A stretch of 64,000 nucleotides of DNA from Paucibacter sp. Y2R2-4 (GTDB lineage Bacteria > Pseudomonadota > Gammaproteobacteria > Burkholderiales > Burkholderiaceae_C): the NCBI RefSeq assembly GCF_025717535.1, contig NZ_JAJIRO010000004.1, positions 1 through 64,000 of the forward strand, in the 5' to 3' direction. Positions 1 through 64,000 of this stretch are shown piece by piece. Every line of letters starts with the position of its first letter. Position 1 is the first letter of the stretch. The position numbers were made by a program, and so were the translations under genes. The notes under the pieces were generated by a model that was given only the letters and a program-made list of their open reading frames with translations, made no database searches and was not told the origin of the DNA.

Positions 1-6
1 AGCGAG

Positions 7-36
7 ATTATGACTGATTTTCTTCAATCTCGTCAA
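7..36 (-). promoter_or_regulatory. Leftward sigma-70 promoter (P2-like) of a gene beyond the left edge
   Basis: On the minus strand there is a -35 box TTGACG (31-36), an 18-bp spacer and a -10 box CATAAT (7-12), followed by a GC-containing discriminator. Just upstream of the -35 lies an AT-rich inverted repeat (TTTGAAA 41-47, TTTCAAA 55-61) that could act as an UP element. It reads out of the window, so the gene it serves is not visible; the strength and architecture suggest an rRNA or tRNA operon. Confidence 0.7.
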
Positions 37-117
37 GCAATTTGAAATAATTTCTTTCAAACCCTCGACGCTACCATCTCGCTTGCTTCAAAGAACTTCC
101 GTTCAGCGAAGCCTCGC

Positions 118-145
118 AGTCTAGCACGGTTTTTGAGGGGCTCAA
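118..145 (-). promoter_or_regulatory. Leftward upstream promoter (P1-like), tandem with the one at 7-36
   Basis: On the minus strand, -35 TTGAGC (140-145), a 16-bp spacer and -10 TAGACT (118-123). It lies about 110 bp upstream of the second promoter, the spacing seen for the tandem P1/P2 promoters of many rRNA operons. The first transcribed bases contain a 12-nt element (100-111) that recurs at the tRNA-Leu promoter. The remainder of 1-238 has no convincing gene. Confidence 0.5.
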
Positions 146-238
146 ACCTACACGCTCGATTTTCTTGAGGGCCTCAATCTCGCCGACTCAAGTGACCAAC
201 CGATCAAGCCATGCTGGCGGCCAAGCCTACTTAGGCAC

Positions 239-2023
239 TCATTGCAATACTTGCGTCGATCGCTGTGTAGCGAACGCCAGTTCGGCGTCTCGCTGCGGGT
301 CTTCGCTTTGCAAGACCGCACCCACAGCGCGGGCCAGCCGACCCGCGTCTGCCCTCAAGATGCGCTGCTTCACTGATGGGATCTGTGAGGGATGCATGGA
401 AAAGCTCCGCAATCCCATCGCCAAAAGCAGGTCCGTGAATGCCGGATCTCCCGCCATCTCACCACAGACACTGACAGACTTACCGGCGCTCCGTGCTTGA
501 GAGATCGATCCGGCGAGCAACTGCAAAACCGCAGGATGCCAGGGATCGTAAAGATGAGCCACGGCCTCGTCCGCACGGTCGATGGCCAAGGTGTACTGAA
601 TCAAATCATTGGTGCCAATGGACACGAAGTCCACATGCTTCAAAAGAAGAGGCAGCATGACCGCAGCGGCAGGGATCTCAATCATCACGCCCAGCTCAAC
701 CAAACCGTAAGCATGGCCAGCATCATTGAGCTGCTGCTGGACTTTCTTAATGGACTCAAGAATCTGCCGCACCTCATTCAAGTGAGCCACCATCGGAATC
801 AGAAGCCGCACTTTGCCGAAAGCACTGGCGCGGTAGATGGCCCGAAGCTGCTGGCGGAACATGCTCGGTTCGGCCAGGCTCCATCGAATCGCTCGCAAGC
901 CCATGGCGGGATTCAAAACATGCTCATGGCGCAACTCGCTGACGCTCAGCCGGTCCAGCGGCTTGTCCGCCCCTACGTCGACCGTGCGAATCGTGACCGG
1001 CATGCCGCGCATGGCCTCCACCGCCGCTCGGTAGGCCAAAAACTGCTCGTCTTCGCCGGGCAATTCACCGCCGCGATTCATGAACAAAAACTCGCTACGG
1101 AACAAGCCAACACCGGTGGCACCCGCCTCGACCGCAGCCGCAGCGTCGCTGGGCAATTCAATATTGGCATGCAATTCAACGCGCTCGCCGTCCAAGGTCA
1201 CAGCCGGCGTGTGCCGCAGCCGCGCCAAACGGGCTCGCTCCAACTCGCTTTGGCGCTGCCGGAAGCGGTACTCCTCCAACATGATGGGCGAGGGATTGAC
1301 GATGACCGTGCCCGCGTCGCCATCAATGATGATCCAGTCGTCTTGCCGGATCAGCCTCGAAGCCTCGCGAGTGCCGACCACAGCAGGAATGTCCATGCTG
1401 CGCGCCACGATCGCCGTGTGCGAGGTCTTGCCACCAATATCGGTGATGAAACCATGGAACACACTGCGCTTGAACTGCATCATGTCGGCGGGCGCGATAT
1501 CGGCCGCCACCAAAAGCAGCGGGTCCTCCCCCGCAAAATCGCGCTGCACCACACTGGCCGCATCGGCGGGTGACTTGCCCTGCTCGCGCGCCAAAGCGCT
1601 CAGGATGCGTTCGACAACCTGCTCCAGATCGGCCTTGCGCTCGCGCAGGTAGTCATCTTCCATCTCGTCGAACTGCCGGGCCAAGACCTCCAACTGGGCG
1701 GACAAAGCCCACTCGGCGTTGTAGTGGCGCTCGACGATCCAATGCTTGGTTGCACCCAGCAAGGCTTCATCGTGAAGCAGCATCAGGTGCACGTCTAGCA
1801 AGGCAGCCAACTCGTGCGGCGTGTCGCCCGGCAAGTCTTGCTTCAGGGTCTCAAGTTCCAGCGCGACCTCATCACGCGCGCGCAGGGCTCGCTTGATTTC
1901 AGACTCGATCTGCGACTCGGTGATGAAGTAATGCGCCACATCCAGCCGACTGGACGCAACCAGCACGGCCCGGCCAATGGCCACGCCGCGCGATACCGGG
2001 ATGCCAAACACCTGAAAGCTCAT
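239..2023 (-). CDS. ptsI: PTS enzyme I, phosphoenolpyruvate-protein phosphotransferase
   Basis: Cytoplasmic first enzyme of the sugar phosphotransferase system; it takes phosphate from PEP and passes it to HPr. The 594-residue length is normal. The phospho-histidine is H202 in GGKTSHTAIVARS, and the PEP-binding barrel carries IGTNDLIQYTLAIDR and the active-site Cys in VCGEMAGDP. HPr and a Mannose-type EIIA lie upstream on the same strand, but an oppositely oriented acyltransferase gene separates this gene from ptsH, so it probably has its own promoter. TAAAGT sits 6 nt before the ATG. No EIIB or EIIC gene is in the window, so the system is probably regulatory rather than sugar-transporting. 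Confidence 0.97.
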   Translation of the reverse strand: MSFQVFGIPVSRGVAIGRAVLVASSRLDVAHYFITESQIESEIKRALRARDEVALELETLKQDLPGDTPHELAALLDVHLMLLHDEALLGATKHWIVERHYNAEWALSAQLEVLARQFDEMEDDYLRERKADLEQVVERILSALAREQGKSPADAASVVQRDFAGEDPLLLVAADIAPADMMQFKRSVFHGFITDIGGKTSHTAIVARSMDIPAVVGTREASRLIRQDDWIIIDGDAGTVIVNPSPIMLEEYRFRQRQSELERARLARLRHTPAVTLDGERVELHANIELPSDAAAAVEAGATGVGLFRSEFLFMNRGGELPGEDEQFLAYRAAVEAMRGMPVTIRTVDVGADKPLDRLSVSELRHEHVLNPAMGLRAIRWSLAEPSMFRQQLRAIYRASAFGKVRLLIPMVAHLNEVRQILESIKKVQQQLNDAGHAYGLVELGVMIEIPAAAVMLPLLLKHVDFVSIGTNDLIQYTLAIDRADEAVAHLYDPWHPAVLQLLAGSISQARSAGKSVSVCGEMAGDPAFTDLLLAMGLRSFSMHPSQIPSVKQRILRADAGRLARAVGAVLQSEDPQRDAELAFATQRSTQVLQ

Positions 2024-2029
2024 GCGCCG

Positions 2030-2035
2030 ACTTTA
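2030..2035 (-). promoter_or_regulatory. -10-like box 6 nt from the ptsI start
   Basis: TAAAGT on the minus strand, then six bases, then ATG, with no Shine-Dalgarno sequence. Transcription from it would begin at or next to the start codon. Confidence 0.35.
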
Positions 2036-2160
2036 GCAGTCAAGCAAGCGCTTTACATCGACATCAGCGGCGTCATTGATTCGTCACTCATGCGTCATGC
2101 CGGCGTCACCCCCAAGCCCGAGCATCTGCCCTGCCACCAACGACAAGCACGAGGCTGCCC

Positions 2161-3006
2161 ATGAGGGACTTACCGCTGCCCACCCTGCCCTTCTCGGACC
2201 TGCGCCCACGCATGCCCGAGCGCCGGCCAAGCCCGCCGATCACGCCCCAACCTGGCCCCAAGGGGCAAGCGCCGGCTCGCCTGGATGTCAGCTGGGCCCG
2301 CAGCGACGAAGAGATTCTGGAGGCCCAGCGCCTGCGCTACCAAGTCTTTGCTGATGAAATGGGCGCACGTTTGAGCACGCCAAAAGGCTCACCCGCCGGT
2401 CACGACATCGACGCTTTCGACCCCTTTTGCGAGCATCTGCTGGTGCGCGCTGTTGAAGACGACGGCAGCCCTGGTCTCGTGATTGGCACTTACCGCGTTC
2501 TTACGCCTGCGGCCGCCAAGCGCGCCGGCGGCCTGTACAGCGAGACCGAATTTGATTTGACGCGCCTGCGCAGCTTGCGCGAACGCATGGTTGAGTTGGG
2601 CCGATCCTGCATTCACCCGGACTACCGCTCGGGCGGCGCCATCATGGCTTTGTGGGGCGCCTTGGCGGAATTCATGCAGCGCAATGAGCTCGACACCATG
2701 ATCGGCTGCGCCAGCATCAGCATGTGCGATGGCGGCCATTTCGCCGCCAGCTTGTGGAAGCAGTTGGAACAAACGCATATGGCCAGCATCGAATGGCAAG
2801 TGCGCCCGCGCCTGCCGCTGCCGGTGGAAGAACTGCGCCAAGACCTCAATGTTGAAGCGCCACCCTTGATCAAAGGCTATTTGCGCTGCGGCGCCAAGAT
2901 TCTCGGCGCCCCTGCCTGGGACCCGGACTTCAACACCGCCGACTTGCCCATGATGATGCGCCTGGCCGACCTGCCGGCTCGCTACCGCCGCCACTTCATG
3001 GGTTGA
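2161..3006 (+). CDS. OlsB-like GNAT-family N-acyltransferase
   Basis: A 281-residue protein of the OlsB/putative-hemolysin branch of the GNAT fold. Family members acylate ornithine or another amino acid, the first step of ornithine-lipid synthesis. Seen here: RLRYQVFADEMGA near residue 58, then VGTYR-like (VIGTYRVL), VELGRSCIHPDYRSGG and a C-terminal KGYLRCGAKILGAPAWD, all typical of the family. An extra Pro-rich N-terminal stretch of about 45 residues precedes the domain. GAGG lies 6 nt before the ATG. It sits between ptsI and ptsH on the opposite strand. No olsA is next to it, so the exact lipid product is inferred. Confidence 0.8.
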   Translation: MRDLPLPTLPFSDLRPRMPERRPSPPITPQPGPKGQAPARLDVSWARSDEEILEAQRLRYQVFADEMGARLSTPKGSPAGHDIDAFDPFCEHLLVRAVEDDGSPGLVIGTYRVLTPAAAKRAGGLYSETEFDLTRLRSLRERMVELGRSCIHPDYRSGGAIMALWGALAEFMQRNELDTMIGCASISMCDGGHFAASLWKQLEQTHMASIEWQVRPRLPLPVEELRQDLNVEAPPLIKGYLRCGAKILGAPAWDPDFNTADLPMMMRLADLPARYRRHFMG

Positions 3007-3040
3007 GCATGCGAATGACGCCCGCGGGCGCCAGCGCGCT

Positions 3041-3310
3041 TCACTGGCCTTCGCCGAACTTGTCGTTCACCAAGGCCGTGATGGCGTCCTGCGCCGCCTG
3101 CTCATCCGGGCCGTCGGTCTCGAGTTCTACCTGCGAGCCCATGCCGGCCGCCAGCATCATCACGCCCATGATGCTCTTGGCATTGACGCGCCGGCTGTTG
3201 CGGCTCATGAAGACCTCACACTGAAACGAGCCCGCCAGTTTGGTCAACTTGGCAGAGGCGCGCGCGTGCAGGCCCAATTTATTGCTGATGGTGAGCGTGG
3301 ACTTGATCAT
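3041..3310 (-). CDS. ptsH: Phosphocarrier protein HPr
   Basis: An 89-residue HPr. The phospho-accepting His is H15 in GLHARAS, and the regulatory Ser is S46 in NAKSIMGVMML, which HPr kinase phosphorylates in betaproteobacteria. It relays phosphate from enzyme I to EIIA. The EIIA gene ends 16 bp upstream on the same strand, so the two form an operon; ptsI lies 1 kb further on, beyond the inserted acyltransferase gene. Confidence 0.97.
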   Translation of the reverse strand: MIKSTLTISNKLGLHARASAKLTKLAGSFQCEVFMSRNSRRVNAKSIMGVMMLAAGMGSQVELETDGPDEQAAQDAITALVNDKFGEGQ

Positions 3311-3326
3311 TGTTATTGATTGAAGC

Positions 3327-3731
3327 TCAAGGCTTCGAGCAGGGGTTCACAGGAATCTCATTCAACACAATGCCGCGCACGCCCCCTTGTGAGGCGCGCT
3401 CAGCCAGATCCTCAAGCGGTTCATTCGCGTAGCACAGCGAGCGCCAAAGCATCGGCACATTGACGCCGCTGACCACACGCACATGCGGGCCCTGCAAACG
3501 CAGCGCGCCATTGCACGGGGTGGCGCCGAACACATCAGTCAAGACCAGGGCTTCCTCATGGCCAGCCCCTGCCAGCAAGGCGCGGGCCGCCACCTCCACC
3601 TCTTCGGCAGACATTTCAGGGCTCACGTCCAAGACGGCCAACTGCGGCGCGCAATTGGGGAAGGTGTGCTCGGCCACCGCTTTCATCGCGGAGGCCAAGG
3701 GCGCATGGGCAATCAAGAGTAAACCGGGCAT
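3327..3731 (-). CDS. Mannose-family PTS EIIA component
   Basis: A 134-residue EIIA-Man domain with its phosphorylated His at H9 (LLIAHAPLA), VLTDVFGATPCN and VSGVNVPML, as in the family. Cytoplasmic, it receives phosphate from HPr. In betaproteobacteria a lone EIIA-Man encoded with HPr and EI acts in regulation, since no EIIB/C permease accompanies it. I chose the ATG at 3731 over an upstream GTG at 3758 because family proteins begin directly with this strand. GATAAT lies 6 nt before that ATG and there is no Shine-Dalgarno sequence, which suggests a leaderless message. Confidence 0.9.
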   Translation of the reverse strand: MPGLLLIAHAPLASAMKAVAEHTFPNCAPQLAVLDVSPEMSAEEVEVAARALLAGAGHEEALVLTDVFGATPCNGALRLQGPHVRVVSGVNVPMLWRSLCYANEPLEDLAERASQGGVRGIVLNEIPVNPCSKP

Positions 3732-3737
3732 GGAGTG

Positions 3738-3743
3738 ATTATC
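3738..3743 (-). promoter_or_regulatory. -10-like box 6 nt from the EIIA start
   Basis: GATAAT on the minus strand followed by CACTCC and ATG; no ribosome binding site. Part of the window-wide leaderless pattern. Confidence 0.4.
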
Positions 3744-3846
3744 AACGGAGCGATCCACTGTTCAGGCGTGCAAAACGCTTCACCTCCACAGACTCCCGCG
3801 TTTCAATGGTCGCTTGCATTCATCCTGTGCATTCAAAGTGCGCCGC

Positions 3847-4380
3847 TTACTCATTCAGCCTGACCGAGCCCAAAAAGCTGTCCCAGGCCTCAGCGCCACC
3901 CTTCTTGCCCAACACCACCAACTGATAGACACGCAGACCCCGCGAAAAAACTGCAATGCGCGCTTCTTGTTCACGGCCAGTCAAGACCTGTAGCTGGGCC
4001 TCAGGATTGGGGGTCATGCCGGGCACTTGAAGAGCTTGGGCCGGAGCATTCGAAGCCTGGAGCTTGGCCGCCATGGACTGCCGCATCTGCAACAAGGCTG
4101 GCGTCACCATTGCCGGATCAGGCAATTCAGCCCAGGCCAGAGAGAAGCTCAAATCCGCCGCCTTGCATTCCGCCAAGCCCATGGACGAGGGCTCAGCCGG
4201 CGTGGCTGGCCTGATGTTGACCTGGGGCTTGCACGGGAACATTGCCAAGAGGCCGCTGCCTTCCGGCCTGACCTCGCGCCAGTCCAACGAGGGCGAACAG
4301 GCCATCAATGCAAGAGCCCCCAAAAAGCCGACAGCCGCCCGGCGCTGCCACGGCGATACACGCCAAAGAATCGATTTCAT
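3847..4380 (-). CDS. Predicted lipoprotein of unknown function
   Basis: A 177-residue protein with a signal sequence ending in a lipobox L-M-A-C (lipidated Cys at residue 28), so it should be a membrane-anchored lipoprotein facing the periplasm. The mature part has a short motif FPCKPQ after LLAMF and no enzyme motifs I recognise. ATG at 4380 is preferred over an upstream start at 4437 because it places the basic n-region and lipobox normally. GATAAT stands 6 nt before the ATG. It is divergent from the CoA-transferase gene, with 65 bp between the two starts. Confidence 0.7.
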   Translation of the reverse strand: MKSILWRVSPWQRRAAVGFLGALALMACSPSLDWREVRPEGSGLLAMFPCKPQVNIRPATPAEPSSMGLAECKAADLSFSLAWAELPDPAMVTPALLQMRQSMAAKLQASNAPAQALQVPGMTPNPEAQLQVLTGREQEARIAVFSRGLRVYQLVVLGKKGGAEAWDSFLGSVRLNE

Positions 4381-4386
4381 CGCTTC

Positions 4387-4392
4387 ATTATC
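4387..4392 (-). promoter_or_regulatory. -10-like box 6 nt from the lipoprotein start
   Basis: GATAAT then GAAGCG then ATG on the minus strand. A -35-like CTTGCC lies 16 bp upstream. No Shine-Dalgarno sequence. Confidence 0.45.
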
Positions 4393-4432
4393 CAGGCGCA
4401 GCTTTGCGGGCAAGCCTACAAAAGCCTTGCCG

Positions 4433-4438
4433 CACAAT
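4433..4438 (+). promoter_or_regulatory. -10-like box 7 nt from the CoA-transferase start
   Basis: CACAAT then seven bases then ATG on the plus strand, back to back with the lipoprotein promoter. Confidence 0.3.
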
Positions 4439-4445
4439 CGATCCC

Positions 4446-5717
4446 ATGCACAACACCGCCCATTCCCCTGCCTCCGAAGCTCTGCCGAGCGCCGCGCCGA
4501 TGGCGCTGGCCGGCGTGCGCATTCTTGATCTCTCCCGCGTCTTGGCCGGCCCCTGGTGCACCCAAACCCTGGCCGACCTGGGCGCCGATGTCATCAAGGT
4601 CGAGCGCCCCGGCAAGGGCGACGACACCCGCAGATGGGGCCCGCCCTATTTGAAGGACGAGGCAGGCGCCGACACCTCCGAGGCGGCTTACTACCTGGGG
4701 GCCAATCGCAATAAGCGATCCATCGCCATCGACATTGCCACGCCTGAGGGTCAGGTCTTGATACGCCGCTTGGCTGCCGGGGTCGATGTCTTGGTCGAAA
4801 ACTTCAAGGTCGGCGACCTGGCACGTTATGGTCTGGACGCGCAGAGCTTGCAGGCCGCCAACCCGGCCTTGATCGTCTGCTCCATCACCGGCTTTGGGCA
4901 GTCCGGCCCCTACAAAGACCGGGCAGGCTATGACTACGCCATCCAGGGCATGGGTGGACTGATGAGCGTCACCGGCGAGCGTGATGACTTGCCCGGCGGT
5001 GGGCCACAAAAAGTGGGGGTGGCCGTGGCCGACTTGTTCACTGGCATGTATGCCACCGTGGCAATTCTGGCGGCCTTGCGCCACCGCGATGCCACCGGTC
5101 AGGGACAGGTGATCGATATGGCCTTGCTCGACACCCAGGTGGCGATGCTGGCCAATCTGGGCGCCAACTACCTGTGTACCGGCGTCACACCAAGTCGCAT
5201 GGGCAATGCGCACCAAAACATCGTGCCCTACCAAGTATTTGAAGCGGCCGAGGGGCATCTGATTCTGGCCGTGGGCAACGACCAGCAGTTCAGCAAGTTC
5301 TGCCATATCGCCGGCCACCCCGAATGGGCCGAGGACGCGCGCTTTGCCAGCAATGCCGAACGGGTGCGCCACCGCGAGCTCTTGGTGCCCTTGCTGGCCG
5401 GCGTTATCAAGAACCGGCCACGCGATGCTTGGCTCGCCGCGCTCGAGGCCGCCCATGTGCCATGTGGCGCAATCAACAATCTGGCTCAGACTTTTGCCGA
5501 CCCCCAGGTGCAAGCCCGTGAGATGTGCGCCACCGTCCCGCACCCCTTCAATCCCGAATTGCGTCTGGTGGCCAGCCCGATCAAGTTGTCGGCGACGCCC
5601 GTTAGTTATCGCCGCGCGCCCCCCACCCTGGGTCAGCATTCACAAGAACTGTTGCAGGAAGCCGGGCTGAACGAAGCCGAAATTGCCTCGCTGCTGCAGG
5701 CCGGCATCGTCGCCTAG
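4446..5717 (+). CDS. CaiB/BaiF (class III) CoA-transferase
   Basis: A 423-residue family III CoA-transferase, the type that moves CoA between acyl-CoA esters and free carboxylic acids. Motifs include GVRILDLSRVLAGPWCTQ near the N-terminus, GADVIKVE, ENFKVGDLARYGLD, and AGYDYAIQGMGG, which carries the catalytic Asp. Length fits the family. The substrate pair cannot be told from sequence; the neighbours are not metabolic. ATG at 4446 is chosen because the upstream extension to 4308 is not family-like and overlaps the divergent promoter. Confidence 0.93.
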   Translation: MHNTAHSPASEALPSAAPMALAGVRILDLSRVLAGPWCTQTLADLGADVIKVERPGKGDDTRRWGPPYLKDEAGADTSEAAYYLGANRNKRSIAIDIATPEGQVLIRRLAAGVDVLVENFKVGDLARYGLDAQSLQAANPALIVCSITGFGQSGPYKDRAGYDYAIQGMGGLMSVTGERDDLPGGGPQKVGVAVADLFTGMYATVAILAALRHRDATGQGQVIDMALLDTQVAMLANLGANYLCTGVTPSRMGNAHQNIVPYQVFEAAEGHLILAVGNDQQFSKFCHIAGHPEWAEDARFASNAERVRHRELLVPLLAGVIKNRPRDAWLAALEAAHVPCGAINNLAQTFADPQVQAREMCATVPHPFNPELRLVASPIKLSATPVSYRRAPPTLGQHSQELLQEAGLNEAEIASLLQAGIVA

Positions 5718-5909
5718 CGTCGAGTCAAACGTGAGAAATTACGCAAAAACAGCACATGGGCTGAAGTAAAACGCCGATGCAGGCGGTTTCCCCCGGATCG
5801 AGGGATGGACGCTCGAGGGCATCGCACAGACGATGGCGCCCGCTGTGGCTCATTCGCCCCTCAAGGCTTCTACAAACACAAGGCCACCCTCGGTCATTCA
5901 CGCCAGTTC

Positions 5910-7097
5910 ATGTCCAGCCCACCGACCGCTTCCACTGCCAGTGCTGCTCACGCCGCCGCGAATGACTTCGCCGGCGAGCCCAGCCATGCGCAGTGGGCCG
6001 ACATCGTGCAGCAGCTGGGCGCCGAGATTGCCGGGCCATTGAGCACAGCCATGGAACGCATCCATGATCTGATCAGCACGGGGCAGATTGACCGCCAAAG
6101 CCTGCGCACCTTGAAGGAAAGCGTGGCCCAGGCGCGCGAGGCCGGCATGATGGGCCAACAACTGGCTCGTCTGGCTTCCGGCCGGCTGCGCCTCTCGCGC
6201 GAGCGCATGCACCTGACCCAGATTTTGCGGGGCGTCTTGGCGCAACGCAGCCGCGAAACCCAGGCGCGCGGCATCCAGGTTCGGCAAGTGCTCAAGCCGA
6301 TTGAAGTAATCGCCGATGGCTCGCTGCTGTTTTCACTGCTGAACGCGCTGATGGACTGGGCCTTGTACAGCACCCACAGCTCGGTCGACCTGCGCCTGGA
6401 CCTGACGCCTTGGCCGGCCAAAGCGCGCTTGGTCTGCCGCTTCGCCCACCGTTCGCTGGACTTGCTGGACGACCCGCGCTCGAAAGAGCTGCCTCGGGCG
6501 CTCAATAGCTTGTCTTGGCGCTTGGTGGAGCAAACCGCCATCACCATGGGCGTATTGCCGCTGCGCGAAGACGAGGCGGGCATCACGGTGCTCACCCTGG
6601 AGTTCCCGAACACTGTCTGCGAGGAACCTGGCATGAGTGGCGCGCCGACGGGTACCTCCGCTCTGCCGCTGCCGCCGAATGAAGCGTCTCGCGACTCCGA
6701 ATACCTGCCCTCCAGCAACTCCAAACCGCTGGCGGGCAGCCATGTCTTGATCGTTTCTCAGCGTCGAGAACTGCGCACGCAGATTCAAGCGGCGATTCAG
6801 CACATGGGCCTGATCGTGGACCTGGTAGGCAGCATGGCCGAGGCCGCTCAGTTCTGCGAAGACGGGCTGCCGCACGGCATCGTGTTCGAAACCGGGCTGC
6901 GTGGCGCCGACTTTGAGCGCCTGCATGCGGACATCCTGGACGAGGTGCCGGACTTCTGCTTTGTGGAAGTCTTGGACGACGCGCATCTGACCCAGCTGTC
7001 CACCGCGACCGCCGACGGCATGGCGCGCATCTCGCGCCTGCATGTGCCCGATGCGCTGCCCTCGGTGCTGCTGTTCGAGCTGTCCAAAGGCCTTTGA
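5910..7097 (+). CDS. Degenerate histidine kinase/pseudo-receiver protein
   Basis: A 395-residue protein laid out like a kinase plus receiver but lacking the catalytic residues. Residues about 30-110 resemble a dimerisation helix pair; the H-box position reads LGAEIAGPL (36-44), with Ala38 where the phospho-His should be. A degraded ATPase-like region follows (about 115-235) with no clear N, G1 or G2 boxes. Residues about 276-395 look like a receiver domain, but the acidic pair is replaced (LIVSQRRE) and the phospho-Asp position is Glu327 (GIVFETGLRG). No membrane segment or signal peptide. It may be a scaffold or regulatory pseudokinase. ATG at 5910 is preferred over an upstream start at 5805. 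Confidence 0.6.
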   Translation: MSSPPTASTASAAHAAANDFAGEPSHAQWADIVQQLGAEIAGPLSTAMERIHDLISTGQIDRQSLRTLKESVAQAREAGMMGQQLARLASGRLRLSRERMHLTQILRGVLAQRSRETQARGIQVRQVLKPIEVIADGSLLFSLLNALMDWALYSTHSSVDLRLDLTPWPAKARLVCRFAHRSLDLLDDPRSKELPRALNSLSWRLVEQTAITMGVLPLREDEAGITVLTLEFPNTVCEEPGMSGAPTGTSALPLPPNEASRDSEYLPSSNSKPLAGSHVLIVSQRRELRTQIQAAIQHMGLIVDLVGSMAEAAQFCEDGLPHGIVFETGLRGADFERLHADILDEVPDFCFVEVLDDAHLTQLSTATADGMARISRLHVPDALPSVLLFELSKGL

Positions 7098-7149
7098 ACG
7101 CCCTTGCCCAGGGCTTCTGGCGGCGCCAGCGCGCCACCTGTTGCCCGGC

Positions 7150-7155
7150 TACACT
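7150..7155 (+). promoter_or_regulatory. -10-like box 6 nt from the TlpA-family start
   Basis: TACACT, then TCGCCC, then ATG. No Shine-Dalgarno sequence. Confidence 0.4.
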
Positions 7156-7161
7156 TCGCCC

Positions 7162-7674
7162 ATGAATTTGCTTCAACGTGCCCTGCTCCCTGTTGCGTTG
7201 GCGGCCCTGGCCGGCGCTGGCTTTTGGGCCTATACCAATCTGGGTCAACAAGAAAAAGCGCCGACCGTCAGCTATGTGCTGCTGAACGGCGAGAAGCTCA
7301 ACTCCAACCAATGGGCGGGCAAGGTCATGTTGGTGAACTTCTGGGCCACCAGTTGCACCACCTGCGTGAAGGAAATGCCGCAGATCATCGCCACCCACGA
7401 GAAGTTCAAAGGGCGCGGATTTGACACCCTGGCCGTGGCCATGAGCTACGACCCACCGGCCTTCGTCGCCAACTTCGCTGAAAGCCGCAAACTGCCTTTT
7501 GGCGTGGCAATCGACAACACCGGCGACATTGCCAAACAGTTTGGCAAGATCCAGCTGACCCCCACCACGCTGCTGATCAACAAACGTGGCGAAGTGGTCA
7601 AACGCTATGTGGGCGAACCCGACTTCGCCGCCCTGCACGGCTTGGTCGACAAGCTATTGGCCGAGTCGGCCTGA
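7162..7674 (+). CDS. TlpA/ResA-family thioredoxin-like disulfide reductase
   Basis: A 170-residue thioredoxin-fold protein held at or exported through the inner membrane by an N-terminal hydrophobic segment (about residues 5-27). The redox motif is CTTC within NFWATSCTTCVKEMP, and the cis-Pro is in QLTPTTLLINKRG. Such proteins reduce periplasmic disulfides, often for cytochrome c maturation, but no ccm or apocytochrome gene is nearby. It follows the pseudokinase by 64 bp and precedes a solute-binding protein by 31 bp. Confidence 0.9.
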   Translation: MNLLQRALLPVALAALAGAGFWAYTNLGQQEKAPTVSYVLLNGEKLNSNQWAGKVMLVNFWATSCTTCVKEMPQIIATHEKFKGRGFDTLAVAMSYDPPAFVANFAESRKLPFGVAIDNTGDIAKQFGKIQLTPTTLLINKRGEVVKRYVGEPDFAALHGLVDKLLAESA

Positions 7675-7705
7675 GCAACGAACAAGCCGCCTCAAAAGAT
7701 CCACC

Positions 7706-8515
7706 ATGAGGACCTCAGCCTTGCGTCGACTCGGTCAACTAGGCCTGGGAATCGCGCTACTCGGCCTGAGCCTCTCGACTTTTTCGGCTGATGAGCCGGT
7801 CGACAAAAACACCGTGGTGCTGGCCGGAGAAGACGACTGGGCGCCCTACAGCTCGGCCGAAAAACCCGGGGCGGACACGCAAACCAGCCCGGTCGGCTAC
7901 AGCGTCGACCTGGTTCGCGCCGTGCTGGCCAGCCAGGGCATCAAGGTGCAGTTCATCAACGTGCCCTTTGCGCGCTGCATGCAGTACGCCAAGACCGGCC
8001 AGGTGGCCGGCTGCTTCAACGCCACCATCACCGACGACAACCGCAGCGACTATGTCTGGCACCAACCTGCGATGTTCGAAGAAGAGTTGTCCATCTTCGG
8101 GCGAGGCGACAACCAAGGCGCGGAACTGCGCCTCTCGGATCTGCGCGGCAAGCGCGTGGCCTACACCAACGGCTACACCTACCCCAGCGAGTTCATGCAT
8201 GACAGCCGCATTCAGAAGTTCAGCGCCGTCTCCGATGGTGCTCTGGTGCGCATGCTGCTGAGCAAAAGGGTGGACTACATCTTGCTCAACCGGACCCCCG
8301 GCTGGATGCGCATCGACGCCACGCCTGAGGCCCGCAATCAAATCAAGCGAGTCGGCCTGGTGTCCATGGATGGCTTCTGGGTGGCCTTCTCCAAGCAGCA
8401 CCCGCAAGGCGAACGCCTGGCCGCCGCCTTCAGCCAAGGTCTGGCGCAAATGCGCCGCGACGGCAGCTACCAGCGCCTGCAAGACGAATTCAGGCGCCGC
8501 GTCAGCTACCGCTGA
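7706..8515 (+). CDS. Periplasmic solute-binding protein, family 3 type
   Basis: A 269-residue exported protein with a signal peptide of about 29 residues ending near FSADEP. The mature part has the family-3 binding-protein pattern: GEDDWAPYS, GYSVDLVRAVL, GCFNATITDDNRSDYVW, LSDLRGKRVAYTNGYTYPSE and a C-terminal LAQMRRDGSYQRLQDEF. It binds an unidentified small ligand; no ABC permease or ATPase adjoins it, so it may serve sensing or a distant transporter. Its last 14 bases overlap the 3' end of the convergent sensor kinase gene. Confidence 0.8.
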   Translation: MRTSALRRLGQLGLGIALLGLSLSTFSADEPVDKNTVVLAGEDDWAPYSSAEKPGADTQTSPVGYSVDLVRAVLASQGIKVQFINVPFARCMQYAKTGQVAGCFNATITDDNRSDYVWHQPAMFEEELSIFGRGDNQGAELRLSDLRGKRVAYTNGYTYPSEFMHDSRIQKFSAVSDGALVRMLLSKRVDYILLNRTPGWMRIDATPEARNQIKRVGLVSMDGFWVAFSKQHPQGERLAAAFSQGLAQMRRDGSYQRLQDEFRRRVSYR

Positions 8516-9968
8516 GCGGCGCCGCGGGAAAACTCATCCGCACTCGCGTGCCTTGGCCTTGGCCCTGACCCTGAGCGCCCGTGTGCCAGTCAATGCGTGC
8601 GCCATGTTGTTCAGCGATCGTCCGAACGATGGCCAGGCCCAAGCCGGTGCCATGGTGTGCTCGCCCTGCTGAACGCTCCTGGGCGATCGGGGTCCAGCGG
8701 GAAGGGGATACGCCAGACGCCAGCCCCGCCGGCATGCCCGGGCCATCGTCCTCCACCTCCAAAAACGCCTGGCCCTCATGCAAGCCGGTGCGCATGCAAA
8801 CATGGGCCTGTTCGGGACGGCCGTGGAGAAAGGCGTTTTCAAGCAGATTGCTGGCCATCTCATGCAAGTCGCCGGCGCGGCCCAAGAGCTGGGCGGAGGC
8901 CAACTCAAAGCTCAACTCAATGCCCAAGTGCTGCGCCTGATCGATGAACTCATTGGCGCAGGCTTCCGCCGTGTCACGCAGATCCAAAGCTCGCAGCGGT
9001 TCCTGACTCAAACCGTCCGCCTCTGCGCGCGCCAAAGCCAAGAGCTTGCCCACCAAGCGCCCCATGCGATCAAGGGCTTGCGTCATCTGCGCCATGCGCT
9101 CCGGCGAGCCCACTGGGGCAGCAAGTTTACCGCCATCCTGCCGCAGCAGGTCGAGTTGCAATCTCAGCCCGGCCAAGGGTGTGCGCAACTGATGCGCAAC
9201 ATCTCCGATAAAACGCTGCTGCGCCTGAGACAGCGCCTGCAGCCGAAGCAAAAGGCCATTGATCGCCCCCAGCAAGGCTCGCAATTCCAATGGCAGGCCC
9301 TCGATGTCAAGCGGCGCCCACTCTCCGGCCGGGCGCTGCGCCAAGGCAGCCGCGGTTCGCTCCAGCGGCCCCAGCATCGCGCGAGTCACCCACCAAAGCG
9401 TCAACAAGGCGCATGCCCATAGGGCCAAGCCCAAGGTGCCCGAGTTCAGCAACAAGCGCTGCGCGGCCGCTTCGCGCTTGCGCGTCGTCTCACCCACCAT
9501 GACGCGCGCTCGCCAAAACGGCCCCTGACGCGGCAGCGCCAGAACGCGCAAGACCTGACCCTCACAGTTCACCGTCTGCACTGCCGCCTCAGCAAGGGCG
9601 CCGGCGAGGCCCACGGCGGCGGCACTCGGCGAGCAGGCTTGCAAACCACCATCGCCCCACACCAAGCGTTCGTCCTCATCAAACACCGCCAAGCGCATCT
9701 GGTCCGTCGTATCGGCCTGAAGCAAAGCTTGCGCCGAGACGGGCAGATCGACGTCCAGGTCATGGTCGGTGTCAATCTCTACTCTCGCAGCCAGGGCCAC
9801 GGCCACGTTCAGCAAGGCTTTGTCAAAAGCTTCGTCGGTCAAACGCTGGGTGGCTTGATGATTGAGTAGCAGGGCGAGTCCAAGCACCAAGCTCAAAGGG
9901 GCGGCCAAAGCCAGCAGCAAGCGCTGGCGCAAGCCTTGGGGCCAGAGCCAAGCCAGCCGCTCAAACAT
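8502..9968 (-). CDS. TctE-like membrane sensor histidine kinase
   Basis: A 488-residue kinase. Two membrane helices (about 17-36 and 176-196) flank a periplasmic region of about 140 residues of the TctE/QseC type. HAMP-like linker, then H-box DVAHQLRTPL with phospho-His259, followed by the ATPase boxes NLLENAFLHG, DDGPGMP and GTGLGLAIVRTI. TctE-like kinases commonly respond to carboxylic acids together with a periplasmic binding protein, so the convergent binding protein is a candidate partner. Its start overlaps the response regulator by 8 bp. An odd feature is a Gln/Gly repeat, QGQGQGQGT, near the C-terminus. Confidence 0.93.
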   Translation of the reverse strand: MFERLAWLWPQGLRQRLLLALAAPLSLVLGLALLLNHQATQRLTDEAFDKALLNVAVALAARVEIDTDHDLDVDLPVSAQALLQADTTDQMRLAVFDEDERLVWGDGGLQACSPSAAAVGLAGALAEAAVQTVNCEGQVLRVLALPRQGPFWRARVMVGETTRKREAAAQRLLLNSGTLGLALWACALLTLWWVTRAMLGPLERTAAALAQRPAGEWAPLDIEGLPLELRALLGAINGLLLRLQALSQAQQRFIGDVAHQLRTPLAGLRLQLDLLRQDGGKLAAPVGSPERMAQMTQALDRMGRLVGKLLALARAEADGLSQEPLRALDLRDTAEACANEFIDQAQHLGIELSFELASAQLLGRAGDLHEMASNLLENAFLHGRPEQAHVCMRTGLHEGQAFLEVEDDGPGMPAGLASGVSPSRWTPIAQERSAGRAHHGTGLGLAIVRTIAEQHGARIDWHTGAQGQGQGQGTRVRMSFPAAPLSGS

Positions 9969-10641
9969 AGCTCGGCGCCGGCAGGGTCAGGCGATAGCCC
10001 ACACCACGCACCGTATCGAGAGAAATGCTGGCACCCAGCAGTTTGTGCCGCAGTCGCGAGACATGGGTTTCTAGTGCATTGCTAGATAGCTCTCGATCCC
10101 ATGCGCTCAGGCTGTGCAGCAGCTTGCGCTTGCTGACGATGGCCGGGCTCTGCAAGACCAAGGCCAAGAGCACCGCCCACTCCTTGGGCGTTAGCGCCAA
10201 AGGTGCGTCGCTGAGCCAGGCGAGTTGCTGCTGCATGTCCAGGTGCAAAGGCCCAAGGCTCAAACGGTCCGCACGGGCGGCCCCGCTGCGGCGGATCAGC
10301 GCCCGCAAGCGCGCCATCAGCTCGGGCAAGACAAAGGGTTTGGCCACATAGTCATCGGCCCCGTCGTCAAGCCCGCGCACCCGATCCGACCAATCGCCCC
10401 GCGCGGTCAACAACAAGATCGGCAAACTCTTGCCCTGCGCGCGGACGCGCCGCAGCAAGGCCAAGCCATCCATATCGGGTAGCCCCAGGTCCAAGACCAA
10501 GGCGTCGTACTCGGCCTGCTCCAGCGCGGCCAAACCGTAGTCCCCCTGGCCAAAGGCATCAACGCCATAGCCTTGCCTCAGCAGGGCCTCACGCAAGCCC
10601 TCGCGCAGCGAGGCTTCATCTTCGATCAACAGGATTCGCAT
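9961..10641 (-). CDS. OmpR-family response regulator
   Basis: A 226-residue regulator: receiver with acidic E7/D8, phospho-Asp51 in LVLDLGLPDMDG and Lys in YVAKPF, then a winged-helix DNA-binding domain ending in DTVRGVGYRL. It is the partner of the kinase it overlaps and resembles TctD/QseB. ATG at 10641 starts directly at the receiver (MRILLIEDE); a longer frame to 10761 is rejected. The divergent molybdenum hydroxylase operon starts 208 bp away and is a possible target. Confidence 0.95.
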   Translation of the reverse strand: MRILLIEDEASLREGLREALLRQGYGVDAFGQGDYGLAALEQAEYDALVLDLGLPDMDGLALLRRVRAQGKSLPILLLTARGDWSDRVRGLDDGADDYVAKPFVLPELMARLRALIRRSGAARADRLSLGPLHLDMQQQLAWLSDAPLALTPKEWAVLLALVLQSPAIVSKRKLLHSLSAWDRELSSNALETHVSRLRHKLLGASISLDTVRGVGYRLTLPAPSYV

Positions 10642-10849
10642 GGCTTGGCGCCGTCCCTTGGCCAGATCACGATGAGGCGATTCTTGCATCGAGTGTTGCC
10701 CCATTTCATCGGCATTCCGGGGCGACGCCTTCAATCGTAAGACTTTGCAAGATCGTCGCATCGGTGCAGCTTCGACAGCATATCGACAGCTTCAGCCGCG
10801 TAGGCTCACTCGCGCCGACTTTGCAACAAGCATCCAGGAGTTGATTGCC

Positions 10850-11290
10850 ATGCCCAGCTACACATTGAACGTCAACGGAAATGAACACATCGTCAACGTC
10901 AGCAGCGCCTCCATGCCGCTGCTCTGGGTCTTGCGCGATGTGATTGGACTCACCGGCACCAAATACGGTTGCGGCATCGAGATCTGCGGGGCCTGCACCG
11001 TTTGGGTGAACGGTCAGCCGGAGAAGTCCTGCGATATGGATGTGTCCTCCGCCGCCGGCAAACAAATCACCACCATCGAAGGGCTCTCGCGCGACCGCAG
11101 CCACCCGGCGCAAAAAGCCTGGATCGTCCATCAGGTGCCGCAATGCGGCTATTGCCAATCCGGCATGTTGATGAGCGTGGCGGCAGCGATGAAGGCCGGT
11201 CATCACGGCCAAGACATTGCCAAAGAGGTCAAGAACGTATGCGTTTGCGGCACCTATCAACGCATCAAACAGGCCGTGAACGGTTTGTAA
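10850..11290 (+). CDS. Molybdenum hydroxylase small [2Fe-2S] subunit (IorA-like)
   Basis: A 146-residue electron-transfer subunit of the xanthine oxidase family. The plant-type cluster ligands are in GCGIEICGACTVWVNG with a further Cys in KSC, and the second cluster is held by QCGYCQSGM and CVCGTY. It carries electrons from the molybdenum subunit encoded 15 bp downstream. The pair resembles isoquinoline 1-oxidoreductase IorAB, but the substrate cannot be told. AGGAG lies 10 nt before the ATG. There is no signal peptide, so it would be carried across by its Tat partner. Confidence 0.92.
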   Translation: MPSYTLNVNGNEHIVNVSSASMPLLWVLRDVIGLTGTKYGCGIEICGACTVWVNGQPEKSCDMDVSSAAGKQITTIEGLSRDRSHPAQKAWIVHQVPQCGYCQSGMLMSVAAAMKAGHHGQDIAKEVKNVCVCGTYQRIKQAVNGL

Positions 11291-11305
11291 GCAGGAGCGA
11301 TCACC

Positions 11306-13528
11306 ATGCAAGCAACACTTCCACTGGATCGACGTCAATTTCTGGCCGGCAGCGGCGGGCTCACTTTGGCCTTGTTTTTGCCTGCCAACCCGGCCGAGGC
11401 CGCGGCCGGCACCGCCGTCAACAGTTGGCTGACGATAGGCAGTGACGACAGCATCCAACTGACCATTGGCTGCTCCGATATGGGGCAAGGCTCCTTCTCC
11501 GGCCTGGCGCAAATTCTGTGCGAAGACCTGATGGTCGATCTCGGCCGCGTCAAACTGGTGCAAGGCGCGCCAACGCTTGCCGTGCCTGCGCCGGTGGGCA
11601 CGGCCATCAACACGGTGGGCAGCGGCGTCACCCGCGGCAACTTTTGGAAGCTGCGCGATGCTGGCGCGATGGCCAGAGAGATGCTGGTCGCGGCGGCTAT
11701 GACACAGATCGGTGACGGCACGCGCAGCAACTACAGCGTCAACAACGGCATCATCCTGCACGGACCCAGTGGGCGCACGCTCAGCTACGGGCAAGTGGCC
11801 GCAGCCGCAGCGCTGCTGCCGCCGCCGGCCTCAGCCCCCTTGGTGCCGGACAGCCAGTTCCGTTGCATCGGCAAGACCCTGGCCCGCTCGGACATCCCGC
11901 TCAAGGTGGACGGCAGCGCCGTCTACGGTCTGGATGTGCGAGTCCCCGGCATGGTGTACGCCGTGATTCGCCATTGCCCCAGCTTTGGCGGCAAGCTCGC
12001 CGCCTTGCCGGCGACCCCCACCGGCATGCTGGCCATCGTCCCAACGCAAGTCATGGCCGGCACGGCGCGCGGCGCCGAAACCGTCGGCAATGTCAACGCT
12101 GTCGCCGTGGTGGGGCCTACCACCTGGGATGCCTGGCAAGCCGCCAAACGCCTTTCGCTCAAATGGACCTTGCCGGCCAATGCGGCCAGCCTCAACAGCA
12201 ACCAGTTCATGCTCGATGCGCAAGCACTGATGAGCAATGCCACGGCCTATGTGCCGGGTGCGACAAACCCACCGGGCACGCTCTACACCGTCGAGCGCAG
12301 CACGGCCGATGCCAACGTGGCCATCGCCAGCGCCGCCAAGACGCTGGAGGCCATGTACAGCCTGCCTTATGTGGCGCATGCGTGCATGGAGGTCTTGAAC
12401 TGCACCGTCAGCTTTGTGCCGGGACAGCGCTGCGAGGTCTGGGCGCCGACCCAATCGGCGAAGTCCGCCTTGAGTTTGATCTGCGCCATCACCGGCCTTG
12501 GCGCCGACAAAGTGACCCTGCACACCACCTATCTCGGCGGCGGTCTGGGCCGCAAAGCCGAGTTGGACTTCATCAGCCAGGCCTTGCAAGTGGCCATGGC
12601 GGTGCAACGCCCCGTCAAACTGATGTGGCCACGGGAGGAGGACTTCACCCACGACCAGTACCGCCCGATGGCCCTGGTGCGCGCTCGCGTTGGCTTGGAT
12701 GCGAATGGGCAAATTGCCGGCTGGACCTACCGCAATGTGTCGCCGTCTATCCTCGGCCAACGTGGGGCCAACCTGGGCGCCACCGGCGACAGCCAAGGCT
12801 CCGAGGCCTCGAACGCCCTGCCGTATAACTTCGGGGCCCGACTGACCGAATGGGTCAGCCATACGGCGCCGATTCCTGTCGGTTTCTGGCGTTCGGTGGG
12901 GGCATCGATCAACACCTTCGCGGTCGAATCCATGATCGATGAAGTGGCGGCCTCACTCGGCCAAGATTCGTTTCAGTTCCGGCGTGCAAGACTCAACAAC
13001 CCGCGTTGGTTGGCCGTGTTGGAAGCAGCGGCCCAGGCTGCCGGCTGGGGCACGGCGGGCCCCGCAGGCACCGCACGCGGCATTGCCATCGGCAGCGCCT
13101 TCAACAGCATCGTCGCGCAGGTGGTGGAGGTGCGCGCGGGCACAGCCGGCCCGGTGGTGACCCGCGTCTGGGTGGCCATTGATTGCTATATGACCGTCAA
13201 CCCGGGCTCGGTGGAAGCACAAATCGTGGGCGGCGTGGTGCACGCGATCAATGCCGCGCTGTATGGACGCCAGACCTTTGTGAACGGCGCCGCTCAGGTG
13301 AAGAATTTCAACAACAGCCGCATGCTCAGGCTGAACGAAATGCCCGCCTTCGCGGTGAAGATCATGCCGCCCCCGGCCGCAGCGGACCGCACGGTGCCTT
13401 TGGGAGGCGTTGGCGAACTGGGCGTGCCGACCTTTGCACCGGCCCTGGCCAATGCCTGGTTCAAGCTCAGCGGCAAGCGGGTGCGCAGCCTACCCTTCTA
13501 TCCCAACGCCACCATGTCAGACGGCTGA
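11306..13528 (+). CDS. Molybdopterin-binding large subunit of aldehyde/N-heterocycle oxidoreductase (IorB-like)
   Basis: A 740-residue catalytic subunit of the xanthine dehydrogenase family. The N-terminus has a Tat signal (RRQFLAGSGG), so the enzyme is probably periplasmic or membrane-associated. GVGELGVP near the C-terminus carries the catalytic Glu, and GGLGRK and MWPREEDFTHDQYRP are family motifs. No FAD subunit is present, which fits the IorAB subgroup, and no cytochrome c subunit or maturation gene follows. AGGAG lies 8 nt before the ATG. It converges on lipA with 35 bp between the stop codons. Confidence 0.93.
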   Translation: MQATLPLDRRQFLAGSGGLTLALFLPANPAEAAAGTAVNSWLTIGSDDSIQLTIGCSDMGQGSFSGLAQILCEDLMVDLGRVKLVQGAPTLAVPAPVGTAINTVGSGVTRGNFWKLRDAGAMAREMLVAAAMTQIGDGTRSNYSVNNGIILHGPSGRTLSYGQVAAAAALLPPPASAPLVPDSQFRCIGKTLARSDIPLKVDGSAVYGLDVRVPGMVYAVIRHCPSFGGKLAALPATPTGMLAIVPTQVMAGTARGAETVGNVNAVAVVGPTTWDAWQAAKRLSLKWTLPANAASLNSNQFMLDAQALMSNATAYVPGATNPPGTLYTVERSTADANVAIASAAKTLEAMYSLPYVAHACMEVLNCTVSFVPGQRCEVWAPTQSAKSALSLICAITGLGADKVTLHTTYLGGGLGRKAELDFISQALQVAMAVQRPVKLMWPREEDFTHDQYRPMALVRARVGLDANGQIAGWTYRNVSPSILGQRGANLGATGDSQGSEASNALPYNFGARLTEWVSHTAPIPVGFWRSVGASINTFAVESMIDEVAASLGQDSFQFRRARLNNPRWLAVLEAAAQAAGWGTAGPAGTARGIAIGSAFNSIVAQVVEVRAGTAGPVVTRVWVAIDCYMTVNPGSVEAQIVGGVVHAINAALYGRQTFVNGAAQVKNFNNSRMLRLNEMPAFAVKIMPPPAAADRTVPLGGVGELGVPTFAPALANAWFKLSGKRVRSLPFYPNATMSDG

Positions 13529-13563
13529 GCTGAGGCCGGCGCCGTGCTCAGCCGCTCACCGCA

Positions 13564-14562
13564 TCAAGCGTTCGGCTGAGCGGCCTGCGCCGCATGCTCA
13601 GCTTGTTGATCTGCGTGATAGCTGGAACGCACCATGGCGCCCACCGCCGCATGGCTGAAGCCCATCTTGTAGGCCTCGGCCTCGAACATCTTGAAGGTGT
13701 CCGGGTGCACATAGCGGCGCACCGGCAGATGGTGGCCCGAGGGGGCCAGGTATTGCCCAATGGTCAGCATGTCGATGTTGTGAGCGCGCATATCGCGCAT
13801 GACCTGCAGAATCTCTTCGTCGGTCTCACCCAGGCCGACCATGATGCCGCTCTTGGTCGGCACGCCGGGCACCTCAGCCTTGAAGCGCTTGAGCAGATCC
13901 AGGCTGAACTGATAGTCGGAACCGGGGCGCGCTTCCTTGTAGAGGCGCGGCGCGGTCTCGAGGTTGTGGTTCATCACATCGGGCGGGGCGGCCTTCAGGA
14001 TGTCCAGCGCGCGGTCGGCACGGCCGCGGAAATCGGGCGTCAAAATTTCGATCTGCGTCGTCGGGCTGAGTTCGCGAATCTTTTGGATGCACTCGACAAA
14101 ATGGCCGGCGCCACCGTCACGCAGGTCATCGCGGTCCACGCTGGTGATCACCACGTACTTGAGTTTGAGCGCGGCGATGGTCTGCGCTAGCTTCAGCGGC
14201 TCCTCGGTATCGAGCGGGTCGGGGCGACCATGGCCCACATCGCAGAAAGGGCAGCGACGGGTGCACTTGTCACCCATGATCATGAAGGTGGCCGTGCCCT
14301 TGCCAAAGCACTCGCCGATGTTCGGGCAGGACGCCTCTTCGCACACCGTGTGCAGCTTTTGCTCGCGCAGGATCTGCTTGATTTCGTAGAAGCGGGTGCT
14401 CGGGGAGCCGGCTTTGACGCGAATCCAGTCGGGCTTTTTCAGCGTTTCAGCCGGCACGATCTTGATGGGGATGCGGGCCGTCTTGGCCTGCGACTTTTGC
14501 TTGGCGCTGGCGTCATACGCCTCGCCTGTCTTCGCTTCGTGAGTGATGTTCTCGGTCGCCAT
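13564..14562 (-). CDS. lipA: Lipoyl synthase
   Basis: A 332-residue radical SAM enzyme that inserts two sulfurs into protein-bound octanoyl groups. The auxiliary cluster motif is [12 protein letters not shown], the radical-SAM motif is CTRRCPFC, and the C-terminal RSSYHAD has the conserved Ser that ligates the auxiliary cluster. ATG at 14562 is chosen over a TTG at 14571; GGAG lies 10 nt upstream of it. lipB ends 24 bp upstream on the same strand, so lipB-lipA form an operon. Confidence 0.97.
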
Positions 14563-14586
14563 GCCAGCCAAACTCCAAATGATCGT

Positions 14587-15258
14587 TCAGCCTTCGAGCT
14601 GGGCCTGCAGCCGCTCGCCGAAACGCTGGGCCACCTCGGGCCAATCCGCAAAAACCCCAAGTGTAACGAGGTCCACCGTCGCCAGACCCGCATAACCACA
14701 GGGGTTGATGCCGGCAAAGGGCTGCAAATCCATCGCCACATTCAGCGCCACACCGTGATAGGTGCAATGCCGGCTGACCTTGATGCCCAGGGCTGCCACC
14801 TTGCCCAGGCCGCGAAACGGGTCGAGCGGGTCGGCCGGGCCAGAGAGCGCCGCATGGTTGTGCGGGTCATTCAGCCGCACATAGATGCCAGGCGCGCCCG
14901 CCACCCGGTGGCCGGTGATGCCATAGGCGTCCAGCGTTTGAATCACCGCCGCTTCCAAGCGGAACACATACTCGCGGACGAAGTAGCCGGCCCGCTGCAG
15001 ATTGATCATCGGGTAGGCCACCACCTGACCCGGCCCGTGATAGGTCACCTGCCCGCCTCGGTTGGTCTGCACCACCGGGATGCCGCCGGCCTGCAGCACA
15101 TGGTCGGCTTTGCCTGCCAAACCTTGGGTATAGGTCGGCGGATGTTCGCAAAGCCAGAGTTCATCGGGAGTATCGGGCCCACGCGACTCAGTGAACTCGC
15201 GCATCGCCTCTACAGTGGGCGCATAGTCCACGCGCCCCAAGTTCTTCACAACAATCAT
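14587..15258 (-). CDS. lipB: Octanoyl-ACP:protein octanoyltransferase
   Basis: A 223-residue transferase that moves octanoyl from acyl carrier protein to the lipoyl domains of 2-oxoacid dehydrogenases and glycine cleavage H protein. Motifs: [13 protein letters not shown], the catalytic Lys in [14 protein letters not shown] and the catalytic Cys in [14 protein letters not shown] sits 6 nt before the ATG with no Shine-Dalgarno sequence. In many betaproteobacteria lipB directly follows the DUF493 gene; here a divergent Sel1-repeat gene lies between them. Confidence 0.96.
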
Positions 15259-15264
15259 GGCCGA

Positions 15265-15270
15265 ATAGTA
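15265..15270 (-). promoter_or_regulatory. -10-like box 6 nt from the lipB start
   Basis: TACTAT then TCGGCC then ATG on the minus strand. No Shine-Dalgarno sequence; a probable leaderless start for the lipB-lipA operon. Confidence 0.45.
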
Positions 15271-15363
15271 GCGCCAGCCTGTAAGGCCTTGGCCGCCACG
15301 AGCGACTGAGTTTGGGTTAGCGTGAGCGCCTCAACGCTCATGCCCTGCCACCCGAGGACCACG

Positions 15364-16080
15364 ATGCCAACGATTCACTCGCCCAAGTTTGCAAGCCTGA
15401 GGACCAGCAGCGCGATCAGCGCCCTGCTGGCGGCCTTGCTGCTCAGCCCCTTTTTAAGCCATGCGGAAAGCCATGCACAAAGCTCCGCGCAAAACGACCC
15501 GCTGGCGCAGGCTTTGGCCGCCTATGAGGGCGGCGATCTGCCCGCTGCCGCGCGCGGCTTTGCGGCGCTCTCAGCCAAGCGGGCGCCGCTGGGCGACTAC
15601 AACCTGGCCATGATGCATCTGCGCAGCGAGTTGCCCAAGCCCGACCCACGGGTGGCCAAGCGACTGCTGGAGCGCGCCGCCGGCCATGGCCTGATCCGAG
15701 CCGAACTGGCACTGGGTCAGCTGTATGAGCAAGGCGTGCTGGGCAAGCCGGATTTGAAGCGCTCCACCCATTGGTTTGCGCGAGCTGCGGAGCACGGCAG
15801 CAGCGATGGGCAAGTGGCATTGGCCACCGCCTACTACCTAGGTCGCGGCGCGCCACAAGACATGCGCCTGGCGGCGCGCTGGTACCGCGAGGCGGCCACC
15901 GGCGGCGATGTGGGCGCGCAATACCTGCTAGCCTCGATGTACGAAAGCGGGCTGGGGTTGGAGGCGGATTTGCGTCTGGCGCGCTACTGGTACGACATCG
16001 CCGCCCGCAATGGCGATGAGGCCGCGCCAAGCAAGGTCTTGGACCTGGACCGGCGCCTGGCGGGCGAGTCGTCGACCTGA
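15364..16080 (+). CDS. Exported Sel1-repeat protein
   Basis: A 238-residue protein with a signal peptide (about residues 1-35, ending near LSHAES) and about four Sel1-like TPR repeats, seen as recurring A-x2-G-x3-A/G-x-L-x-LG-x2-Y motifs such as AELALGQLYEQGV, VALATAYYLGRGA and YLLASMYESGLG. Such proteins are usually protein-interaction scaffolds in the periplasm. GAGG lies 6 nt before the ATG at 15364; an upstream GTG at 15322 is less likely. It is inserted in reverse between lipB and the DUF493 gene. Confidence 0.85.
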   Translation: MPTIHSPKFASLRTSSAISALLAALLLSPFLSHAESHAQSSAQNDPLAQALAAYEGGDLPAAARGFAALSAKRAPLGDYNLAMMHLRSELPKPDPRVAKRLLERAAGHGLIRAELALGQLYEQGVLGKPDLKRSTHWFARAAEHGSSDGQVALATAYYLGRGAPQDMRLAARWYREAATGGDVGAQYLLASMYESGLGLEADLRLARYWYDIAARNGDEAAPSKVLDLDRRLAGESST

Positions 16081-16115
16081 AGCGCTCGGCCTGACTCGAT
16101 GAGTCTCTGTGAGCT

Positions 16116-16418
16116 TTAAAGCACCACCTTGACCATGGGGTGGGTGCTGAGCGTGCGGTACAACTCGTCGAGTTGCTCTCGACTGGTGGCGGTGACGGTG
16201 ATCGTCAGGCCCAGGTAGTTGCCGCCCTTGCTGGGGCGGCGCTCGATTGTTGCGGCATCAAATTCTGGGTCGAACTGCAGCGCGACCTGCGCGATCGCCT
16301 CCACAAATCCCTCCACATGGCTGCCCATCACTTTGATGGGGAAGCGCGAGGGGTATTCGATCAAAGACTGCTCGGGCGGAATGTCCGGCGGCGGATTCAT
16401 GGGGGGCAGATTACTCAT
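16116..16418 (-). CDS. DUF493 (YbeD) family protein
   Basis: A 100-residue ferredoxin-fold protein: YPSRFPIKVMG at the start of the domain, a conserved Lys-Gly-Gly-Asn-Tyr segment (SKGGNYLGLTITV) and a C-terminal LYRTLSTHPMVKVVL. Function of the family is not established; in many proteobacteria it is encoded next to lipB and dacA/dacC, as approximately here. The D-amino-acid aminotransferase gene ends 40 bp upstream on the same strand. GAGAG lies about 7 nt before the ATG. Confidence 0.93.
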   Translation of the reverse strand: MSNLPPMNPPPDIPPEQSLIEYPSRFPIKVMGSHVEGFVEAIAQVALQFDPEFDAATIERRPSKGGNYLGLTITVTATSREQLDELYRTLSTHPMVKVVL

Positions 16419-16458
16419 CGTCTGACTCTCAAATTTTTCTCAAAATCTCTTCAAATTC

Positions 16459-17340
16459 TTAAATAGACTGCAGCAGCTTGGCGCGCTGGTAGGCCTCATA
16501 CAACCGGGCGTACACCGGACCGGGCTTGCCGCGCAGAGCGCCATGTCCGACCGCTTGATGATCCAAGGTCGTCACCGGCAAGACCTCTTTGGTGGCGGAG
16601 CTGAGGATGACTTCGTCAGCTGCAAACAGCTCGGCCTCGGAAATGGGTCGCAGGTTGTAGCCAATGCCCACTTCTTCGCACAGCTCTTTCAGCAGCTCGA
16701 CTCGAATGCCTTCGAGCACCTGCTCACTTTTGGGCGGCCCCAGCAAGGCGCCTTCCTTGACGATCCAGACATTCGAAGCCGAGGCCTCGGTCAGAAAGCC
16801 GTCGCGCAAGAGAATCGTCTCCATCGCGCCTTGGTCCGCCGAAATCTGGCGGGCCAACACATTGCCCAGCAGCGAGGTGCTTTTGATATCGCCGCGCTCC
16901 CAACGGAAGTCGCGTGCGCTGACGCAGCTCACGCCGTGGTGCCGCTCTTCGGCCGAGATGGGCTTCGCTGCGCTGCTGTAGGCGAATAGGGTCGGCTGAA
17001 TGCCGGTCGGCATCACATGGTTGCGCGGCGCCACGCCACGGCTCACCTGCAAATAGACCGCCTGATCTTCGGCATCGACCTTAGAGATCAGCTTGCGCGC
17101 AATCTCCAGCCACTCCGCCCGTAGCAAGGGGCTGATGATGCGCAACTTGGCGAGGCTGCGTTCAAAGCGATCCATATGCGCTTCAAAACGGAACAGGCGG
17201 CGGCCATAGACCGGAAGCATTTCATAGGCGCCGTCCCCAAAGATGAAGCCGCGGTCCATCACCGAGATTTTGGCCTCGGCCAGGGGCGTGTACTCGCCAT
17301 TCAAATAGCAGTACACCTCGGGCAAAGCGTGAGTCTTCAT
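16459..17340 (-). CDS. dat: D-amino-acid aminotransferase
   Basis: A 293-residue fold-type IV PLP enzyme that interconverts D-alanine and other D-amino acids with 2-oxo acids. The PLP Lys is in RGDIKSTSLLGNVLA, with PVYGRRLFRFEAHMDR and LLRDGFLTEASASNVW typical of the family. A strong AGGAGGA lies 7 nt before the ATG. It follows the DD-carboxypeptidase gene, which releases D-alanine, so the two act on the same metabolite. A branched-chain aminotransferase is the main alternative, but the context favours D-specific. Confidence 0.88.
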   Translation of the reverse strand: MKTHALPEVYCYLNGEYTPLAEAKISVMDRGFIFGDGAYEMLPVYGRRLFRFEAHMDRFERSLAKLRIISPLLRAEWLEIARKLISKVDAEDQAVYLQVSRGVAPRNHVMPTGIQPTLFAYSSAAKPISAEERHHGVSCVSARDFRWERGDIKSTSLLGNVLARQISADQGAMETILLRDGFLTEASASNVWIVKEGALLGPPKSEQVLEGIRVELLKELCEEVGIGYNLRPISEAELFAADEVILSSATKEVLPVTTLDHQAVGHGALRGKPGPVYARLYEAYQRAKLLQSI

Positions 17341-17441
17341 GCGGCGTCCTCCTGATCCTGTTCAAGCCAAGCGCGGCGGATAGGCCGCCACTCCGAGAGT
17401 ATCCAAAGACTATCGCAGTGAGAGGCCCAGGTCAGCAGGAT

Positions 17442-18608
17442 TTACTTGATCCAAAGCCGGATGGCATCCCAGGCGCGACCAAAAATGCCGGCCATGGGCA
17501 CGGCCTCTTGTACCACCAAGGGCACCTCGGCCACGGCCACACCGGCCGTCGTCGTCACTTTCAGGGTGCCGACGCGTTGCCCCTTGGTCAAGGGCGCGAC
17601 CAGCGGGTCGGTGCGCTCCACCTTGGTCTGCAGCTTGGCACCATCGCCACGCGGCACGGCCACAAAGACGGCGCTGGCAGCGCCCAGCTTAGCCTCGCGC
17701 GCCACGCCCTTCCAGACCGGCACGGTGCTGATGGCCTGGCCGTCTTCGAACAAACGCACTGCATCAAAGGCCGAGTAGCCCCAGTTCAGCAGCTTCTGAC
17801 TTTCGCTGGCGCGGGCTTCTTTGGAGGCCGTGCCCATCACGACGCTGAGCAGGCGGCGCTTGCCATTCGGGAACTCGCGCTGGGCGCTGGCCACCAGGCA
17901 GTAGCCGGCTGCTTCGGTATAGCCGGTCTTCATGCCGTCCACACTGGGGTCGCGGCGCAGCAGCAAATTGCGGTTGTCTTGGCGAATCTTGTTGAAGGTG
18001 TAATCGCGCTGCGAGTAGTAGTTGTAGTACTGCGGGAAGTCGCGAATCAGGTTGGAGGCGATCACCGACAGGTCCCGCGCACTGCTGCGGTGTCCTGGCT
18101 CGGTCATGCCGGTCACGTTCTTGAACTCAGTATTCTTCAAGCCCCAGGCCTGCGCTTGACGATTCATCATTGCAACGAATTGCTCGACGGTGCCGCCCAC
18201 GCCTTCGGCCAGGGCGACCGAGGCGTCATTGCCGGACTGGATGATCATGCCGCGCAGCAGTTCATCGACCTTAGGCGTCATCGTGGTGTCGATGAACATC
18301 AGCGAGGGGTCGCCCTTGCGTTCGTCCCAAGCGCGCTTGGACACGTTCAGCGGCTGCTCCAAGGTCAGGCGCTTGTCGCGCAAGGCGCCGAAGACGATGT
18401 AAGCCGTCATCAGCTTGGTCAGCGAAGCTGGGTCGTTAGGCGTATCGGCATCACGCTCGGTCAGCACTCGGTTGGCCGACATGTCCAGCAGCAAATAGCT
18501 GCGTGCGGCAATTTCAGGTGCTTGTGGCGCCTGTGCTTGCGCCGGCAGCGTGGCGATAGCAGTTGCGGCGGCCAGAACAAAAGCGATCAGTCGTTTCAAT
18601 ATCATCAT
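17442..18608 (-). CDS. dacC: D-alanyl-D-alanine carboxypeptidase (PBP5/6 type)
   Basis: A 388-residue penicillin-binding protein that trims the terminal D-Ala from peptidoglycan side chains in the periplasm. It has a signal peptide ending near PAQAQA, the Ser-x-x-Lys motif SLTK, Ser-Gly-Asn in QSGNDAS and Lys-Thr-Gly in GMKTGYTEAAG, a PBP5-type C-terminal domain and an amphipathic C-terminus (AWDAIRLWIK) that likely lies on the membrane. ATG at 18608 is the likely start; three Met codons stand in or next to it, the outermost being a TTG. Confidence 0.95.
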   Translation of the reverse strand: MMILKRLIAFVLAAATAIATLPAQAQAPQAPEIAARSYLLLDMSANRVLTERDADTPNDPASLTKLMTAYIVFGALRDKRLTLEQPLNVSKRAWDERKGDPSLMFIDTTMTPKVDELLRGMIIQSGNDASVALAEGVGGTVEQFVAMMNRQAQAWGLKNTEFKNVTGMTEPGHRSSARDLSVIASNLIRDFPQYYNYYSQRDYTFNKIRQDNRNLLLRRDPSVDGMKTGYTEAAGYCLVASAQREFPNGKRRLLSVVMGTASKEARASESQKLLNWGYSAFDAVRLFEDGQAISTVPVWKGVAREAKLGAASAVFVAVPRGDGAKLQTKVERTDPLVAPLTKGQRVGTLKVTTTAGVAVAEVPLVVQEAVPMAGIFGRAWDAIRLWIK

Positions 18609-18626
18609 CAAGAGGTCTCGGGGAAA

Positions 18627-19247
18627 TCAGGCCTGCCAGTTGCGAAGCACGATGTTCTTCAGCAATGGCAATTGCCCATGGAAAAAATGTCCAACGCCGG
18701 GCACCACCACAATCGGCAAGGCCTGGGGACGTGCCCAGTCCAACACCGAATTGAGCGGCACCACATCGTCCTGCTCGCCGTGAATGACCAAGGTGTCGGC
18801 CGGCACGGTGGCCGTGTTGAAACGGCTGGTAGCGGGGCCAACCAAAACCAAGCGTTGCGCTCGCTGAGCTTCAGGCAAACGCAAGGCGGCTTGCGTCGTC
18901 ACGAAGGCACCGAATGAAAAACCGGCAAGTACCAAGGGTTCGTCCGCTTCGCGAACAGCGGCCAGAACAGCCAAGGCATCATCAATCTCGCCCCGCCCTT
19001 CGTCCCAGGCCCCCTCGGACTTGCCGATGCCGCGGAAATTGAAGCGAGCAGCGCGGTAGCCTAACTGCACAAACGTACGGGCCAAGGTTTGCACCACCTT
19101 GTTGTCCATGGTGCCGCCCTGGGTCGGATTCGGATGACAGATCAGGGCCAGGCCGCGTGGCGTGATCTCGGCGCCAGGCCGGTCAATCGCACATTCGATC
19201 AAACCCGCTGGGCCTGCGATCAGCCGCTTTTCAGTTTGCGCATTCAC
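18627..19247 (-). CDS. Alpha/beta hydrolase (COG2945 type)
   Basis: A 206-residue cytoplasmic hydrolase. The nucleophile elbow is GFSFGAF, with HPNP near the N-terminus, NFRGIGKSEG, and the acid and base in HGEQDDVVPL and GVGHFFHG. The pattern matches the small CocE/NonD-like hydrolases whose substrates are unknown. Its ATG is 3 bp beyond the stop of the ferredoxin gene, so the two are co-transcribed. Confidence 0.9.
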   Translation of the reverse strand: MNAQTEKRLIAGPAGLIECAIDRPGAEITPRGLALICHPNPTQGGTMDNKVVQTLARTFVQLGYRAARFNFRGIGKSEGAWDEGRGEIDDALAVLAAVREADEPLVLAGFSFGAFVTTQAALRLPEAQRAQRLVLVGPATSRFNTATVPADTLVIHGEQDDVVPLNSVLDWARPQALPIVVVPGVGHFFHGQLPLLKNIVLRNWQA

Positions 19248-19250
19248 CGC

Positions 19251-19577
19251 TCAGAGCCCAACGTTGTCGGGCAGGACCAGACGTTCAACCACTTCGCCGT
19301 TCTTCAAGTGTTTATCGACGATCTCGTCGATATCACTCTGATCCACATAGGTGTACCAGGTGGCATCGGGGTAGACCACGGCCACGGGGCCACCCGCGCA
19401 GCGATGCAAGCAGCCAGCCTTGTTGACGCGCACGCCGCCCACGTCGGCCAGACCCAAGTCCCGCACGCGCGCTTTGCAATGCTCAAAGCCGGCTTGCGCG
19501 CCCTGCTGGGCGCAGCTGTCTTTGCCGCTGTCGCGTTCGTTGAGACAGAAGAAGATGTGTCGCTTGAAATAGCTCAT
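19251..19577 (-). CDS. Thioredoxin-like [2Fe-2S] ferredoxin
   Basis: A 108-residue ferredoxin of the thioredoxin-like (Azotobacter FeFd1/Shethna) type. Cys residues that can hold the cluster are in FFCLNERDSGKDSCAQQG and GCLHRCAGGPVAVVYPD. It carries one electron for an unknown partner. TACAAT sits 6 nt before the ATG without a Shine-Dalgarno sequence. It leads a two-gene unit with the hydrolase. Confidence 0.92.
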   Translation of the reverse strand: MSYFKRHIFFCLNERDSGKDSCAQQGAQAGFEHCKARVRDLGLADVGGVRVNKAGCLHRCAGGPVAVVYPDATWYTYVDQSDIDEIVDKHLKNGEVVERLVLPDNVGL

Positions 19578-19583
19578 GCCGCT

Positions 19584-19589
19584 ATTGTA
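19584..19589 (-). promoter_or_regulatory. -10-like box 6 nt from the ferredoxin start
   Basis: TACAAT then AGCGGC then ATG on the minus strand. No ribosome binding site. Confidence 0.45.
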
Positions 19590-19635
19590 GGGACGGGGCC
19601 ATCCATGCCCAGTGGCGGCTGCGGAGAAACCCTGC

Positions 19636-20739
19636 CTAGACCTCGCGCCGCCCTATCAGCGTCAACAGCCAGGCGACGGCGGCAAAGGGCCAGATCCAAC
19701 CCACCCATTCCGCCAAACCATAAAGATTGACAAAGCGGCTCTGCTCCCAAGTCTGCAGGCGCTGCGCAAGATAGGGGTCGGACGGTGCCTGGCTGACCAA
19801 GGCGATCAAGGCACACATGACCACCAAGCCAAGCGCCGCGCACACTCGACGCGGCAGCAATACCGCCACCAAGCTGAGCAGCACGCCGGCCGCCAAACCT
19901 GGCCAGGTGGCCAAAGTCAACCAAGCCCAGGTGTTCTGCGGCCCGAAATTCAGCCCGGTGGACAGAGCCGTGACCATGACGCCGATCAAGGCCGCGCCTA
20001 GCACCAGAATGACGCGCCGCCATAGCCCTTTCGAGACCGAAAGCACCAACAAGCCCGGAGCCATCACGCCCAGAGCAATCGTGATGGCCTCCAAGCCTGG
20101 CGGAAGCGCACGAATCTCATCGACCAAACTGTCGGACCATTGCAAGGCCCAAGGTGTGCCAGCCAGCAAGTCTTGAGCTGTCGATTGCAAATGCGGCAAC
20201 CATTGCCCGAGGGCGAGCGGAATCGGGGCCGGGAACAAAAGGCCCAAAGGCCACAGGGCCAGTAGCGCCAGCGCGCCGGCGCAATGGGGCTGAAACCAGT
20301 ACTCACGCACATCGTGCCAGCGGCGCAAGCCACCAAAGGCATTCAAAAGCACACCGGCCAGCATGCCCACCAAAGCACCTACGGCGTTCAGCAGCCAGTC
20401 CGCCAGTGATGGAACCCGCGAAGGCAGAAAGTACTGACCGAACTCCATGGCATAGGACAACAAAGGCCCCGGCAAAACGCCCAGGGCGACACTGCCCCCT
20501 AAGCCCCAACCACTGCGCAACCCCGCCGCCAAGCCCAAAAAGCCAAGTGGCAAATAGCCAAGCAAATTGATGTACTGATCGAAGAGGCCAAAGTAGCGTG
20601 GCCAGGGCAGGCTCAGCATGCCCTCCAGCGTCAAGCCAGGCGGCCAGACCCAGGGACCGAAAGGGTACAAGCTGGCATAAACAATCAAGGCTGCATAGGC
20701 CAAAAGCAGCCAAGTCGCAGAGCTTTGCCGGCGCACCAT
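19636..20739 (-). CDS. VanZ-family membrane protein
   Basis: A 367-residue integral membrane protein with about ten hydrophobic helices. The N-terminal half has the VanZ pattern: an early LYPFGPW, DQYINLLGYLPLGFLG and the helix SYAMEFGQYFLPSRVPSLAD with DWLLNAVGALVG. VanZ proteins are of uncertain function and are linked to glycopeptide tolerance only in Enterococcus. The C-terminal half looks like an added transmembrane domain. It follows hemJ by 11 bp; TGAGGG stands 3 nt before its ATG. Confidence 0.85.
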   Translation of the reverse strand: MVRRQSSATWLLLAYAALIVYASLYPFGPWVWPPGLTLEGMLSLPWPRYFGLFDQYINLLGYLPLGFLGLAAGLRSGWGLGGSVALGVLPGPLLSYAMEFGQYFLPSRVPSLADWLLNAVGALVGMLAGVLLNAFGGLRRWHDVREYWFQPHCAGALALLALWPLGLLFPAPIPLALGQWLPHLQSTAQDLLAGTPWALQWSDSLVDEIRALPPGLEAITIALGVMAPGLLVLSVSKGLWRRVILVLGAALIGVMVTALSTGLNFGPQNTWAWLTLATWPGLAAGVLLSLVAVLLPRRVCAALGLVVMCALIALVSQAPSDPYLAQRLQTWEQSRFVNLYGLAEWVGWIWPFAAVAWLLTLIGRREV

Positions 20740-20750
20740 AAGCCCTCAGC

Positions 20751-21173
20751 TCAGAAGGGCTTCACCACCACCAAGACCACAATGGCGGCAAAGGCCAGCA
20801 CCGACACCTCGTTGAAGATGCGAAACCAGCGATGGCTGCGGCGGTTGTTGTGCTGCTCGAAGCTGCGCAGCAGGCGGCGGCAGTAAAAGTGGTAAGCCAG
20901 CACCAAACCGACCAGCAAAAGCTTCAGGTGCAACCAGCCGCGGTTGAAGCCCTGGAAGTTCTCCATCAAGAGCCAAGTGCCGAGCGCCAGCGCCGGCAGC
21001 ATCAGCAAGCTCATGAATCGGTACAGCTTGCCCGCCATCAAGAGCAGGCGCTCACGTTCAGCGTGGCTGTCCGCCGGTACCATGGCCAGATTGACAAAGA
21101 ATCGTGGCAGATTGAACAAGCCGGCAAACCAGGCGGCGACGAAAACAATGTGAAAAGCTTTGATCCAGAGCAT
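20751..21173 (-). CDS. hemJ: Protoporphyrinogen IX oxidase HemJ
   Basis: A 140-residue, four-helix membrane protein. MLWIKAFHIVFVAAWFAGL at the N-terminus with its conserved His, LPRFFVNLA, and LHLKLLLVGLVLAYHFY in the middle match HemJ, which oxidises protoporphyrinogen IX in the penultimate step of heme synthesis in bacteria lacking HemG or HemY. The divergent neighbour is hemB, also a heme gene, which supports the call. CATAAT is 6 nt before the ATG with no Shine-Dalgarno sequence. A transcript entering from upstream would have to pass the terminator at 21235-21264. Confidence 0.88.
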   Translation of the reverse strand: MLWIKAFHIVFVAAWFAGLFNLPRFFVNLAMVPADSHAERERLLLMAGKLYRFMSLLMLPALALGTWLLMENFQGFNRGWLHLKLLLVGLVLAYHFYCRRLLRSFEQHNNRRSHRWFRIFNEVSVLAFAAIVVLVVVKPF

Positions 21174-21179
21174 CGGCCA

Positions 21180-21185
21180 ATTATG
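21180..21185 (-). promoter_or_regulatory. -10-like box 6 nt from the hemJ start
   Basis: CATAAT then TGGCCG then ATG on the minus strand. No Shine-Dalgarno sequence, so hemJ may be read as a leaderless mRNA from this site. Confidence 0.45.
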
Positions 21186-21234
21186 TGGGATGGTAGAAAC
21201 TCACCGAAAAGCAAGCGCCACGGCTGCCATGGAC

Positions 21235-21348
21235 AAAAAAAAGCCCCGGCTACACAGCCGGGGCGATAAAGCCTTTTCGCTGTCATCACGCAAAGGCTCC
21301 TGCTCAGGGAGGAAAAGCAGGGAACGACCACCTTGCGGCTATCATTCA
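21235..21348 (-). ncRNA. Candidate ~114-nt small RNA, or hemJ leader with attenuator
   Basis: On the minus strand a promoter (21355-21384) is followed by about 85 nt without a plausible gene and then a strong intrinsic terminator (21235-21264). Within it, CCTGCT and AGCAGG enclose an 11-nt loop that contains CCTCC, an anti-Shine-Dalgarno sequence typical of the seed loops of trans-acting small RNAs; a second hairpin is GCCTTT/AAAGGC. A 13-codon frame starts with ATGATAGCC near the 5' end. Because hemJ begins 62 bp beyond the terminator, a transcription attenuator for hemJ is the alternative reading. Confidence 0.5.
21243..21264 (-). terminator. Intrinsic terminator ending the candidate RNA
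   Basis: A perfect 9-bp GC-rich stem (GCCCCGGCT with AGCCGGGGC, ACAC on the plus strand as the loop), followed on the minus strand by eight T (21235-21242). It functions in the leftward direction only; no T tract follows on the plus strand. Confidence 0.85.
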
Positions 21349-21354
21349 AAGTGA

Positions 21355-22473
<1,119 letters not shown>

Positions 22474-22474
<1 letters not shown>

Positions 22475-23571
22475 TGCGGATCTTCCACATCCACGACGAC
22501 CGTTTCACCGAGCTGGGCCAACTCCCCGCCGACCTGCCCGAATCAGGCTTTCTCTGGCTGGGCTGTGGGCGACGGGAGTTCGAGTTGCAGCACCTGGAGG
22601 TGCAGCTGAGCCTGCAGCGTTGGGGCTGCGGGCCCTTGGTCGACCTGCATGTGGCCGATCTGCTGAACAACCAACTGCCTTCGCACTTTGACTACACCTC
22701 TTGGTACGACCTGCTGATTTTTCGGCGGCTGGCGGCAGCACCGGGCAGCGAAGAGTTGTTCGTGGACGATGAGCATGGCACTTTGGCCAGTGCACAAAAA
22801 GCCTTCCGAGCCATTGACACCAGCCCGGTCGGCTTTGCCGTCTATGACCGCGTCCTGCTGACGGTGCACCCCACCGATTGCGCAGTGCGCGACTATTTCG
22901 CCAGCAAGCTGGGCGCGCTGACCGAGGGGCGTGATTTGCGCGGCAGCTCCCGACTGCCCAACAGCTCGGCCGAGTTGATGCTGCGCATGGTCAACCACAT
23001 GGTGGACAGCTATCTGGAGCTGCGGCGCTTGCTGACGCGCCAGATGGGCACGCTGCAGCGCGCCCTGATGGATTCAAGGCACGAGTTCAATCAATGGCCG
23101 CTCTTGCTGGAGTCGCGTGACGCCTTGCATCGCCTCGAAGACACCTGTGAAGACCAGCGCAGCGCCATGCAAGAGTGGATCGACGTGCTGGACGATTGGC
23201 CAGCCAGCACCGACCCAAGCACGCAGCGCGAGCGCGAATTGCTGCGGGTGCGTTCGCGTGATGTGCTGGAGCACATCGAACGGGTACTCAGCCATGTGCG
23301 ACGCATGGAGTCCTCCTCCGAATCCGCGGTGCAGATGCACTTCTCGGCACTGGGCCACCGCACCAACAACATCATGCGCACGCTGACCGTGCTGACCGCG
23401 ATCTTTTTGCCGCTGAACCTTATCACCGGCATCTTCGGGATGAACTTCGACAGCCTGCCGCTGATTCACCGCGCCACCGGCTTCTGGATCGCTTTTGGCG
23501 TGATGGCGCTGGTAGCCCTTTTGCTAGGCGCCTTTTTCTGGCGAAAGCGCTACTTGGGCACGCAACGCTGA
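22474..23571 (+). CDS. CorA-family divalent cation transporter (ZntB-like)
   Basis: A 365-residue protein with a large cytoplasmic N-terminal domain and two C-terminal membrane helices; the first ends in the signature Gly-Met-Asn (GIFGMNFDSLP). The family moves Mg2+, Zn2+ or Co2+ as a funnel-shaped pentamer. The start ATG overlaps the hemB stop, so the two are translated together. Zinc or magnesium supply for HemB is an attractive but unproven link. The long helical region before the first membrane helix is Arg/Glu-rich. Confidence 0.9.
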
Positions 23572-23581
23572 AGTCGCAAAC

Positions 23582-24028
23582 TCAGGCGCGCCGGTAGGGA
23601 TCAGCAAAGCCCAGGGCCAGGAGAATTTCAGACTCTCGGGCTTCCATGCATTCGGCTTCGTCGTCTTCTTCGTGGTCATAACCCTGCGCATGCAGGGTGC
23701 CATGCACCAGCATATGGGCGTAGTGGGCCGCGATATCGATGCCTGCCTCTTGGGCTTCGCGCTCCACCACTTCGGCGCAGATGACCAAGTCCGCCGTCAC
23801 CACCGGCTCATGGCTGTAGTCAAAGGTCAGCACATTGGTGGCGTAGTCCTTGCTGCGAAAGTCGCGATTCAGGGCTTGCCCCTCTTCGGCATCAACAATA
23901 CGAACGGTGATTTCGCCCGGCAATTCCAAGGCGGCGCGGATCCAGCGCTGCACCTTGTGGCGAGGCAACAGCGCCCGGTGGCGCGAGTCCGCAAACTGCA
24001 AAGACAGGCTCAGTTCGGCTAGGCTCAT
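23582..24028 (-). CDS. ybeY: Endoribonuclease YbeY
   Basis: A 148-residue metal-dependent RNase involved in 16S rRNA 3'-end maturation and ribosome quality control. The zinc site is [11 protein letters not shown], followed by an acidic stretch [26 protein letters not shown] is the conserved N-terminal block. Its ATG overlaps the phoH stop by 4 bp. A much longer frame to 24253 is rejected since it overlaps phoH. It converges with the CorA gene with 10 bp between the stops. Confidence 0.96.
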
Positions 24029-25095
24029 AGCGGGGCTCCCTTCTCTGTCTTGCTCAGTTTGGCTTCGGCTGCGGAGCGCGCCTCGTAGGCTTCCACAATG
24101 CGGGCCACCAGCGGATGACGCACCACGTCGGCGCTGGTGAATCGGGTCATCGCGATGCCCTTGACCTTGGCCAGCACCCGCTCGGCATCCACCAAGCCGC
24201 TGGTCGTGCCGCGTGGCAAATCCACCTGGCTGGTATCTCCGGTAACCACACATTTGCTGCCAAAGCCGATGCGGGTCAGGAACATCTTCATCTGCTCCGG
24301 CGTGGTGTTTTGCGCCTCGTCCAAAATCACAAAGGCGTGGTTGAGCGTGCGTCCGCGCATAAAGGCCAACGGCGCCACCTCCAGCAAGCCTTTCTCGAAG
24401 GCCTTGGTGACGCGATCAAAGCCCATCAAGTCATACAGCGCGTCATACAGCGGGCGCAGATAGGGATCGACCTTTTGAGTCAGGTCGCCGGGCAGAAAAC
24501 CCAAGCGCTCGCCGGCCTCCACCGCGGGGCGCGTCAGGATGATGCGCTGCACCGAACTGCGCTCCAGCGCGTCCACCGCGCAAGCCACGGCCAAAAAAGT
24601 CTTGCCGGTGCCGGCCGGGCCTAGGCCGAAAGTGATGTCATGGGCCAGGATGTGCCGCAAGTACTCATGCTGGCGCGGCGTACGACCAGCCAGATCGGCC
24701 CGGCGGGTGCGCAGGACGAGGGCTTCTGGCGCTGCACTCGCCACACTCGGCACATCGGCAGCAGCGCCGGCCCGTTTGCGCTTGAGAGCAGGTTTCAAGT
24801 CTCCCGCGGCTTCCGCCAAAGCCAGCTGAAAAATCTCTGGTGCGATCGCGCGCCGAGCGCGCTCGTACAGGCTTTGCATCAACTGCAAACTGCGCTCGGC
24901 CGCGGCCTTGGGGCCTTCAATCCGAAAATTCTCATGCTGCCGCAGGATTCGAACGCCCATGCTGGCTTCGATCTGCCGCAAATGCTCGTCCAGGCTGCCA
25001 CAGAGATGGGCCAGGCGGCGGTTGTCCACCGGGGCGAATTCATGGCGAAAAATCACAAAAAGCTTTCTTTCAAACGCGTGAAGCAAGAAGCACAT
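24025..25095 (-). CDS. PhoH-family ATPase
   Basis: A 356-residue PhoH/YbeZ protein, a P-loop ATPase that works with YbeY in RNA metabolism. Walker A is [13 protein letters not shown] and Walker B is [11 protein letters not shown], with a KH-like N-terminal region (residues about 15-100). A low-complexity linker rich in Ala and Arg separates the two. The start is uncertain: I give ATG 25095, but TTG three codons later is 7 nt from a GACAAT box, and the frame stays open to 25377. miaB and corC, often next to this pair, are absent. Confidence 0.93.
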
Positions 25096-25153
25096 TGTCG
25101 CCCGAGCAAGTACGGAGGCGAAGCGGGGTCTGCGTCCTGCACAATCGCCCCCC

Positions 25154-26653
25154 ATGCATTGCTCGACACATTCAGATACATCGCCTGACTCGACGACCAA
25201 ACCTGGCTTGGCGAGATGCGGTCCGGCGGCATTGGCCTCCGTCCTCTTGCTCCTGTTGCCGGCAGCCGCGCTGGCACAAACCTCTCCAGTCGTAACGAGC
25301 ACCTCAGGCGGACTAGATGTGTTGCCCTGGATCCAAACCTTGCTGGCCGGCATGGCGCTGATGATGAGTGCGTCCACCGGCCTGATCGCCTATGGGCATG
25401 CCGCCGACCGCAACACCGGCTATTTGAGTGCGGCCCTGCTGGCGGGCGCCTTGTGGGGCGTGCTGCCGACTTTTGCGGCTTACTTGGCTTTGCCGCCAGC
25501 AACGCAGGCGCTGCTGGCATTGGCCTTGCTGGCCGCGGCCACTTGGGCGTCGGTGCAGTACCTGCTGCATCAAATTGCCGCATCCCGAACCTGGATTGGG
25601 CGCGTCTTACGCTTGCAAGTACTGGCTGCGCCGCTAAGCCTTTTGCTGGCACCGCCAGCCTTGGCAAACGGCGCGCAGCGAGCTTGGTATGCCTTGTTGA
25701 GCCTAGAACTGCTTTTGGCGATCGTTCGTCACTTGAGCGTTCGGCGGCGCAGGCATAAGGCCAGTGCGAACCCCACAGCCTTGCAAGCACGCGAGCTTGG
25801 AATCGCAAGCGGCTTGCTGGGCGCGGCAGCGGCATCGCTGATCTTGACCCTGGCGTACTCACTGAGCGGTTTTCCTAGCGATCCGCTCTCCGCCCTGTTC
25901 TCTTTCATGACCCTGTGTTTGCCTCTGGCCTTGCTCGGCCATGGCTTATTGGCCACGCTCGCCTTGGCTCAAGCACGCAAGACCGCCGAAGCCCAGCAAG
26001 ATCAGCTGGAACAAGCCATGATCGAGCGCGTAGCTGAAGTGGAGCGCAGTTTTGGCGAGATGGCCGAGCAAAAACTCGAGCAAGTGACCGAACGTGAGCG
26101 CAAACGCATCGCCGCCGACCTGCATGACGATTTGGGCGCCAAGTTGCTGACCATCGTTCACACCAGCGAATCGGATCGCATTTCCACCTTGGCCCGAGAG
26201 GCACTGGAGGAAATGCGCTTGTCCGTGCGCGGCCTGACCGGCAAGCCGGTGCAACTGCTGGACGCCTTGGGCGATTGGCGCGCCGAGGTGGTCTCGCGCT
26301 TGGGGCAGGCCAATATCTTGGCGGAATGGAAGTCGCCGGCTGAAGACATCGTCCACACCCTGCCCGCGCGAGCTTACGTGCAAACCACACGGATCTTCCG
26401 CGAAGCCGTCAGCAACATCATCAAGCACAGCGGCGGCACGCATTGCACGATCAGTTGCAATGTGCAGGACGGCGACTTCATGGTGGTCATTCAAGACAAT
26501 GGCCAAGGGATTCCGGCCGAACTGGATGGGCGACTGGACCGCGGTCACGGCATGGCCAGCATGAAGTCGCGTGCCAAACAGATGCATGGCCAATGTCTGG
26601 TGGAGTCGGGTCCAGGCTGGGGAACCGTGATTCGTCTCACGATTCCGCTCTGA
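25154..26653 (+). CDS. Membrane sensor histidine kinase of the NarX/DesK group
   Basis: A 499-residue kinase. A signal-like N-terminal segment (about 25-42) is followed by some seven hydrophobic helices up to about residue 275, so the sensing part is mostly within the membrane. Then a coiled-coil of about 40 residues and the HisKA_3 box RKRIAADLHDDLGAKLL. ATPase boxes include EAVSNIIKHSGG, IQDNGQGIP and GHGMASMKSRAKQ. The response regulator gene follows 129 bp downstream. CACAAT lies 8 nt before the ATG. The signal is unknown. Confidence 0.92.
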   Translation: MHCSTHSDTSPDSTTKPGLARCGPAALASVLLLLLPAAALAQTSPVVTSTSGGLDVLPWIQTLLAGMALMMSASTGLIAYGHAADRNTGYLSAALLAGALWGVLPTFAAYLALPPATQALLALALLAAATWASVQYLLHQIAASRTWIGRVLRLQVLAAPLSLLLAPPALANGAQRAWYALLSLELLLAIVRHLSVRRRRHKASANPTALQARELGIASGLLGAAAASLILTLAYSLSGFPSDPLSALFSFMTLCLPLALLGHGLLATLALAQARKTAEAQQDQLEQAMIERVAEVERSFGEMAEQKLEQVTERERKRIAADLHDDLGAKLLTIVHTSESDRISTLAREALEEMRLSVRGLTGKPVQLLDALGDWRAEVVSRLGQANILAEWKSPAEDIVHTLPARAYVQTTRIFREAVSNIIKHSGGTHCTISCNVQDGDFMVVIQDNGQGIPAELDGRLDRGHGMASMKSRAKQMHGQCLVESGPGWGTVIRLTIPL

Positions 26654-26782
26654 ACATCGCAGGATTCGCAGGCAAGCCACTCAGGCAAGTTGGCAGCCTG
26701 CCGATAAAGCCTTACTGTTACGGCTGCGTCTGGAGCCTGAGGCAATCCGCCACAGGCCGGCACCGAAGCGACCGAGAACCCC

Positions 26783-27436
26783 ATGGATCACATCCTCTTG
26801 CTTGAAGACATTCCTGAAATCCGCGCCTGGTTGAAGGCGCTGATCAAGCAGGTGTTCGCCAACGCACAAATCACCGAATGCTCGCGCGTGCAAGATGCTC
26901 TGAGCCTGGTCAACAGTCAGCGCTTCAATCTGGCCCTGCTGGACCTGGGTTTGCCGGATGGATCCGGCGTCGATGTGATTGCCGCGCTGCGTGAGCGCCA
27001 GCCCGAGGCGCAATCAGTCATTGTGACCATTCATGACGATGACGAACATTTGTTCCCAGCGCTGCAGGCGGGCGCCTTCGGCTATTTGCTGAAAGAGCAG
27101 TCACGCGAGTTGTTGGTCGAACAATTGCAACGCATGAGCCAGGGCGAACCGCCGCTGTCACCCTCGATTGCGCGCAAGGTGATCTCCTATTTCGCCAAAC
27201 AGAACCGGCCGCAAGCCGCGGCGCTGCTGCACGAAGTGTCGTTGACGGACCGCGAAACCGAGGTGCTGCTGCGCGTGGCCAAGGGCTTCACTTTGCCCGA
27301 GATCGGCGTGCAGCTCGGCCTGTCGCGCCACACCATCGCCGACTATGTGAAGCAAATCTACCGCAAGCTGAACGTCTCTTCTCGCGCCGAAGCCGCCTTG
27401 GAAGCACAGCGCCTGGGCTTGTTCGGCAGGAACTGA
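26783..27436 (+). CDS. NarL/LuxR-family response regulator
   Basis: A 217-residue regulator, partner of the kinase upstream. The receiver has acidic E8/D9, phospho-Asp in [13 protein letters not shown] and Lys in YLLKEQ; the C-terminal LuxR helix-turn-helix has [15 protein letters not shown] and [19 protein letters not shown]. The 129-bp gap before it holds no gene. Targets cannot be inferred. Confidence 0.95.
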
Positions 27437-27467
27437 AGCCCAACCCCGATCGAGAGGATATCGGCTG

Positions 27468-27473
27468 GATAAT
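27468..27473 (+). promoter_or_regulatory. -10-like box 6 nt from the ruvA start
   Basis: GATAAT, then GGGCCG, then ATG. No Shine-Dalgarno sequence next to the start. Confidence 0.45.
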
Positions 27474-27479
27474 GGGCCG

Positions 27480-28052
27480 ATGATCGGAAGACTGACAGGC
27501 GTCATCGCGGAAAAATCGCCCCCGCTGGTTCTCATCGATGTGCAAGGCGTCGGCTACGAAGTCGACGTGCCGATGAGCACCTTCTACAACCTCGGCAATT
27601 TGGGAGACAAGGTCTCGCTGCTGACCCATTTTGTGGTGCGCGAAGATGCCCAGATCCTGTTTGGCTTCCTCAGCCAAGAAGAGCGCGCCACCTTCCGTCA
27701 ACTGATCAAGATCAGCGGCGTCGGGCCCCGCATGGCCTTGTCGCTTTTGTCCGGCCTGTCTGTGGCCGAACTGGCCCAAGCCGTCGCACAGCAGCAAAGT
27801 GCCCGCCTCGTGAAAGTGCCCGGCATCGGCAAAAAGACGGCAGAGCGCCTCTTGCTGGAGCTGAAAGGCAAATTGGGGCCGGATCTCGGCGCGCCCGTCA
27901 GCATTGCCAACGACAACCAGGGCGACATCCTGCAAGCCTTGGTCGCCCTGGGGTACAGCGAGAAAGAGGCCGCGCTGGCCCTCAAGGCCTTGCCGCCCGA
28001 TGTGGGTGTAAGCGAGGGCATCAAGCTGGCGCTCAAGGCGCTGTCCCGTTGA
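27480..28052 (+). CDS. ruvA: Holliday junction branch migration protein RuvA
   Basis: A 190-residue junction-binding subunit. It opens with [15 protein letters not shown], carries two helix-hairpin-helix motifs ([18 protein letters not shown] and [16 protein letters not shown]), and ends in a UBA-like domain ([19 protein letters not shown]) that contacts RuvB. It forms the branch migration motor with RuvB, encoded 22 bp downstream. ruvC is not adjacent. Confidence 0.98.
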
Positions 28053-28074
28053 ATAGCCGGCCAAGCCTCTTGTC

Positions 28075-29145
28075 ATGAGCATACAAACCGACGACTTTGC
28101 CAGCCCGTTCAGCCCGCCAAGCGCGACACGGGTGATCAGCGCCGCGCCAGCCTCTCCCAAGGAGGAAGCGATTGAGCGCGCGCTGCGACCCAAATTGCTG
28201 GACGAATACGTCGGCCAGACCAAGGCGCGCGAGCAATTGGAGATCTTCATAGGCGCCGCCCGCAAGCGCGACGAAGCTATGGATCATGTGCTGCTGTTCG
28301 GTCCGCCAGGCCTGGGCAAGACCACCTTGTCCCACATCATCGCCGCGGAGTTGGGCGTGAACCTGCGCCAGACCTCGGGGCCTGTTTTGGAGAAACCCAA
28401 AGACCTGGCGGCCATCCTGACCAATCTCGAGAAGAACGATGTGCTCTTCATCGACGAGATTCACCGGCTCTCACCGGTGGTGGAAGAAATCCTCTACCCG
28501 GCGCTGGAGGACTACCAGATCGACATCATGATCGGCGAAGGCCCAGCCGCCCGCTCCATCAAACTGGACCTGCAGCCCTTCACCTTGGTTGGCGCCACCA
28601 CCCGCGCCGGCATGCTGACGAACCCGCTGCGCGACCGCTTTGGCATCGTGGCGCGGCTCGAGTTCTATACCGATGTCGAACTGCAACGCATCGTCACCCG
28701 ATCCGCTGCCCTGCTGAACACGCCGATGGATGCGGAAGGGGCGATGGAAATTGCCCGTCGCTCACGCGGCACCCCGCGTATCGCCAACCGTTTGCTGCGC
28801 CGTGTCCGAGATTACGCCGAGGTCAAAGGCAATGGCCATATCGGCAAAAACATTGCCGACAAAGCCCTGGCCATGCTGGATGTGGACCCGCGCGGCTTCG
28901 ACCTGATGGACCGCAAATTACTGGAAGCCATCGTGCACCGCTTTGACGGCGGGCCCGTTGGGCTGGAGAACGTTGCGTCCGCCATTGGCGAAGAAGCCGG
29001 CACCATCGAAGACGTGATCGAGCCCTATTTGATTCAACAAGGCTTTTTGCAGCGCACACCGCGTGGCCGCATTGCCACCTTGGCCGCCTTCAGGCATTTG
29101 GGAGTTACACCTCCGAAAGCCAGTGGCGCTTTGTTCGAAGAGTAG
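28075..29145 (+). CDS. ruvB: Holliday junction branch migration helicase RuvB
   Basis: A 356-residue AAA+ motor. Walker A is [13 protein letters not shown], Walker B is [10 protein letters not shown], sensor 1 is [11 protein letters not shown], the arginine finger is in LRDRFGI, and the winged-helix C-terminus contains TPRGRIAT. It pumps DNA through the junction held by RuvA. A bidirectional terminator follows 57 bp after the stop. Confidence 0.98.
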
Positions 29146-29201
29146 CAAGCAGCCGCCGCCTGTCAACCGGCGGCTATTCCCAAGCCCGCCTCTTTAGGCA
29201 T

Positions 29202-29230
29202 AAAAAAAGCGACCCGAAGGTCGCTTTTTT
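29202..29230. terminator. Bidirectional terminator between ruvB and the porin gene
   Basis: Stem GCGACC/GGTCGC with CGAA tetraloop, flanked by seven A on the left and six T on the right, so it can stop both the rightward ruvAB and leftward porin transcripts. Confidence 0.9.
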
Positions 29231-29247
29231 GATTCTGTCGCGAACGA

Positions 29248-30183
29248 TCAGAAGTTGTGGCGGACGCCAACAGCGAAGGAGTCCAGGTCGCCCATCTTGG
29301 TGTTGTTGACGTCCACAGCAGTGTAGAAGCCATACACCTTGGTGCGCTTGCTCAGGTTGTAGTTGTAAGCCACGGTGTATTGCTTGGCTCCGTTGTTGCC
29401 AAACGAACCACCAGCCTTGGTGCCACCAACGTTCAGGTGGAACTCAGACGCGCCCAGCGCGTACATGGCAGACACGCGGCCAACGTCACGGGTGGCATTG
29501 CTGCCCACGCCCATGTCCTCACGCTGGTAGTAGCCGCCGAAAGTGAAAGCACCCAGCTCATACAGGCCGCGGACTGCGAACTGCTTGGCTTCGCCTTGCT
29601 TGCTGTAGCCAGCGCCCAGATGCACAGGACCCATGTCGTAGTTAGCCGACAGGTCGAAGGCGCGCTCGTCGCCCTTGGCGCCTTCACCAGCGTGAGCGGT
29701 GATTTCAGCAGAGAAACCAGCGTAGGTCGGGGTGAAGTAGCCAACCTTGTTGGTGCTTGTCCAACCAGCGCCCGAGTACAACTTGTCTTCCGAGTTGCCG
29801 GTGTCGTGGTTGTGCATGGAGATGTAGTCAGCGGTCGCGAAGTACGAACCGTTGGTCCAACGACCCAGCTTGACTGCACCGAAGTTACCGCTCAGTTGAA
29901 CAGCAGCTTCACGGTTCCAGAAGGCAGAGTTCGAAGCCTTGCCGTCATCGGAGTTCAGGCCGTGTTCCAGCAGGAACTGAGCCTTCAGGCCGCCGCCCAG
30001 ATCTTCCGTGCCCTTGAAGCCCAGGCGCGAGTTGTTGTTGAACACGGTCGCAACGCGATCGCCGCCGTTCGTGGAAATGCTTTCCACGGAAGTATTGATA
30101 CGGCCCCACAGGGTGACCGAGCTTTGAGCGAATGCGGGGGCGGCGAATGCTGCAACAGCTGCCACGAGAGCGATCTTTTTCAT
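29248..30183 (-). CDS. Gram-negative general porin (porin_4 family)
   Basis: A 311-residue outer-membrane trimeric beta-barrel pore. A clear 19-residue signal peptide ends in PAFAQ, followed by SSVTLWGRI and the family pattern SRLGFKGTEDLGGGLKAQFLLE. It ends in Phe (VGVRHNF), the outer-membrane assembly signal. ATG at 30183 gives the normal signal peptide; a frame to 30240 is rejected. A -10-like TATACT (30250-30255, minus) suggests a leader of about 60 nt. Codon use is that of a highly expressed gene. Confidence 0.96.
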   Translation of the reverse strand: MKKIALVAAVAAFAAPAFAQSSVTLWGRINTSVESISTNGGDRVATVFNNNSRLGFKGTEDLGGGLKAQFLLEHGLNSDDGKASNSAFWNREAAVQLSGNFGAVKLGRWTNGSYFATADYISMHNHDTGNSEDKLYSGAGWTSTNKVGYFTPTYAGFSAEITAHAGEGAKGDERAFDLSANYDMGPVHLGAGYSKQGEAKQFAVRGLYELGAFTFGGYYQREDMGVGSNATRDVGRVSAMYALGASEFHLNVGGTKAGGSFGNNGAKQYTVAYNYNLSKRTKVYGFYTAVDVNNTKMGDLDSFAVGVRHNF

Positions 30184-30249
30184 CGTATGCCTTTGTGAGT
30201 TGAAATTGAGCTGAGCTTGAGGGCCCGGTCTTCTGCGCAATGTGGCGTG

Positions 30250-30255
30250 AGTATA
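30250..30255 (-). promoter_or_regulatory. Probable -10 box of the porin promoter
   Basis: TATACT on the minus strand about 67 bp before the porin ATG; the -35 region is weak. The rest of 30184-30449 shows no gene. Confidence 0.4.
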
Positions 30256-30449
30256 GAAGTCACCGGCGGAGCCCGCAGCATTTCGACGCGAAATTGCAAC
30301 ACTTAACTGCTACACCCCTAAGCATGCGCTCTAGCACTTGTCAGAGACGCAAAAAAGTAACGGGCAGCCTCTGCGTGACCGCGAGCAAATAGGCCGTCGC
30401 AGCACTCCTGCAAACGCGAATCATGCGCTTGCTCAGGGAGCTTTTGGCA

Positions 30450-31094
30450 CTAGGCCTCGCACTCCAAACCGTCGAGATGTGCGTGGTCATGCCAGCCGAT
30501 CAGGCGAAAACCACCTGAGGCATACAAAAGTCGGTTGATGCTGGCATTGCCCAAAACCCAGCTGCGCGGCGCTTGTAAAGATTGACCCGTCGCAGCTCGG
30601 TAGAGACAGTCCAGCACCCCACCATGGCTGACCACCACCAAAGTCTGGCCCTGGTGCGCTTCGGCCAGCCTCTGCAGAGCAGCGACGCTGCGCCGGTAAA
30701 AATCACCCAGTGACTCTCCGCCTGGCGGACCGAAGTCCTCCTCGCGCCGGCGCCAACGCTCACTTTGCTCGGGCGACTGTTCGGTAATCTGTTGCCAAGT
30801 CAGGCCCTCAAAAACGCCAAATGCCCGTTCCCGTAAATCAGGGTCCAACTGCAAGGCCGGCAAGTCGGGGCGAAGCTGAAAAAGCGCTTCGGCGGTCTGT
30901 GCCGCACGTGACAAATCACTTGCGTAAACCGCATCAATCGTTTCGTCCTGCAAAGCCTTGGCCAAACGCTCAGCCTGCAGCACGCCCAAAGGGCTTAGGC
31001 CAATGTCGGTATGCCCTTGGATTCGGGCGGCACGGTTCCACAAGGTCTCGCCGTGCCGGATGGCAAGAATGCGTGTACTGCTGTCGAGCGGCAT
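30450..31094 (-). CDS. Histidine phosphatase superfamily protein (phosphoglycerate-mutase-like)
   Basis: A 214-residue enzyme of the branch-1 histidine phosphatases. The phospho-His lies in LAIRHGETLWN, the second His in VVSHGGVLD, and GHTDIGLSPLG and SDLSRAAQTAEAL are typical. It could be a broad phosphatase or a cofactor-dependent phosphoglycerate mutase-like or alpha-ribazole phosphatase; there is no cobalamin gene nearby. ATG 31094 directly follows the stop of the DUF1840 gene (after a GTG), so they are one operon. Confidence 0.92.
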   Translation of the reverse strand: MPLDSSTRILAIRHGETLWNRAARIQGHTDIGLSPLGVLQAERLAKALQDETIDAVYASDLSRAAQTAEALFQLRPDLPALQLDPDLRERAFGVFEGLTWQQITEQSPEQSERWRRREEDFGPPGGESLGDFYRRSVAALQRLAEAHQGQTLVVVSHGGVLDCLYRAATGQSLQAPRSWVLGNASINRLLYASGGFRLIGWHDHAHLDGLECEA

Positions 31095-31097
31095 CAC

Positions 31098-31421
31098 TCA
31101 AACGCCCCAAAGCACCGGTTCACCCTCTGTGTGACTGTGGCGCATCAACTCAATCAAAGGCCACACCCGTTGCCGCAGGCTGATGCCTTCGCGCCGGGGA
31201 GCTGGCTCGCCGGCCGCCAGGGCTTCGGCCTGAACAGCAGCGAAAGCGGCATCGTCATCTTTTGCGGCCTGCTCCAACTGATGCATCGCCAGCGGTAGAT
31301 CATCAGCAGGCAGCAGGCCTTGCGCCGAGGGTTCTCGGCCCATGAGGGTCAGCATCTGATCCCCTTGTGGGCCCAGCATGATGACGTCAGCGCCCGCCTT
31401 TGACTTGAACTTGTAAATCAT
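31098..31421 (-). CDS. DUF1840 family protein
   Basis: A 107-residue cytoplasmic protein starting MIYKFKSKAGADVIMLGP, with MGREPSAQGLL and a C-terminal LRQRVWPLIELMRHS, typical of DUF1840, a family found mainly in betaproteobacteria and of unknown function. A strong GAGGGAG ribosome binding site precedes the ATG and lies inside one arm of an inverted repeat (31425-31466). The phosphatase gene follows directly. Confidence 0.9.
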   Translation of the reverse strand: MIYKFKSKAGADVIMLGPQGDQMLTLMGREPSAQGLLPADDLPLAMHQLEQAAKDDDAAFAAVQAEALAAGEPAPRREGISLRQRVWPLIELMRHSHTEGEPVLWGV

Positions 31422-31424
31422 GGT

Positions 31425-31466
31425 GCTCCCTCAAGAATTGCCGATTGAGCACTATTGTGAGGGAGC
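31425..31466 (-). promoter_or_regulatory. Inverted repeat covering the DUF1840 ribosome binding site
   Basis: Perfect 9-bp arms GCTCCCTCA (31425-31433) and TGAGGGAGC (31458-31466). On the minus-strand transcript the upstream arm could pair with the Shine-Dalgarno arm and hide it. Whether both arms are transcribed depends on the promoter, which I could not place. Confidence 0.35.
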
Positions 31467-31510
31467 TATGTCGGCGACCGACGATCCATCTGGCAGACAG
31501 AATTGAGGAA

Positions 31511-31561
31511 GCGGGCTCTGGACATCAGCCACATCAATGGAAACCGATCTCCAGAGCCCGC
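31511..31561. repeat. 12-bp perfect inverted repeat just after the GGDEF-EAL stop codon
   Basis: Arms GCGGGCTCTGGA (31511-31522) and TCCAGAGCCCGC (31550-31561) with a 27-nt loop, abutting the stop codon at 31562. Without a clear T tract on either side it may be a Rho-assisted terminator or an mRNA-stabilising 3' stem. Confidence 0.55.
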
Positions 31562-33703
31562 TCAAACCAACAATCCGCCCATCAGCTTCATGCCAACACG
31601 GCCCGGCGGCGAGGGCGGAGGCAAGGGACGCCGCCACACCCGCTCTTCAAAGGCATGAGGCGCCAGCGCTGGGGCATACAAAAAGCCCTGAAACTCATCG
31701 CAGCCGGCGCGCGCCAAGAAGTCTTTCTGCGCCTCGGTTTCGACGCCCTCGGCAATGACATGCAGCCTTAGGGCCTGTCCCATTTGAATGATGGCGTTGA
31801 CGATGCCCGCGTCGCTGAAGTCCCCGGGCAGACCCTTGACGAAGCTGCGGTCGATCTTTAATCGCTGGATAGGGAATCGTTTCAGATAACCCAAGCTTGA
31901 ATAACCAGTGCCGAAATCATCAATTGACATGCACACGCCCAAGGCTGCCAAGGCCTGCAGCCGGTGCAAAGCCTCTTCGGCATCACGTAGCAGAATCGAT
32001 TCGGTCAGCTCCAGCTCCAAGAGCCCCGGAGGCAAGCCGGATTGACGCAAGACCTGGGCCACGGTGTCAGCGAACTGACTCTGCTGGAATTGCAGAGCCG
32101 AGACATTGACGGCCACCGGCATGCGCCAGCCCTGGCGCAGCCAGCTGGCGGCTTGCTCCACCGCCTGGCGCAGCACCCATTCGCCGATGGCCACGATGAA
32201 ACCGCTCTCCTCGGCCACCGGGATGAACTCACCCGGCGAGATCTCGCCACGCAAAGGATCGCGCCAACGAATCAAGGCCTCGGCACCAATCACCTGGCCG
32301 TTGCGCAGATCGATCTGCGGCTGGTAGTGCAGGCGGAACTGACCTTCCTGCAGGGCTTGCCGCATCGCATGATCCAAGCGCATGCGCGAGAGCAGATCCA
32401 CATCCTTGCGCGGCTGATGGAAGTGAAACGTCGAACGCCCACTTTCCTTGACCCAGTGCATGGCGCGCTCGGCGCTGGCCATCAGCTCCTCGGCATTGGC
32501 GCCATCACCGGGGAACAAAGCAATCCCCGTGCTGCAGGTGACCGTGAAGCTGAGCGTGTCGAAGTTGAAGGGCCGCGACATCGCCTCCTGCACCCGCCGT
32601 GCGGCGTTCTCGGCGCCACGCGCGTCGGCCTGGTGAATCAGCAGGGCAAACTCGTCGCCGCCCAAGCGCGCCACGGTATCCACCTCGCGCAGGCAAGCCT
32701 TTAGGCGCTCGGCCACCTCTTTCAACACCCGATCACCATAGGAGTGCCCCAGGGTGTCGTTGATCTGCTTGAAACGGTCGAGGTCAACATTGAGCAAGGC
32801 AAAGGGTGCACTCTCACGCCGCGCCATCGCCTGCGCATAGTCCACCCGCTCGGCCAAGGCACGCCGGTTCGGCAGGCCGGTCAACATATCGGAGTGGGCC
32901 AACTCATCAATACGCTGGTTGGCCGCCATTTTTTCGCTCAGGTCACGGAAGGAATACACCCGCCCGATCGGCCGGCCGCGGCTGAACTGCGGCAGAGACA
33001 CGCGCTCCAACACCCGACCATCACTCAGCTTGATCACATCGCTGCTCTGCAAGAGCGGCGCTTCTTCAATAGCGGCCAAACGCTGCGCGTAGGCGGCGCC
33101 GTCAATGACGCTGCGCCGCATCCAGGTCTGCACCGCATCGTCATTGCGCTCCAACATCAAGTCGGACGGAATGCCCCACAAGGAAGCAAAGCGCCGATTG
33201 AAAGAACGCATGCGCCCGGCCAGGTCGGTGACCAAAATGCCGTCGGCGGTCGATTCCAGGGTGGCCTGCAATTCGGCCACCAAGGCTTCGCGCTCTTCTT
33301 CGCTCTGACGCTGGCGGCTCAGATCGCGAATCGCCACCAACCAATAAGTCTGGTTGGAGCCGGCCGGCTTCACCGCGCTGATGCGCCGGGTCACCCACAG
33401 CATCTGGCCATTGGCATGACGCATCAAGGTATCGGAATTGAGGGTGGCCGCAGGATTGCCGGCCGCCTCCATCCAGAACATGGCGTCTTCCGGCGTGCTG
33501 GCCAGAGACTCGACCGACTGGCCCAGCAATTGGTCCGCGCTCATGCCCAGCAACTGCGTCGCCACGGTATTCACCGCCAGGATGCAACGGCTGCGCCCAT
33601 CCACCAGCAACGCGGCCTCCAGCAGCCCCTCCAACAGGGCGGCGAAAGGTTCAGCGGAGTCTGGGGTGTGGGGAGGCGAAAACTGCAGGCTGACCACGGT
33701 CAC
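31562..33703 (-). CDS. PAS-PAS-GGDEF-EAL c-di-GMP enzyme
   Basis: A 713-residue cytoplasmic protein: two PAS domains (about 15-130 and 145-260), a GGDEF domain with intact ARLGGDEFALL, and an EAL domain with intact GAEALIRW, ELELTESILL, IDDFGTGYSSLGYL and IAEGVET. Both the synthesis and breakdown sites look competent, so the balance is presumably set by the PAS domains. It has no membrane helix. The ATG overlaps the stop of the HD-GYP gene by 4 bp, so translation is coupled. Confidence 0.95.
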   Translation of the reverse strand: MTVVSLQFSPPHTPDSAEPFAALLEGLLEAALLVDGRSRCILAVNTVATQLLGMSADQLLGQSVESLASTPEDAMFWMEAAGNPAATLNSDTLMRHANGQMLWVTRRISAVKPAGSNQTYWLVAIRDLSRQRQSEEEREALVAELQATLESTADGILVTDLAGRMRSFNRRFASLWGIPSDLMLERNDDAVQTWMRRSVIDGAAYAQRLAAIEEAPLLQSSDVIKLSDGRVLERVSLPQFSRGRPIGRVYSFRDLSEKMAANQRIDELAHSDMLTGLPNRRALAERVDYAQAMARRESAPFALLNVDLDRFKQINDTLGHSYGDRVLKEVAERLKACLREVDTVARLGGDEFALLIHQADARGAENAARRVQEAMSRPFNFDTLSFTVTCSTGIALFPGDGANAEELMASAERAMHWVKESGRSTFHFHQPRKDVDLLSRMRLDHAMRQALQEGQFRLHYQPQIDLRNGQVIGAEALIRWRDPLRGEISPGEFIPVAEESGFIVAIGEWVLRQAVEQAASWLRQGWRMPVAVNVSALQFQQSQFADTVAQVLRQSGLPPGLLELELTESILLRDAEEALHRLQALAALGVCMSIDDFGTGYSSLGYLKRFPIQRLKIDRSFVKGLPGDFSDAGIVNAIIQMGQALRLHVIAEGVETEAQKDFLARAGCDEFQGFLYAPALAPHAFEERVWRRPLPPPSPPGRVGMKLMGGLLV

Positions 33704-34998
33704 GCCGCCAACTCCGTCGCGCCCAAGCCGCCGCCGGCACCGGCGCCCAGGCTGGGCTCAAAGAAATACGCAATGCGCGTGCGCGGACTCAAGTAGTCCA
33801 TCGACGCGCGCGGCAATTGCTGCGCTTTCAGGCTGCGACGAATGCCCAGATCCGGCGTGTCTTCCAGATTCAGCACCAAAGCCTCTTCACGCGGCACTTT
33901 GGGGTCGTGCACCATCACGCGCGGCTTCAGCGGGCGGGAAGAATTGACCGCCACCACCAGGGCAAAGCGGTCGTCGGTCAGTTGCACCGCCGAACCCGGA
34001 GGATAGACGCCCATCATGCGAATAAAGGCATTCAACATGGTGGCATCAAAGCGGTTGCGGCCTTGAGCAAACATCAGCGACAAGGCCTCGTGCGGCGTCA
34101 TTGCCTTGGAAGCGAGCAAGGGGTTGCACAAGCCGTCAAAACGATTCACCAAGGCCACAATGCGCGCACCAGCGCTCATCCGGTCCATATTGATGCGCTG
34201 CGGGAAGCCGCTGCCGTCGGCGTTCTCATGGTGCTGGGCAATGATCAGCAAAGGGCCGGGCGACAAGCCCATGCCCTGCGCAATCGCCACACCCTTGGCC
34301 ACATGCTGTTGATAGGCCTGCACCTCGGCGCTGGTGAAGCTGTCATCCCGATTGCGCAAACGAGCCAAGACTTCCAGCTTGCCCACATCGTGCAACAAGG
34401 CGCCCACGCCCAGATCCAGCATCTCGTCCCGGTTCAAGCCAAAGGCTCGGCCCAAAAGCAAGGAAATGATGGAGACATTCAGCGCATGCGCCGTGCTGCG
34501 ATCACCGGCGCCTTCATTGAGCAGGCGAATGTTCAGATCGCCTTCGATCAGCATCTTGTCCAGCAGGGCCGCCGTCAGCGCGGTGGTCTGCTCACGGCTG
34601 CCGCGCGGATCACGCGGCACCAGATCCATCACCTCACGGAAAGCCGCGGCCGCTTCGCCGTATTGGCGCTCGCAGAGCTGCAAGGCCTCGCGCTGCGCGG
34701 CCAGGGCGCGCCGATGCGCATCACGAGCGAGATCTTCAGCGGAGCTCGCCTCAGCACTTGTCATAGGCGCAGGCGTCACCGGCAAAGGCGTTGCATCCAT
34801 ATGCAAATCGCTCTTGCCTGGGCTCCAGCGCACCTGGCTCAAGCCGAGCCGGCGCAAAATCAGCAACTGATCCTCGGAAGCCAGCTTGAAACTGCTGAGC
34901 GGGAACGGATGCGACATCCAGCCCAGATCCAGGTGGATAAACATTCCCACCTTCAGCTGGCCTACATCGATCAAAGGATCGGCAGTTCTGTCCTTCAT
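33700..34998 (-). CDS. HD-GYP domain phosphodiesterase with DUF3391 N-terminus
   Basis: A 432-residue protein. The N-terminal DUF3391 region (VGQLKVGMFIHLDLGWMSHPF) precedes an HD-GYP domain with HDVGKLE and HHENADGSGFPQRI, where the GYP motif reads GFP. Metal-binding His and Asp residues are kept, so it should hydrolyse c-di-GMP or a related dinucleotide. It leads the operon with the GGDEF-EAL gene, putting two phosphodiesterase types and a cyclase in one transcript. AGGA lies 5-6 nt before the ATG. Confidence 0.93.
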   Translation of the reverse strand: MKDRTADPLIDVGQLKVGMFIHLDLGWMSHPFPLSSFKLASEDQLLILRRLGLSQVRWSPGKSDLHMDATPLPVTPAPMTSAEASSAEDLARDAHRRALAAQREALQLCERQYGEAAAAFREVMDLVPRDPRGSREQTTALTAALLDKMLIEGDLNIRLLNEGAGDRSTAHALNVSIISLLLGRAFGLNRDEMLDLGVGALLHDVGKLEVLARLRNRDDSFTSAEVQAYQQHVAKGVAIAQGMGLSPGPLLIIAQHHENADGSGFPQRINMDRMSAGARIVALVNRFDGLCNPLLASKAMTPHEALSLMFAQGRNRFDATMLNAFIRMMGVYPPGSAVQLTDDRFALVVAVNSSRPLKPRVMVHDPKVPREEALVLNLEDTPDLGIRRSLKAQQLPRASMDYLSPRTRIAYFFEPSLGAGAGGGLGATELAA

Positions 34999-35209
34999 AG
35001 TCTTCCTACGCCTGTTCGTTGAGGCGCCCTCCAGTCAAGCTTCGGCTCAATTTTGGCCAAACTTTAGTGCCTGAAGCCGTATTCCTCAGCTTCTACGCAC
35101 TGGCAGAAAATCATGTGCGAATTGTCACGGCGCCCAAGCTCCATCTGGCGCTGATCTGTACAGTTGCGCCAGTTTCCAGCCGGTACCCCCCTACCTTGAC
35201 GAGGATTTG

Positions 35210-36412
35210 ATGAGCCAAGCTTTGATCTGTGATGCCATTCGTACCCCTTTTGGGCGTTATGGCGGTGCCCTATCCTCGGTGCGGGCCGATGACCTGGGCG
35301 CGATTCCGCTGCGCGCGCTGATGGCGCGCAACCCAGGGGTGGACTGGTCGGCCTTGGACGATGTGCTGTTCGGCTGTGCCAACCAAGCCGGTGAAGACAA
35401 CCGCAATGTCGCGCGCATGTCGGCCTTGCTGGCCGGCTTGCCGGTCAATGTGCCGGGCTCGACGCTGAACCGCTTGTGCGGCTCGGGCCTGGATGCAGTC
35501 GGCACCGCCGCCCGCGCGATTCGCTCCGGCGAAGCGCAGCTGATGCTGGCCGGCGGCGTCGAGAGCATGAGCCGGGCGCCCTTTGTCAGCCCCAAGGCCG
35601 AAAGTGCGTTCTCGCGCAACACCGCCGTCTATGACACGACCATAGGCTGGCGCTTCATCAACCCCTTGATGAAAGCGCAGTACGGCGTGGACTCCATGCC
35701 CGAAACCGCCGAGAACGTGGCGCTCGAGTTCGGCATTGATCGCGCCGCCCAGGACCGCATGGCCTTGGCCAGCCAGATGAAAGCCGTCGCTGCGCAGCAA
35801 GCAGGCTTCTTTGCACAAGAGATCACGCAGGTCGAGATTGCACAAAAAAAGGGCGATGCGCTGATCATCAGCCGTGACGAGCATCCCCGCGAGACCAGCC
35901 TGGAGGCCTTGGCCAAACTCAAACCGATTGTTCACGCGCAGGGCACGGTGACAGCCGGCAATGCGTCCGGTGTGAATGACGGCGCTTGCGCCCTGCTGCT
36001 GGCCAGCGAAGCGGCCGCCGCCAAACACGGCCTGACGCCGCGCGCTCGCGTCGTCGGCATGGCCACGGCCGGCGTCGCCCCTCGCATCATGGGCATTGGC
36101 CCCGCCCCGGCCAGCCTTAAGGTGCTGGCCATGACCGGGCTGAGCCTGGCCCAGATGGATGTGATCGAATTGAATGAGGCCTTTGCCGCCCAAGGCCTGG
36201 CGGTCTTGCGGCAACTCGGCCTGGCGGACGAGGATCCGCGCGTCAATCCCAACGGCGGCGCCATCGCCCTGGGTCATCCACTCGGCGCCAGCGGTGCCCG
36301 CCTGGTGACCACGGCCGTCAATCAACTGCGCCGCAGCGGCGGCCGCTATGCCTTGTGCACCATGTGCATCGGGGTTGGCCAAGGCATTGCTTTGATTATT
36401 GAGCGAGTCTGA
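35210..36412 (+). CDS. pcaF: 3-oxoadipyl-CoA/acetyl-CoA thiolase
   Basis: A 400-residue thiolase of the PcaF/PaaJ type, which cleaves 3-oxoadipyl-CoA into succinyl-CoA and acetyl-CoA at the end of the beta-ketoadipate and phenylacetate routes. The nucleophile Cys is in NRLCGSGLDAVGTA, the catalytic His in LGHPLGASGARL and the second Cys in CTMCIGVGQG. MSQALICDAIRTPFGRYGGAL is typical of PcaF. ATG 35210 follows GAGG by 5 nt; a TTG start at 35207 is unlikely. An IclR regulator of the PcaR type follows. A general acetoacetyl-CoA thiolase is the alternative. Confidence 0.85.
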   Translation: MSQALICDAIRTPFGRYGGALSSVRADDLGAIPLRALMARNPGVDWSALDDVLFGCANQAGEDNRNVARMSALLAGLPVNVPGSTLNRLCGSGLDAVGTAARAIRSGEAQLMLAGGVESMSRAPFVSPKAESAFSRNTAVYDTTIGWRFINPLMKAQYGVDSMPETAENVALEFGIDRAAQDRMALASQMKAVAAQQAGFFAQEITQVEIAQKKGDALIISRDEHPRETSLEALAKLKPIVHAQGTVTAGNASGVNDGACALLLASEAAAAKHGLTPRARVVGMATAGVAPRIMGIGPAPASLKVLAMTGLSLAQMDVIELNEAFAAQGLAVLRQLGLADEDPRVNPNGGAIALGHPLGASGARLVTTAVNQLRRSGGRYALCTMCIGVGQGIALIIERV

Positions 36413-36421
36413 CCCTGACGA

Positions 36422-36445
36422 GCTGACCCGCCCAAACGGGTCAGC
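36422..36445 (+). terminator. GC-rich hairpin after the thiolase gene
   Basis: Nine-bp arms GCTGACCCG and CGGGTCAGC with a 6-nt loop, 9 bp after the stop. No T tract follows, so it may act with Rho or only protect the mRNA end. Confidence 0.5.
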
Positions 36446-36907
36446 AGCCCGGCACCACCAAGCAAGCTCCACACAAGCTCCTTGAAACTCCGTCAATGTC
36501 TGTGAACTTGTTTCCAGCCATGAGTAATCAGCATGTCTGAATGATTTTTTGTCACGCTTGTCTTTACCAGCGGATGGGGTGAGCCTCCTGGTGCATGGGA
36601 TACTCGATCCACAAGTCCGGTCGCACTGCGCACATATATTGGGAATTCCTCGGACATCCACACATTGCCGCCCTAACTTTTCAGCCAGTCAGACCTTTCC
36701 GCAGACTTGTCATCCAGCCGCCATTCCTTTGAGCGGCCTCCAGCCTCCAACCCTAGCCTGAAGCCATGGGATCTCGCGCCAGACTCTGAGCGCAGATTGT
36801 TCGCAATTCGCCCCAATCGTCGTGGGCGCTTGCACCGGGCATGGCGGCCGCCGCTTTGGGCTTGAAGACCGTATCTGTGGATTTCTGGCGCCACTTGACC
36901 ACGCACC
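36446..36907. other. Non-coding interval between the thiolase and IclR genes
   Basis: About 460 bp with no frame that I believe codes for a protein. It is locally AT-richer than its surroundings (for example around 36540-36560 and 36633-36645) and should hold the regulator's promoter. I see no convincing box or operator in it. Confidence 0.4.
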
Positions 36908-37756
36908 ATGTCAGCAGCACGCGCCTTTGATGAACTCGCCGCCCTCGCGGCCCCGGCATTGGAGTCGGGTGAAAACTCAGCCGACGAAACCGTGGCGTCC
37001 GGCCCTCTGAAACGTGATTTGGTCGCAGGCCTGGAAAAAGGCCTGGCGGTGATCGAAGCTTTCGACCAAGAGCGGCCCCGACTGACCATCAGCGAGGTGG
37101 CCGTCCGCACGGGCCTGACACGCGCCGCCGCCCGCCGCTACCTTTTGACCTTGACGCATCTTGGCTTCGTCACTCAGGAGCGCAAGATGTTCGCGCTGAC
37201 CCCCAAGGTGCTGCGCCTGGGGCAAAGCTATATGAATTCGGCGCGCCTGCCGCGCATCGTCGAGCCCGAACTGCAAAAGCTGGCTTTTTCCATGAAAGAA
37301 GCCAGCTCAGCCGGCGTGCTGGATGGCAATGATGTGATCTGCATTGCCGCCACCAGCGCAGGCCGGGTGGTGTCACCCGCGCTTCAACCAGGCTACCGCG
37401 TACCCGCCTATTGCGCCGGCACCGGCCGCGTGATGCTGGCCGCGATGCCGCCCCTGGAGGCGGACGCCTGGATTTCCCGTCAGACTCTGAACCCGCTGAC
37501 CCCCAACACCATCACCCACCCTGAGCGGCTGCGCCTTGAAGTGGCACGGACCCGTTCTTTGGGCTATGCCTGTGTTGACCAAGAGTTGGAATTGGGTCTG
37601 CGCACGGTGGCCGTGCCCTTGAAGAACTACCGCGGGGACGTGGTGGCCGCCATGTGCATGAGCATTCATGCCTCGCGCATGAGCATGGATCAATTGGTCG
37701 AGAACTGCCTGCCGCCGCTGCTGCAAGCCCAAGCGCATTTGCGCATGCTGCTCTAA
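36908..37756 (+). CDS. IclR-family regulator of the PcaR/PobR type
   Basis: A 282-residue regulator: an N-terminal winged helix-turn-helix (KGLAVIEAFDQERPRLTISE and RTGLTRAAARRYLLTLTHLG) and a C-terminal effector domain with AYCAGTGRVMLAAMP and YACVDQELELGLRTVAVPL. PcaR-type proteins activate aromatic catabolism genes in response to beta-ketoadipate. The thiolase gene upstream fits that role, but the remaining pca genes are not in the window. No Shine-Dalgarno sequence is obvious before the ATG. Confidence 0.88.
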   Translation: MSAARAFDELAALAAPALESGENSADETVASGPLKRDLVAGLEKGLAVIEAFDQERPRLTISEVAVRTGLTRAAARRYLLTLTHLGFVTQERKMFALTPKVLRLGQSYMNSARLPRIVEPELQKLAFSMKEASSAGVLDGNDVICIAATSAGRVVSPALQPGYRVPAYCAGTGRVMLAAMPPLEADAWISRQTLNPLTPNTITHPERLRLEVARTRSLGYACVDQELELGLRTVAVPLKNYRGDVVAAMCMSIHASRMSMDQLVENCLPPLLQAQAHLRMLL

Positions 37757-37809
37757 ATCTGACTCAGGCTTGCTGGGATGCCTCGGCTCACGCGGAGGCA
37801 TTCGGGTCT

Positions 37810-38256
37810 TCAGCCCGCGATCTCCGGCTCGACCAACTGGGCCAACTGAGCCAGCGACTCCTGCCAGCCGAGGTAGCACATCTCCAGCGGGATCACCGCT
37901 GGGATGCCGGTTTGGCTGACGCTCAGCTCCGTACCGCAAAGCACAGGCCGCAAAGACACGGTCACTTCGATCACGCCAGGCAGGTTGGGATCATCAAACT
38001 TGTCGGTATAGCGGAGTCTTTCGTTCGGCAGCAACTCCAAGTACTCGCCCCCAAAAGAATGCGAATGCCCGCTGCCGAAATTGCGGAACGACATTCTGAA
38101 ACTACCGCCCACGCGCACATCCATATGGTGCACCGTGCAGGTGAAGCCATAGGGCGGAATCCACTTCGCCATGGCATCGGCTTCGGTAAAGGCGCGGTAG
38201 AGCTTTTCAGGCGGGCAGCGAAGCACGCGGTGAAGACGAACGGTACGGTCAGACAT
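37810..38256 (-). CDS. SRPBCC (AHSA1-like) family protein
   Basis: A 148-residue START/Bet v1-fold protein: TVRLHRVLRCPPEKLYRAFTEADAMAKW is cut here to its key features, an early LHR..P-x-x-L-Y-x-A-F-T-E and A-K-W-I-P-P, with GGEYLELLPNERLRYTDKF later, as in AHSA1/SRPBCC_CalC proteins. Such proteins bind hydrophobic ligands or act as co-chaperone relatives; the ligand is unknown. GGGAG stands 7 nt before the ATG. Confidence 0.85.
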   Translation of the reverse strand: MSDRTVRLHRVLRCPPEKLYRAFTEADAMAKWIPPYGFTCTVHHMDVRVGGSFRMSFRNFGSGHSHSFGGEYLELLPNERLRYTDKFDDPNLPGVIEVTVSLRPVLCGTELSVSQTGIPAVIPLEMCYLGWQESLAQLAQLVEPEIAG

Positions 38257-38414
38257 GCGGGGCTCCCATGAGTTGTCCTGATCTCTAGTCCTTCTGAGCT
38301 ACATCGGACATCAGCAGCGATACGGCTGCGGCGGCAGGATAGCCAAGTTTCAAGTCCTTGCGTAGCTGGGGCGAAGCCTAAGCGGCCCCCGCCCAAAGTG
38401 CCGCGCACCCGCGC

Positions 38415-39314
38415 TCAAGGCTTGGTAAACCGCCCCAAGCGACGGGCCTTGACCAAGAGCCAAGCGGCCGCTCCCAGACAGAGCACAAAGGACAGCACCG
38501 AGCCCTCAATGCCAAAGGCGCCGCCGGTCAGCCAGTCCGGGCCATTCAGAGTGGCGCGCAGCCAGCCTTCATCGGTATGACCGGACACCGAGATTGCAAA
38601 CACCGCGCCCTGCACAAAGTTCCAGGCCAGATGCACGCCCACGCACAGCCACAGACGCCGGGTCAACACATAGGCCGCGCCCAGCAACAGGCCCAGTTCG
38701 ATACCCAACATCAGGCCGATCAGCGGCGAAGCACCGGCATTGCCCAGATGCGCCAGGCCGAACAAAGCACTGGAAATCAGCAGCGCCCAGACGGTGCCGA
38801 CCGAGCGCTCCAACAGCCTCAGGGCAATCAAGCGAAACAGCAACTCTTCAATCACGGCGCCGACCACCACCTTGGGCATCATCTCGGTGAACACCCGGGC
38901 AAAGTCACTGGCGCTGCCCACCGACTGTACGGTGTAGGCGCCCAGCAGCGCCAGCACCGCCACCACCGCGGCGATCAGCGCGCCGCCCAGCAGCAGACCG
39001 CCTAAGAACTCACGACCCGCTTCGGGCAAAGACAACTCCTGCACCGGGCGCCGCTCCCACCAGCGCACATAGGCGAAATAGGCGCCCATCAAGACCAGCA
39101 CCTTGATCAGATTGCGTGTGTCCCGCAAGCCGGGGTCGGCCATGTAGAGCTTGGTCAGGACATTGGCGCCAATAAAGGGCAAGCCAACAAAGAGCAAGAC
39201 GGCCAGCCATTGGCCGAGTGCGCAGTCCCAGAAACGTCGCCCGACGGGCAGGACCGAGAGCGCCGGGGTCGATGCGGGCGAGGCGGAGAAGGGAAAAGTG
39301 TTTTTGGAGTCCAT
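38415..39314 (-). CDS. CPBP-family (Rce1-like) intramembrane metalloprotease
   Basis: A 299-residue membrane protein with about eight helices. The active-site motifs of the Abi/CPBP family are kept: EELLFR (two Glu and Arg), a His in FGLAHLGN, and HLAWNF near the C-terminus. Some bacterial members process bacteriocins or give immunity, but no bacteriocin gene is seen here, so a housekeeping or unknown role is likely. ATG 39314 is chosen over an upstream start at 39389 to give a normal cytoplasmic N-terminus. Confidence 0.88.
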   Translation of the reverse strand: MDSKNTFPFSASPASTPALSVLPVGRRFWDCALGQWLAVLLFVGLPFIGANVLTKLYMADPGLRDTRNLIKVLVLMGAYFAYVRWWERRPVQELSLPEAGREFLGGLLLGGALIAAVVAVLALLGAYTVQSVGSASDFARVFTEMMPKVVVGAVIEELLFRLIALRLLERSVGTVWALLISSALFGLAHLGNAGASPLIGLMLGIELGLLLGAAYVLTRRLWLCVGVHLAWNFVQGAVFAISVSGHTDEGWLRATLNGPDWLTGGAFGIEGSVLSFVLCLGAAAWLLVKARRLGRFTKP

Positions 39315-39531
39315 GGCGCGAAGCCCTGCTCGCGCAGTGGCAGAGAGGAGTGGTGTTGAATCAAGACGGCATTCTTGGCCGCTGCTCATTCACAAACCAC
39401 CGCCTTGCGACAGACTGCAAAGCCGCGCCGCTGGGCGGCACAAAGCCGGGCATCGTGGCGCGCTTTGCCAACGCCCCATTTCACTCACACTCGCTGGGAT
39501 GGCCCCTCTTTCACCATCACAGGCCGGACAC

Positions 39532-41055
39532 TCAAGCGCCGAAGCGCCGCTGCCGCAGCAAGGGGCTGACCCGGTAACGTTCGCTGCGATAGGCCTCGAA
39601 CAAGCCATCCAGCAGTTCCACCACCGGCTCAGCGCCCAGCAGCGCCAGCCATTCAAACGGCCCTGCCGGGTAGTTGACGCCCAGCTTCATGGCCAGGTCT
39701 GCGCCTTCGGCCTCACACACGCCTTGCCAAACGGCGTCAGCGCCCTCATTGACCAGCATGGCCACCGTGCGCGCCACCACCAGACCCGGTGCGTCGCGCA
39801 GCAGCAGCGGCTCCCAGCCCAGGGCGCGCCAAATATCGGCCACAGCGGCCTGAGCCGCCGCGCTGCTGCGCGGGGCAAATACCAGGGCCAAAGCGTCCAT
39901 GCGGTCCGGCGCCACCGGCCAGTCCATCACCGCCAGCTCGTCTTGCTTCAACTCATACGCCAATTGCGCCGCACTGCGGCCCTGGCTCAGATGCACCTGC
40001 ATTGCGCCGATTTGCAAGCCGGCCCATGAAGAAGCGGGCTGACGCTCAAAAGCCAAGCCCTTGTGCGTCAGCCAGCCCGCCAACTGTTCGACCAGTCCGC
40101 CCTGACCATGCAGACCCAGAGTCGGCAAAGCATGCTGCGGCGCCGCGACCGGGCCACTGGCCTCAGGCGTGCCGGCATAAAAGCCGCGCCCCACTTTGCG
40201 ACCCAAGCGCCCGCCGTCCACCAAGGCTTTTTGCACCAGCGAGGGCACATAACGCTTATCGCCATAGTTAGCCTCGAAGACCGACTTGGTCACCAGAAAG
40301 TTGGTGTCATGACCGATCAGGTCCATCAACTCGCAGGGGCCCATGCGAAAACCAGCGCTGCGCAGCGCCCGGTCCAACTGCGCCGGCGTGCCGGCCTGCT
40401 CTTGCAAGAGCGCCAGTGATTCCGCGTAATAAGGCCGCGCAATTCGGTTGACGATAAATCCTGGCGTGGACTTGGCATGCACCGGCGTCTTGCCCCAGCG
40501 GCGCGCCAAGCGCTCGATCACCGCAGCCACATCGGGGTCGGTCTCAGCACCCGACACCACTTCGACCAGCTTCATCAGCGGCACCGGGTTGAAGAAATGC
40601 ATGCCCACCAGGCGCGCCGGGTTTTGCATGCCATTGGCCAGCGCAGTCACGCTGATCGAAGAGGTGTTGCTGGCAATGATGGCGCCCGGCGGCAGCAGGG
40701 CATCCAGCTGCCGCAGCAGCGCCTGCTTGGGCTCCAGCTTCTCGACGATCACCTCGACCACCAAGGCCGCCTCGGCCAATTCATTCACATCCACAGCGGG
40801 GCTGATGCGCGCCAGAACCGCGGCCCGCTCCTCGGGCGCCATGCGGCCCTTGGCGACCAAGCCGTCCAGCGCCCGCCCCATTTGTTCAATGGCCGCAGCC
40901 GCGGCACCTTCGCGCACATCGAGCAAGCGCACCGCGTGCCCGGCCTGCGCCGCCACTTGGGCAATGCCCGCCCCCATGATGCCGGCACCCACCACGCCAA
41001 TCAAAGCAGGCACTTCAGCCGCCACCGTCCACATCGTCAAATCCTTGTTGCTCAT
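39532..41055 (-). CDS. 3-hydroxyacyl-CoA dehydrogenase (PaaH/PaaC type)
   Basis: A 507-residue NAD-dependent dehydrogenase. The Rossmann motif is VVGAGIMGAGIAQVAA, the catalytic His and Glu are in GMHFFNPVPLMKLVEVV, and two C-terminal helical domains are present, which is the PaaH layout (about 505 residues). PaaH oxidises 3-hydroxyadipyl-CoA in phenylacetate breakdown, feeding the thiolase type encoded 3 kb away. The hydratase gene lies 9 bp upstream on the same strand. Other paa genes are not in the window. Confidence 0.88.
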   Translation of the reverse strand: MSNKDLTMWTVAAEVPALIGVVGAGIMGAGIAQVAAQAGHAVRLLDVREGAAAAAIEQMGRALDGLVAKGRMAPEERAAVLARISPAVDVNELAEAALVVEVIVEKLEPKQALLRQLDALLPPGAIIASNTSSISVTALANGMQNPARLVGMHFFNPVPLMKLVEVVSGAETDPDVAAVIERLARRWGKTPVHAKSTPGFIVNRIARPYYAESLALLQEQAGTPAQLDRALRSAGFRMGPCELMDLIGHDTNFLVTKSVFEANYGDKRYVPSLVQKALVDGGRLGRKVGRGFYAGTPEASGPVAAPQHALPTLGLHGQGGLVEQLAGWLTHKGLAFERQPASSWAGLQIGAMQVHLSQGRSAAQLAYELKQDELAVMDWPVAPDRMDALALVFAPRSSAAAQAAVADIWRALGWEPLLLRDAPGLVVARTVAMLVNEGADAVWQGVCEAEGADLAMKLGVNYPAGPFEWLALLGAEPVVELLDGLFEAYRSERYRVSPLLRQRRFGA

Positions 41056-41064
41056 GCTTGCTAC

Positions 41065-41859
41065 TCAGTTCTTGCCTGGGACCCAGGCCGCGGGCCGCTT
41101 GCCCACAAAGGCCGCAAAGCCCTCACGGGCCTCGTCGCCGCTGCGCACCCGCGCGATCGTCTGCGCCGTCAACTCACGCACCTCGGAAGTCACAGGCCCC
41201 ACTTCAAGTTGAGCCATCAAAGCCTTGATCTCAGCTTGCGCGCCGGGGCCGCAGGCCAGCAACTCGCCCACCCATGCGTCCAGGGCCAAGTCCAGATCGT
41301 CCGGGGTGTCCACCACCTGCTGCAGCAGGCCGATTTGCAAAGCCTCGTCGGCGCTGATGCGGCTGGCGGTCAAGGCCAGACGCCTCGCTTGGCGCAAGCC
41401 CACGGCATTGACCAAATAAGGGCCGATCACCGCCGGCAAGATGCCAAAGCGCGCCTCGCTGACCGCGAACTTGGTCTCGCGGCTGGCCAAAGCGATATCG
41501 CAGGCGCAAGCCAAGCCGACGCCGCCACCCAGGGCCAAGCCCTGGATGCGCGCCACGGTGGGCTTGGGGCAGGCGGCCAGGCGCTGCAACATCTCGGCAA
41601 AGCGGCGCGCATCGGCCAGATTCGCTTCTTGCGAGGCGGCCGCCGCGCGGCGCATCCATTCAATATCAGCCCCCGCGCTGAAGGCCTTGCCGGCACCAGC
41701 CAAGACCAGCACCCGCACGGCAGGATCGGCCTGGGCGTGTTGCACCGCCTGGCCCAGCTCCGAGATCATCAACTCATTGAAGGCATTGAATACCTCCGGC
41801 CGGGTCATGGTGATGCGCGCCACGCCACGTGCATCCACCGCAATCGTCAGTGTCTCCAC
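41065..41859 (-). CDS. Enoyl-CoA hydratase/isomerase family protein (LiuC- or PaaF-like)
   Basis: A 264-residue crotonase. The oxyanion-hole segments are AGKAFSAGADIEWMRRAA and GLALGGGVGLACACDIALA. GADIEWMRR and ARRLALTASRISADEA recall methylglutaconyl-CoA hydratase (LiuC); the operon partner PaaH instead suggests 2,3-dehydroadipyl-CoA hydratase (PaaF). I choose GTG 41859, which has AAGGAG 6 nt upstream, over a TTG at 41883 that would include that ribosome binding site in the coding region. Confidence 0.87.
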   Translation of the reverse strand: METLTIAVDARGVARITMTRPEVFNAFNELMISELGQAVQHAQADPAVRVLVLAGAGKAFSAGADIEWMRRAAAASQEANLADARRFAEMLQRLAACPKPTVARIQGLALGGGVGLACACDIALASRETKFAVSEARFGILPAVIGPYLVNAVGLRQARRLALTASRISADEALQIGLLQQVVDTPDDLDLALDAWVGELLACGPGAQAEIKALMAQLEVGPVTSEVRELTAQTIARVRSGDEAREGFAAFVGKRPAAWVPGKN

Positions 41860-41938
41860 CTGAAACTCCTTGTAATTCGGCAAGTATCGCAGCGCGGCGC
41901 ACGGGGTTTAGCCTTGCGCCGCCCGCGAGATCAAGCGG

Positions 41939-41944
41939 CACAAT
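41939..41944 (+). promoter_or_regulatory. -10-like box 6 nt from the fdsGB start
   Basis: CACAAT, then CCGCGC, then ATG. No Shine-Dalgarno sequence; TTGCGC lies 19 bp upstream. Confidence 0.4.
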
Positions 41945-41950
41945 CCGCGC

Positions 41951-43678
41951 ATGAGTTCCGTCATTCCTATCCATGTCGAAGGCAGTCGCCGCCCCGCCAA
42001 AGGCGGCGGTCTGCGCGGCCGCCAGGCCAGCCGTTCCGCGCTTGAAACCGTGCGACAACTCTTGGGCACAGCGCCGCGCCGCCGCGACCTGCTGATTGAA
42101 CATCTGCACCTGATTCAAGACCGCCACGGCCATCTAAGCGTGGACATGCTGGCCGCCTTGGCCGAGGAAATGAAGCTCTCGCAAGCCGAGGTGCATGAGG
42201 TCGCCAGCTTCTATCACCACTTCGACATTGTTTATGAAGGCGTAGCCGCTCCAGCGCCGCTGAGCTTGCGCGTTTGCAACTCGCTGAGCTGCAGCATGGC
42301 GGGCAGCGCGGGCCTGAGCCAATCGCTGCGCGAACTGCTGGCCGAACAAAGCGGGGTGCGGGTGATTGAGGTGCCTTGCGTGGGCCGCTGCGAGCAAGCG
42401 CCGGTGGTGGTGCTGGGGCAAAAGCCTCTGGGGCATGCCACGGTCGATCAAGTCATGGACTCGCTAAAGCTTGGCCACACAGAAGACCCGCTGCCTGCGC
42501 ATCAAGGCTTGGCCGACTATCTCGCCCAGGGCGGCTACCGCGTCTTGGACGAATTGCTGAAGGGCACGCGCAGCATTGAAGCCACACTGCAAACCCTGAG
42601 CGACTCCGGCCTGCGCGGCCTGGGTGGCGCCGGCTTCCCGCTGGGCCGAAAATGGAGCATCGTGCGCGAGCAGCCGGCCCCTCGGCTGATGGCGGTCAAT
42701 ATCGACGAAGGCGAACCCGGCACCTTCAAAGACCGCTACTACCTGGAGCGCGAACCGCAGCGCTTTTTGGAAGGCATGTTGATCGCCGCTCATTGCGTCG
42801 GCGTGGAGGCGATCTACATTTATCTGCGCGATGAATATCACGCCCTGCATCAGGTGCTGAGCAAAGAGATTGCCGCCTTGCAAGCCGTGAGAACCGACCT
42901 GCCGCCCATCGAGCTGCGGCGCGGCGCCGGCGCCTATATCTGCGGTGAAGAGTCGGCCATGATCGAGTCCATCGAGGGCAAACGCGGCTGGCCGCGCCAG
43001 CGCCCGCCCTATGTGGCCGAGCGCGGCTTGTTTGGCCGGCCGACGCTGCAACACAATATCGAATCGCTGCACTGGGTGCGCGACATTCTGGAGCGCGGTG
43101 CCGATTGGTTCGCGAGCCAAGGCCGCCATGGGCGCAAGGGCTTGCGCAGCTTCTCGCTTTCGGGCCGGGTCAAAAAGCCCGGCGTGCACCTGGCCCCGGC
43201 CGGCATCACCCTGCAAGAATTGGTCGATGAATACGGCGGCGGCATGGCCGAAGGCCATCAGCTCTACGGTTACTTCCCCGGCGGCGCCTCGGGCGGCATG
43301 CTGCCGGCCTCGCTGGCGAATGTGCCACTCGACTTTGACACCTTGCACGCGCATGGCTGCTTCATCGGCTCGGCGGCGGTGATTGTGTTTTCGCAGCAAG
43401 ACAGCGCCCGCGCCCTGGCCTTGAATGCCATGGCGTTTTTTGAACATGAGAGCTGCGGCCAATGCGTGCCCTGCCGCGAAGGCACCCAGCGCGCGGTGGA
43501 GCTGATGCGCCAGCCGGTCTGGGACCTGCCCTTGTTGGACGATTTATCTGCCGTCATGAGTGATGCTTCCATCTGCGGCCTGGGTCAGGCCGCACCGAAT
43601 CCGCTGCGCTGTGCGATTCGCTACTTCCCGCAAGAGTTCGCCCAGGAATTGAATACTGCGGAGGGCCAACAGCCATGA
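41951..43678 (+). CDS. NAD-dependent formate dehydrogenase, fused gamma-beta (FdsG-FdsB) subunit
   Basis: A 575-residue fusion. Residues about 25-180 are the NuoE-like thioredoxin-fold [2Fe-2S] domain (RVCNSLSCSMAG and VPCVGRCEQAPVV). Residues about 200-560 are NuoF-like: FMN/NADH-binding GLGGAGFPLGRKW, ICGEESAMIESIEG, and the [4Fe-4S] site ESCGQCVPCREGT. It passes electrons from FdsA to NAD+. FdsG and FdsB are separate in Rhodobacter and Cupriavidus Fds operons. Its stop overlaps the fdsA start by 4 bp. Confidence 0.93.
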   Translation: MSSVIPIHVEGSRRPAKGGGLRGRQASRSALETVRQLLGTAPRRRDLLIEHLHLIQDRHGHLSVDMLAALAEEMKLSQAEVHEVASFYHHFDIVYEGVAAPAPLSLRVCNSLSCSMAGSAGLSQSLRELLAEQSGVRVIEVPCVGRCEQAPVVVLGQKPLGHATVDQVMDSLKLGHTEDPLPAHQGLADYLAQGGYRVLDELLKGTRSIEATLQTLSDSGLRGLGGAGFPLGRKWSIVREQPAPRLMAVNIDEGEPGTFKDRYYLEREPQRFLEGMLIAAHCVGVEAIYIYLRDEYHALHQVLSKEIAALQAVRTDLPPIELRRGAGAYICGEESAMIESIEGKRGWPRQRPPYVAERGLFGRPTLQHNIESLHWVRDILERGADWFASQGRHGRKGLRSFSLSGRVKKPGVHLAPAGITLQELVDEYGGGMAEGHQLYGYFPGGASGGMLPASLANVPLDFDTLHAHGCFIGSAAVIVFSQQDSARALALNAMAFFEHESCGQCVPCREGTQRAVELMRQPVWDLPLLDDLSAVMSDASICGLGQAAPNPLRCAIRYFPQEFAQELNTAEGQQP

Positions 43679-46494
43679 GCCACCTGCACAAAAAAGAAAG
43701 CCAACACCAGCCCGAGCAAGCGGTGCGCTTTCTGCTGGATGGCGAAGCGATGCTGGCCGAACCCGGTGAGTCCATCTGGCGTGCGGCGAAGCGCCACGGC
43801 GTCGAGATTCCGCATCTGTGTCACCAAGAAGGGCTCAGCCCGGCCGGCAACTGCCGCGCCTGCGTGGTGCAGATCGAAGGCGAACGGGTGCTGGCCGCCT
43901 CTTGCTGCCGCACGCCGCGCCCCAACCAGCACATCCACCTGAAGACCGAGCGGGTCCAGAAAGCCCAGTCCATGGTGCTGGAGCTGCTGGCCGCCAAGGC
44001 GCCCGAGCAAGCGCATACCCGCGCGTCCGAGCTGACGCAATGGTGCGAGACCGGGGGCCTGGGCGCGCCGCGCTTTGCCCGCCACCCCGCTCCACCGGCC
44101 GACCGCAGCCACCCGGCCATCAGCGTGCAGTTGGACGCCTGCATCCAATGCATGCGCTGCGTGCGCGCCTGCCGCGACGAGCAAGTCAACGATGTGTTGG
44201 GCATTGCCGGCTGGGGCCATGACACCCGCATCAGCTTCGATGCCGACGAGGCGCTGGGCGCCAGTTCTTGCGTGGCCTGCGGCGAATGTGTACAGGCCTG
44301 CCCGACCGGCGCGCTGACGCCGGCCAACGGCGCGGCGCTGCAAACAGCCGATGCCGAGGTCGATTCGGTCTGCCCCTTTTGCGGCGTGGGCTGCCAGCTC
44401 AGCTACCGGGTCAAGGACAACAAAATCATCGAAGCCATCGGCCGCGATGGGCCAGCCAACCACGGCCGCCTGTGCGTCAAGGGGCGCTACGGCTACGACT
44501 ATGTGATGAGCGATGAGCGCCTGCGCACGCCGCTGATCCGCCGCAGCGGCGTCGCCAAAGACCCGGCCGACATCGGCCGGGTGCGGCGAGGCGAACTGCC
44601 TTTGAGCGCGCTGTTCCGCGAGGCCTCTTGGGACGAAGCACTGGACTTCGCCGCTGCCGGCCTGGCCCGCTTGCGCGACAGCCATGCGCGCGGCAGCCAA
44701 AGCCCGCTGGCCGGCTTCGGCTCCGCCAAGGGCAGCAATGAAGAAGCCTATTTGTTCCAGAAGCTGGTGCGTCAGGGCTTTGGCAGCAATAACGTGGACC
44801 ACTGCACCCGCTTGTGCCACGCCAGCTCGGTGGCGGCCTTGCTAGAAGGCCTGGGCAGCGGCTCGGTCAGCAATCCGGTGTCGGATGTGCAGCATGCCTC
44901 GCTGATCTTGCTGATTGGCGCCAACCCCAGCTCCAACCATCCGGTGGCGGCCAGCTTCATCAAGAACGCGGTCAAGGACAAGGGCGCCACCTTGATCGTG
45001 GCCGACCCGCGCCGTGCGCCGATGGCGCGCTTCGCCACCCACCACCTGGCCTTCCGGCCCGACACCGATGTCGCGCTGCTGAATGCCTTGCTGCATGTGA
45101 TCATTGCCGAAGGCCTGACCGACCCCGACTTCATCGCCGCGCGGGTCAAAGGTTATGAGGCCTTGAAGGCTGCGGTGGCCGAATGCACGCCGGAGCGCAT
45201 GAGCGAAATCTGCGGCATCGCCCCCGAAGTGCTGCGCGATGTGGCGCGGCGTTATGCGCGCGCGCCCAGCGCCATGATTTTCTGGGGCATGGGCGTGAGC
45301 CAGCATGTGCACGGCACCGACAACGCCCGCTGCCTGATTGCGCTGGCCATGATCACCGGCCAGATCGGCCGGCCTGGCACGGGCTTGCATCCGCTGCGCG
45401 GCCAGAACAATGTGCAAGGCGCATCGGACGCCGGCCTGATCCCGATGATGCTGCCGAACTACCAGCGCGTCGTGCATGCCGAGCTGCGCCAGCATTTCGA
45501 GGCGCTTTGGGCCACGCCGCTGGACCCACAGCCGGGTTTGACGGTGGTGGAGGTCATCCACGCCGCTTATGAGGGTCGCATCAAGGGCATGTTCATCGAG
45601 GGCGAGAACCCCGCCATGTCCGACCCCGATCTGGACCACGCCCGAACCGGTCTGGCGCGGCTGGAGCATCTGGTGGTGCAAGACATTTTTGCCACTGAAA
45701 CCGCACTGCTGGCCGATGTGATCCTGCCGGCTTCGGCGCAGCTAGAGAAATGGGGCAGCTACACCAATACCGACCGCCTGATTCAGCTCGGTCGCCCTGC
45801 GCTGCAGCCGCCAGGGCAGGCGCGTCAAGACCTCTGGATCATCGAGCAACTGGCGCGGCGCATCGGCCTGGGCTGGAGCTACTGGTGCGATGAAGATGGG
45901 CCTGGGCACCGGGCGACCGAAGCGCCGGTGGCGCGCGTCTTTGAGGAAATGCGCTCGGTGATGGCGCCGCTGGCCGGCGTGTCCTGGACGCGCCTCTTGC
46001 GCGAAGAAGCGGTGGTCACGCCCGCACCGCTGGCCGACGAACCCGGCCAATCCATCATTTTTGAGCAGGCCTTCATGACTGCGGATGGCCGCGCCCAGCT
46101 GGTGCCCGCCAGCTTCATGCCCGGCCCAGAGCAGCCGGATCTGGATTACCCGCTGGTGCTGTCCACCGGCCGGGTGCTGGAACATTGGCATACCGGCGCG
46201 ATGACGCGGCGGGCCGAGATGCTGGACGCCTTGTCGCCCACACCGCTGCTGCACATCCACAGCGAAGACGCTGCAGCGCTGCGCCTGCACGAGGGCCAAG
46301 ACATACGCATCCGCTCACGCCATGGCGAGCTGCAAGCGCAGCTGCAGATCAGCCCCGAGGTGAGGCCCGGCCAGGTCTTTCTGCCCTTTTGCTACTGGGA
46401 GGCTGCGGCCAATGTGCTGACCGGCAGCGCACTGGACCCGTGGGGCAAGATCCCCGGCTTCAAGGTCACCGCCGTGCAGGTGGCGGCGATCTAG
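43675..46494 (+). CDS. fdsA: NAD-dependent formate dehydrogenase alpha (molybdenum) subunit
   Basis: A 939-residue catalytic subunit that oxidises formate to CO2 in the cytoplasm. In order: N-terminal [2Fe-2S] domain (GNCRACVVQIEG), two ferredoxin [4Fe-4S] sites (CIQCMRCVRACRDE, CVACGECVQACPTGA), the Mo-domain cluster (CPFCGVGCQLSYRV) and the molybdenum ligand Cys followed by the catalytic His in VDHCTRLCHASSVAA. No selenocysteine is needed. ENPAMSDPD and GSYTNTDRL lie in the cofactor region. The usual fdsC and fdsD genes do not follow; a solute-binding protein gene begins 5 bp later. Confidence 0.95.
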   Translation: MSHLHKKESQHQPEQAVRFLLDGEAMLAEPGESIWRAAKRHGVEIPHLCHQEGLSPAGNCRACVVQIEGERVLAASCCRTPRPNQHIHLKTERVQKAQSMVLELLAAKAPEQAHTRASELTQWCETGGLGAPRFARHPAPPADRSHPAISVQLDACIQCMRCVRACRDEQVNDVLGIAGWGHDTRISFDADEALGASSCVACGECVQACPTGALTPANGAALQTADAEVDSVCPFCGVGCQLSYRVKDNKIIEAIGRDGPANHGRLCVKGRYGYDYVMSDERLRTPLIRRSGVAKDPADIGRVRRGELPLSALFREASWDEALDFAAAGLARLRDSHARGSQSPLAGFGSAKGSNEEAYLFQKLVRQGFGSNNVDHCTRLCHASSVAALLEGLGSGSVSNPVSDVQHASLILLIGANPSSNHPVAASFIKNAVKDKGATLIVADPRRAPMARFATHHLAFRPDTDVALLNALLHVIIAEGLTDPDFIAARVKGYEALKAAVAECTPERMSEICGIAPEVLRDVARRYARAPSAMIFWGMGVSQHVHGTDNARCLIALAMITGQIGRPGTGLHPLRGQNNVQGASDAGLIPMMLPNYQRVVHAELRQHFEALWATPLDPQPGLTVVEVIHAAYEGRIKGMFIEGENPAMSDPDLDHARTGLARLEHLVVQDIFATETALLADVILPASAQLEKWGSYTNTDRLIQLGRPALQPPGQARQDLWIIEQLARRIGLGWSYWCDEDGPGHRATEAPVARVFEEMRSVMAPLAGVSWTRLLREEAVVTPAPLADEPGQSIIFEQAFMTADGRAQLVPASFMPGPEQPDLDYPLVLSTGRVLEHWHTGAMTRRAEMLDALSPTPLLHIHSEDAAALRLHEGQDIRIRSRHGELQAQLQISPEVRPGQVFLPFCYWEAAANVLTGSALDPWGKIPGFKVTAVQVAAI

Positions 46495-46498
46495 CACC

Positions 46499-47419
46499 AT
46501 GAGAAGCCGCAATACAGCCGCGCTAACGCTGGCATTCGCCGGCGCGCTGCTGTTGGCAGCCTTGCAGCCGGCCCGCGCCCAAACCGCCAGCCCTGCCCCC
46601 TTGATCGTGCGGCACGCCTTGGCGCAAGAACAGCACGCCAAGGTGCTGACTTTCGAGCAGGTGGTGTTGCGCTTGCTGCTGGACAAGACCGTCGCTACGC
46701 ACGGCCCTTACCAGTTGCAAGCCACCGAGGTGGTCTCGCAAAACCGCGCGTTCTTGCAGTTAGCGGCGGGCGATCTGGACCTACTCAGCTCCATGACTTC
46801 CAAAGAGCGCGAGGCCCAGGGTTTGCCGGTGCGCGTCTGCCTGTACCGCGGCTTGTTGGGGGTGCGTCTGCCGATTGCTTTGAGCCAGCGGCGGGAACAG
46901 TTCGAGTCCGTCAGCCAACTCTCGCAAGCGCTGGCTCTGCACATCGGCCAGGTGGCCGATTGGCCGGACACCAAGGTTTTGAATGACAACGGCTGGAAGG
47001 TCGAGCGCTTGCCGCGCCTGAACACCTTCCCGGAGATGCTCAAACGCGAGCGCATCGATCTGTTCGCCCTCGGCGCCATCGAGGTCTTCCCGATTGTGGA
47101 CGGCTTGCCCGGCCTGAGCGTGTTGGAGCAATGGGCCATTGCCTACCCATCCGCCTATTACTTTTTCGTCAGCCCGCAGCAGCCGGCTTTGGCCGAGCGC
47201 TTGCGTCGAGGCTGGGACATGGTCTTGGCGGATGGCAGTTTTGATGCCTTGTTCGAGCAATGGATGGGGCCGCAGCTGGCCCGGGCTCGCTTGAACGAAC
47301 GGCGCTGGTTGATCCTGAAGAACCCAGAGTTGCCCGCCACCGCGCCGCTGAGCGATCCGCGCCTGTGGCACCCGCTGGTGCGCAGCCGCTTGATCAACGC
47401 CGCAAGCCCGAGTCCTTGA
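46499..47419 (+). CDS. Periplasmic binding-protein-like protein
   Basis: A 306-residue exported protein with a signal peptide ending near PARAQTA. The mature part has features of family-3 solute-binding proteins: FLQLAAGDLDLLSSM, a hinge near RLNTFPEMLKRERIDLFALG and a terminal VLADGSFDALFEQWMG. Ligand unknown. It starts 5 bp after fdsA, so it is likely co-transcribed with the formate dehydrogenase genes, where fdsC would be expected. No permease gene follows. Confidence 0.72.
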   Translation: MRSRNTAALTLAFAGALLLAALQPARAQTASPAPLIVRHALAQEQHAKVLTFEQVVLRLLLDKTVATHGPYQLQATEVVSQNRAFLQLAAGDLDLLSSMTSKEREAQGLPVRVCLYRGLLGVRLPIALSQRREQFESVSQLSQALALHIGQVADWPDTKVLNDNGWKVERLPRLNTFPEMLKRERIDLFALGAIEVFPIVDGLPGLSVLEQWAIAYPSAYYFFVSPQQPALAERLRRGWDMVLADGSFDALFEQWMGPQLARARLNERRWLILKNPELPATAPLSDPRLWHPLVRSRLINAASPSP

Positions 47420-47453
47420 ACTCGCCTCTCAATCCCTATTCCACAAGGGCACG

Positions 47454-48692
47454 ATGCTTCTCACTTCACTGACACACGCCACCCGATTGCGAATCAGCGG
47501 CCTGCTTGCGGCCGCACTGCTGATGGGCTGCGCCGGCCCGCGCCAAGGCAAGACTGCTTATGCACCGCAGCAAGACCGGGCAGCGGCACAGCAGCGGGCC
47601 GAGGCCTTGGCCGCCGGTGGCTACAGCGGCGCGGCGCAGAACAGCCTGACGCTGTCGATGCAGCAATGGGTGGTCCAAGGCGATCACTTGCCGGTAAGCC
47701 TGGCATTCCCTGGTAGCGGGCAAGCCTTGCCGCTGCTGGTCTATTTGCCCGGCCTGGGTGAGTCCGCCCAGGCCGGCGCCCATTGGCGACATGCCTGGGC
47801 GCGCGCTGGCTATGCGGTGCTGAGTTTGCAAGCACTGGAAAGTGATGCCACGGCCTGGTCCTCGCCCCTGGCTCGCTCCGCCGAGTTCAAGGCCCTGGCG
47901 CAACAACATCAGGCGCCCGAACTGAACGCGGCAAGGCTGCGCGTTTTGCAAGCCGCGCTGCAAGAAGCCCAGGCTCGAGCGCGCGCAGGCGACAGCCTGT
48001 GGTCCCGCGTGAATTTCGAAAACATCGCCGTGGCCGGCTATGACTTGGGCAGCATGACGGCGCTGGCCTGGGCCGATGCCTCGATGGCCCCGGCAATGGC
48101 CAAGCCACGGGCACAGGCGACTCCCTCCAGCGCGCTGCCGCGCCCGCGCGCGCTCTTGCTGCTGAGCCCGCTGAGCGAAGCCGCATGCGCTGGCGAAGCG
48201 CTTGCGGCCGGGCGCCATCCGGGTCTGGGCCTGCCCTTGCTGGCGGTGAGTTCGCGCCGCGACACCGACCCCACCGGCCTGATCGACAACCCAGCGCAGC
48301 GCATCAGCTTCTTCGCCCATTTGCCGGCGACCGGCGACAAGTACTTGCTGCTACTCAACAACAGCAGCCACGCTGCCCTGGCCGGCGCGACCGGCATGGA
48401 AGAAGCGCCCAGCGAGCCCAGCCGGGGGCAAGGCAGCAGCGGAGGACGCGGCTCCCGCAATGCGGGGGGGCAGGGCAACCATCGAGGCGGCGCTCCCGGC
48501 GGCGCCAACATGGCACCGGTGGCGGCACCGCCGCTGCGCGATATGGGCAATCAAGAAGCGGGCGTCGCCATCGAACACAGCAGCATCGCCTTTTTAGACG
48601 CCTATTTGCGCGGCAAGCCTCAAGCGCAAGGCTGGTTGCAAGATCGCCCCTCCGTCTGGTTGGCCGGCATGGCCGAGTGGCGGCTGCGTTAG
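47454..48692 (+). CDS. Alpha/beta-hydrolase-like lipoprotein
   Basis: A 412-residue protein. A signal peptide ends in a lipobox L-M-G-C (Cys at about residue 26), so it is probably lipid-anchored. The fold is that of a dienelactone-hydrolase-like protein: LPLLVYLPGLGESA, AVLSLQALESDA, and a nucleophile-elbow-like AVAGYDLGSMTAL in which the Ser position is Asp. A Gly/Ser/Arg/Asn-rich low-complexity segment (about residues 322-352) interrupts the C-terminal part. Catalytic activity is therefore doubtful. AGGG precedes the ATG. Confidence 0.7.
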   Translation: MLLTSLTHATRLRISGLLAAALLMGCAGPRQGKTAYAPQQDRAAAQQRAEALAAGGYSGAAQNSLTLSMQQWVVQGDHLPVSLAFPGSGQALPLLVYLPGLGESAQAGAHWRHAWARAGYAVLSLQALESDATAWSSPLARSAEFKALAQQHQAPELNAARLRVLQAALQEAQARARAGDSLWSRVNFENIAVAGYDLGSMTALAWADASMAPAMAKPRAQATPSSALPRPRALLLLSPLSEAACAGEALAAGRHPGLGLPLLAVSSRRDTDPTGLIDNPAQRISFFAHLPATGDKYLLLLNNSSHAALAGATGMEEAPSEPSRGQGSSGGRGSRNAGGQGNHRGGAPGGANMAPVAAPPLRDMGNQEAGVAIEHSSIAFLDAYLRGKPQAQGWLQDRPSVWLAGMAEWRLR

Positions 48693-48770
48693 CATCAAGC
48701 CAAGCCTTGATGCTCGCCTCTCGAAGCCTCTTGCGCCGCCTTACTCTCTAAGTCCAACAGGTCCACGCCC

Positions 48771-49064
48771 ATGATTCTCGAAGTTGCAGAAATCCAAATC
48801 CCCGTCGGCCAGAACGCCGCCTTTGAAGCCGCCATCAGGCACGGCATTGAGAGCGTGATCTCGCGCGCCCAAGGCTTTATCAGCGCCAAGGTGCAGCGCG
48901 GCATCGAGTCACCCGAGCGCTACATCCTGCAGATCGAATGGGCAACGCTGGAAGACCACACCGAAGTGTTCCGCGGCGGCCCGCTCTTCCCGGCTTGGCG
49001 CGCCATCGTCGGACCCTTCTTTGCGCAGCCGCCCAGGGTCGAGCATTTCTCCAGCGTGCTTTAA
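48771..49064 (+). CDS. Antibiotic biosynthesis monooxygenase (ABM) domain protein
   Basis: A 97-residue single-domain ferredoxin-like protein: ILEVAEIQIPVGQNAAFEAAI, a central QRGIESPERYILQIEWATLEDHTEVF pattern (with the conserved Ser-Pro-Glu-Arg and Ile-Glu-Trp) and a C-terminal FSSVL. ABM proteins act as small monooxygenases, heme-degrading enzymes or stress proteins; without further context the role is open. Confidence 0.85.
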   Translation: MILEVAEIQIPVGQNAAFEAAIRHGIESVISRAQGFISAKVQRGIESPERYILQIEWATLEDHTEVFRGGPLFPAWRAIVGPFFAQPPRVEHFSSVL

Positions 49065-49065
49065 A

Positions 49066-49098
49066 CAAGGCAGGGCGAGCGCCTTGCTCTTGCCCTGC
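49066..49098 (+). repeat. Two overlapping, mutually exclusive hairpins before the acyl-CoA synthetase gene
   Basis: CAAGGC (49066-49071) can pair with GCCTTG (49081-49086), and GCAGGGC (49070-49076) with GCCCTGC (49092-49098). The arms share bases, so only one forms at a time. No T tract. Confidence 0.3.
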
Positions 49099-49162
49099 GT
49101 CAAGCGCACTGCGGGGCGCTCGCCCTAGACTGCCAGCAGCCCAGCCAGCAAAAAAGGACGCC

Positions 49163-51862
49163 ATGGACAAGCATTACCTGACCCCCTTGTTCACCCCCGA
49201 ATCCATCGTGGTGTTCGCCGGGTCGGCCGAGGGCGAGCATCCCTCCGAGGCGCAAAGTGTTCAAGCCCGAGCCCTGCAGCAGGCGCTCGGCGCGCAGGCT
49301 TTCAGCGGCAATCTGCGCTATCTGGACATCCACACCACCGGCACTCTGGCCGATCTGGCCCAGGCCCGCGCCGACTTGGCCATCATCGCCCTACCGCCGC
49401 AGGACATGGCGGCCGCGCTGGAGATCGCCGGCCGCATGACTTGCCGAGCCGCGCTGCTGATCAGCAGTGGTGTGTCGGCCGAGCAAGCCGCCGGTCTGAA
49501 GCGAATTGCCAAACGCGAGGGCATGTTGCTGCTGGGGCCTAACAGCCTGGGCCTGCAGCGCCCAGCGCTGCAGCTCAACGCCAGCGTGGCCGGTGAGCTG
49601 GCCACGGTCGGGCCCTTGGCCTTGGTGTCGCAGTCGGGCGCCTTGACCGCGTCGATGCTGGACTGGGCGCGCAGCAATGCGGTGGGCTTCTCTTCCGTCG
49701 TCTCACTGGGGCCCAACACCGCGGTGGACATTGCCCAGGTCTTGGACTTCCTCGCCCACGACGCCCAAACGCAAAGCATCATCGTCTACCTGGAAGGCAT
49801 CTCCAACGCGCGCCGCTTCATGAGTGCGCTGCGCTCGGCCGCCAATGCCAAGCCGGTGGTGGTCTTGAAAGCGGGCCGCAAGCCCGCCGGCAATGCCGCT
49901 GCACAGACCCATAGCGGCGCCATCGTCGGCAGCGACGAGGTGTTTGACTCTGCGCTGCGCCGCGCCGGTGCGGTTCGGGTTAGATCGTTCGTCGAGTTAT
50001 TTTCTGCCGCCAAATGCCTGGCCTCGCGCTACCGCCCGGTGGGCAAGCGTCTCGCCATCGTCACCAATGGCGGCGGCCCCGGCGTGCTGGCCGCGGACTG
50101 GATCAATGAAATTGCGCTGCAGTTGGGCACACTCTCGGCCGAAGTGGCCGCCACGCTGAAGCCCAAGCTGCCCGAACTGGCCAACTTGACGGACTTGATC
50201 GACCTGTCCGAGGACGCCGACGGCAGCCATTTCCAAGCCGCCATCGAAGCCGCCGGCCGCGAGCCGCAGATCGACGGCGTGCTGGCCATCTACTCGCCCA
50301 AGCTGGGTGCCGACACCAAGGGCGTGGCGCGCGCGCTAGCCGAAATGAAGCGCAGCCTGAGCAAGCCGCTGCTGGCCTGCTGGATGGGCGACGCCTCGGT
50401 GGGCGAGGCCCGGCAATTGCTCAATGAGGCCTCGATTCCGAGCTTTCGCACGCCCGAGGCGGCGGTCGGCGCCTTCGGCAATATCTCGGCCTTCTACCAA
50501 AACCAAAGGTTGCTGCAGCAAACCCCGCCGCCGCTGTCGGCCCTGGCCAAACCCGATATCGAAGCGGCACGACTCGTGATCGAAGGCGTTTTGGCCGAGC
50601 GCCGCAAGGTCTTGACCGAGATGGAGTCCAAGACCTTGCTCTCGGCCTTTCAAATTCCGGTCACCCACACCATCCTGGCCCGCAGCGCCAATGAGGCCAT
50701 GATGACGGCCACCCAACTGGGCTACCCGGTGGCGCTGAAGATCGACTCACCCGACATCAGCCACAAGTCCGATGTGCAAGGCGTGGTGCTGGGCCTGACC
50801 CATGGTGCGGCCGTCAAAGAGGCCTATACCGAAATGATGGAACGGGTCAGCCGCCTGCAGCCGCAAGCGCGCATCCTGGGCGTCACGGTGCAGAAGATGG
50901 CCGCCGCGCGGCGTGGCCGCGAGGTCTCGGTCGGACTGGTCACCGACGACCCCTTCGGCCCCGTCGTGGTGTTTGGAGCGGGCGGCACCATGATCGAGCT
51001 GATCAATGACCGCGCGATGGAGCTGCCGCCGCTGAACCAATACCTGGCGCGCCGCTTGATCGAGCGCTCGCGCGTGGCTGAAACGCTGGGCGAATGGCGT
51101 GGTGCCAGTGCGGTGGACATGGACGCGCTGGAGCAGGTGCTGCTGCGCGTGTCTGAAATGGTGTGCGAGCTGCCGCAGCTGCGCGAGATGGACATCAACC
51201 CCATCATCGTGGACGAATCCGGCGCGGTGGCGGTAGATGCGCGCATCGTCATCGATACCGCGCCGCTGTCCATAGGCCCGGGTTCGCAGCGCTACGGCCA
51301 CCTGGCCATCCTGCCCTATCCGGCGCGGCATGAGCAGCTCTTCCCGATGCGCGGCGGCGGCGAGTATGTGGTGCGACCGATCCGGCCCGATGATGCGCAG
51401 ATGCTGCAAGAGCTGGTGCACCGACTCTCACCCGAGAGCCGCTACTTCCGCTTCATCTCCTCGATGACCGAGTTGCCGCCGGCCTTGTTGGCGCGCTTCA
51501 GCTTGATCGACTACGACCGCGAGATGGCCTTGGTGGCAGTCTACAAGGAGCGCAGCGCTGCGGACGATGGCGAGATCATCGAGACCGAGCGCATCATCGG
51601 CGTATCGCGCTACATCACCAATCCAGACCAGAGCAGCTGTGAGTTCTCTCTGGTGGTGGCCGATGACTTCAGCGGCAAGGGCCTGGGTTCGCGGCTGATG
51701 GACAGCATCATGGAAGTGGCGCGCGAGAAAGGCTTGAGCGAGATCAATGGCATCGTGCTCACCAAGAACCCTGGCATGTTGCGGCTTATGAAAAGCTTGG
51801 GATTTGCCATCAAGCCTTTTGACGAAGACCCCGACTTCAAATGGGTGACTCACCCTTTGTGA
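49163..51862 (+). CDS. ADP-forming acyl-CoA synthetase/GNAT fusion (Pat/PatZ-like)
   Basis: An 899-residue protein. CoA-binding and ligase domains of the NDP-forming acetyl-CoA ligase type (residues about 10-470; GPNSLGL, TNGGGPGVLAAD), an ATP-grasp domain (about 490-700; GYPVALKIDSPDISHKSD) and a C-terminal GNAT acetyltransferase (about 725-895; RPDDAQMLQELV, GKGLGSRLMD). It resembles Pat/PatZ lysine acetyltransferases that shut down acetyl-CoA synthetase. The phospho-His segment of true ligases appears kept (THSGAIVGSDEV), so some ligase activity is possible. A weak AGGA lies before the ATG at 49163; the frame upstream is not family-like. Confidence 0.92.
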   Translation: MDKHYLTPLFTPESIVVFAGSAEGEHPSEAQSVQARALQQALGAQAFSGNLRYLDIHTTGTLADLAQARADLAIIALPPQDMAAALEIAGRMTCRAALLISSGVSAEQAAGLKRIAKREGMLLLGPNSLGLQRPALQLNASVAGELATVGPLALVSQSGALTASMLDWARSNAVGFSSVVSLGPNTAVDIAQVLDFLAHDAQTQSIIVYLEGISNARRFMSALRSAANAKPVVVLKAGRKPAGNAAAQTHSGAIVGSDEVFDSALRRAGAVRVRSFVELFSAAKCLASRYRPVGKRLAIVTNGGGPGVLAADWINEIALQLGTLSAEVAATLKPKLPELANLTDLIDLSEDADGSHFQAAIEAAGREPQIDGVLAIYSPKLGADTKGVARALAEMKRSLSKPLLACWMGDASVGEARQLLNEASIPSFRTPEAAVGAFGNISAFYQNQRLLQQTPPPLSALAKPDIEAARLVIEGVLAERRKVLTEMESKTLLSAFQIPVTHTILARSANEAMMTATQLGYPVALKIDSPDISHKSDVQGVVLGLTHGAAVKEAYTEMMERVSRLQPQARILGVTVQKMAAARRGREVSVGLVTDDPFGPVVVFGAGGTMIELINDRAMELPPLNQYLARRLIERSRVAETLGEWRGASAVDMDALEQVLLRVSEMVCELPQLREMDINPIIVDESGAVAVDARIVIDTAPLSIGPGSQRYGHLAILPYPARHEQLFPMRGGGEYVVRPIRPDDAQMLQELVHRLSPESRYFRFISSMTELPPALLARFSLIDYDREMALVAVYKERSAADDGEIIETERIIGVSRYITNPDQSSCEFSLVVADDFSGKGLGSRLMDSIMEVAREKGLSEINGIVLTKNPGMLRLMKSLGFAIKPFDEDPDFKWVTHPL

Positions 51863-51895
51863 GCCAAGCTTGAGCCCAGCGACGAATGGGCAAAG

Positions 51896-51932
51896 AAAAA
51901 CGGCCGGTCACCGCGAGGTGCCGGCCGTTTTT
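51896..51932. terminator. Bidirectional terminator between the synthetase and HU genes
   Basis: Stem CGGCCGG/CCGGCCG extended by CACC/GGTG with one bulged base and a GCGA loop, flanked by five A and five T. It can end both converging transcripts. Confidence 0.9.
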
Positions 51933-51949
51933 ATGTCCAGCTGGACTGA

Positions 51950-52306
51950 TTACTTCTTGGCCTTCTTGGCGGCCGGCTTGGCAGCAGGCTTGGCGGCAGG
52001 CGCAGCCTTGGCGGCCTTGCGAGCAGCAGCCTTGGGGTCCACAGCAGCCTTGAAGCCAGCGCCAGGCGTGAACTTCGGCAGCTTGGCCGCGGCGATCTTG
52101 ATCTTGTCGCCGGTGCTGGGGTTCACGCCGGTGCGAGCGGCACGGGCGTGCTGCTTGAAGGAACCAAAGCCGGGAATCGACACGGCGCCGCCCTTCTTGA
52201 CGGTGGAAACCACGGCGTCAAGCAGGGTCTCAAGAATGCGGCCGGCTTCGGCCTTGGTCAGCTCGTGCTTGGCGGCCAGATGTGCGATCAGTTCGGTTTT
52301 ATTCAT
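51950..52306 (-). CDS. HU-family DNA-binding protein with Ala/Lys/Pro tail
   Basis: A 118-residue nucleoid protein. Residues 1-90 are an HU/IHF fold (MNKTELIAHLAAKHELTKAEA, VSIPGFGSFKQHARAARTGVNP); the last 30 or so residues are an Ala-Lys-Pro tail resembling histone H1 tails, as in several Burkholderiales HU proteins. The tail probably adds non-specific DNA binding. ATG 52306 gives the canonical N-terminus. GGA lies just before the ATG; a longer frame to 52339 is rejected. Confidence 0.95.
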   Translation of the reverse strand: MNKTELIAHLAAKHELTKAEAGRILETLLDAVVSTVKKGGAVSIPGFGSFKQHARAARTGVNPSTGDKIKIAAAKLPKFTPGAGFKAAVDPKAAARKAAKAAPAAKPAAKPAAKKAKK

Positions 52307-52503
52307 TCCAGGGTCTCGTCTGAGGTTTAGCCCGACCATCTCGGGCGGCGCTATTTTGACCTGAATCGCCCCGATAGCCGATGACGACTTGCTAAAAAAG
52401 GATCAGCGCGCTGCAGAAATATTGCCAAAAACATCTTCAGACACCTAGGAACGTGGCGATCAAGTAAGCTTGACGCCGCCAAATCCCCTCCAACAAGGGA
52501 TCC

Positions 52504-54672
52504 ATGAAAGCTCCAGCCAAGCAAAAGCCGGCTTCAGGGAAGCCAGCCGCAGCGCTCATTGACGCCGCGCTCACTCAAATGGGCTGGCCGCCTCGTGCCA
52601 TGCTGAGCCGCATGCCGATGCTGATTGCCTTGCTGGACGGCCAACTCAAGCCGCTGTTTTGCACCGAGGCCCTGTTGCGTTATGCCGGCGGCAGCCCAGT
52701 CGCAGACGCACCGAGCAGCTGGCAGGCTTGGGTTCACCCGGACGACCTGCAGGCGCTGGCTCATGCACGCGAAATGGCTTTGGCACGAAATGGCCGCGCC
52801 TTTGAACATGATGTGCGGCTGCGTGCGTCGGACGGCAGCTTCCGTTGGCATTTGTCGCAACTGAGCCGCTTGGTGGGGGCCAGCAGCGACAGCGATTTTG
52901 AGGCCGACACTGAGGACTGGCTGTTGGCCGTCTACGTGGACATCGACGTACGCAAGCAGGCCGAGGCCAGCTTGAAGGACAGCGATGACCTCTGGAAGCT
53001 CGCCTTGGAAAGCAATGGCGATGGCGTCTGGGACTGGTATGTACAAACCGGCGTGGAGCTCTATTCGCCGCGCATCCTGCAGATCTACGGTTATGCGCCG
53101 GGTGAGATCGACCCGGACCCGGCTGAGTTTGACGCCCGCACCCATCCCGATGATTTGGCCCAAATGCGCGCCGACCGCGATGCCCACTTCTCCGGCCTGA
53201 CGGCGATCTACAGCAATGAACATAGGGTGCTTTGCAAGGATGGCAGTTGGAAATGGGTGCACAGCCGCGGCATGGTGATCAGCCGCGACGAACAGGGTCG
53301 TCCGCTGCGCATGGTGGGCACCCACACCGACATCACCTTGCGCAAGCAGGCCGAGGCGCTGATCTGGGAACAGGCTCATTTTGACGCCCTCACCGGCCTG
53401 CCGAATCGCCGCAGCCTGCGCGACCGGCTGGCGCTGAGTCTGCAGACGGCTGCACATGACCACAGCCAACTGGCGGTGCTCTTCATCGACCTCGACCATT
53501 TCAAGGAAGTCAACGACACCTTGGGTCACGATATGGGCGACGCCTTGCTGATCGAAGCGGCGCGACGCATTCTGGCCAGCGTCGGCCGCAGCGACACCGT
53601 GGCGCGCATGGGCGGCGATGAGTTCACCGTGCTCTTGAACTCCGTCGCCGATGCGGCGCAGGCGGAGCAAATCGCCCAACAAATCATCGCGAACTTGGCC
53701 GCCGCCTTCCATCTCGGCAGCGAACGGGTGTTCGTCTCCGCCAGTATCGGTTTGAGCCTTTACCCCCATGACGGTCAACGCATCGAGACGCTGTTCAAAC
53801 ACGCCGATCAGGCCCTGTATGTAGCCAAGGCCGCGGGCCGCAACCGTCTGGGCCGCTTCACGCCTGAATTGCAAGAGGCCGCCTTGACGCGCATGCGCTT
53901 GAGCAATGACCTGCGCGAAGCCCTGGAGCAAGAACAACTGTTTCTGGAGTACCAACCCATCGTCGACCTGGACACGGGCCAGATCCACAAGGCCGAGGCC
54001 TTGTTGCGATGGAATCACCCGACACTGGGACGCGTCAGCCCGGCGGTTTTCATCCCGCTGGCCGAATCCAGCGGTCTGATCATCGAGATTGGCGAATGGG
54101 TGTTTCAGCAAGCCGCCGCTCAAGCCAAGCAATGGCGGGAGACGGTGGATCCGAGCTTTCAAATCAGCATCAACAAGTCTCCCGTGCAGTTTCGCGACGA
54201 CGCGGCCCGCAATGGCAGTCATCGCAGTTGGGCCCAAAGATTACTAACACTGAATCTGGACGGCTCCGCCCTGACCATTGAAATCACCGAAGGCCTGCTG
54301 CTGGAAGCGGATCAGGGCGTGAAGCAAAGCCTGCAAACCTTGCGCGCTGCAGGTTTTCAAATCTCACTCGATGACTTCGGCACCGGCTTTTCCTCCCTGG
54401 CCTATTTGCACAAGTTCGACATCGACCTGATCAAAATCGATCAACGCTTTGTGCGCGAACTGAGGCCCGATGCCAAAGATCTGGTGCTGTGCAAAGCCAT
54501 CATCACCATGGCCCATGCCTTGGGCATGAAGGTGATCGCTGAAGGCGTGGAAACCGCCGAGCAGAGAGACCTGCTCCAGGACTCGGCCTGCGATTTTGCT
54601 CAGGGCTATTTGTTCGCCCGCCCCATGGGCGCCACAGCTTTGGAGCAGCTGTTGGTGTCGGTCAATGCCTGA
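52504..54672 (+). CDS. PAS-PAS-GGDEF-EAL c-di-GMP enzyme
   Basis: A 722-residue cytoplasmic protein with two PAS domains (about 40-165 and 165-290; SWQAWVHPDDLQAL, PAEFDARTHPDDLAQM), a GGDEF domain with intact ARMGGDEFTVLL and an EAL domain with KAEALLRWNHP, EITEGLLL, LDDFGTGFSSLAYL and IAEGVET. The Asn-Lys-Ser motif replaces the usual Asn-x-Ser (SINKSPVQF). It stands alone, with a shared terminator downstream. Signal unknown. Confidence 0.94.
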   Translation: MKAPAKQKPASGKPAAALIDAALTQMGWPPRAMLSRMPMLIALLDGQLKPLFCTEALLRYAGGSPVADAPSSWQAWVHPDDLQALAHAREMALARNGRAFEHDVRLRASDGSFRWHLSQLSRLVGASSDSDFEADTEDWLLAVYVDIDVRKQAEASLKDSDDLWKLALESNGDGVWDWYVQTGVELYSPRILQIYGYAPGEIDPDPAEFDARTHPDDLAQMRADRDAHFSGLTAIYSNEHRVLCKDGSWKWVHSRGMVISRDEQGRPLRMVGTHTDITLRKQAEALIWEQAHFDALTGLPNRRSLRDRLALSLQTAAHDHSQLAVLFIDLDHFKEVNDTLGHDMGDALLIEAARRILASVGRSDTVARMGGDEFTVLLNSVADAAQAEQIAQQIIANLAAAFHLGSERVFVSASIGLSLYPHDGQRIETLFKHADQALYVAKAAGRNRLGRFTPELQEAALTRMRLSNDLREALEQEQLFLEYQPIVDLDTGQIHKAEALLRWNHPTLGRVSPAVFIPLAESSGLIIEIGEWVFQQAAAQAKQWRETVDPSFQISINKSPVQFRDDAARNGSHRSWAQRLLTLNLDGSALTIEITEGLLLEADQGVKQSLQTLRAAGFQISLDDFGTGFSSLAYLHKFDIDLIKIDQRFVRELRPDAKDLVLCKAIITMAHALGMKVIAEGVETAEQRDLLQDSACDFAQGYLFARPMGATALEQLLVSVNA

Positions 54673-54717
54673 GCCAGGATCGCAAAAGACCCACACAAAA
54701 AGCGACGCAGAATGACA

Positions 54718-54747
54718 AAAGGGCCGATGCTTTCGCATCGGCCCTTT
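54718..54747. terminator. Bidirectional terminator between the GGDEF-EAL gene and tRNA-Leu
   Basis: A 10-bp GC-rich stem GGGCCGATGC/GCATCGGCCC with a TTTC loop, flanked by three A and three T that extend the stem. It serves the rightward gene and the leftward tRNA transcript. Confidence 0.85.
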
Positions 54748-54754
54748 CTCAATT

Positions 54755-54839
<85 letters not shown>

Positions 54840-54892
54840 TTTTCTTCTCGTTGCTTTGGCGTGCTTTGCAGCTCGTTCAGCGAAGAGGCCGG

Positions 54893-54922
54893 ACTATAGC
54901 ATGAGTTTTTGGATTCTGTAAA
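54893..54922 (-). promoter_or_regulatory. tRNA-Leu promoter
   Basis: On the minus strand, -35 TTTACA (54917-54922), 18-bp spacer and -10 TATAGT (54893-54898) with a GC-rich discriminator. The first transcribed bases include the 12-nt element at 54874-54885 also found at 100-111. An AT-rich stretch just upstream (54931-54946, with AACTTT/AAAGTT arms) may be an UP element. Confidence 0.65.
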
Positions 54923-54963
54923 ACGGAGAACAAAACTTTTAAAGTTAAGACGCCCAACACCGA

Positions 54964-54978
54964 TGGCACGGAGCTTGC
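54964..54978 (+). promoter_or_regulatory. Sigma-54 (RpoN) promoter
   Basis: TGGCACG-GAGC-TTGC on the plus strand: GG of the -24 element at 54965-54966 and GC of the -12 element at 54977-54978, exactly 10 bp apart, matching the consensus TGGCAC-N5-TTGC almost perfectly. It lies 43 bp before a 49-codon membrane protein gene. No enhancer-binding site was identified upstream. Confidence 0.75.
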
Positions 54979-55020
54979 GTTAACCCCTGGACATAGCACT
55001 CAGCCCAAAGGGAACACGCC

Positions 55021-55170
55021 ATGGTCAAGAACAAGCTCAGCCTCACGCGCACCCCGCGCCGCAGCCTCTCTGCACTCACCACCCTCAAGGCCTTGGCCTT
55101 GGTCACCATGATCTGGGGCGTGGCCTACCCAGCCCTGCTTTGGGGCATTGGCGCACTGCTGCAGGCCTGA
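55021..55170 (+). CDS. 49-residue single-helix membrane protein behind a sigma-54 promoter
   Basis: A small protein: a basic N-terminus (MVKNKLSLTRTPRR) then one hydrophobic helix (about residues 22-47) containing GVAYPALLWGIG. This helix resembles the N-terminal helix of KdpC, which has a similar V/A-Y-P-L-L-x-T-G pattern, but no kdp genes are present, so it may be a free-standing small membrane protein. AAAGGG lies 10 nt before the ATG. It converges on ureG with 23 bp between the stop codons and is the only gene the sigma-54 promoter can serve before that point. Confidence 0.6.
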   Translation: MVKNKLSLTRTPRRSLSALTTLKALALVTMIWGVAYPALLWGIGALLQA

Positions 55171-55193
55171 AACGCCCCAAGCAGGCGCAGCAC

Positions 55194-55846
<653 letters not shown>

Positions 55847-55850
<4 letters not shown>

Positions 55851-56524
55851 GATCGAAACAGGCGTGAGTACTGGGTTTCATGCCGCGCTGACAAAACAGC
55901 GAGCATGGGCGAAAAGGCTTGGGCCTGGTCTTGCTCTGCCAGCGTCATGGCGCGCGCCACGGCCGCGGGCGTTTCGGCCGCCAGACGAGCCAGGATGCGT
56001 TGCCCCGAACTCTGGCCCAAGGGCGCCGACTTGATGGCTGCGCTCACCATGTTCTCGGCCCAGCCGAAGCTGTAGGCCATCAAAGCATCGGGCAGCGCCG
56101 CGCCGCTGCTGGCCAAGGCCAAGGCCATCACCAAGGGATAGGTGGGCTGACCCAAGGCCTGGCATTGCAGGATCTGCTCGGCGCTGGCGGTGTGATGGTT
56201 GCGCAGCCAATCCAAAAGCGAACGCCCCATTTGCTCGGACTGCAAACGCAGCTCCGCGCTCTCGCGGGTTTGCAGCACCCAGTCATTCAAGACCCGCAAG
56301 CCCGACAGGTCCGCGCAGGCCCAGGCTGCAATAGCGCGCGCCGTCAAAGCCAGGTCGCCGCGCGTCTGCGTCAGCGCGAGTTGCTGCGACAGCCATTCGG
56401 CCGCGCTCGCCTCGTCATGCACCCGACCATGCTCGACCGCCGACTCCAAGCCCTCGGAGTAAGAAAAGCCCCCAATCGGCAAGGCCGGCGAGGCCAGCCA
56501 CATCAACTGCAGCAAGGCACTCAT
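55847..56524 (-). CDS. ureF: Urease accessory protein UreF
   Basis: A 225-residue all-helical scaffold protein that joins UreG to the apo-urease complex. [23 protein letters not shown] and [21 protein letters not shown] are family blocks, given here only as markers: A-L-P-I-G-x-F-x-Y-S-x-G-L-E near the N-terminus and S-W/A-x-x-N-x-V-x-A-A-I-K later. It overlaps ureE and ureG by 4 bp each, so the three are translated together. UreF normally works with UreD, which is not encoded in the cluster. Confidence 0.96.
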
Positions 56525-57045
56525 GGGTGGGGATGGGGATGGGGGTGTGCATGTGAATGCGCATGGCCATGTTCATGGGAGTGGGCGTGCCCGGCGCCAT
56601 ACGCCCCGGCCTCAGGTTCAAAGGGCGCGTTCACCGCAGCCACTCGGAGGTGCATGGCCTGCAGCATCTCGGCCAAGACATGGTCGGGCTCGATCTGCAA
56701 ATAGTCGGGCCGCAGTTCGATGGGCACATGGCGGTTGCCCAAGTGATAGGCCGCGCGAATCAGATCAAAGGGCGAGCCATGTTCCGGGCAAGCGCTGATG
56801 CGCAGCAAGGCCTGCGGCGCGGCCGTGACACGGATCAAGGACCCGTCCTCGGCCACCAACACATCGCCCCCGCGCAAAACGGTGCCGCGCGGCAAGAAAA
56901 CACCGAGACTGCGGCCCAGGCTGTCTTGCGCTTGGAAGCGACTTTTTTGACGGCAGTCCCAGTCCAACAAGAGCTCGCTGGCGCGCTTCAACAGCACGGC
57001 GGCCAAACCCTGGCCCTGAGGAATCCGCTTGGACACTTGCAGCAT
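56521..57045 (-). CDS. ureE: Urease accessory nickel metallochaperone UreE
   Basis: A 174-residue nickel carrier: N-terminal peptide-binding domain (residues about 1-70; RLRA-like [12 protein letters not shown]), metal-binding domain with the conserved His in [12 protein letters not shown], and a very His-rich C-terminal tail of about 25 residues with alternating His and Ala, Ser, Glu, Gly or Pro. Such tails store extra nickel. ureC ends 11 bp upstream. Confidence 0.96.
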
Positions 57046-57056
57046 TGATCAATGCC

Positions 57057-58820
57057 TCAAAACAGAAAATAGCGCTGCGCCATTGGCAGCGAAGTCGCGG
57101 GTTCGCAGCTGAGCAATTGCCCATCAGCGCGCACCGCATAGGTTTGGGCATCGACTTCCATGCGCGGCAAATAGTCGTTATGAATCATGTCGCGCTTGCC
57201 AATGCCGCGGATGTTTTTCACCGCCGCCAAGGTCTTGCTCAAGCCATAGCGCTGGCCCACGCCGGCCGCCATTGCGGCTTGCGAGACAAAGGTCAAGGAA
57301 CCACGCGCCAGCGCGCCACCGTAAGCCCCAAACATCGATCGGTAGTGCACCGGCTGCGGTGTCGGAATCGAGGCACTGGGGTCACCCATGGCGGCCATGG
57401 CAATGCTGCCGCCCTTCAAAATGAAGCTGGGTTTGACGCCAAAGAAGGCCGGCTTCCAGATCACCAGATCGGCCCATTTGCCCACCTCAATGCTGCCGAC
57501 CTCATGGCTGATGCCATGCGCAATCGCCGGGTTGATGGCCAGCTTGGCCACATAACGCTTCACCCTTGCGTTGTCGTTACGCGCCCCATCGCCGGGCAAG
57601 GCGCCGCGCTGCGTCTTCATTTTGTGCGCCGTTTGCCAGCAGCGAATGATGACCTCGCCGACCCGGCCCATGGCCTGCGAGTCAGAGCTGAACATGCTGA
57701 TGGCGCCCAGGTCATGCAAGATGTCTTCGGCGGCAATGGTCTCGCGGCGGATGCGGCTTTCGGCAAAAGCCAGATCCTCGGCGATGGCCGGGTCCAGGTG
57801 ATGGCAGACCATCAACATGTCCACATGCTCATCCAGCGTGTTGATGGTGTAAGGCCGAGTCGGATTGGTGGAAGACGGCAGCACATTGGCCTCGCCCACC
57901 ACCTTCAAGATATCGGGCGCATGGCCGCCGCCCGCGCCCTCGGTGTGGAAGGTGTGGATGGTGCGGCCCTTGAAGGCCGCGACCGTGTCTTCCACAAAGC
58001 CACTCTCATTGAGCGTGTCAGTGTGGATGGCCACTTGCGTGTCGGTGGCTTCGGCCACGTTCAGGCAGTTGTCGATGGCGGCCGGCGTCGTGCCCCAGTC
58101 TTCGTGCAGCTTCAGGCCAATGGCGCCGGCCTCGATTTGCTCATGCAGGGCGCCGGGCAGGCTGGCATTGCCCTTGCCCATCAAGCCCAGATTCATCGGG
58201 AAGGCATCGGCCGCCTGCAGCATGCGTTCGATATGCCAAGCGCCCGGCGTGCAGGTGGTGGCGAAGGTGCCGGTGGCCGGCCCGGTGCCGCCGCCCAGCA
58301 TGGTCGTCACGCCGCTGGAGAGCGCCTCTTCGATCTGCTGCGGGCAGATGAAGTGGATGTGGGTGTCCACCGCGCCGGCGGTCACGATCATGCCCTCGCA
58401 GGCAATCACCTCAGTGCCGGGGCCGATGATGATGTCCACGCCGGGCTGGGTGTCGGGGTTGCCGGCCTTGCCGATGGCGGCGATGCGGCCGTTCTTCAGG
58501 CCGATGTCGGCTTTGACGATGCCCCAGTGGTCAAGGATCAGGGCGTTGGTCATGACCGTGTCAACCGCCCCTCCGTCCTTCCCATCACCGCGGCCGCGTT
58601 GCGACTGCGCCATGCCGTCGCGTATGGTCTTGCCGCCGCCGAACTTCACTTCTTCGCCATAGCCGACGGCATTGCCGGCGGCGTCGACACGTCCCTCGCC
58701 TGCGCGCAGGGTCAGGTCTTGCTCCACCTCAATGATCAGCGCGGTATCCGCCAAACGCAGGCGGTCGCCCACGGTCGGGCCATACATCTCCGCATAGGCG
58801 CGGCGTCCAATGGTGGCCAT
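57057..58820 (-). CDS. ureC: Urease alpha (catalytic) subunit
   Basis: A 587-residue urea amidohydrolase. The nickel-binding His pair is in [11 protein letters not shown], the carbamylated Lys is in [12 protein letters not shown], and the catalytic His in [13 protein letters not shown]. Compared with enterobacterial UreC there is an extra stretch of about 15 residues between EQDLT and [11 protein letters not shown] (residues about 34-50, rich in Gly, Ala, Arg) and an altered region near [19 protein letters not shown] 58820 overlaps the ureB stop by one base; a GTG one codon upstream is unlikely. Confidence 0.98.
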
Positions 58821-59125
58821 CACAAAGGCCCTTGCACCAGGCCGCGAAAGCCGTAGACGATGCGATCGCCGGCCAGATCGACCAGCTCCACCGTGCGCTG
58901 CTGGCCCGGCTCAAAACGCACCGCCAGGCCCGAGGCGATGTTCAGCCGCATGCCGCGCGCGGCAGCGCGGTCGAAGCTGAGCGCCGCATTGGTCTCGGCA
59001 AAGTGGTAGTGCGAACCGACCTGAATCGGCCGATCGCCAATGTTTTGCACCACCAGGCTGAGCGTGCGCCGGCCGGGATTGAGCTGATGCTCGCCCGCAT
59101 CAGTAAAGAGTTCGCCGGGGATCAT
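58820..59125 (-). CDS. ureB: Urease beta subunit
   Basis: A 101-residue structural subunit starting [19 protein letters not shown], with [13 protein letters not shown] and the C-terminal [11 protein letters not shown]. It packs with UreA and UreC in the active trimer. Two ATG codons stand in tandem; I use the second (59125), which is better spaced from GAG. The nickel transporter gene ends 5 bp upstream. Confidence 0.97.
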
Positions 59126-59130
59126 CATGC

Positions 59131-59712
59131 TCAAACCACCCGCAGCAACAAGCCCAGGCCCAGCAGCGCGATACCGCCGCCCAGCATGCGGCTCAAGCCA
59201 AGCTGCCAAAGTGCATTGCGGCGCAAGACCAAGCCCATCGCCAAGCCCAGCAAATGCAAGCCCCAGGTGGCCACCACCATGCCGATCAAGGCCAGGCTGC
59301 CCTCCAACTCGCTGCCATGGGCCACACCGTGGAAGAAGGCAAAAAAGCCCACCAGCGCCATGGCCAAAGCCGGCCCCATCTGCTGCCGCAGCGCAGCCAA
59401 CAAACCCAAGCACAAGACGGACACCGCAATCATCGGCTCCAGCGCCGGCAAGCCCATCTCAGCCAAACCGCCCAGGCCGGCCAAGGCGCCAGCCAGCAAC
59501 ATCAAGGCAAAGGCCAGCGGCGCGCGCCAGGGGCGCTGCAAGGCCAAGCCGCTCCACAGGCCGACGGCCAGCATGGCAGCCAAATGGTCCGCGCCGCTGA
59601 GCGGATGAACAAAGCCGCTCAAGAAGTCATGGCCGTGGGCGACGTCCCCGGTGTGCGAAGCCGCCAAGACCGGCAAGAGGGCGGACAGTGCGGTGACGAA
59701 AAAACGCTTCAT
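59131..59712 (-). CDS. ureJ: HupE/UreJ-family nickel permease
   Basis: A 193-residue membrane protein with a signal-like N-terminus and about six helices. The family signature [18 protein letters not shown] lies in the first part (His and Asp likely bind Ni2+), and [16 protein letters not shown] carries further conserved His residues. It should supply nickel for urease. It sits between ureA and ureB. ATG 59712 is chosen over a frame extending to 59754. Confidence 0.92.
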
Positions 59713-59746
59713 GCAAACACTCCTGAATACGAAAAAAGGCTGGGCT

Positions 59747-60049
59747 TCAAACAATCGGCTGGTGCACCGTCACCAGCTTGGTGCCGTCGGGGAACGTGGC
59801 CTCCACCTGAATGTCGGCAATCATTTCGGCCACGCCGTCCATCACGTCAGCGCGGCTGAGTAAGTCGCGGCCCTCGCTCATCAACTGCGCCACGGTCTTG
59901 CCGTCGCGCGCGCCTTCCATCACCGCGGCGCTGATGAAGGCCACCGCCTCCGGGTAGTTCAGCTTCAATCCGCGAGCGCGGCGGCGCTCGGCCAGCAAGG
60001 CGGCGGTGAAGATCAAGAGCTTGTCGCGCTCTCGGGGAGTCAATTCCAT
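59747..60049 (-). CDS. ureA: Urease gamma subunit
   Basis: A 100-residue structural subunit: [45 protein letters not shown] and the C-terminal [15 protein letters not shown] are classic UreA. It is the first gene of the cluster here; ureD, which usually precedes it, is missing, and the divergent transporter-kinase gene begins 102 bp away. Confidence 0.98.
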
Positions 60050-60151
60050 GGCAGGGCCTGAATTCGCTGTGGTCCCTCAGTCTTAGCAAGCCCCGTGCCG
60101 CTTTTGCTCATCACCAGCGCAGCGGGCACGAAACCTGCACACCCCAGCGGC
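60050..60151. promoter_or_regulatory. Divergent intergenic region between ureA and the transporter-kinase gene
   Basis: This 102-bp interval must contain both the urease promoter (leftward) and the transporter-kinase promoter (rightward), unless the GTG at 60095 is the true start of the latter. I see no clear -10/-35 pair, sigma-54 site or NtrC site in it. Confidence 0.35.
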
Positions 60152-63100
60152 ATGAGCGAGCTCGCCGCCAGTCCCTGCCCAAGCACCACCCCAAGCATCA
60201 GCCCTGCCACCAGCAGCGCGCCCCAGCGCGTCATCAAGGTGCGCCGGGACTACAACGCCTGGGTGGCCAGCGAAACGCTGGAAGACTATGCGCTGCGCTA
60301 CACGCCGCAGCGCTTTCGGCGCTGGTCCAAGTTTCGGGTGGCCAACACCGCCTTTGGCGCGGCCTCGTTTCTGATCTTGGAAGCGGTGGGCGCCACGCTG
60401 CTGCTGCAATACGGTTGGGCGAATGCCTGTTGGGCGATTCTGGCCACCGGTCTGATCATCTTTCTGGCCGGCCTGCCCATCAGCATCTATGCCGCTCGCT
60501 ACGGCGTGGACATGGACTTGCTGACCCGCGGCGCCGGCTTTGGCTATATCGGCTCGACCCTGACCTCGCTGATCTACGCCAGCTTCACCTTCATCTTCTT
60601 TGCGCTCGAAGCGGCCGTGATGGCCTATGCCCTGGATCTGGCGCTGGACATCCCGCCGCGCTGGGGCTATCTCATTTGCGCGCTGGTGGTGATCCCCTGG
60701 GTCACCCATGGGGTCTCGCTGATCAGTCGGCTGCAACTGCTCACTCAGCCGCTGTGGCTGCTGATGCTCTTGCTGCCCTATGGCTTTGTTTGGGTGCGTG
60801 AACCCGCTGCTTTCGCGGGCATCACGCACCAGATTGGCGTGCAGTCCGGCGCTGCGGGTTTTGATCTGCGCTACTTCGGTGCAGCACTCACCGTGGGCAT
60901 TGCCCTGATCACGCAAATGGGCGAGCAAGCCGACTACCTGCGTTTCATGCCCGCCCTGCGCGCGAACGCCAGCATTGCGGAGCGGCGCCGCTGGTGGACT
61001 GCGGTGCTGGTGGGCGGGCCGGGCTGGGTGGTGTTGGGCGTGTTGAAGATGCTGGGCGGCGCGCTGCTGGCCTATCTGGCCCTCAGCCACGCGGTGCCGC
61101 CGGAGCGCGCCGTGGACCCGAATCAGATGTATCTGGCGGCCTATGAATATGTATTCCCGCACTACGGCTGGGCGGTGGCCGCCACCGCGCTCTTTGTGGT
61201 GATCTCGCAGCTGAAGATCAATGTCACCAATGCCTATGCCGGCTCCCTGGCCTGGAGCAACTTCTTCTCGCGCCTGACCCACAGCCACCCCGGCCGGGTG
61301 GTCTGGGTGGTGTTCAACACCTTCATTGCCTTCTTGCTGATGGAGATGAATGTGTTCGAGGCTCTGGGTCTGGTGCTGGGGCTTTATGGCAATGTGGCCA
61401 TCGCCTGGATGATGGCGGTGGTGGCAGATCTGGTGATCAACAAGCCCATGGGTTGGTCGCCAGCCGGCATCGAGTTCAAGCGCGCCCATCTGTACGACAT
61501 CAACCCGGTGGGCGTGGGCGCCATGGCCCTGGCCTCGCTACTTTCGGTGAGCGCGCATCTGGGTCTCTTCGGCGAAGGGCTGCAGGCTTTCTCGGCCTTG
61601 ATCGCCATGGGCTGCGCCCTGCTGGCCTCGCCGCTGATCGCCTGGGCCACGCGTGGGCGCTATTACCTGGCGCGCTCGGCGAGCACCGCCACTCCAGCCG
61701 CCGAAGCAGGCAGCTACACCCGCCTGGTCAACCGGCGCTGCGTGATCTGCGAGCGCAGCTATGAAGGCCCAGACATGGCACACTGCCCGGCCTATCAAGG
61801 CCCGATCTGCTCCTTGTGCTGCACGCTGGACGCGCGCTGCGGCGACTTGTGCAAGCCGCAGGCCAAGCTCTCGGCCCAATGGGCGGCGGCGCTGCGCTGG
61901 CTTTTGCCGCGCAAGACCTGGCCCTTTTTGGACAATGGCCTGAGCCACTTCTTGCTCTTGATGGGCGTGGCGCTGCCGCTGCTGGCCGGCTTGTTCGGCC
62001 TGCTCTACAGCCAGGAGCTGCGCAGCCTGGCCGGCACTGCGGACACCCAGGCCTTGCAGAGCCTGCGCGCCGGCTTCATCAAGGCCTATGTGCTGCTCGG
62101 CCTGGTGGCCGGCATTGCCGCGTGGTGGTTGGTGCTGACGCATCAAAGCCGCGAGGTCGCTCAAGAAGAGTCGAACCGCCAAACCGAGGCCTTGATGCGC
62201 GAAATCGCCTCGCACCAGCGCACCGACGAAGCGCTGCAAGCCGCGCGGCTCTTGGCCGAGCGCGCCCAAGCCGCGGCGGAAGCCGCCAACCAGGCCAAGA
62301 GCCGCTACGTCAGCGCCATCAGCCACGAGCTGCGCACGCCGCTGAACAGCATCTTGGGCTATGCCCAGCTGATGGCCGAAGACCCCACGCAAGACCTGCC
62401 CCCCAGGCGCCGCCAGGCGGTGCAAGTAATCAAGCGCAGCGGCGAGCACTTGCTGCAACTGATTGACGGCACGCTGGACCTGGCGCGCATCGAAGCCGGC
62501 AAGCTCAGCCTGGAGCTCGCGCCCATGCGCTTTGAAGACTGCCTGCATGAACTGGCCGAGATGTTCGAGCCGCAAGCCGCCGCCAAGGGGCTGCGCTTTC
62601 ACTTTGAGCCGCAGGGCGAATTGCCCACTTGCGTGCGGGCCGACGAGCGGCGCCTGCGTCAGATCCTCATCAATCTGATTGGCAATGCGCTCAAGTTCAC
62701 GCAGCAGGGCGCGGTGCGCCTGCGGGTGCGCCATGCGCGCGAGATGGCCTGGATTGAGGTGCAAGACAGCGGCCCCGGCATGAGCGAAGCCGACTTGGCG
62801 CGCATCTTCGAACCCTTCACTCGCGGCAGCGCGTCGGGCGAAGCCACGAGAGAGGTCGCCAGAGAAGCCGGTACCGGCTTGGGCCTGAGCATTGCCAAGA
62901 TGCTGGCCGCGCTGATGGGGGGTGAGCTGACGGTGCGCAGCCGCTTGGGCGAGGGCTCAACGTTCACCGTCAAGCTCTTCTTGCCGGCCATCGCCGAGTC
63001 CGGCCTGCCGCATGCTCAAGCCCGCGCCATCCATCGTCCATTGCCCCGTTTGGGCTATGCCGGGGCGCGCCGCACCGTGCTCTTGGTCGATAACGAAGAA

Positions 63101-63700
63101 GCTGATCGGCAGCTGCTGCAAGAACTGCTGCAACCCTTGGGCTTTGAGCTGCATTGCGCCGCCAGTGGTCATGACGCTTTGGACCTGCTGGTAAGCGCCG
63201 GCCTGCGCCCCGATGCTGTGCTGATGGACCTGGCCATGCCCGGCATTGACGGCTGGGAGACGCTGCGCCGACTGCAAGCACTGGCGTTGAAGCCCGCCCC
63301 AAAGGTCGCCATTGTTTCGGCCAATGCGTTTGAGAAAGGCCAAGACAACACGGCCGGCATCCGCGCGGCCGACTTCATCACCAAGCCGGTTCGGCATGCC
63401 GAGTTGCTGGATTGGTTGGGCCAGGCTTTGCAACTGCAATGGCTGAGCGGCACGCCCGAGCCCGCGTCCCGGCCTCAGGAGGCGAGCCCAGCGGCAAGCG
63501 TCGCTCTGCCGGCCGAGCATCTGCCCGCCCTGCGCGAGGCTGTACAGCTGGGCTTTTACCGCGGTGTCTTGAACCAGCTCGACGCCATGGCTCGCCTGGC
63601 GCCAGAGAGCCAGCTCTTCATCGAGCAGTTGCGAGGTATGGCCGCGCAGTTTCAGTTTGAAGCCATGGAACAGTTGTTGAGCGAGGCCCCAAGCATATGA
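60152..63700 (+). CDS. NCS1 transporter fused to a hybrid sensor histidine kinase
   Basis: An 1182-residue inner-membrane receptor. Residues about 30-480 are an NCS1 (nucleobase-cation symport, CodB/hydantoin-type) permease with about 12 helices; TLEDYALRYTP, GYIGSTLTSLIYASF and ALITQMGEQADYLRFMP are seen. Residues 530-567 form an eight-Cys cluster (C-x2-C-x11-C-x7-C-x2-CC-x5-C-x3-C). Two more helices follow (about 610-680), then a coiled-coil and the kinase: H-box ISHELRTPL with His725, and ATPase boxes LIGNALKFT, DSGPGMS and GTGLGLSIAK. A receiver (LLVDNEEAD, phospho-Asp1026 in VLMDLAMPGIDG) and a helical tail complete it. ATG 60152 is preferred over GTG 60095. It overlaps a response regulator gene by 4 bp and is divergent from urease. 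Confidence 0.88.
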   Translation: MSELAASPCPSTTPSISPATSSAPQRVIKVRRDYNAWVASETLEDYALRYTPQRFRRWSKFRVANTAFGAASFLILEAVGATLLLQYGWANACWAILATGLIIFLAGLPISIYAARYGVDMDLLTRGAGFGYIGSTLTSLIYASFTFIFFALEAAVMAYALDLALDIPPRWGYLICALVVIPWVTHGVSLISRLQLLTQPLWLLMLLLPYGFVWVREPAAFAGITHQIGVQSGAAGFDLRYFGAALTVGIALITQMGEQADYLRFMPALRANASIAERRRWWTAVLVGGPGWVVLGVLKMLGGALLAYLALSHAVPPERAVDPNQMYLAAYEYVFPHYGWAVAATALFVVISQLKINVTNAYAGSLAWSNFFSRLTHSHPGRVVWVVFNTFIAFLLMEMNVFEALGLVLGLYGNVAIAWMMAVVADLVINKPMGWSPAGIEFKRAHLYDINPVGVGAMALASLLSVSAHLGLFGEGLQAFSALIAMGCALLASPLIAWATRGRYYLARSASTATPAAEAGSYTRLVNRRCVICERSYEGPDMAHCPAYQGPICSLCCTLDARCGDLCKPQAKLSAQWAAALRWLLPRKTWPFLDNGLSHFLLLMGVALPLLAGLFGLLYSQELRSLAGTADTQALQSLRAGFIKAYVLLGLVAGIAAWWLVLTHQSREVAQEESNRQTEALMREIASHQRTDEALQAARLLAERAQAAAEAANQAKSRYVSAISHELRTPLNSILGYAQLMAEDPTQDLPPRRRQAVQVIKRSGEHLLQLIDGTLDLARIEAGKLSLELAPMRFEDCLHELAEMFEPQAAAKGLRFHFEPQGELPTCVRADERRLRQILINLIGNALKFTQQGAVRLRVRHAREMAWIEVQDSGPGMSEADLARIFEPFTRGSASGEATREVAREAGTGLGLSIAKMLAALMGGELTVRSRLGEGSTFTVKLFLPAIAESGLPHAQARAIHRPLPRLGYAGARRTVLLVDNEEADRQLLQELLQPLGFELHCAASGHDALDLLVSAGLRPDAVLMDLAMPGIDGWETLRRLQALALKPAPKVAIVSANAFEKGQDNTAGIRAADFITKPVRHAELLDWLGQALQLQWLSGTPEPASRPQEASPAASVALPAEHLPALREAVQLGFYRGVLNQLDAMARLAPESQLFIEQLRGMAAQFQFEAMEQLLSEAPSI

Positions 63701-64000
63701 ATGCAGGTGTCAAAAACGAGGCGCCGCCTTTCAACGCGAACTCCAGCGCGCACTCCAACGCGCAGTACGGTCCGCAGTTCGCCCGCCAACGTGGCGAGCT
63801 GGTCTTGATCGTCGACGATGTCCCCGACAACCTGAGCCTGCTGCACGATGCGCTGGATGAATCGGGCTACACCGTGCTGGTGGCCACCAACGGCGAGGCC
63901 GCGCTCAAGCGCGCCACGCAGGCCCTGCCCGACATCGTGCTGCTGGACGCAATGATGCCGGGCTTGGACGGCTTTGAGGTGGCGCGTCGCCTGAAGGCCA
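63697..64000 (+). CDS. Response regulator, partial (runs off the right end)
   Basis: The first 101 codons of a regulator that overlaps the transporter-kinase stop by 4 bp (ATGA). A Asn/Ser/Ala-rich leader of about 30 residues precedes a receiver domain with LVLIVDDVPDNLSLL (acidic pair) and phospho-Asp in DIVLLDAMMPGLDGFEVA. The output domain lies outside the window. It is the obvious phosphorylation partner of the fused kinase. Confidence 0.9.
   Translation, partial: MNAGVKNEAPPFNANSSAHSNAQYGPQFARQRGELVLIVDDVPDNLSLLHDALDESGYTVLVATNGEAALKRATQALPDIVLLDAMMPGLDGFEVARRLKA

Follow-up and report, generated by a model that had tools for sequence, protein, structure and literature searches.

A putative NCS1-type transceptor kinase for urea beside the urease operon of Paucibacter sp. 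Y2R2-4

The window, that is the whole stretch of 64,000 nucleotides that was analysed, carries a gene on its forward strand for a hybrid histidine kinase of 1182 amino acids (60152..63697, stop 63698-63700), divergent from a urease operon on the reverse strand. The first gene of this operon is ureA (59747..60049); ureC, encoding urease alpha (57057..58823), is followed by ureE (56521-57045), ureF (55847-56524) and ureG (55194-55850). The computed architecture of the kinase begins with a permease-like domain (about residues 24-505; 60221..61666), followed by a cluster of eight cysteines (residues 530-567; 61739..61852), two additional transmembrane segments (residues ~592-667; 61925..62152; hydrophobic stretches ~592-624 and ~634-667), a HisKA dimerisation/phosphoacceptor domain (residues 715-783, H725; 62294..62500), a HATPase_c ATP-binding domain (residues 831-944; 62642..62983), a receiver (residues 976-1087, D1026; 63077..63412) and a helical tail, so that HisKA, HATPase_c and receiver are all found, with their H and D present. 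Through an ATGA overlap the stop of the kinase is coupled to the start, at 63697, of a partner response regulator on the same strand (352 aa, REC plus LuxR/GerE HTH; 63697..64000, continuing beyond the window to C4:64755). The initial annotation had described the frame, the cysteine cluster, the two helices, the kinase, the receiver and the coupled regulator, and we confirmed all of them. It had also considered that a frameshift might have joined two genes; this artefact is ruled out, since in 299 Pseudomonadota genomes every one of the 42 matches to a profile of the cysteine domain falls within an open frame, 894-1247 aa long.

The permease region had no transporter match in Pfam, NCBIfam or PDB sequence searches: PF02133, the Pfam family of NCS1 permeases, matched neither the 1182-residue protein nor anything else in the genome, and no PDB chain was matched by phmmer or by a 34-row profile of fused permeases. 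However, when the fused permease was compared by hhalign with eight permeases found by PF02133, the probability was 99.0 (E 4.8e-18, 351 columns); an SLC5 protein from this genome, used as the control, gave 0.4. A Foldseek search of the PDB with the AlphaFold model, which is of moderate quality (mean pLDDT 67.9, pTM 0.62), returned Mhp1 and CodB as the top five matches (best E 1.4e-6, TM by target 0.56-0.72), with other LeuT-fold families after them. On the evidence of both methods the module is of NCS1 type and belongs to the Mhp1/CodB fold family, as the initial annotation had proposed, even if Pfam does not see it; an SLC5 origin was rejected on the hhalign control and because the Pfam domains included no SSF match.

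A tabulation of gene neighbours, suggested in the initial annotation, revealed a linkage to urea and amide genes. Among the 299 genomes, 40/42 kinase copies have ureC or full-length fmdA (formamidase) within 20 kb, and the remaining two sit on contigs ending nearby. Full-length formamidase, defined as at least 555 bits (the next matches reached 285) by a cut-off chosen after inspection of the list, is present in 29 of the 38 genomes with the kinase vs 1/261 of the others (p 2.7e-31). Three genomes (G390, G369 and G215) possess two copies, one beside fmd and another beside urease. In 73 of 80 close relatives ureC, ureA or urtA lies inside the fetched flank; as for the other seven, three are truncated where their contig begins, ureEFG is present in one, L018 is beside an amide-type pair, and L056 and L076 have none of the three genes in that flank. 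Amide-type relatives adjoin fmd-like clusters and serve FmdA and AmiE loci. On the phylogenetic tree the context changes between urea and amide four times, as forced by well supported branches.

The gap between ureA and the kinase contains two sigma54-like promoters placed back to back, one facing the kinase (GGGCACGAAACCTGCA, 60124..60139, forward strand, with a predicted start ~2 nt before the ATG) and the other facing ureA (CGGCACGGGGCTTGCT, 60085..60100, reverse strand, 11/12 match). Such sites were found toward the kinase in 70/82 loci and away from it in 69/82, over a background of 155/5200, while only 12/36 amide-type and 3/8 other urea-type loci have them toward the kinase. As these promoters precede both the urease operon and the gene pair of kinase and regulator, general nitrogen limitation would be expected to make the sensor as well as urease. 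This link to nitrogen control is also what could favour a kinase that senses the overall nitrogen state of the cell or some internal metabolite (ammonium, or one linked to glutamine), with the permease as a mere membrane scaffold, all the more as a urea ligand is itself putative. We regard this reading as unlikely, however, since the polar residues on the pocket side of the permease (E153, Q255, E258, K355, N357 and N360) are invariant in 69/69 loci and, along the tree, gene context tracks whether the substrate is urea or an amide.

The cysteine cluster (positions 530, 533, 545, 553, 556, 557, 563 and 567) has the pattern C-x2-C-x11-C-x7-C-x2-CC-x5-C-x3-C, and its spacing after the permease is unchanged in 69/69 tabulated loci, our own included. 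The domain is perhaps zinc-binding: Prok-RING_1 matched weakly in 6/35 members (best E 0.0078), PDB profile matches were C2H2 fingers across ~20 positions (best 2.7e-4) and phmmer related the region to RING at E 0.39; because this part of the AlphaFold model falls below pLDDT 50-55, no metal geometry was taken from it. The invariance of the eight cysteines, their absence from the permease-only matches L122 and L124 and the faint finger or RING likeness would agree with a domain that is itself the true input, for metal or redox, for example reporting the nickel supply, which would suit urease. Nevertheless this seems quite improbable to us, as all 42 profile matches are fused to an NCS1-like permease and a nickel signal would have no obvious use for the amide-type members at FmdA and AmiE loci, if the metal content that we assume for these enzymes is right.

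A palindrome, approximately TACGYCAnnTGRCGTA, occurs upstream of 27/27 amide-transporter and 14/14 urea-transporter operons. It was derived separately from the fmdD and the urtA promoter sets, the matrix of each set detecting the sites of the other (15/15 and 30/31) over a background of 54/5200 random 300-bp windows, and two held-out plasmid loci also carry it. In the genome of Paucibacter a candidate operator is located ~124 bp upstream of urtA; the strict palindrome has three matches there, one at urtA and two inside open frames, vs 22 for a reversed control pattern. No palindrome scoring 11 or more is present in the window, the ureA-kinase gap included. The initial annotation had the kinase controlling urease, and this claim needs qualification: the candidate operator of this genome points to urtA, but a weaker copy of the palindrome upstream of ureA in 22/81 loci makes direct control of urease possible in some relatives. 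Among the best 30 urtA loci the palindrome is found in 4/4 genomes with a urea-type kinase, two of them unlinked, in 0/5 genomes with the amide type only and in 0/21 kinase-free genomes. By this co-occurrence only, we assign it as the putative operator of the LuxR-type partner. Since binding of the partner is putative, the palindrome could instead belong to a different regulator carried along with the transporters; we give this little credit, the sequence being missing at urtA in every one of these genomes that lacks the urea-type kinase, and also at the short-form loci L126, L130 and L219, where in two of the three cases the partner has no LuxR HTH.

As regards the ligand, the substrate site of Mhp1 is altered in the fused permease. 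W117 and W220, which we take to be the tryptophans sandwiching hydantoin, align with F149 and I253; S312/T313, presumably sodium-site residues, with K355/I356; Q121 with the invariant E153, while N318 is kept as N360. Residues separating urea-type from amide-type permeases are weak candidates only, such as D322 vs E. A site altered in this way fits a small non-ring ligand, so that the ring or ureido compound of the initial annotation (uracil, allantoin or hydantoin) has only the shared fold family of Mhp1 and CodB in its favour and, with urea and short-chain-amide genes as neighbours, is hardly credible.

We therefore consider it probable that the protein is a membrane transceptor kinase for urea, whose LuxR-type partner turns on urtABCDE. 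The NCS1-like module, possibly derived from a small-amide or urea permease, would bind urea, with or without moving it; rocking of the permease would reach the HisKA/HATPase core and the receiver by way of the cysteine domain and the helix pair, and the partner, once phosphorylated, would activate urtABCDE from the candidate operator. The result may be an AND gate, in which nitrogen limitation makes sensor and urease, and urea then adds high-affinity uptake. Amide-type relatives could act likewise for formamide or acetamide through FmdDEF.

With less assurance, we also lean towards a widespread class of NCS1-fold transceptor kinases with a private eight-cysteine coupling domain, which would sense urea or short-chain amides, use one shared operator for uptake of the same compound and supply the regulator that is still missing for numerous fmd and urt operons, among them operons carried by conjugative plasmids of Klebsiella. 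If this is true, formamide and urea uptake operons of many Pseudomonadota, and the Klebsiella plasmid "urea transport" cluster, gain a regulator. Having a candidate ligand, a partner and an operator makes the drive from transporter to kinase directly testable.

Our literature searches, which covered open PubMed Central text, found no NCS1-kinase fusion. Amide-type kinase relatives adjoin clusters such as fmdCABDEF of M. methylotrophus and the Klebsiella plasmid "UTS", for which the available portions of the reports name no sensor kinase (PMC10781810, PMC5506382, PMC13060141). The Klebsiella plasmid copy is annotated merely as "ATP-binding protein", and the "urea transport" binding protein there resembles the amide type more (73% to FmdD vs 42% to UrtA). 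In Dechloromonas aromatica RCB, compared by table entry alone, a histidine kinase of 1131 aa, a receiver of 308 aa and UrtA are consecutive in Table 4 (PMC2907700), in the same order. Mhp1 and CodB have in common with the fused permease the fold and a D..R motif after the sixth helix, besides the retained asparagine. The likeness in principle to CbrA-type sensors, drawn in the initial annotation, stands: in the sections available, CbrA and CrbS also have a transporter-like N-terminus fused to a kinase, and the LuxR-type partner of CrbS acts via an inverted repeat in target promoters (PMC13022988, PMC9100948, PMC5715377). These are, however, SLC5 proteins for histidine and acetate with a STAC domain, whereas the kinase described here is an NCS1 protein, putatively for urea or amides, with the eight-cysteine domain and no STAC shown. 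The ammonium sensor kinase Ks-Amt5 likewise re-uses a nutrient transporter as a kinase-fused sensor, having lost transport and kept binding; it differs in its Amt fold, its ligand and, as far as the accessible text describes it, in having no cysteine domain (PMC5764959). NCS1 would be a third transporter fold serving as a kinase sensor.

A single intact ORF on the + strand (60152-63697) encodes the 1182-aa kinase, which starts 103 bp from the divergent ureA and overlaps the gene of its partner response regulator by ATGA, the regulator ending at position 64755 of contig NZ_JAJIRO010000004.1 (C4). Every protein part listed in the initial annotation was confirmed in this frame and in the adjoining regulator (REC + LuxR/GerE), Pfam itself recognising only HisKA, HATPase_c and the receiver in the kinase. 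PF02133 matched neither the permease nor any other protein of the Paucibacter genome. A profile of fused permeases (34 rows) nevertheless aligned with eight permeases found by PF02133 over 351 columns (hhalign probability 99.0, E 4.8e-18), and over 421 columns when the three nearest permease-only proteins were included (99.9, E 8e-32). A moderate AlphaFold model of residues 1-715 (57 sequences, pLDDT 67.9, pTM 0.62) has Mhp1 and CodB as its top five PDB matches, with Nramp, ApcT and further proteins of the LeuT fold ranking next. Against an NCS1 assignment count the 34-row profile, which matched no chain among PDB sequences, and two permease-only relatives, one of the nearest (L122) with no Pfam match and the other (L120) scoring under the Pfam cut-off. 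An SLC5 identity was rejected, an SLC5 protein from the same genome reaching a probability of only 0.4 (hhalign). L124 (7949-9442, about 30% identity), another of the three nearest permease-only NCS1 proteins, lies in one row with nitrilase-like, UrtA/AmiC-like and ANTAR-like genes, named by eye from the sequences.

The Mhp1 site, whose conservation the initial annotation had raised, was kept only in part. In two alignments the substrate-site residues W117, Q121, W220 and N318 of Mhp1 correspond to F149, E153, I253 and N360, and S312/T313 of the sodium site to K355/I356; the N318 position is still Asn, and the others are replaced. E153, Q255, E258, Q259, D261, R264, K355, I356, N357 and N360 are each present in 69/69 loci, and F149 in 65/69. 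Glu also stands at the E153 position in the three nearest permease-only proteins, which have Arg for K355; canonical NCS1 proteins have Asn/Gln and other residues at these places. Judged from alignment, the ligand would be small, polar and not stacked, and the sodium site would have been lost. The pattern C-x2-C-x11-C-x7-C-x2-CC-x5-C-x3-C occurs in all 69 loci and is absent from the permease-only L122 and L124; a profile of the Cys domain gave 42 matches in 38 of 299 Pseudomonadota genomes, every one inside a frame of 894-1247 aa. The domain resembles zinc fingers and RING weakly, and its spacing would allow two four-Cys zinc sites.

The permease is present in 28 of the 59 nearest genomes. Among 80 close relatives (named genomes), 73 have ureC, ureA or urtA within the fetched stretch (urease without urtA in 65, both in 7, urtA only in 1) and 7 are exceptions; in the 72 loci where ureA was found, it lies at a median of 129 bp from the matched kinase. 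In the 299 genomes, full-length fmdA lies no more than 20 kb from 29 of the copies, and ureC no more than 20 kb from 12; one copy is near both, making 40/42, and the contigs of the remaining 2 end close to the gene. Conversely, 29/33 full-length fmdA matches have a kinase within 20 kb and only 12/106 ureC matches do, therefore urease often occurs without the kinase. Full-length fmdA is found in 29/38 kinase genomes versus 1/261 others (p 2.7e-31). Blast on all amide-type loci, with Pfam on examples, identified FmdA and AmiE together with a zinc ribbon like FmdB and an ABC transporter of the FmdDEF type. Neighbourhood type switches four times on a 54-row tree, the number forced by well supported branches (shuffled mean 13.8), and likewise four times on a quicker 72-row tree. 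Curvibacter L018 carries amide-type and urea-type kinase pairs in tandem (242-4580 and 7944-12499), with no urease within the stretch. Short kinases without receiver occur beside fmdA and AmiS-like genes in L126 (8502-11180) and L130 (7021-9765), where REC-kinase or REC-EAL partners, lacking the LuxR HTH, replace the regulator; the matrix scan found no palindrome there, nor in L219.

This palindrome, a candidate operator of the partner, was found as.ATACGTCAatTgACGTAT. in 27/27 non-redundant fmdD upstream regions (log-likelihood 271 versus 28-33 in four shuffled sets) and, in a separate search, as caTACGcCA..TGgCGTAtg in 14/14 urtA regions (131 versus 24-30). Each matrix detected the other set's sites (15/15 and 30/31); random 300-bp windows matched in 54/5200 cases. 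Where fmdA instead of fmdD faces the kinase (L134, L135), the palindrome precedes fmdA. Among the 30 best urtA loci, it was present in 4/4 genomes that encode a urea-type kinase, in 0/5 with only an amide-type kinase and in 0/21 without kinase. In G077 and G369, two of the four positive genomes, urtA lies 60-100 kb from the kinase and its site is outside the matrix set. Held-out plasmid loci of Klebsiella pneumoniae and Sinorhizobium medicae carry it upstream of the transporter (scores 25.3 and 25.0). In our genome the matrix matches C4:74907-74926, 124 bp before urtA. Between the kinase pair and urtA lie 8-10 kb whose genes resemble, by eye, those for LacI, TonB, sugar kinases and transporters; in the near relative L014 the distance is about 1.5 kb. 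The sugar-use cluster in this gap (L001 5847-13355, C4:65847-73355) appears LacI-, TonB-, kinase- and MFS-like by eye. A weaker palindrome (score at least 12) lies upstream of ureA, in the urease-kinase gap, in 22/81 loci, versus about 1% of random windows.

Sigma54-like sites (GG..GC and at least 10/12 bases of the sigma54 consensus) point toward the kinase in 70/82 and away from it in 69/82 Burkholderiales urea-type loci, toward it in 12/36 amide-type and 3/8 other urea-type loci, and occur in 155/5200 random windows; at transporter and enzyme genes they number 0/15 (urtA), 1/31 (fmdD) and 0/33 (fmdA). Between ureA and the kinase, two putative promoters stand back-to-back at 60085-60100 (-) and 60124-60139 (+). 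With its predicted start site about 2 nt 5' of the ATG, the kinase transcript may have almost no leader. Sigma54 activators do not include LuxR-type regulators, and therefore two inputs look separate, nitrogen limitation acting on sensor and urease, and substrate on uptake. This scheme fits the fmd induction by formamide and urea and repression by ammonia described in excerpts of PMC10781810.

Relatives occur in 524 of 72,556 plasmid records (342 Klebsiella; 306 called conjugative), the kinase copies being annotated 'ATP-binding protein'. In one Klebsiella pneumoniae plasmid (L253 2906-12378), a cluster labelled 'urea ABC transporter', with kinase and palindrome, is closer to FmdD (73%) than to UrtA (42%) and therefore may serve short-chain amides. 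The literature searched yielded no description of an NCS1-kinase fusion; the same gene order in Dechloromonas aromatica is printed without comment in the relevant part of PMC2907700. Transporter-kinase fusions are already known from the accounts consulted (CbrA, CrbS, RpuS and Ks-Amt5): CbrA, CrbS and RpuS join SLC5-STAC to a kinase, whereas here an NCS1-like permease takes that place.
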